From Chromera velia (taxonomy: Eukaryota > Sar > Chromeraceae), in the NCBI GenBank assembly GCA_018398765.1, contig JAHBMJ010003338.1:8485-40242 (forward strand): a stretch of DNA of 31,758 nt. The letters are read 5' to 3'. Within the stretch, counting starts at the first letter, position 1; each line of letters opens with the position of its first letter. A program made the position numbers and the translations under genes. The notes under the pieces are model-generated. The model saw only the letters and a list, made by a program, of their open reading frames with translations. It was not told the DNA's origin and searched no databases. Of this stretch, positions 1 through 31,758 are shown piece after piece.

Positions 1-17
1 CCCCCCCCTCTCTGCAG

Positions 18-1346
18 GCACGTGTACAGCCTCCCCTGCTGCCTACCCCCTCTAGCCGGCCTTCCTCTTCCTCTTTCTCTTCCCTTTCCCAGCACGGCAG
101 GCCTCTCAGTGACCACAGAAACCCTTTTCTCGCCTCGCGCCTGGGTGGTATGCCCCATGACCCCCCCGTCAGGCACTCAGAGGAAGGGGAAGGGGAAGGG
201 CAGCCTGAACATCGAGACGATACAGACAGCAGCAGCAGCAGCAGCAAGACCGCCAGGGTCTCCTCACACAGACACCCATCGGACCCGAGTCTGGAGAGGG
301 AGAGGGGCGGTGAGGTTGAGAAGTTCCCTGAGCCCCCCTTCAGCCCTGGGGAGGAGGTGCAAATTTAAGACCTGAACAGGAGTCCCAGGAGAGTCAACCT
401 CTTCATGAGTGCGTCGCTAGGCAATCCGAGAGGCTTCTTTCCGAGAGAGAGACAGGTGGAGGCATGGACATGATAGGAAAGAGGGAGGAGAGAAACTTAA
501 AGAGAGAAAGGGAGGGAGAGAAGGATTGGAGAGCCCTCAAGGGCTTTGGGCAGGGCTCTGGGGATTCAAGTTCCCTTCCTGCAACTGGCGGCGGTTTTGA
601 CTTACAAGCATGGACATCTTCTGCAGGGGGTCATGGGGAGAATCGTGTCGAAGGGGATGACGAGAGTGTCACCCTAGAGGCCCCCCACATTGATTCCTCG
701 CAACCTGAGGGTGAATCAGGCGAAGACAATGTTCCGGAGACCGATGATGAATATTACAGGGCCTATGGGGATGAGGGGACAGAGAGAGACAGGGACGCAG
801 TCGCCCCCCCGCTGCACAGGGATCGGGAGAGGGAGGGAAAGTGCTTCCGGATGGAAGGGGGGGAGTCAGGAAGGTCACACGCCGGTGGGGGGTATGGGGG
901 ACGCGAGGACCCCGGCAAGGAGGGGGGAGACGGTGAGGAGGACCCTGTTCCTTCCCCTTCGCATCTCTCTGACAGCCTCTACAGGGTCAGGATCAGTGGC
1001 CTTCCGCTGGAAGTGACGAGGGAGGAAGTGACAGAGGCGCTTGCAGAGAACAGTCTTCATCCTCTCAGTGGTAGCGGCTCCTTCTATGTGTATCCGCTGA
1101 GAGATTTGATTGAAAACCCTGAGCTAGACCCTGAGGAGGTAGTCACCTTGGGCTTTGAGGTTGATTTTGGGTCGCTTAAAGAGGCAGAGAGAGCGTTGAG
1201 GGCACCGCTGAGACTGAGGGGGCAGGTGCTGGAAGTGGAATGGAATACATCATCTTTCGAGGAGAGAGACAAGAAGGACAGACGAGGTTAGTTGGTTTGT
1301 CAGCTGGGATTAAGGTGTGACGATTGGCAATGTGCTTCTGCATGTG

Positions 1347-1420
<74 letters not shown>

Positions 1421-4400
1421 TCTGTGTGTGTGTGTAATTAGCTGTGTATGTGTACCTTAATGTGTGTATGTGTCTGTGTGTGTCTGTGAGTGCGAACGCA
1501 CATTTCTCTCCGAGTGAAGGCGTACTCGTATGCAAGTGAGTCAGCGAATCTTAGGCCTGCCCGTCAGTCAGTGACAACGTCGGTGCATTTAGACAAGACC
1601 AGCGAGTCGGGATGTGCATGGTGGCTCGATCGATCTGTGGCAGCTAGGGAAGCCCCACTGCCTGCCCCCTTTGATGATTCTGCAGAATCCCCGACTCAAG
1701 ACCGGGCTTGGGGGCCAGATGGGGATGCAGGTTGGGGGCCAGATGGGGATGCGGGTTGGGGGCCAGATGGGGATGCGGGTTGGGGGCCAGATGGGGATGC
1801 GGGTTGGGGGTCACATGGGGATGCGGGTTGGGGGATGAGTCCAGGTTGGTTGGGGGAAAGGGACTCCCAGGACGAAGCGAGTTCTTCCCGAGGTTCCTCC
1901 TCGTCTTTTTCTGAAACCTGCCAACAGTTAGAGTCGAGCACGCAACAGGCGGGGGGAAGTGCGAGCAACGAGAGAACTGCAGGTGGATGGGGGGCCGAGA
2001 GAACTGCAGGTGGATGGGGGGCCCCTCAGTCCAAAAAGTCACTACAGTCCCTGGAGTTCCAGCAGGAGAAGGAGCAGCAGAGGAAGAAAGACGAAGGACG
2101 ATGGGATCAATGGGAGGTGCATCGTGAACAGCTGCGTTTGCGGAAACGTTTTATCCGGAAACAGCAGCAGCAGAAGTTTGAAGAGCTTCAACAGCTCCAG
2201 CAGGACTTCCAATTCAAATGTCTGGAGTTGCAGCGACTCTCCGCGCAGCTGCTCGAGATGGAGCAGGTGCCCTCCCTTCACCCAGCAGTCGAAGAAGGGA
2301 ACCTGGAGGAAGTCAAGCGTCTGGTCTACTTAGGGGCGGACGTGGAGGCATGCGAGACTTCGGTGAGCGTTTCCATGAAGTGTGCATTCTGTCTGATCGA
2401 TCGATATGTCTTTTCGTATGCGCACTGCATCAAAAGTAAGGCCGGAGAGTGTCACTATGTGAGGGAGGGGGGCTCGGACAGGTCTTCACAATTGGGGGCG
2501 AAGAAGCTACGGGAGATGCTCCGAGAGGGTGCATGCGCTGGAACTGTTCTTTATTTTTACGTGATCTACAACGTGATCCAGTGCTGTCAAGTAAATTCGT
2601 AATTTGGGTGCTCATGCAGTCGGCTGAACATTTGGAATGAGAAAGTACTACCAGCCCTGTGCTGGTGCACCTGCCCAGGTCTTCAGTGAGGAAGACAGCT
2701 AGGCCTTCATGAATCCTCGCGCACATACTCGCTCACTCTTCTTGTTTGCAGAATGGCTGGACTCCCCTTTGGATTGCGGCAGCGAAGGGCTACCTTGATA
2801 TCGTCAAATTTCTTTACGAGACGGGAGCGCACCTTGACACGCCTGACAAGGAAATTGAGTGCATGAGCTTCCCCTGCAGGGGTTTCTCTTTCTTCTCCAT
2901 GCATCTCTAGTCCTGAAAGAGAGAGTTGCATGGGACCAGGATGAAGGGCCTAGCTCGATCATTGCGAACGAAGCTAAGGGGGATCCCGGCACAGACAGAC
3001 AGAGACGTACGGTGGGACAGCTAGAGGACCGACGTGCGGAGGAACCTGGCTAGCTCAGAAATGTCACATATATGCAGAAGACGTGCATGCAGTTCTTTGT
3101 TCTTGATGGATCCTTTGCATGCATGCACGTGCAGAAAGAAGCTTTCGTGTTGTCGCGTGCATGCATGCGAGTTCCAAATTGTTGCCGACTGTTGTTGACT
3201 GCATGCATGGAATTTCTTTCGTGTTAATTTGCCTGCAGGATGGAGAGACCCCCCTCTTCGCAGCCGCCTGGAACGGCCACCTGCAGACAGTACAGTTTCT
3301 GCACGACAAGGGGGCAAGAGTCGAAGTCCTGAATACGGTCAGCAAGCAGCGGTCCACGCAGCCCTCTCAAGCGCATGCAGTCAACTCGGCACACCCATCC
3401 ATGCATGCATGTCTCCTCTTACTCTTCGGTCCTTGGTCGAAAGATTACATGCACAATCCTTTCTCCTTCAGAGTGCACGTCTTGATTTTCTAAACGCCGG
3501 CAGTGACTTGCACGTCTGAACATCTGAAAATGCGAGTACGTTCGAATGAAATTATAATTTCAGGTGTCCAGCTGTTGGTGTGTTTGGAGTGCATCGCAGT
3601 GTGGAGTTTTACGATGGAACGCGCTTTCTTCTGATGTGTTCATGCAGAGAGGTGAGAACGTCCTGTTCTGGGCTGCCCGCAATGGGTTTCCGGAGACAGT
3701 CAAGTTTCTTCTCGATAAGGGGGCGAGCGTGGACGTCCGGACAGAGGTCAGGCAGGCAGGAGAATTCAATTAATTTCTTTTCTTTCGTGATTGAGGGAGG
3801 GAGCATGCATGCAGCCGCTTTTGATTCTTCTTTGTTGGTGTCATTTTCTGCATGCTGCTTCGATTTCTTCTCGGTCTCTGATGAGTGTCCTAGTGAGTGT
3901 CCTTCTGTGTCGCCCCTTTCTGTGGATGTGCCTGCATGCAGAGGGGTCTGAGTCCTCTCTACGCAGCTGCCTTGAGTGGCCACAAGGAAACAGTCAACCT
4001 TCTTGTACAGAAGGGGGCGAAGGTAGAGTCGCAGCTTTTTGACCAGGTAAGCGGGCTGTGTGAAAAGAAAGATCAAATGTCTGCTTGTCGATTCTCATGC
4101 ACGCCTCGTTGTGAGTGCATACGCTTCCTAGCTTGTCTTTCCTAGCTGTTCCCTCTGTATGTGCACTTCTGGGGGATGGCTATGAAGTGAATGAGGAGAT
4201 CGTCTGGATGGATGTCCAATGGCCGAACACAGATCTTCTCTCCCTGCTTCTTTTCCTTTCTTTGCGTCTGTCTGATATATCTGCTGCCTGTCTGCCTGTC
4301 TGTGATGAAGAGGTTCACATGAAGATGTCAGTGCCAGAGGACCCGATCTAGCTTCGGGGGTGAGAGAGAAATTGTGATTTAACGGGTCGCAGTGCATGCA

Positions 4401-7240
4401 GATCGTATTTTACGGGTCGCAATGTGTATCTGACAGCATGTCTTTTCTGGTTATCCTGGCTCGCTGGCCTCTGTCTGTCTGCATGCAGAGAGGCAAGTTC
4501 AGACCGAATCCCCTTCTGGCAGCTGCGTGGAAGCAAAACGTGGAGATCGTGAGATTCCTTCTGCAGTCACTCTCTGAGATGACGGATGCGAGGCTACTGA
4601 GCGCACTCTTGAAGGCTGTTGAGTCTCCAGAGGTCCGTCCGTCAGTCTGTTGCATGTCTTTTCTTCTGTGAGGTTTCTGCTCTTTGCTGTTGACGGTACC
4701 GCTGTAAGGCATGTCTTGTCCAGAGCATCAGGGAGGAAACCTTCCGCCTCTCTCACCTCACTCGGATGTCTTTCGATATACGCACAGCTACTATAATCCT
4801 GAAATCTCTACTTGCCTGTTTAACTTACCACTGCTTTGTAAGAGAACCGACTTAAATTACTTGGAAGCAAACTGATCGATGCTCATCATCAATGAAACCA
4901 TCTCTGCATGCGTGCAGGAAAAAGGCAGGTCTCTCTACGAAGCTGTGGTCAACGAATGGATAGACGGAATCAAACTGCTCGTCCTTCTGGGCACAAAGGA
5001 GGCCACTTGCCCTTCGCTTCGTGCATTCGTTCTGGGAAGACACTGCCTTCTCAGAAGGGCCGTACTCAACGGCGACGTAGAGACAATTGAGTTGCTGGAG
5101 GTCCTGCGAGGGCGGACAGAGACAGGCGCGCAGGCGAAGAGCATTGTGAGTGATTTTTGTTCTGTGTTTCTTTTTGTTGTTGAGAGCGCATGCCTCCTTT
5201 TTTCTTGTCGTCCTTTCGTAAGATTGTCTCTCCATCCATCTTGTGTGGGACGGCAGTACGTCCATGTTTTGTTTTTAAATTTCTTTCTTCAGCATGCATT
5301 CTTTACTTGACTGACTGACTGACTGACTTTCCTGAAGCACGCGGTCTTTTGAAAGAGAAGAACATTAATTGGCAGGGGAGACGGGGAATGAGTGTCTCGT
5401 GAGAGGGTCACAGAGTCTGTGCATGGAAGCCTTTCTCCAATTGCTGCAGTGGGCAGACTGTCGCGCCTTCGGTCTCACTGACAGCGGTCTAAGCGGAATC
5501 TTGCAATTTGCGATCGAAAGCGGTTGCTTGAAGATCGCCAAGTATCTGCTTGAGAGGGGGGCTTGTGATGAGGTGAGCGCAGCTGTATTTCTTTGATGTT
5601 TTGCGTGTCAGAGTGTTAGACAGTAATGTTGAATGGAAGCGTTCTTGTGTAACACGGACAGGGGCTGGCCTAGGTGAAAAAATGGAGTGTACGGCTGCCG
5701 GCGAACTTCCTGTGAGATTGTACGAATACGCCTTTTGAGGTGATGGGTTGGAGTGTTTTCCTTCTTGTTGCACTTTATTTTCCCGCTGCCGTTCACTTCG
5801 GACTTTCAATTCTCTTTCCGCTCTTCTGGCCCCCTGTCTCCTTCACGCACGTCCATCGTTTGCCTGCAATCAACTTGTTTTACAGTCTCCGCACAAGGCT
5901 CTTCTGGCGGCTGCCTGTTCCGGTCGCCTGGAGGCGGTCAAGCTCCTCGTCGATTGGGGGGCCAAGCTGGAGCCAGTCAACCGTGTCAGCTAGTGCATGG
6001 ATAGCTGGGTCTCTTGTTTGTCGACTCATGCGGACTCGTGGAGGGTTTTGATTCTCGAGTTTGTTAGTCCTTTTTTTCTTTCTGCGTTCAAGAGACAACC
6101 TCCAGCCATGTAGCTTGATGGATTGTGATTTCCCACGTGCGCCCGGACTTTTCCAATCCGATGCTGCAGCCTTCCGACCTTGCTGTGCCTTCATTGAGCT
6201 AGAGGTGCAGAATATCAGAGCTGCCGCTTATTTCTTTTGGAGGTCACAGCGTTGCGCTTGATGGCTGGTCTGTTTCTTTTTTGCGGTGCATGTCATGAGA
6301 TTTTGCAGAAGGAACTCAGTGCCCCCTTCCTCGCTGCATCGTTTGGGCATCTGGAGACGGTCAGATTTCTCATCGAGAAAGGAGCGAACGTGAACGCCGT
6401 TACAAAGGTGAGTGAATGCAGTGAATACGAGCTGGTGAAATCAGTTAATTTTGTTTTGACCTTCCAGCTGACAGTTGGTGGCTTGATAGTCTCGAGCATG
6501 CATGCAGCCCTGCATGTGGGTTTGATGCCCTCTGAACTGTTTTGTTGCCCTGAATTGATAAGGGCATTCAATTTGTTGCTGTGCGCGCAGAATGGAGAGA
6601 GCGCCCTTTGCTCGGCTGCCCGTAAGGGATTCCTCGAGATAGTGAAGCTCCTCTGCGAGAAGGGGGCGAGGACGGACGTTCGTAACAAGGTGAGCTGCAG
6701 TCCTCCCGCCCCCCTCTCCGTGATGTGTGATTGAGTGAGTGTTTCAGTCAGTGTGCATGGGGTGCGAATCCCGTGTAGGCTTTGTTTGTCAATGGATGGC
6801 ATGAATTCAATGCGCTGTTTTCTTGATTAGTCGCTTGCTCGTTGGAGACGCAATTAAAGCGCTCAGCTCACGGATTGCTGCTTTGAGGCGCCCACAGGCC
6901 CACAATGAACAGTGAAAATTGGTCGAAGTCAGTTTTTGTGCGGAACCTGGTGCTTGCTTTGGGGTAATCGGGGATTCGTGAAAAAGTGCATGGGCCCATG
7001 CATGCGTGTAATGGGCGGACGCAGGGGGCCGTCTGTCTTGTGTAGCTAGGGGGGTACTGTAAGATGGTCTGGAAACTGTGACTACCGCTGCATGGTGTGG
7101 ACCCGGATTTGAGTGATGTCTGCATGGCCCGTTTGCATGCAATGCTATGCATTCAGGACGGGTTGATTCCTCTGACGGTGGCGGATCGTGAGGGGCACTT
7201 GGAGGTTGTGGACTATCTCTTTGATCGCTATGTGGGGTGA
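18..7240 (+). CDS. Gene A: RRM / WG-repeat / coiled-coil / ankyrin-repeat protein, 5' end outside the window
   Basis: Exons as I read them: 18 to 1286 (with a small unresolved interruption between about 310 and 455), 1686-2362, 2752-2850, 3239-3337, 3648-3746, 3942-4046, 4489-4632, 4918-5145, 5414-5572, 5886-5984, 6309-6407, 6591-6689 and 7157-7240 (TGA). All phases agree: phase 1 after 1286, phase 0 afterwards. Domain order is a Ser/Glu-rich acidic region; an RRM (about 985-1240, starting LYRVRISGLP); WG/GW repeats (1700-2030); a Q-rich coiled coil (about 2100-2260, RKQQQQKFEELQQLQQ); then ankyrin repeats to the stop. RRM and ankyrin families bind RNA and protein respectively; a scaffold role is inference. 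The acceptor at 18, preceded by a C-run, matches gene B's exon 2 acceptor at 11816, so a catalytic exon may lie just left of the window. A strong donor at 7282, after the stop, may start a 3' UTR intron. The exon at 5414 is the least certain acceptor. Confidence 0.82.
231..248 (+). repeat. AGC trinucleotide run coding poly-serine
   Basis: Six AGC codons in gene A give a short serine run inside an acidic Ser/Glu-rich region. This is a typical low-complexity linker. Confidence 0.8.
310..455 (+). other. Unresolved small intron or frame change in gene A
   Basis: The exon opened at 18 reads in one frame (homologous to gene B's exon 2 start: both give PLLP followed by Ser-rich sequence) and hits TAA at 366-368. 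The RRM frame is open from 380 onward. Two splicing solutions restore phase. One uses a donor at 357 with an acceptor ending at 379 or 388, giving a 23- or 32-nt intron. The other uses a strong GTGAGG donor at 310 with an acceptor ending at 455, giving a 146-nt intron. Gene B has no intron at the corresponding place. A frameshift in gene A cannot be excluded. Confidence 0.5.
1343..1435 (+). repeat. (TG)n microsatellite in gene A intron
   Basis: Nearly pure TG dinucleotides lie in the intron between the RRM exon (ends 1286) and the WG-repeat exon (starts 1686). A few TGCG and TTTG interruptions are present. Confidence 0.95.
1708..1827 (+). repeat. 24-bp coding minisatellite giving WGPDGDAG repeats
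   Basis: Five tandem 24-bp units, the last slightly diverged, encode an eight-residue repeat W-G-P-D-G-D-A-G in gene A (the last unit reads W-G-S-H-G-D-A-G). The unit length is a multiple of three, so copy-number change keeps the frame. A second short repeat, two 27-bp units coding ERTAGGWGA, follows at about 1971-2024. Gene B has no equivalent array. Confidence 0.95.
2752..7240 (+). other. Ankyrin-repeat exon array of gene A
   Basis: Eleven phase-0 exons continue the ankyrin domain begun at about 2275 (HPAVEEGNLEEVKRLVYLGA). Six are exactly 99 nt, one 33-residue repeat each: 2752, 3239, 3648, 5886, 6309 and 6591. The exon at 3942 is 105 nt. Those at 4489 (48 codons), 4918 (76) and 5414 (53) carry diverged or fused repeats, and the last (27 codons plus stop) is a capping repeat. 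Each exon starts at the loop (NG/DG/RG-x-x-P/L), keeps the AA-x-x-G-H/F/Y helix and ends after the G-A-x-V/L-D/E turn. Donors are GTGAGN, GTAAGC or GTCNGN, except at 2851. Confidence 0.85.
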
Positions 7241-9296
7241 CGTCTTGGAGGATCAAGAGTTCGGATTCAATTTAAGTGAAGGTAAGTTCCTTTGTTGGGT
7301 GAACTGAGAAGGGGGGCTGGCTGGTTTTTGTCTCATGCATCATGTGGGAGAATTGGAGTGTGGCAGCTGGCACGCACTGGTCGGTCACGGCAGCGTAATA
7401 CTGCGGGGTGACACACAGAAAATCGAGAGAGGAGTCGGCAGACGTATGTGAGGGTAGTGAAAGGGGAATAGACAGCTAGCTTGTCGAGACGTACAGAGAG
7501 ACGAGGAAAGAGGGGCATGAGTGGTGATTGGAAGGATGGGCTGGCCTTTTTTGATCACGCAGAATTAATTCGCATGGGAACAGTTGGTGTGCTTTGTCAT
7601 TTGGGGATCTACAGCAAGGCGGTTTGATGATGTCTTCGTCTCTGTGTGTTCGTCGGTCTAGCTTCCTCTTTCGCCCAAAATCTTCAAGTAAGTCTACCGC
7701 TTCCACAATTAAGCACGTGCATGTCTGCATGGACGACCGACCAAAATGAGACTGCAAGGTCGCGCTGTTCACCTCTGTGTGAATGAATGGGTTGCATGTG
7801 CAGTGCTCATGATCACTCGCTTGCTTGCATGCCTTTACGTGCAGATGCCTGATCGATGCCAAACTTGCAGCACAAATCCGACTGCATGTCCTCGTCTTCG
7901 CGTTTGGCTGCATGTCTGGTTGCTTCTAGCTAGTCGTTGTGTGTGAAGAGACTTTGAAATAAGAGTGAGAGTGGGTAGAGGGGGAGGGAGGGTTCGAGCA
8001 ATGTCTATGATAGAAAAAGTATTTTGATCTGGTAGAAAACAGAAGAGCTGGCCTGGGTGATTGATCTGGGGATGTGCTTTGAGATCATGTGATTGTGGAA
8101 CTGCCACCAAATTTGACTTCTTTCACTCCCTTTAAAAAAACTGCCATTCGCTCGTCTGCTTCCACTTTTTCCTCGTAGCTGGGGAGCTTCTCATGCGTAG
8201 GTGAAAACGATCCCTCTTTCCTTCCTGTTTTTTGTGAATTAAAGGGGTCAGCTAAAAGGAAGAGAGGGGAAGCGGCCGGACACGCTAGCTCGATCGTTTT
8301 GGGAAGGAACCGTGACCCTACATGATCGATGGTTTGACGTTTCTTTTTGGGTTTCTCTCAATCGTTTTCTATATGTCGCCCCACGAGACTGCATGTACAT
8401 CAAAGAAATGATAAATTATTTTTAGATCGTATGCTAGACCGTATGATAGAATGAATACTACATTAAGTAGTGGAAAGATGGTTGGGGGAAACATTTGTTT
8501 ATATCTCTGACAAATCCGTATGTCTGTGACTGTTAGAGTGAAACACAATAAAAACTACCCTAAAGAATGTTTGCTGGAATGTCCGGTGAAAAAGTCTGGT
8601 TACTGGATGTTTTGACTTACCTTTTTGAAAAGTCACCTTACCATTTTGAAAAAGTCTGGTTGGTGCATCTCGAAAAATATATAGAGTATGAAGCTATATA
8701 AAGCTAAAAATTTGTGTACAAAGCGGGCTTAAAGCAGGTAAAAGCTACTCGTAGCGAACACTAACTTCTACTAACTTCAAAGGCCTTTGCTAATTTTTTT
8801 TTCATAACTAGAAGAAATGTCCGGTTATCAAAAATGGTAAGTCATAGTATGTTAAAAAGGCAACTTACCAAAAAAAAGTCCGGTCGACCGGGAGACAGAC
8901 TTCCTTCGTGGGGTGACTGTGATATTGTGCCGGTGCCAGTGCGATGATTGATCGCGTCGCCTGCGGATCTTAAGTTACCCCAATAGGGTCCGCGGGCCCC
9001 CCCTGCAGACTGAGAACGATTTTCTTGTCAGAGACTGACATGAGACTGACAATTGAATCACTGCGTTGCCTGTATCAGGGGTTGCATGTGGAGTAGGAAA
9101 AATACATGTAAAGCAAAGAGACGGTCTGAAGCCCTTTCGAACTTTTTCCCACGACCACTTTTGCGTATTTCCCCCTTTTTTCCTACCGGGAGACTTGCCG
9201 TCTCCTCTCACCAGCAAGAGTCTCGTGATGGACTCGAGATTTTATTGGATTGGTTTCTCCTGTCTGTCTCGCGACTTACAATAATTGAAGTGCTTC
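7241..9296. other. Spacer between gene A and gene B, with 3' flank homologous to gene B's
   Basis: No convincing gene. A segment at 8143-8540 resembles 17451-17755 downstream of gene B, including a perfect 25-nt match (8143-8167 with 17451-17475), so it belongs to the duplicated unit. At 8581-8890 there is an AT-rich block in which GTCCGGT/GTCTGGT and ACTTACC/GGTAAGT motifs recur in both orientations. The stretch just before 9297 should hold the promoter and 5' UTR of gene B, but I recognise no specific element. Confidence 0.6.
8581..8890. repeat. AT-rich block with recurring, partly inverted short motifs
   Basis: GTCCGGT or GTCTGGT occurs at 8581, 8594, 8654, about 8819 and 8878. ACTTACC or its reverse complement occurs at about 8615, 8836 and 8863, and CACCTTACC at about 8634. 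The right half read in reverse partly mirrors the left half, which suggests a small inverted-repeat element. No coding potential and no clear target-site duplication are visible. Confidence 0.35.
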
Positions 9297-11603
9297 ATGG
9301 ACGTAACCTTTGACCAGCTGGTTTCTGCCAGCCCGGAGGTGCGTGCAAAGCTCCTGGCTCAGCTGAGGGCCAATGCTGATCGACAGAAGTTCATTGTCAA
9401 GAAAGCAAAGAGCTCTTTCGCTTCCCTTCTGTCTCCTTTTGGCGTCAAACCACTCGTCCACGGAAGCTGGACGCAGGGAATCCCTTTGCCCGACAGCGAC
9501 TGCGATATCTCATGCCCTGAGGATGTGAACCTCTCTGAGACAAGGAGAGCCCTGCGGAGTTTGCAGAACACCCGCTTCTCCGTCAGAGAAGTAGTCTCCG
9601 ACTGGCGTCTGTTGGTGAGACACACCGACTCCCGAGTGCTGCTGGATGTGACGCAGAAGACCGCATACAAAGATGAACCTTACTGGAAGTCCAACCACAT
9701 CTCCAAGTCCCTCGACTGGGCCAAGGACGAGAACGTGAAGAGTGCCACCCTCATTCTGAAGCTGTGGGTGCGCAAGCATGCTGACCTCTTCCAGCCGAAG
9801 GACGGTTACCCCAATTCCTACACCTTCCTGCTTATTTTCCTTTTTCTCTGTACTCACAGGCAGAATCCTGTTGTCCCTCTGATCACCTGCGCAGTTGAAG
9901 GAACAGGAAGAGATGCCCGTCTCCGCAGCCTTCCCGTCTCCCGTCCTTCCACCGCCGTCTCCTCTGAGGACCCCCTCGTCCTCTTCCATCACTTCCTCGG
10001 CTTTTTGGCTGCGGATTTGAAGGGAATGCACATCGCATTTCATTACACAGAGAGACAGAGCATCCCGCAAAGCCTGAGCGAAGAAGATCAGGTGGCTGCG
10101 CGTGCGTGGTCGGTGACGGAGCCCTTCACAAGAGCCGTCAAGTGCAAGCCGACTGTGAAGTGGTTTGAGCAGATTCGGCCGAATATTATCCGCCGAGCAC
10201 AGGCAGATTCTGTGACTGTTGCTGAATCTCTGAGAAAGTATTCCCCCAATGCACAGACATCCATGCTGAGTGCCAACGCAGTCCCTTTTTCCATTAACCC
10301 GTCTCCGTCTCCCCAGCATCTGAGCCTGTCACAACAGCAGCAGCAGCCATGTGAAGGTTTGGGTGCCTCACTGCAAAACGAGGACTGTATGCCCAGCAAC
10401 AGCGCGAGCAGCGGACTGAGCAGGGGTGGGGAGCAGCAAGGGTTGCAAGGACAGACGGACGCATCTGCATCCTCTTCGTCTTCGTCGTCTCTTCCTGTGT
10501 CGGGACAGAAGCTGTCTCAGCGGAAGGCCATCTCTCCAGAGGAGAGAGCCCCCGTCTCTCTGCTCCAGGGGGAGATGGAGACGGCTGATCGAACAATGGG
10601 GTTGTCTGTAGCACAATTTGAGATGTTTCACCAGAATACGTCGGCCATCGCGCATACGCAAGAGGCTCAGCAGCAGTCAACAGAGGGTTTGCGCACATTC
10701 CCTCAGGCCGAGAAGTCCCATTGGCACCGCCATGAAAGAGACTCGGCCAGCAGTGAGAAGGGGGCGCAACAGAGGCAGCAGTTGCATGCGGGCAGAGAAG
10801 AAGAAATCGACGTTAGAGCTGAAAAATTCGAAGAGAATGGGGAGGGTATTCCTCTGGAAGGGAGGGAGGGGAAGAGGGAAGGACTGTCAGCAGCAGGCAC
10901 AGGGGAAGAAGTGAAAGAAGATGCAGACAAGCAGCTCCTTCCAGAGCGTCTCCTTCCGAAAGTCATTCCGGTATCGTCGTTCTGTATTGGCCCGGGGGAG
11001 GGGAAGAAAAGCCGCACGATCGATAAGACCATGTCGAAAGAGAATCACCCTCCCGTCTCTCTACCCCAGCAAGAAACGGAGACGGCTGATTGGAGAATGA
11101 TTTTAAGTGCTGTGGTAGAAACGGAGGGGACTGAAGGAAAGGACGCAGTAACAGGTCCCCCCCGAATGCCGTGGGTGGATCTTCTTCTGTCCGATGAGGA
11201 AGAGGAACAGAAGGAAAAGGAAGAGGAAAAAGTGCGAGGGGGTCGGAAGGACAGTCATGAGGAGTCAGCGGACGTCACCAAGGAAAACGAAATTCTTTCA
11301 TCGAATGTAGAAGGGGAGGTACGCGAGTGTGACCACTGCCGCTGTCGCCTTTCTTTGCTCTCCGCCTCTTTTCCCTCTTGTCTCTATCCGATTGCTCTTT
11401 CCTCGAGTCTTTAATCCTCCACCCGCTTCTCTCTCTCTTTCCGCATTTCTTCTTTCTTTCTTTCTTTCTTTCCTTCCTTCATTCATTCCTTCTTTCTTTC
11501 TTCCGTTCTTTCTTCCGTTCTTTCTTTCTTTCTTTCTTTCTTTCCTTCCTTCCTTCCTTCCTTCCTTCTTCCGTTCTTTCTTTCTTTCTTCCTTCCTTCC
11601 TTC

Positions 11604-11634
<31 letters not shown>

Positions 11635-14600
11635 TCCTTTCTTTCTTCCTTTCTTCCTTCCTTTCTTTCTTCCTTCCTTCCTTCCTTCCGCCACGCGTCC
11701 ACGATTCCTTCCGTCTCCCCTGCCCTGCCCCTTTCAATCGATTCTTCGCCGTAGTCCTTTCTACAAGCAAACCACCATTCCCTCCCCCCCCCCCCCNCCC
11801 CCCCCTATTCTGCAGGCGCAGGAGGGCCCTCTCCTGCCGATCCCCTCGGCCCCGCCTTCCTCTTCCTCTTCAACGCAGAGCAGCCACAGCGACACTGCCT
11901 CTGCTGGGGCCTCACACAGGCAGGAGAACCCAGGCAAGCCTGAGGAGGTCTGGGAGAGGATTTGGGAGGGGATCTGGAACAGGGCGTGGGGGGGGAATGT
12001 CTCTCCCTCTCCCCCCACACAAACGACCACATCTAAAGGCCAGACTGCAGGGGCCATGCGCAGAGCTCCGTCTCCCATCTCTCAGCAGCCATCTGAGACA
12101 GCCACCCAGCCGGACACCGGAGAGTCGGAGAGAAATGAGGAGAGAGACCGGGGGGGTGTTGCAGCAAAGTCCCCCCAACCAACTTCCTCTCCCGACTGTC
12201 CAGAGGAAGAGGGGGTCAGAGGTCCTCAGCACGAGTGCCCTGGAGGGAGTCCGAGTTGGACGGTTTCTCTTCGGAGTTCAGAGTCCGTCGCTGTGAGTTC
12301 AGAGAAGGGAGAGGAAGAGGGAAAGGCAAAGAGGAAGGTTGGAGGAGGCGCGGCAGGGGTCCAGGAGGGTCTGCATAGTGGGTTGAGAAGACTGGGCTTA
12401 GAGAAAGGGTTCAGTCGAGGTTTGGAGAAGGGGATTGGGCAGGGGACTGTAGACCCTATTCTTCAAGACCTGTTTGACAAAAACGTACAGATATCTTCTG
12501 ACAATCAAGATGAGAATGAACACGAAGGAGGTGTTGAACTTTCGCAGTCTTCCCCCTCTGTTTCCAGTCCTTCGTCGTCTGTTTTGTCCCTCCGATCTTC
12601 CGATGATGCCCCTCTGGTTGAAAGGGGAGGGGGAACAGAGGGAGGAGACGTGGGCACGGCTCTGAGTGTAACGCTGTCGGAAGCAGAGGAACACTCCCAA
12701 AGTAGGGAAGAGATTGAGGGGGGAGAATCGGGAAGATCTGCTGGGGGTGGGCGGGGGTATGGGGGACCACAGGACCCCGGCAAGGGGGCGGGAGACAGTG
12801 AAGAGGATCCTGTTGCTTCCCCTTCGCGTCTCTCTGAAAGCCTCTACAGGGTCAGGATCAGTGGCATTCCGCTGGAAGTGACGAGGGAGGAAGTGGCAGA
12901 GGCGCTTGCAGGGAACATTCTTCATCCTCTCAGTGTTAGCCGTCTCTTCTTCGGTTCTGTGCGTTTCGGTGCAACCAATCGGGGTTCGTGTGTGGTTGAT
13001 TTTGGGACACGAGAAGAGGCAGAGTGGGCGTTGAAGGTGTCGGTCAGACTGAAGGGAAAGATCGTGAGAGTCCGGTGGGAAGCAGGAGGAGGGAAGGAGG
13101 AAGAGAAAGAGAGACGTCCCGCGGCCAGACGAGGTCGGTCGGTCGGGGGGTGGGATGCGAGGAGGATCAGGGCTGTGTGTTTCATTGTCTCTTTCACACA
13201 CACACAAATACATACACGTAAACGCTCTTACTCTTTCTGCCTATGTCTGCTCTGTTCCATTGGCTATTATGGGTCACAAGAAGGAGAAGCAGAGAAAGAG
13301 CACACAGTCTGTCTTTCTGTCCGTCCGTCTGTCTGTCTGAGGAGGGAAAGAAACCATATAGTCTGTCTGTCCGTCTGTGTATGTGAGTGCATTGCATCTG
13401 TCTGCGTTTGTGTCCGTCCTTGATCAATTTCTCTTCAAGTAAGCGTTGTGTGTGGTATGATGCCACAAAAAATCCCCCTGTTGAATCTTATGCGTGTGGC
13501 ATGCAGTCCGCTCTTCTTCTGCGGGGTTCCGATTCTCCACGTGAATGAGTGAGGAGAGGGATCCCTCCCCATCCCATCCCTCTGTCCCCTAGCTATCTGT
13601 TTGTGCAGAGTCCCCAACCGGATCCCTCCCTCGGACAGCCCCAGCGCATCTGTTTGGAGGCTCTCACGTCAACATCATCATCGAGCAGTATCGTGTGCGT
13701 GTGTTGCATTTGCCCCCTGTGTGGCGTAGCGAGGATTTGCGAGGGTTTCTTGAGGAAAAGGGTTTTTGCCAGATTGAAGATACTTTTGTTCTCTTTGAGG
13801 GGGGCGAGAAGGAGAAGAACAGGGGTGTCGGGTTTGTCGTCTTCAGAAAGGCAGACGATGCAAAGAGACTGATGGAAATGACTGCCAATGGAGAGCTGGT
13901 GGCAGAAGGGAACTGTCTGGTGGTTGATTCAGCCTACGTAGATCGTGTGCCCTTGTCCTGTACTCCAAGGGAGGGGAGTCCTCCTAAAGAGGGGGGGAAA
14001 GAGAGACCGAAACAGAACGAACGAAGGGAGGTTCCGATAAATGAGCAGAAAGGAGGTGGTGGGGAGGGAGTGGAAGCAGAAAAAGAAGAAGATAGCAGCG
14101 GATCGGGTGGGAATGCGAAGAAGGCAGCAGCTGAAAATGAAGAGCGTGGGGCGGTGGAGGGAAGTGACTCGGAAAAGAACAGATGCAGCATTAGAGGAAA
14201 TTCAGGGGAAGGATGGTTGGGGGGGCATGATGAGGGCAAGGAACCTTCTAGCACCAGCATCAACGCAATGCCCCCCGCTCCAGCAGCTTCAGTTCCTTCT
14301 TCAGGGTCTTGCGAAATTGGTGAGTGCCTTGATCTTTCCCCTTTTCGCTCTCCTTTTGCCTTTCGTCTTCCTTCCTCTCTCTGGCCCTTTCTCTAGCGGT
14401 CCCTGGGGCCGGGGGAGGGTGGGTGCCCTGAAACTGCTTTCTGTGTGCATTTTTCAGTACGACAAAAGAATTGAAAACACCAACTTTCTCGTTGGACACA
14501 AATTAAATGAATGTATTGCCAATGAATTCATGTCTGCTTGCAGCCGCTGATCCCTCCAACGACACTACAGAGGCCGTAACGCTGATTCTCTCTCGTTTGA

Positions 14601-15330
14601 GTTACACCACCACTGCAGACGAATTGAGGCAGGAGGTAGAGCAGATGGGTTTCTGTCCTCTCAACGTCTCCCTCCCTCCGAGCAAGGAAAAGGAAGATGA
14701 ATGTCCAGGCTGGCAGAACAGAGGTTATGGGTTTGTGAGCTTCAAAACGAGACAGGAGGCGGAGTCGTTACTTCAGAAGAAGGTCGTGGTGGACGGAAGG
14801 AAGGTGCGGGTCCAGTTAATCAAAGAAGCTGCAGGGAAATTAATTGATGGAAACAAACTGCGGCTCCAGTGGGCTCGAGAGAGAGACAGAGAGACGGACG
14901 GAGCCAGAAGGGAGGAGAAAAAAGACGGTGAGTCGGCAGGTGTTTTCCTGAAGTTTTCGTGCATGCCCTGCTTTTCCTCCATCCTCCTTCAATTGTCCAT
15001 CGTCAATGGGTGTCTGTCAGAATGTAGCGTGTATATATGTGTGGGTGCGGGAGTGTTCCATGCAGACGTTCTTGCCTGCTTGGATGTGACGTAGCATTCG
15101 TACGTTGGCTTCGCGTGTCTTAGCGTCTCGTGATGAACAGGGAGGGGGCTGCACTCTCTTTCGCCCTCCTCCCCGTCTCCTTTCTCACTTTCTTTCTTTC
15201 TCTCTCTCTCTCTCTCTCTCTCTGAGTGCATGTGTGTTTGACGCTGTGTCCCCCTCTGTGTGTCCCCCTGTGCCTGTGTGTGTGCCCGTGTGTGTGCCTG
15301 TGTGTGTGCCTGTGTGTATGTATGTATGTA

Positions 15331-15368
<38 letters not shown>

Positions 15369-16645
15369 TGTGTGTGTGTATGTGGGTGGGTGGGTGTGCT
15401 TGTGCGTCCGTGCATCCACCCCTCTTTTCCTTTTTAGCTTTCTGCCTCCCTCCGCTTTGGGCGCTGAGGCATGAATGAAGCCATTAGTCAATGCTCCTAC
15501 GATCTATTCATTGAGCTCATCGAATGAAGATCGTGAGAACGCCCTCCCCTCTGCCCTTTGTCTGATGATGTGCAGAAACTTCCCCTGCAGGACATGCCAT
15601 TGGTGTCTCCAGCGGCAATGTGCAACAGCCTCTTTCTGAAGATGTTCATGAGGAGCAAGAGGAGGGTCATGGAGGGGGCATTGAGACAAGACGTGTGCTG
15701 GTGGGAAACCTCCCTCGACCTTGGCGTCATGACGACTTTCATTCGTTCATGAACAGATCGGGTTTTCCTCTGATTGATGCTGCTGAGGTTCATTTCAGTC
15801 AGGGGAAGGCGATGGCACTGTTTAACAGCGGGTTTGGTTTTTTGACCTTTCTGAAAAGTGAGGATGTGGGGAGGTTGGTTGGAATGGCAAACAGGGGAGA
15901 GCTCGTTGCAGAGGGGAGGCGTCTGTCTGTCCAACGAAGCTGTGACTCATGGGGAGGGCAGCTTGGTGTTCTAGGCGAGTCTGGGGAAGCAGAAAACGGA
16001 GAATCTGGCTGGGGCGGTGATAGGAAACCAACCTGTTCTTCCCTCTCTGCACCCCCCCAACCGTTAGAGTCCACCCCGCAGCATGCAGGTGAATCTGCAA
16101 AGGTCGAGATCCCTGTGGAATTTGGGGGGGTGGAGAGAGAAACCAAGGGCCTGACTGTTGGTGTCGTCTCTGTCTCCTCCTCTGTCATGGAAGGGAAAGA
16201 GGGGCAGGAGGCTGAGAAAGTGAGGGGGAGGCAGAGTCTCGACATTGCCCCCACGGAAAGAGAGCACGACCGCATGTTGGCGTCTGACAGTCGTCCTCTC
16301 TGTACAAGGAGGGCTGTTCCTCTTCAAGGGGGTTCTTTTGCTATCTCGACACCCAACTTGCCCGCAATGCCGTTGCAGAGGAGGCGTGTGGCTTCACTTC
16401 GCACTGAGGAGAACTCCTCTCTGGCCTTCCTGTGGCGGCAGTGGGAACGACAACGTGGGCAGCTGCTTCGTGATCAAGCCCGAATCCGAAAGCAGCAGCA
16501 ACAGAAGCTGGAAGAGCTCATGCAGCTGCATCGCGAATTCGTGCAGACGGCGCAGGAGCTGCGGCGACTGTCCTGCCTCAAAGCTGCAGCATCCGTTCGT
16601 CCCACCAGCAGTGGAAACAAAAAAGAGGGAGTCGGATCTAACTAA
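9297..16645 (+). CDS. Gene B: nucleotidyltransferase (TUTase/non-canonical poly(A) polymerase-like) with four RRMs
   Basis: Exons 9297-11318, 11816-13133, 13609-14319, 14544-14927 and 15576-16645 (TAA) splice in phases 0,1,1,1 to 1834 residues. The start is the first ATG after an in-frame TAA at 9282. Residues 1 to about 310 are a Pol-beta-like nucleotidyltransferase: GS at 56-57, D-S-D-C-D at 66-70 (catalytic D68 and D70), a third Asp at 117 (RVLLDVT), then the PAP-associated part (SATLILKLWVRKH; NSYTFLLIFLFL; about 285 WSVTEPFTRAV). Enzymes of this family add U or A to RNA 3' ends; which nucleotide cannot be read here. A Q/S/E-rich linker follows to about 1015. RRMs are at about 1018-1100, 1142-1225 (RNP1 NRGVGFVVF), 1362-1448 (NRGYGFVSF) and 1519-1600 (SGFGFLTF). 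A coiled coil at about 1765-1812 closes the protein. All three catalytic Asp are kept, so activity is plausible. Confidence 0.88.
11319..11815 (+). other. Gene B intron 1 with a (CTTT/CCTT)n tract
   Basis: The donor is GTACGC after ...GEGE and the acceptor is TTCTGCAG, phase 0 on both sides. It contains about 240 bases of TTTC/TTCC tetranucleotides (11449-11689) and a C-run with an undetermined base at 11797. The reading frame happens to stay open through the tract, giving Ser/Phe/Leu/Pro-rich nonsense. I take it as intron because the gene A acceptor at 18 has the same C-run/TCTGCAG context and homologous coding sequence starts directly after it. Confidence 0.85.
11449..11689. repeat. (TTTC)n/(TTCC)n pyrimidine microsatellite
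   Basis: Almost pure pyrimidine tetranucleotide repeat, interrupted by TTCCG triplets, inside gene B's first intron. The pyrimidine strand is the sense strand. Confidence 0.95.
15199..15402. repeat. (CT)n, (TGTGCC)n, (TATG)n and (TG)n compound microsatellite in gene B intron 4
   Basis: A CT run (15199-15224) is followed by TGTGTGCC-type repeats (about 15260-15315), TATG repeats (about 15317-15336) and a TG run to about 15380. All lie between the RRM3 exon (ends 14927) and the RRM4 exon (starts 15576). Confidence 0.95.
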
Positions 16646-19079
16646 GGGAGGTCAAGGAACATGATACTTGTCGATCATGCGGTAGAGAGTGGAGATTGTA
16701 GCCGTCAAATGGATGCATGAGGGGATCGTGGAAGGCCGGGGGAAAGGAAAGGAAAGAAAACGGAGTGCCAAGAGAAGACAGACAGAGAGAGGNGGGGGGG
16801 GGGGCATCAGTGGTGGAAGGCAGCATGGGTCATTTTGCTTTTTGATCCGATTGTTTGATTTTGCGTGTGATCAACAAACGAGTCGGATGGATCAATTTGA
16901 TGTGTCGATCTGCCGCTCATGGAGCGGTCAAGTGGACTCTTTCGCCTGGAGTGGAGCTGGATGCATGCATGCCGGGTGTTTGTTCGTCTTGCTCTCTCTC
17001 TGGTAAATAAATAATTTAAGCTTCTTCGATCGACGCGGGGAGTGAGGGAACCGGAGTTCTTTCTTGTGGACTGTTGAAAGAATTAAGTGACGGTGTGCAT
17101 TGCGTGGGAAGTCTGTGCAGCTTTCCTCTTATTTATGGACGTGTGGAGTGTGTGTGTAATGGTAACGCCGTCTTGTTGGTAGGATGCATTTATGCGCAGA
17201 TGGCTGAAGCCCCAAAACAAGTGGCTGCCATCTGCTTTGCGTTCGACTGTCTGGCTTCTTACGGTCGTTTTGCTTCGCTAGTGTGCGAATTAAGGGAGGG
17301 GCTCTAGGGAGAGGAGAAGAGTGGCGAAAAGCGTCGGAAAGATTTCTTTAAAGAAAGTCGATGGTCTATCGATGCATGGTAGAGTGCGATGAGATGGAAC
17401 TTTGAAACTGGTCTCCGAGTTTTATCGAGGTACTTCATTGACTCTCTTTTGCCATTCGCTCGTCTGCTTCCACTTCTCGTGTGCGTCTCTCTTTCATGCT
17501 TTTTGTGAATGGAGCGAGGTGGGGTTGGAAAGTGTCGTTCTACTTTTGAGAACTGCATGTGATTCTTTACATGATGCGTTGATGCTGTGGGGTTCTTCTT
17601 GATTGTTTTCCACACGTCGCCTCACAAGGCTGGACGCCAACACAATGATCAATTTATTTTTCGACCGTATGAGAGGAGGATTACTGGACTGCATCCATGG
17701 TGGGAGTGGGTCTCGCATATGCCGCTGACAAGCCCGTCTGTATTTGGTATAGAGAAGAAGTTTTTTTACCATACATATGCTGCCAGATATGCTGCTGGTA
17801 GTGCATGACAGAAAGTTGTCAATCTGTATGTAAGTGTAATTTTAACTGAAAGCGCCGACCAAAGTGGAAAGCATTCAACTAGAGCCTACAGCACACTGCC
17901 TGGGGTGACTGCTATGCTGTAAAAAGTATATAAAAAATGAAATGCAAATCAATCCTGCGCATAATAAAACTAAATAAAATTTAATAAGTGACTGATGTTA
18001 CTATTACGTTAGGACTGATGGTAACTAGGATTAGGATAGTGATGATTAGGATAAGGACTAGGATTAGGGTATATGTCCGGAGTAATAATATAATAATATT
18101 CAATGTTAAGTTAATTTAAATATATATATTAAATCGCCTTGAAGTTGTTTAACAGTAAACTTTCAGTTGGACGATACTAGTTATAGTGCCAGTGATAGTT
18201 TCATCATAGTGATAGTAGTGCTTTAGGGTAGTGATATAATTAAACTACAGTAACACTTTTGTAGCCTAGTGGTAACACTTTTTGATCTCACTCTTTGCGC
18301 TACTTTACATTAATTTTGCATGTATTAATATATATTAATATGTAAAATCTCTGCATTATTAGACTGCATGCACAGCTAGCATATTTTTAAATTGTAGTTT
18401 TATCGTTTATGGTTTATGGTTAATTGGGGTGCGCCTTGTACATATATATAGTTCATAAAAATGCGGTAAAATGCGGGGCGCGGGTGTACATGCAAAACTT
18501 GATTGGGGATCGAACTAAATTGACGAATTGATTGAAGCTTCATACAATGCAAATAATAATGCTAAATATAGAATATTTCAGTATTTTATTTTAGAAGTAT
18601 ATAGTCCAGCTTTCTCCGGACCGCGTTGTCCCCACTTTTGTAAAAACCTGGCATCCGCGGGACAAAGTTTTCTCTGCAGCTCCGTATGAGAATTAATTAT
18701 ACTTGCCGAATCGCCAGAATTGATAAAACACAAAGTTTGTGTACGCTCCTATACTCGGTTCGTCCGCGTACTACGTTGTCCGAAATTCTTCGGCGCGCGA
18801 TGCGCGCCCACTCTCGTGTATTATATAATATATTAATACAAAAAAAACAAAGATCAATTCGGTTCCATACATGCGCATCGCTACATGCAGCTCCAGATTT
18901 AGTGGCACAGAGGACTGGCGCAGAGAAGGAGCTCACGGCGCATTCATGGGAATACCCTGCATGGTGTGCTTACAGCACTTCCCCGTGGAAAGGCCTCCAG
19001 TGGGTTCAACTGTGACAACTCATCAAGAGACGGAGTCTACTTGTGGCGCTTAATTCATCCGTCTCCTCAAGATCTGTCA
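16646..19079. other. Gene B 3' flank and AT-rich spacer
   Basis: The G-run at 16793-16803 holds an undetermined base. The segment 17451-17755 is the counterpart of gene A's 3' flank (8143-8540). A stretch at 17202-17307 follows an acceptor-like GCGCAG and reads MAEAPKQVAAICFAFDCLAS..., loosely like the start of an ankyrin exon; it may be a relic. From about 17900 to 18650 the DNA is AT-rich, with imperfect GATTAGGAT repeats at about 18020-18070. No gene is supported. Confidence 0.55.
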
Positions 19080-19901
19080 ATGAACTTGAAGGTATTCCTT
19101 CCTCTCTTCTGCATCCTTCTGGGTGGGACAGTGCAGGGGCGTCTTCTGCCTTCATTTGAAGCTCCTCTTGCTCTCTCAAGCCCGCAGCCATCTCCGATGT
19201 CGTTGCAGCAAGTTTCGGAGAAAAACGGAACGTCGGAGTCTGGTGGGACGTCAAACGGCGACACGACATTCCCGATCAGATACCGAAAATACGTTCCCCG
19301 AAGACAATCGAACAAAGATGCAGACTCAGGAACTCTTACTCACACAGTTCCTGTGCCCATGAGAAATGCACGAAATGCAAATCCAAAGCTGACCCTAGAA
19401 GGCAGCGGATTCGAACTGGTTCCTTTTCGAGATGGCATGGCGGAGGGGGACTTCTGGAACGACCAATTGATCAAAGACAGCTACTACCCGGCTGTGTCTG
19501 AAATGATCAAAAAGCTCACAGGAGCAGCGGAGGTAAAACCTTTTCATCACCTGGTAAGGGCTAAGGGTGTGGAGGTCTACGCGGGAATTGCGCACTCTGA
19601 CTACGCACCCAAAGCTGCTGAGGACCTCGCAAAGCTCAGCTCCATGCGTCCTTTTCGAGGCCGAATGAAGGTGCGTATTTCCGTTTTTCTTTGCATGTTG
19701 TTGAATTTGTGAACTGATGACAGCAGACAAGAGGAAAACATCCATGCATGCCCCCCTTTGGTCTCCTTCCTCGATCGTCAAAGAAAAAAACTATCAACTA
19801 TCCAGTCATGCAGTTTTAGATTTACGGAAGTCACCTACGGGGGACCAACCATTGTCCTTAGAACATTCACAGACACCCTCTCTCTCTCTCTCAGACACAC
19901 A

Positions 19902-19960
<59 letters not shown>

Positions 19961-21538
19961 ACGGCGTAGAACTCCATGGGCACATGTTGTCTTCTTCCTG
20001 CATACATTCGTCTTTAAGAAATGCATCTCTGCATGATAGCGACTGAACAGACTCTCTCTCAGTCTTCCTGAATTACTCCCTTCGATCATACATTCTTCCA
20101 CCCCCCTTTCGTTCCATCTCAACATGCCCTTCTTTCTTCCTTCCTTCCTTGTCGTGTCAATTCCTTTTCGTATCGTTCTCACCTTCTTTTTGCCGATCTC
20201 TGTCTGTGTCGCACTAGACGTTTTGGCTTTGAGTGCGTGCAGCCCCATATGCACTCAAGGACTCTGTGGATGTGCTGTATCACCTGTCCATCCATCACTC
20301 ATCCGTTCGTCCATCATTAATCGATTTCGTCGTCCATTATCCACCCACCCGTGCTTCCATGAATTTATGGATTCATATGCGTGATCGCACAGACAGATCG
20401 ACGTCCTTTCTTTTGCCCATGCTTCTGTCTGTCTGTCCGTCTGCCTGTCTGCCTGTCTCTCTATCTGTCTATCCGTCTCTCTGAGTTTCTTTTTTTCTTC
20501 CTTCCTTCCACCATTCCTTCCATTCCTTCTTCCTTCCTTCCTTCCTTCCTTGCTTCCTTCCTTCCTTCCTTCCTTCCTTCTTTCCTTCTTTCCTTCTTCC
20601 TTCTTCCTTCCTCCTTCCTTCTTCCTTCCTTCCTTCCTTCCTTTCTTTTTTTCTTTCTTTCTTTCTTTCCTTCCTTCCTTCCTTCCTTCCTTCCTCCATT
20701 CTTCTGTTCTTTCTCTGTTGCTTTCTCCATGTCTTTGAAAGTCACGCTCATACGGACTCCTTGAAGTGCCCAGCAACTTCGTCAGTGAGAACATATTTTT
20801 CCGGCGCAGCCATGTCCTTTGTGACTTTCTGTCTGCTCTTAATATCTTAATCATTCGATCGATCGATCGCAGGTGATCAACGTATGGAAGAGCATCGACG
20901 ACTCGGGCTCGATCAAGAACCACCACCTGGCGATGTGCGACGCCACCACCTCAGTGGCGCCTGACGACTTTATCCCCTTCAGCAACTTCGAGCCAGGCAA
21001 GGCGACTGTGGACACTTTCCACATGAACGGGAACTATCACAGCTTTCATAAATGGTTCTACTACCCCGAAATGACCCGATCTGAAGCCCTCGTGTTCAAA
21101 CAGTGGGACAGTGATCCTAGGTCCCCTACACGCTTCACCTTCCACTCAGCAATCAGCTTTCCCGGTGTTGAGGAGTATAACCGGAAGAGTATCGAGACGC
21201 GTCTGGTTGCATTTTTTCCTGATGAGCCGAATTCAATGCCGGACTTTTCTGTGCCCCCCAAGATGAGAGTTGACACCGCAAAGGCGAAGGTGAAAGAGGC
21301 ACTCGGATACCTGAAACACTGGGACGGCAAGGGACAGGAGTGGGCCCTTGGGTTGGTTGCACGCAAAAAGTTTGCAGACCTTTGCCGGGGGTATATTCAT
21401 CATGCGGGAAAGGTTGAGAAGCAGCCAGAGTTTACAGACCTGTCACCTGCACAAACAGAAGAGGTCATCAAGTGTGTCTGTGGAGATAAGACCTTTCAGG
21501 GTTTTTTGAAGAAACTGGCAGACGAAATTGAGGATTAA
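19080..21538 (+). CDS. Gene C: CmcJ/AsaB-like non-heme iron oxygenase with signal peptide
   Basis: Two exons, 19080-19670 and 20873-21538 (TAA), joined in phase 0 (donor GTGCGT, acceptor ATCGCAG), give 418 residues. Residues 1-20 (MNLKVFLPLFCILLGGTVQG) look like a signal peptide, which supports this first ATG. The core from about 105 to 318 matches the pattern I recall for the CmcJ/NvfI/AsaB family, proposed Fe(II)/2-oxoglutarate-type hydroxylases or desaturases of fungi and bacteria: H172-x-D174 in IAHSDYAP, VINVWKSI at the exon join, LAMCDATT, HKWFYYPEMTRSEALVFKQWDS, then RFTFH288 and KSIETR307. These give a plausible 2-His/1-carboxylate set plus an Arg for the co-substrate. The substrate is unknown. 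The last 100 residues form an extra, probably helical tail that I do not recognise. The signal peptide suggests secretion or entry to the endomembrane system. Confidence 0.8.
19877..19957. repeat. (CT)n(CA)n(GA)n compound microsatellite
   Basis: CT to 19892, CA to 19919 and GA to 19957, within the gene C intron. Confidence 0.95.
20497..20697. repeat. (CCTT)n pyrimidine microsatellite
   Basis: About 200 bases of CCTT/TTTC repeats in the gene C intron, sense strand pyrimidine, like the tract in gene B intron 1. Confidence 0.95.
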
Positions 21539-22650
21539 ATTCAGGGGGAACAGACTGAGTGATATCGCACTTGTGACTCGATCATGCTGCCATAGTAAAA
21601 AATTCAAACACTTGACATCAGAATTAGTCTCAACATGCAACAAGATTGTCTAAATAGATGTTTTTACAGCCACACAATCAGTAAGGGCGTAAAGTATTAA
21701 ACATTGACATTAATAATCACGTAAAGCAAATTCATATACAAAAAAATAAAATATGAGAAAACTTACTTTAAAATTGTATAAGCAATCCCAAGGGCCATGC
21801 AAGGTTTTAATTGTAAATACTGAAATTACAATTAAATTGAACATTGCATATAGCTGCATGTACCATAATGATACTTAGTATAGAATATATAAAAATTATA
21901 TGGAGTAGTGTAACACCATTATTTTTTCTAATGATAATGTTATCCTTTAACTAAATCTCTAGTTAAATCTAACATGTACACAGAATCTGTTTCTTTTTTT
22001 TTTGCTAGTATAGCTTTACAGCCTTTGCTACTTATTTGATTTTATTATTTTTTTTTTTCAAGTACTCACGTTGATCGTACTTAAACGGTACTTTTGAAGA
22101 TATTCTTTGAATCTTTCAAGTTCCAAATACTTTTATGCAAACAATTAAATATGATGAACAAACTAGTGAACAAAATTAGAGTATGTGAATAAAAAAACTA
22201 AGAACGTTATAAATTAAATTAACGTAAGTTTAGATTATAACAACAAGCCAGATCGACAACTAGCAAACTAAGCCAGGTTTAGCAGCAAATTGCCAGCAGT
22301 TTAAACTTACAATATCAGAAAACTTTCATTAATTCTAGCATTAACTTGCATACACATAGACTATTAAACAATGTCTATAATACATAGACGGTCAAGAGTT
22401 CGGCTTTATAACTCTGATTTTTTAGTACATTGAAATTTTACTACTTTCTACAGCCTATTATGCAGTGCCACTTACTACTAGTAGTATAGTCATTCATTCT
22501 AGCATTCATGTAATATTATTCAATAACATTCATCCATTCATCAATCAATCAATCGGCCTAGCAATCGGCAAATCCTGTCAAATGATCCGCCTTAAATCCT
22601 ATATAGCTGAAAGAATGAACTTGAAATCATACATTATCATAGACATTCAA
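21539..22650. other. AT-rich spacer, no gene seen
   Basis: Low-GC sequence with many stops in all frames and poly-T/poly-A runs. A short CTAGTAG-type repeat is at about 22476-22490 and CAAT repeats are at about 22540. I see no RNA gene or coding exon. Confidence 0.6.
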
Positions 22651-23820
22651 TTGAATGAATGAATGAATGAAGTTGGCTTTGCTAGAGTGGAGCCGTGCTC
22701 CCAGCAGCCCATGTTCATGCAAGAGATCGTCAATCACTCAACTCTAGAGATAAGGCTAAGCGCGAGATCCCCTGAAGTGCTCGCTTGGTGAGCTCACGAG
22801 CAGCATGCGCGTTGTAGGTGGCAATATAAGACTCGAACAGAAGAAGAAAAGGTCGCGTTCACACAGAGACAGGCGTGCACAGTGAGTGACAAAGATCGCA
22901 AACGGCTCTGCATGCTTCATACGGATCGACTTGTAAAGCCAAAAGCAGCATCTTCCTCGCTTCTGTTTCGGCTGTATCCGATCCCTCAATTCCTTCTCTC
23001 TGAATCCTTTGCTTCACTTTCTTTCCCTCTACCACTTTGTTTAGTTTATTTCTTGCTTCTACCCAATTGGAGCATACTGAAAGCCGGTGCCAGAGATCAT
23101 CAATTTTTCTTCCATTTGAACAACCCTCTGCCAGACAAAACACCTCTCCCGGAGAGTTGGCCCCCCCCGTTAGACCCTTCCGATTTAGTGTCAATGTCCT
23201 TGGGAGTGGCTCAATCTTCTCACATAAGGCACTTCTCGGCAGACAGGACATCCGTACCTTGGGGCCATTCTTTGAAGACAAAAGAAATAGAGAAGAACGT
23301 AAAGAAGACGGAAGAGCTCTCTGTAGTCCTGATAAAGAGGCAGACAGGGGGAAGTTGCCCCTTTCTTCCCTGTCTCCCCTTTTCATGCATTCCATTCCCC
23401 AGGCATCCTTAATTTTGGCAGAAACAAACAAATTCCCCTTCGGGGCCCGTCTTTCTGAGCTCCGGACAGGGAGAGACGTCAAAAAGTCAAGGCCTGCCCA
23501 TCTGAACAGACCATTGACGGCTCGTCTTTGCTTCTGCCCCGCTGGTCCCTTCCATGAATTCAAAAGAGCCTGAGGAATACGGAGATGCGAACGGCTAAGT
23601 GCAATCCAGAATGAAGCAAAACGAGCACACAAGAGCGCGCGAGCAGACATTAAATTAACAGACAAAAGAGAGGGTACACGCAAACTCCTGACCGGAAGTC
23701 GGGCCGCCCATCGAACAAACCGGAGCCGCAAGTTGTCAATCGCCTCCCAGTCTCCCTGTCTTATCGGAAAGCACTCCAGGCTATAGAGTGCCACCGGCTC
23801 CCAGTGAGTACGCTGTCAGA
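22650..23820 (-). mobile_element. 5'-truncated LINE (non-LTR retrotransposon), 3' part of ORF2
   Basis: On the - strand an open frame runs from about 23818 to the TGA at 22859-22861. It has the shape of a LINE ORF2 C-terminus: a post-RT segment (WEPVALYSLECFPIRQGDW...LRLRFVRWAARLP), then a basic region, then a C-x4-C...H-x4-C cluster (CLAEGC, HRLSVC), the zinc-knuckle-like motif found downstream of the RT in many LINEs. About 190 bases of 3' UTR follow, ending in a (TTCA)n tail (+ strand GAATGAATGAAT at about 22655-22670). The RT and endonuclease parts are missing, so it is a dead 5'-truncated copy. Clade is undetermined and no target-site duplication was found. Confidence 0.6.
22655..22671. 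repeat. (GAAT)n short tandem repeat, probable LINE 3' tail
   Basis: Four GAAT units at the position where the 3' end of the minus-strand LINE is expected. Microsatellite tails are common for several LINE clades. Confidence 0.5.
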
Positions 23821-24470
23821 AAATTTATTGCATGTACGTCAGACAGCCTGACTGACAGAGACACGGACCAAGGACGAACAACGTTTGAGAACACATCGAA
23901 ACCTGATCGAATCGATACGATGAAACCATAGTAGCCGATTTACAAACATGCAGACGCACGTAGAAAACATGCACATGCACGTAGACACACCGTCAAGGGA
24001 TATTCACTCAAGTATTCATCGGCTCGCCATATACCCCAACGAAGAAACGTCGGCACACCAAGGACCAACGGACCGGTACAGCCAATACATAAGCTGCAGC
24101 ACAGTTGCGAGTATTAAGACCTTCGATCCACAGCTTGGAACCGCAAATGCAAAGCATGTTGATAAAAGCAGACCCCTCATTGTTCCCATCTTGATTCCTT
24201 CACTATCCCTCTCTTTGCTTGCATTTCCCCCTCTTCGTGATTGTTCGTTGTGGCAGCAGTCTTCCGTTGTCGTGGAGAAGAGTCAAGATTCGACCAAAGA
24301 GTCTGCATGGATGAGTCTCCATCTACACCACAAGGCTTAGCTGTACGCGTGCATCTGTAACTGTCGCAATCCTAAGCTCCTTGAACTTCCTCACTCCTCT
24401 AATTGGACGCAAGCAAAGCTGATCTCCCCATGCAATTCTCTCTTCTCCCAGCTGCATGCCGTCTCTAGCT
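23819..24470. other. Spacer between LINE fragment and gene D, no gene seen
   Basis: Open frames here have neither recognisable domains nor convincing splice sites. The left part (23820-24120) may still be flank of the retrotransposon insertion. Confidence 0.5.
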
Positions 24471-25241
24471 TCACACTGCTGTGACACTGTCAGCTGAAGG
24501 TTCAACTTGTTGTTTAGTTTCTCCGACCGATTCCATTCTCATCAGAAGGAACACTCTCCAGCCCTGCATCGAGGCTGCACTGTAGACAACCACAGAAAGT
24601 GCCGAGGCAATCAACCAGGGAAGAACAAGGTCGGCGATCAAATCAAGCAAGGAAGCGTAGATCCACACTTAATTCCATACAGGAAGAAAGGACAAGAAAA
24701 GAGTGAACCAAGGCAAAGCCCAGCCAGTGGCCTTCACTGCTCACTCCCCTCACCTCCCTCCCAAAGTAAATGCTCCGAGCAGTAAGACTGGACATGTACA
24801 GGGAGGCAACCACGCAGAGGAAGGTAAACAGCGGAAGGATCAACAGAGGGGCACCAGCCAGCCAGATCATCTTCCAAAAACTCCAGCCGAACGTGAGAAC
24901 ATCCCACATGATCAAGGAATAAATAAGCCACTCCCTGCCTTTCAGCTGGGAGGAGGGGACAGTGGAGACCTGAGCAGTAGTCTCAGTCATTGTCACTTTC
25001 CAAGACTTCTGCAACGCAACTCACAAAGAAATAAACTACTCACGCCGTCTCCTGAATTCGACCCGTGTCTCTTGACGTAGAGAACTCTCTCAAGATTTGG
25101 TTGTGGCAGAATTGGAGCATCCACTAGCTTCCAGATGCTTGAAATGTTGTGGAAGGTGTGCGGCGTTTTGTGAAATCCATGGGAACGGTGCCCGTTCCGA
25201 CGGTCCGATTCAACCTCCGTCTTTGTTTCAATTTGTTTCAC
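24471..25241 (-). CDS. Gene D: small multi-pass membrane protein of unknown function
   Basis: Minus-strand exons: a 5' exon ending at 25044 (open back to about 25241, start not resolved), 25008-24738, and 24667-24471 (TGA). The introns are 35 nt (25043-25009, GTGAGT...TTGCAG, phase 0) and 70 nt (24737-24668, GTGAAG...TTAAG, phase 1). The protein reads LVDAPILPQPNLERVLYVK, then a hydrophobic region WLIYSLIMWDVLTFGW...WLAGAPLLILPLFTFLCVVASLYM (about two membrane spans). The last exon has WIYASLLDLIADLVLPWLIA and SALSVVVYSAAS (one or two more spans), ending in a polar tail. I do not recognise the family. Phase agreement across both introns and the concentration of hydrophobic segments support a real gene. 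The second intron's donor and acceptor are weaker, and the exon at 25008 could instead read through to a stop at 24643. Confidence 0.55.
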
Positions 25242-25244
25242 GCT

Positions 25245-25755
25245 CGATCTTTTCCTAAATTTTGTCGTATACCGCGTCCGCCACGGTCCGCGCGCAGATG
25301 CGCGCAGTCAACATGCACGGTCACGCGTCGCGGCGTCGGGGACGCGAACCCGCATCATGCGCGAGCAAGGCCGAGATTCCGCCGAGCTAAATAGCTCGCT
25401 TCGCCCGCATGCGCGCGGCGGGCGGATGCATGACCGTCTGCATGTCTCCGATTGTTGTACTGAAGTCTTTTTCCTCCAATTGTCGGTAAGGGTGGATCTC
25501 CTACTGATGACTTCCATGCATGGTCACCGCCCTAGCTGTTATACCGAATGCTCGTGTAAGGGTTTCCATTCATTCACTCCAGAGGAGACAGCTCTGAAGA
25601 TTTGTCTCCTTTGTTCCCGGTGTCTCCTGAAAAGGAGACGGGAGACGGTATTAATACGTCTACATGTCCGTCTGCTTGGACTGACGCATCCAGAGGCGGA
25701 CCAACGGAGGCATTGAAGAAAGTAGACCGACAGAGTGACATTTTGAGTCTTGGCA
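25245..25755. other. Spacer between divergent genes D and E, with pol III-like boxes
   Basis: A GC-rich segment (25260-25440) is surrounded by less GC-rich DNA. On the - strand an A-box-like TAGCTCGGCGG (25389-25379) is followed 39 bases later by a B-box-like GGTTCGCGTCC (25350-25340). A 14-nt palindrome GAGCTAAATAGCTC overlaps the A box. The D-stem and acceptor stem do not pair, so it is not an intact tRNA. Because genes D and E are divergent, their promoters probably lie here. Confidence 0.35.
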
Positions 25756-26762
25756 ATGCCGACCATTGACGTTGAGGGTGAGAGTGAAGGTCAACAAGGG
25801 GTGTTTCTGATAATTGACGGACAGAACCTGCATCACTGGCTGGACCAACACTTGGGGGAAGCAGACGCAGACGATGTGGTGAAAATCATTTTAGCTGCTG
25901 TTCTGCGTAGATTGGGGTTGAAGAAGAAACTCTCACCAGACGGAGGAGAGAGTGTGTCGGGAAGACCCCTGTCTGCCTCGTTCTCCCCTGCTTCCACTGC
26001 TTCTGGGGGCGGCAGTCGCTGTGGAGTTTTTTCCCCTACTGCAGCATTTCAGGGGTGATTCGTTCATCGTTCTTCTCACTCCCTGCCGATGGGAATCGCT
26101 TTCGTTTGCCCCCTTTCCTCTCAGCAGGAGTGTCTTCTTTTCTCTTCGTCTCCCCGACTGCCTCTTCCACCCAGGCTTCCTCTTCTTTTCTGTTTTCCCC
26201 CAGAAGTGCTCCTTCGACCCCGGCCAAGAAGAGAGAGCCCGACATTGTTGAGATTGACGTCAGGTCTGTCGTGTGGGTGGACACGGAGGAGAGGACAGAT
26301 GAAGAATGGGTGGGAGGGGAAGTATTTGACGAGAAAGAACCAGAGGAGAAAAGGGAAAAGAGGCGCAAGTTTCTTTCGAGACTGCAGGAGTTGGGGGTCG
26401 AGTGTGAGTTCTGTGCGTCCCAAACGGTGTTCCAGAACATAGGGGGTGTGGTGGGGTATGCAAAATTGGAGGCGGAGACGGAGAGTGTGATTGCCGAGTT
26501 AGCATGGGAGAAGATGGCATCGTGTAGTCCGTGTCAGAATTCCATTCTTCTGGTCAGCGGAGACGGCGACTTTTGCAGTACCCTCAAGGCGAGAGGAAAC
26601 GAAATGGAGGCGCCCTGCTTCATGTACGTGGCCTCCCCGAGTCGTCGTGCCCTGGGAGAGGACGTCTCCCGGGCGTGGAAGAGGGGGTTGTGGGCCATTG
26701 CGTACATCGATGAGTTGCCAGAGGTTCGGGAATTGCAGAAGAAATATTTGAAGTTCACGTGA
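25756..26762 (+). CDS. Gene E: NYN/PIN-like (LabA/limkain-type) domain protein
   Basis: The ATG at 25756 opens a frame with VFLIIDGQNLHHWLDQHL (Asp21, the first metal-binding acid of the NYN fold, followed by the typical GQN). A second frame carries the rest: RRKFLSRLQELGVECEF, KLEAETESVIAELAWEK (acidic helix), SILLVSGDGDF (the S-x-D-G-D-F motif of NYN domains), then PSRRALGEDVSRAW and a C-terminus ending at the TGA (26760-26762). NYN proteins are PIN-like, metal-dependent RNases or RNA-binding proteins. The frames are probably joined by a phase-1 intron from about 25952 (donor GTGTGT) to about 26129 or 26132 (acceptor CTCTCAG or CAGCAG); other donors near 26015-26021 also fit. A Ser/Pro-rich and acidic insertion of about 100 residues separates the two halves of the fold. 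Confidence 0.68.
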
Positions 26763-28243
26763 AGGGGGAAGAGAAGAGAAGAGAAAAGAGGGGGCCTTTC
26801 TGTCGAGGATGGCTGGTCGGAAATGGACAAAGGAGAAAAAAGAGAAAGGGGGGGGGTTGGGTGGAGCAATCATTGGGCATGAACAAAAGGTGAGAAGTCA
26901 GAAAAGAAAAGAAAAGAAAAGATGCAAGGGTCCTGAGGACACATTGAAGATGATGAAGAAAACAAAAAAGAAAGAAGATCGAAGAAGAAGAAGAAGAAGA
27001 AGAAGAAGAAGAAGAAGAAGAATCAGGCTGAAGGAGAAGGAGAGGAAGAAGTCTGAGAAAGAAAGTCTGTCCGACAGACGATTCATGCGACATTCATCCG
27101 CCAGTCTCTTTCTCACCCTCTCACCCATTCACTTTCTCACTCACTCGCCCACTTACTCACTGATTGATTGACTCACTTACTCACTTACTCACTTCTATTT
27201 CTGCTGCTCCTCCTTTTCCTTTCCGGGCCGTGCGTGCGTGGGGAGTGGAAGAGATGGAGTCTATTATTTTTTTCTGCCCCGCACACACAGGACAGGAGAG
27301 GGAAATGGAAAATGAGGAAGGAAACGGAATTCCACGAAAGATCGAACCAATTTGAAAGGAGAAGTGAAGATTTTTCTGTGCGCGCGTCGATTTTTCTGTG
27401 CCTTACATTCCCTCTCCTCTTGTCTCCCTTTCGCTTAATTCTGCTGACTATGTGACCTCGCTGCCAGCCAAAGTCGTGAGTGAGCGCGTGTCACCAAAGT
27501 AAGGTAGAAGGAGGAGAAGGAGAGGGGGAAGAAAGGGCCTCGGATACTTAAATGAACAAATGCATGTATCGATTTAAACAGGTAAACACGCGAACAAGAC
27601 TGGCCGGCTGAATTAAGCTTGGTTCTGTTTGAGAGAAACTGCATGCCATGCTGCAGCCTTTGGACAGACACTTCGTCTTCCCCGTAACGTCTGTTGCTTC
27701 TCTCTCTCTCTTAATAGATCTCTCTGCTAGGGCGAAACAAAAGGAGGAACAAAAAAAAGCCAAAATCAGAGATGCAAAGAGAGTCCGGGGTTCATTCTCT
27801 GCCTCTTTAGATACAGCGCTCAGAAGAAGAGGGGGGGGGAAGCGAAGAGACAAGCACAGGAAGGAGAGAATGCAGAGAAAGAAACTGCATGCATGAAGGA
27901 CGCAAACGTAAGGAAGGAAGGGAGGAAGGAAGGAAGGGTCCGTGAAGGTACGTGTCACTCAGTTGGCCAGACAGTTGGGGAAACAAACAAGTAAATAAGA
28001 GAAGGAGATGAAGATGTAAGAATCTGATAGTATGAAACAGGAGAAGATGGGCAGAGATGAAAGGAAGGCAAAGAGCTTCGTGAGAGAGACATTATCCCAA
28101 CCTGTATTTTTAACGATCTCAGACTGTTGGTCTGCACGCCTTTCTCTCCGTTTGCACGTGTTTTCTTCCGTCCTTTCCTTCTGACAGACGAGTCTGGATG
28201 AGTCTGGCTCGCTTGAATCAATTAACGCGGGAGGAAAAGAACA
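26763..28243. other. Low-complexity spacer after gene E
   Basis: Purine-rich sequence with GAAAA and GGAA motifs, a GAA run (26981-27022), ACTC-type repeats (about 27115-27190) and GGAA repeats (about 27910-27937). Frames here give only Lys/Arg/Glu-rich or Ser/Phe-rich strings. A strong-looking GTGAGA donor sits at 26890 after an ATG-opened basic stretch (26809), but I find no matching downstream exon. Confidence 0.5.
26981..27022. repeat. (GAA)n trinucleotide repeat
   Basis: About 14 near-perfect GAA/AGA units with the purine strand on top. Confidence 0.95.
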
Positions 28244-28519
28244 ATGGATGAGATTCCATTCAACCTGTCCGTCGATCCCCTCGATTCTCTTTTTGGTGCG
28301 CCCTCATTGATTCACGATGCCTGCTTTCCTTTTGACTCTTGCTTGATTTTCGCGTGTTTGTCTTGTGTGCACTGCTCATCTACGTGCGCGTCTAAAGCGA
28401 TGGGTGCGAAAAAGAGGTTTAGGTTGGTCGGAACCTTGGTCCGTCAAAAACAAGTAAGAAAGACAAGAGGGAAGACAGGCGGGCTGGAAGGAAGGAAAAG
28501 AACAACGAAAAACAGGTAA
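28244..28519 (+). CDS. Doubtful small ORF, basic C-terminus
   Basis: ATG-initiated, 91 residues: MDEIPFNLSVDPLDSLFGAP..., a cysteine-containing middle (CLSCVHCSSTC), then a Lys/Arg-rich end (GAKKRFRLVGTLVRQKQ). A canonical GTAAGA donor occurs after RQKQ (at about 28452), so this could be a first exon. No domain is recognised and no downstream exon was found. Confidence 0.22.
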   Translation: MDEIPFNLSVDPLDSLFGAPSLIHDACFPFDSCLIFACLSCVHCSSTCASKAMGAKKRFRLVGTLVRQKQVRKTRGKTGGLEGRKRTTKNR

Positions 28520-31500
28520 TCTGTTCGGTCGATTAATCGAAATGTCATCATTTCGATTCTTCGATTGAGCGAGACACGGGGTCCCGAAAGAACATTACGT
28601 TAATACGTGCTTCTCATGATTTTGTTTCTTGGTAGGTTTGTTGTATTGTGAGCGCAATTTTGCTGCGAAAATGCAAAGCCTGCGAAAGGATTTAAAGAAA
28701 AAAGAAACATATGACAGCTTAAGACTCAAGTTAAGAGGAATGTTGAATGAATGTTGATGAATGTTGTCAGTTAGTTCGTAGTTTTGGCCGAGGTGTTGGC
28801 ACTGTTCTGCTTCTAAATTTCTAATTGAACGCAAAATACAGTATGCGTGAATTCAATACGTATAGTCGAACATCAGTATCAAAGTGGTTACCTGGGTGGT
28901 TACTGTAGTAACAATGTCACGGTTTGATTTGATTATATTTTACTTGATTAAATTTAATTTAATCTGTTTTAACTAGTATTTTGATTTAGGCTTCAAGCTC
29001 AAATACTTGAATCCCTATTTGATATTTGAGGGAGGATTTAAAATACGATTTAAAATTGAACTTCTCAGAATTTTAAGTGTTACTAATTGATACTCAGTAA
29101 GTCAGTCTTATTATTACGGTACCGTAACTCTAGCCGTAACTGCATGACCTTAATTCTTTCACTACTGAAGATGACCTAACTGCTACCCCAGAGACAACCT
29201 GCAGCCTTCTGTTTGACTCTCCTATTAAAGAAGTGGTTGTGTAAGTAGAGATCATTTCAGTAAGTCAATATCTATATCAATCCTCGAGTAAGACGTAGAG
29301 TTCTCTCAGAACTTCTCTGCATAGAAGCCAGCATACAAGCCGAGCCGTACTCTCACTGGCGGCTCTGTCTCAGCTCTACTCTGTTTTTGTAACGTGTCTA
29401 CTAGTCGATTTACAGATTCAGATAAGAAGGTCTGTCAAGCTGGACGTTCGTTGCTATTCCCATGCTATTCCCTCGGTCTCTTTGTGTCTATCAGTCTGAT
29501 TCTATCCGCTCATGCAACAGAAACGCAACTGTTGATTCATGTGGCTAAACGCCATGCAACACCGCGTGCTTTCACTTCAATCATGGCCCCGGAAAGACGT
29601 ACATGCAGGCCGGCTTGGTTACAGTCAATGCAGCGAGGCGGGGCGCTCGCTTACACTCATGCCGCGTCCAGCATACACATCACAGTTTTCATGTATTTTC
29701 AAGAAATATCAAACCTAATTTTATGGTGGTTCATATCAATATCCCCAGATAACTCGAATCAAAGCGAATCATTAGTAGTCAATAGTAGATTCATTACCAA
29801 ACTTCCGTCTGTCAGTGTGACTCAACGTAAGAACGAGTCGCCGTCGATGCCTCTACGGACCAGAGTTATTAAAGTGTTTAGCCAATATATTTAGCTAAAG
29901 TTTAGACCTTCGGTTATGTTTTAGCCAAATATATCCAAATATAAATGGAAGCACAAATGTTTGAAAAATGTGTGTGTCATTCTTAAAAAATCGTTTGTAT
30001 CCCACAAAAATTACTAATATAATGGCAACATTGTCACTTTTTAGGTAACTTCACGCCAGATTGTTTATATATGGCCCTTTATAATGACTTTATTGAATTT
30101 TATCAACATTTTTTTCTGTTACTCTGACTGTTTGCATGTTAAACACACCCAACTGCTTCCGTCTAAACTGAAGAAAGCTTAATTTAACACAGTTCTCAAT
30201 ATATTCAAATATATCTAAAAGTTTGGATATAGCCAAAATTTTGCCTTCAGTTATGGGTATGGATAGATAGATTAAAGAGTTTAACAACTTTGCTACGGGC
30301 TCGACGGTGACAAGTGCATGGCGCCTTGCCCTCCTTAGAAGTAACGTCACAGGCTAACAGCGTCGAAACTTGAAACCAGAAGTCGTCCGGAAAGTAATAA
30401 AAGTGAAAACAAAGCAAATCAAAGAGCTCACCCAGGGACTCACCCTCCAGAAAGATGAAGAAAGGAAGAGTCTACCCCGGAGATGGTAAGTTATCGAAGG
30501 GCTCACTAGTTTGGAAAATTATCTAAAGAGTCACTGTGCAGCTCTTGCAGACACTATCTCCTTAGACTCTCATACTATCTCCCACTCAGTGTGCTAAGCA
30601 CAAACTCGGACCTGTCGATCACTAGGTTGATCAATTGTTTCTCTCACTATGTCACGGCTAGACCTAGGGCTGGACCTATTGACTACATAAGAGTTATAAT
30701 AAGACTAAAACGGTTGGTGAGACTATGGTAACACCTAGGGTAATACCAGGATCTGTGTGCAGGCTAGAGCTACGTCTCGGCAGCGTCCGTCGATTATCCT
30801 GCAATATATTATCTAGGATATTATCATTATCAAAAGTGCTCGCCCTAGTGCCCGCCGCAAGGCTCTGGCCCATACGGAGCTGTTCCCAGTCTCGAGAGCA
30901 GCCCACTCCACTAGCAGTCTGCCGCCCACTCGTATATGGTGAATAATGGTGAGGGAAATGATACCAGGGCGCATTCTGCTTAGGCTTTATATTTAATACG
31001 CTAATAACAGCCGAAGTAATTAAGGTTCAAGTTTATGCTGGACTTCTAACTACTAGTAGGTCTATCAATACATATAAAGCCATCTCCTATTATTCAAGTT
31101 ATTAAATTTACTCTCTATATCGTACTAAGTAGATATTATATGTATATGTTTTCTATAATATATATACTTCAAAGTTTAAGACATCACCAATCATTACTAA
31201 TTCACTAGCAATCAGATTATTTACTATAGATTATCGATTAATGCAGATAAGAATTGGTTTTTAATTATTCTGTGAAGTAGTTTTCCTATCAGATCTAGTG
31301 GTGGATAGTGTCCGGTCGGAAGGCCCCTCAGAGTGCAGCCCACTAGGCATGCATGTCTGCATGGTCGTGCAACTGAAAGACTCCCTCCCTCTTTCCCTTC
31401 ATTCCACAACCTAAAGAACTCTGAAAGGCACGGTAACATACAGACAGACACTGTCAGACATAATCTGACAGACAGACAAAAGAAATACAAAATAAGCCCC

Positions 31501-31758
31501 GCAAAAGAAAGGCGGTCCTTAAATTGACATACCCCTCTTCCTTTTATCACCCCACCCCTCTTCCCGGCCGCGGCCCTTCCTACAAATCATACAAGGGCGC
31601 GGCCTGTGCTACACTGCATGGCTCTGTCAGCCAATCACACAGACCGGCAGACAGACCAAGAGACACGGAGACATACAGGCAGACGAACAAACGCGACGGC
31701 TCCTCCTCTTCCCTCCACCTCTCCGACAGACGGAGGCTGCCCGCCTCCCGCCCCGCCC
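28520..31758. other. AT-rich right end, no supportable gene
   Basis: Open frames (for example 29394-29894, opened only by GTG) lack recognisable domains. Between about 29880 and 30260 an imperfect motif (CAAATATAT...CTTCGGTTATG-like) appears twice in direct orientation. The last 200 bases turn GC-rich, with CAGACAGA repeats, and may be the flank of a gene beyond the window. Confidence 0.5.

Follow-up and report, generated by a model that had tools for sequence, protein, structure and literature searches.

Neighbouring RRM-containing genes of Chromera velia as putative tandem paralogs with different domain sets

Two neighbouring genes of Chromera velia resemble each other at both readable ends and differ in between, which raises the question of whether they derive from one ancestral locus and, if so, which domains were lost, copied or gained. 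The window considered here, meaning the whole stretch of 31,758 nucleotides that was analysed (C3230:8485-40242), contains gene A (1-8540) and gene B (9297-17760), which an initial annotation had tentatively traced to a single ancestral TUTase-like locus giving rise to two architectures side by side. Contig C3230 opens with 8,484 Ns directly before window position 1, so that the sequence upstream of gene A is unreadable, and Ns also follow beyond the window end. Genome searches covered an assembly comprising 4,040 contigs with a total of 177.8 Mb. Segments of A and B were compared by local alignment against 200 dinucleotide shuffles, and significance is given below as the number of shuffles reaching the real score. 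All exons and splices of A, B and a third paralog, C, including the junction of B exon 1 with exon 2, are predictions from sequence (Table 1).

Collinear similarity and the history of the RRMs

Alignment of the window to itself by blastn matched the first readable bases of gene A (1-75) to B 11798-11870 with 75% identity (E = 1e-5), indicating a common acceptor context, and the two RRM1 exons to each other with 86% identity over 229 bp (A 850-1075, B 12712-12940; E = 1.5e-73). The donor following RRM1 reads GACGAG/GT in both genes (at 1286 and 13133) and lies in phase 1 in both, and the residues ESPT open A exon 2 as well as B exon 3, although this match is too short to carry weight. The Q-rich coil is also common (A 2102-2371 versus B 16433-16683; 0/200 shuffles for A segment 2030-2400), with 55% protein identity over 47 aa at E = 5e-8 without low-complexity masking and no match with masking. 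Finally, the 3' flanks are alike (A 8130-8900 versus B 17440-18300; 0/200), including a 26-bp exact match recovered by self-blastn. All of these correspondences had been pointed out in the initial annotation and are borne out here, and the 3' similarity exceeds what had been described: A 7200-8141 aligned to B 16560-17449 as well (0/200), bringing the total to approximately 1.1 kb.

Collinear similarity is also present outside the RRM and the coil, and its absence there was the outcome by which the annotation would have been refuted. Including the coil and the two 3' segments above, five comparisons beyond the RRM1 match gave 0/200, the other two being A 1-372 versus B 11790-12700 and the WG linker of A (1686-2040) versus B exon 5. 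As read by eye, similarity ends near 8540/17760, and beyond this point 8500-9300 versus 17700-18600 gave 17/200. The introns after RRM1 (3/200) align on TG repeats and were left out of the evidence. Derivation of A exon 2 from B exon 3 or 4 was considered and rejected, as 145/200 and 104/200 shuffles, respectively, reached the score.

The difference in the middle was likewise upheld by tblastn in both directions (E up to 0.01): RRM2, RRM3, RRM4 and the nucleotidyltransferase (NTase) of B found nothing in 1-8600, and the A ankyrins found nothing in 8601-18500, leaving B with RRM2-RRM4 and no ankyrins, and A with ankyrins and no extra RRMs. Matches and non-matches together place both readable ends and the coil in common and set apart two blocks, RRM2-RRM4 in B and the ankyrins in A. 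We therefore read A and B as old tandem paralogs that now appear to have different sets of RNA-binding and repeat domains. A single ancestor with a side-by-side outcome is retained on this reading, as is the TUTase-like label for B discussed below; A as a TUTase is not part of what is supported.

Table 1 Predicted features of genes A and B in the window
Feature	Position	Strand	Remarks
Intron end and acceptor CAG	1..17	+	Resembles B 11798-11815; upstream of it reads N
Gene A RRM1 exon start, frame 2	18..368	+	Resembles start of B exon 2; TAA at 366-368
Gene A open frame 1 with RRM1	332..1286	+	Donor after 1286, phase 1
Gene A exon 2: WG repeats, linker, Q-rich coil, start of ankyrin region	1686..2362	+	Out in phase 0
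Gene A ankyrin block, 11 exons	2752..7237	+	All phase 0-0; stop TGA 7238-7240
Gene A 3' region	7400..8540	+	Collinear with B ~16690-17760; ends read by eye
Gene B exon 1, putative Cid1/CutA-type NTase	9297..11318	+	Phase-0 donor GGGGAG/GTACGC
Gene B degenerate PAM2-like motif LSANAVPFSI	10266..10295	+	Four paralogs have MNANAPEF(R/K)P there
Gene B exon 2, linker and RRM1	11816..13133	+	Phase 0 in, phase 1 out
Gene B exon 3, RRM2	13609..14319	+	Phase 1-1
Gene B exon 4, RRM3	14544..14927	+	Phase 1-1
Gene B exon 5, RRM4 (putative RRM2 copy), linker, Q-rich coil, stop	15576..16645	+	
Gene B 3' region	16690..17760	+	Collinear with A ~7400-8540; ends read by eye
Conversion-like tract, A side	888..1085	+	Synonymous-difference comparison
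Conversion-like tract, B side	12753..12950	+	Synonymous-difference comparison

Joined together, the five B exons form a single frame of 1,834 aa, the sole stop being the final one. Of its repeats, RRM3 scored above the Pfam cut-off, RRM2 did so as a domain (22.8) and fell just below as a whole exon (20.4 versus 20.7), and RRM1 and RRM4 stayed under it. A profile of three RRM1 sequences matched solved RRMs (nucleolin at E = 7e-6 with no single stretch passing, the next at 1.9e-3), and RRM4 is 42% identical to RRM2; by profile for RRM1 and by identity for RRM4, all four repeats can be regarded as RRM homologues.

Queries with B exon 5, RRM1 and RRM3 alike led to an unlinked third paralog, gene C, on contig C3903. 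The genome search with B RRM1 returned three strong rows, namely B itself, A (9e-34) and C (1.5e-26); two further rows were weak, at 8.5e-4 and 0.007. Gene C has RRM1, RRM2 and RRM3 in that order, with exon ends like those of B after RRM1, around RRM2 and before RRM3; the likeness after RRM2 reaches TTG/GTGAGTGCCTTGAT versus ATG/GTGAGTGCCTTTGAT, and no intron after RRM3 in C corresponds to that of B. It also carries a PAM2-like SQLNASAPPYEH, a pattern matching once outside the gene too, and its RRM2 exon is enriched in GW/WG after RRM2 (9 versus 2.1 expected, 0/2000 shuffles). Across the 30 kb of C3903 that were searched, neither NTase, coil nor ankyrins gave a match with E of 0.01 or below. 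Weaker relatives of RRM3 lie on C1295, C3476, C59, C627 and C4036.

B and C are 53% identical in RRM2 and 54% in RRM3, and B RRM4 is 41% identical to C RRM2. In the RRM tree, B RRM2, C RRM2 and B RRM4 form a clade at 100/99, and we interpret RRM4 as a copy of RRM2. Within this clade, RRM4 pairs with the RRM2 of C rather than that of B, with a long branch and with support (87/80) under the mark; by this pairing, RRM4 could have been copied before B and C separated. Support for the A-B join (91/94) is under the mark too. Since C combines RRM1-RRM2-RRM3 with the exon ends of B, this order is most likely ancestral and A most likely lost RRM2 and RRM3, both of whose exons are phase 1-1 and thus removable without breaking the frame.

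It is conceivable, though somewhat improbable, that the common ancestor of A and B had the ankyrins in addition to the extra RRMs and that B lost them. The sequence of B just past the coil weakly resembles the start of the first ankyrin of A (A 2260-2400 versus B 16560-16750, 2/200; 0/100 in a similar, laxer comparison), whereas the B 3' region holds no significant ankyrin trace (8/200 shuffles against the A ankyrin block, and no tblastn match) and C has neither coil nor ankyrin match in its 30 kb. No ankyrin donor locus could be named: the array gives at least 145 rows in the genome, three of which are A itself, and 99 of 704 candidates were scored.

The nucleotidyltransferase of gene B and its family

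Non-canonical nucleotidyltransferases have a catalytic motif of GS...SDxD and a third Asp. The NTase of B reads GS...DSDCD followed by LLDV, with an Asp triad of D67, D69 and D116 (numbered from the residue after Met). Searching the genome with this NTase gave 12 further loci (39-55% identity in the best row of each), of which C1238 and C1835 have an internal stop and C3476 and C323 lack the first triad Asp. A profile built from 8 of the 13 family sequences (B and 7 paralogs) matched CutA at E = 6.5e-8 over positions 15-279 of 309, followed by Cid1 (7e-5), GLD2 (4.5e-4), TUT4 (1.8e-3) and, very weakly, URT1 (0.45). The single B sequence returned only TUT4/TUT7 from the PDB, at E of 0.13-0.32. 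We take B exon 1 to be a TUTase-like NTase of the Cid1/CutA type on the basis of this homology. Pfam assigned no family to the exon, and PAP_assoc (PF03828), which is found in many but not all Cid1-like members, matched five places in the genome, all on other contigs. Given that a diverged PAP_assoc may escape the model, the claim is one of superfamily homology and not of membership in a named subfamily. B thus resembles Cid1/CutA/GLD2-type NTases in profile and motif, but differs from them in having no PAP_assoc match and in its link to RRMs and a coil. A CBP4 match to the NTase below the Pfam cut-off (E = 0.02 and 0.004) was taken as chance, and a single-sequence structure prediction (pLDDT 35) was discarded.

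The PAM2 pattern is L-N-x-x-A-x-x-F-x-P, and PAM2 proteins bind the MLLE of poly(A)-binding protein. A near-ideal (R/T)(S/T)MNANAPEF(R/K)P follows the NTase in 4/12 paralogs (C955, C1835, C3476, C1433), which fit this pattern, while the version in B is degenerate, keeping L, A and F with S in place of N and I in place of P. The search reached 1.5 kb past each NTase match; at C2281 and C3458, Ns start right after the match, so the absence of the motif there means nothing.

Sequence further downstream was examined for 4/12 NTase loci. At C3476, an RRM exon scores 35.7 bits with RRM_1 as a whole with no stretch passing alone; in our reading it comprises three repeats, the last of them 34% identical to B RRM3, and phase-0 GT-AG ends are predicted that can join it to the PAM2-bearing NTase frame. 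At C955, C1436 and C2246, leucine-rich-repeat frames of 639-711 aa lie ~1.5-4.4 kb downstream of the NTase, with Pfam scores below, at and over the cut-off, respectively. As the splices are only predicted and the NTase frame of C2246 ends in a stop, NTase and leucine-rich-repeat frames may be separate genes. The tail of C1238 has a sub-threshold CUE match (E = 0.011).

Gene B itself might represent two genes, a stand-alone NTase whose frame closes at 11411 and an independent gene for RRM1-RRM4. We think this unlikely: gene A has the acceptor at 11815 as well, the exon phases are compatible and a single frame extends across all exons, and at C3476, too, an NTase frame is followed by an RRM exon with phase-0 ends, even though C has its RRMs with no NTase match at E up to 0.1 in the 30 kb examined and the donor at 11319 conforms poorly to the consensus.

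To our knowledge, RRMs are not part of URT1, the Arabidopsis TUTase. The likeness of B to URT1 is that of a putative mRNA-tailing-type NTase with a disordered region, as URT1 is described in PMC7910438, the main text of which has 0 occurrences of PAM2. Gene C, for its part, has a likeness to GW182/TNRC6 in combining GW/WG repeats, a PAM2-like motif and RRMs, but it has three RRMs, and the resemblance is one of parts only. PAM2 and an RRM are both present in GW182. An Argonaute-binding region and a link to poly(A)-binding protein are described for GW182 in PMC7917804.

Gene A and the conversion-like tract in RRM1

Gene A is ordered as one RRM, WG repeats (~1700-1858), coil (~2100-2260) and 11 ankyrin exons. 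GW/WG dipeptides number 16 versus 4.2 expected, mostly from a recent 24-nt tandem repeat, and are not enriched in B exons 2, 3 and 5. Pfam recognised the ankyrins clearly in several exons, with no match for 4918-5145 alone and none for A RRM1. Any NTase part of A would precede position 1, where the sequence consists of Ns, and as far as it is readable A would represent a non-catalytic partner.

Relative to B, the RRM1 exon of A changes frame: frame 2 from position 18 matches B exon 2 and stops at 366, and RRM1 lies in frame 1. An intron, a pseudogene or an assembly error may underlie the change near 356-390, which 197 GT-AG pairs could mend. That A as a whole is a decaying RRM-family pseudogene, or an RRM remnant beside a separate ankyrin gene, appears doubtful. 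This stop, the GA in place of GT at the donor of ankyrin exon 2752-2850 (position 2851; the remaining nine ankyrin donors are GT) and A-B Ka/Ks ratios of ~0.7 and 1.1 in two parts of RRM1 would fit such decay. Decay is harder to reconcile with a tandem array of 11 ankyrin exons, all in phase 0 and stop-free over 425 aa, with a coil exon in phase with both sides, and with the retained acceptor and RRM1 donor.

Identity between A and B in RRM1 amounts to 86-90% and is unevenly distributed over synonymous sites. Synonymous differences per site were 0.10 within A 888-1085, compared with 0.77 at 851-887 (13 codons) and 0.49 at 1086-1286. Inside the tract, C differed from A by 0.61 and from B by 0.59, so the codons are free to change, and in 1086-1286 the values were 0.49 (A-B), 0.50 (A-C) and 0.42 (B-C); in the remaining RRM1, A is as distant from B as each is from C. 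The run score was reached by 0/5000 codon-column shuffles, the tract limits and run-score rates having been fixed after inspection of the data. Purifying selection was rejected as the source of the identity, since synonymous sites are alike between A and B only and not with C. Ka in the tract (0.12) is as high as Ks (0.11). The identity is best read as gene conversion, which would be a recent patch on an old duplication.

A very improbable alternative is that A and B are not full duplicates and that copying between unrelated neighbours involved a short RRM1 cassette plus the 3' regions. It draws on the confinement of the top identity to ~230 bp, A being elsewhere in RRM1 equally far from B and C. 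Against it stands a common order that leads from the acceptor through RRM1 with its donor phase, the linker and the coil to the 3' region, together with the five comparisons beyond RRM1 that each gave 0/200.

Proposed history and function

Taken together, we consider it probable that A and B are tandem duplicates shaped by loss of RRM2-RRM3 in A, copying of RRM4 and gene conversion, with B an NTase-RRM protein and A its partner. The ancestor would have distributed RRM1-RRM2-RRM3 over three exons, an arrangement still seen in C and B, and RRM4 would have arisen from RRM2 by copying, either on the B lineage or before it. In A, the exons of RRM2 and RRM3, together with RRM4 if it was present, may then have been deleted, leaving the RRM1 exon fused to the linker-plus-coil exon, and the 11 ankyrin exons between the coil and the 3' region of A would have been either gained by A or lost by B. 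Later gene conversion between the neighbours presumably made ~200 bp of RRM1 alike again. The initial annotation included neither paralog C nor the NTase family, and it recognised neither the conversion tract nor the derivation of RRM4 from RRM2. Among the literature matches listed, there was no paper on the A/B locus or on an NTase-PAM2-RRM protein.

With its Asp triad intact, B most likely tails mRNA 3' ends under the guidance of its RRMs: it would act as an RNA 3'-end NTase brought to mRNAs by the RRMs, its PAM2-like hook perhaps weakly engaging poly(A)-binding protein and its coil serving self-association. In A, the WG repeats could dock Argonaute, the coil could pair with B and the ankyrins could form a docking array. 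In other proteins, Argonaute is bound by WG repeats, and possible Argonaute-type partners for those of A exist in the genome, where the Piwi domain gave 20 matches, 18 of them above the cut-off, spread over 14 contigs.

The cause of the A/B pair is ordinary gene duplication, and it is the domain combinations that are unusual. The architecture is new and its parts are known; the modular NTase family behind A and B is the more interesting lead. We tentatively suggest an expanded Cid1-like tailing family built around a single catalytic exon that frequently comes with a hook for poly(A)-binding protein. Phase-0 introns would connect this exon to interchangeable modules, namely RRM sets, leucine-rich repeats and a CUE-like tail, with ankyrins and Argonaute-docking WG repeats as further candidates, such that tailing would be aimed by exon shuffling. 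A/B would be a present-day case of this, in which gene conversion has preserved part of the likeness.

A and B would then offer a readable case of genes linked to tailing enzymes changing their targeting parts, with the same neighbours and ends and different middles, in which the unlinked C serves to distinguish losses from gains. Should the PAM2 and WG interpretations prove right, one protein family would bring together RNA tailing, small-RNA silencing and poly(A)-binding protein.

Repeats and ankyrin exons of gene A

The copies of the 24-nt tandem repeat in gene A (see table) are nearly identical and therefore expanded recently. Ankyrin repeats are plentiful genome-wide, with at least 145 rows obtained for the ankyrin array of A at E ≤ 1e-6 (three of them A itself; 99 of 704 candidates scored). 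One otherwise regular ankyrin exon is directly followed by GA, where GT would be expected (window 2851-2852); either the intron there is non-canonical or its splice site has been damaged.

Coordinates of features in the window and at related loci
Feature	Location	Strand	Remarks
24-nt tandem repeat	window 1700-1858		encodes GWGPDGDA
Candidate gene, two exons	window 19080-21538	plus	no convincing Pfam family
Overlapping ORFs	window 25747-26759	plus
Gene C	L028 (contig C3903), locus positions ~818-5928	minus	GW-rich, PAM2-like, RRM1-RRM2-RRM3
NTase paralog + LRR frame pairs	L032/L046, L033/L047, L031/L049		three loci

Other gene candidates in the window

The only Pfam match of the two-exon candidate was a sub-threshold one to DUF4074. 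For the overlapping ORFs, which are reminiscent of NYN/PIN nucleases, the Pfam search yielded nothing with E ≤ 0.1.

Nucleotidyltransferase paralogs and gene C

Leucine-rich-repeat (LRR) frames of 639-711 aa, candidate fusion partners, were located ~1.5-4.4 kb downstream of three nucleotidyltransferase (NTase) paralogs; by eye, the NTase and LRR frames of contig C2246 have a C-terminal motif in common. Two further paralogs (L037 and L040) are, judging by sequence, probably inactive, because the first catalytic Asp of their NTase domains is replaced (DSRLD, DSLVD). WG/GW-rich stretches were also seen by eye in the NTase paralog on C2274 (L042) and in a PAP_assoc gene on C3064 (L009).

The protein of gene C, the unlinked third paralog of A and B, carries a long acidic tail, and its likeness to GW182 lies in the combination of GW-rich, PAM2-like and RRM parts.
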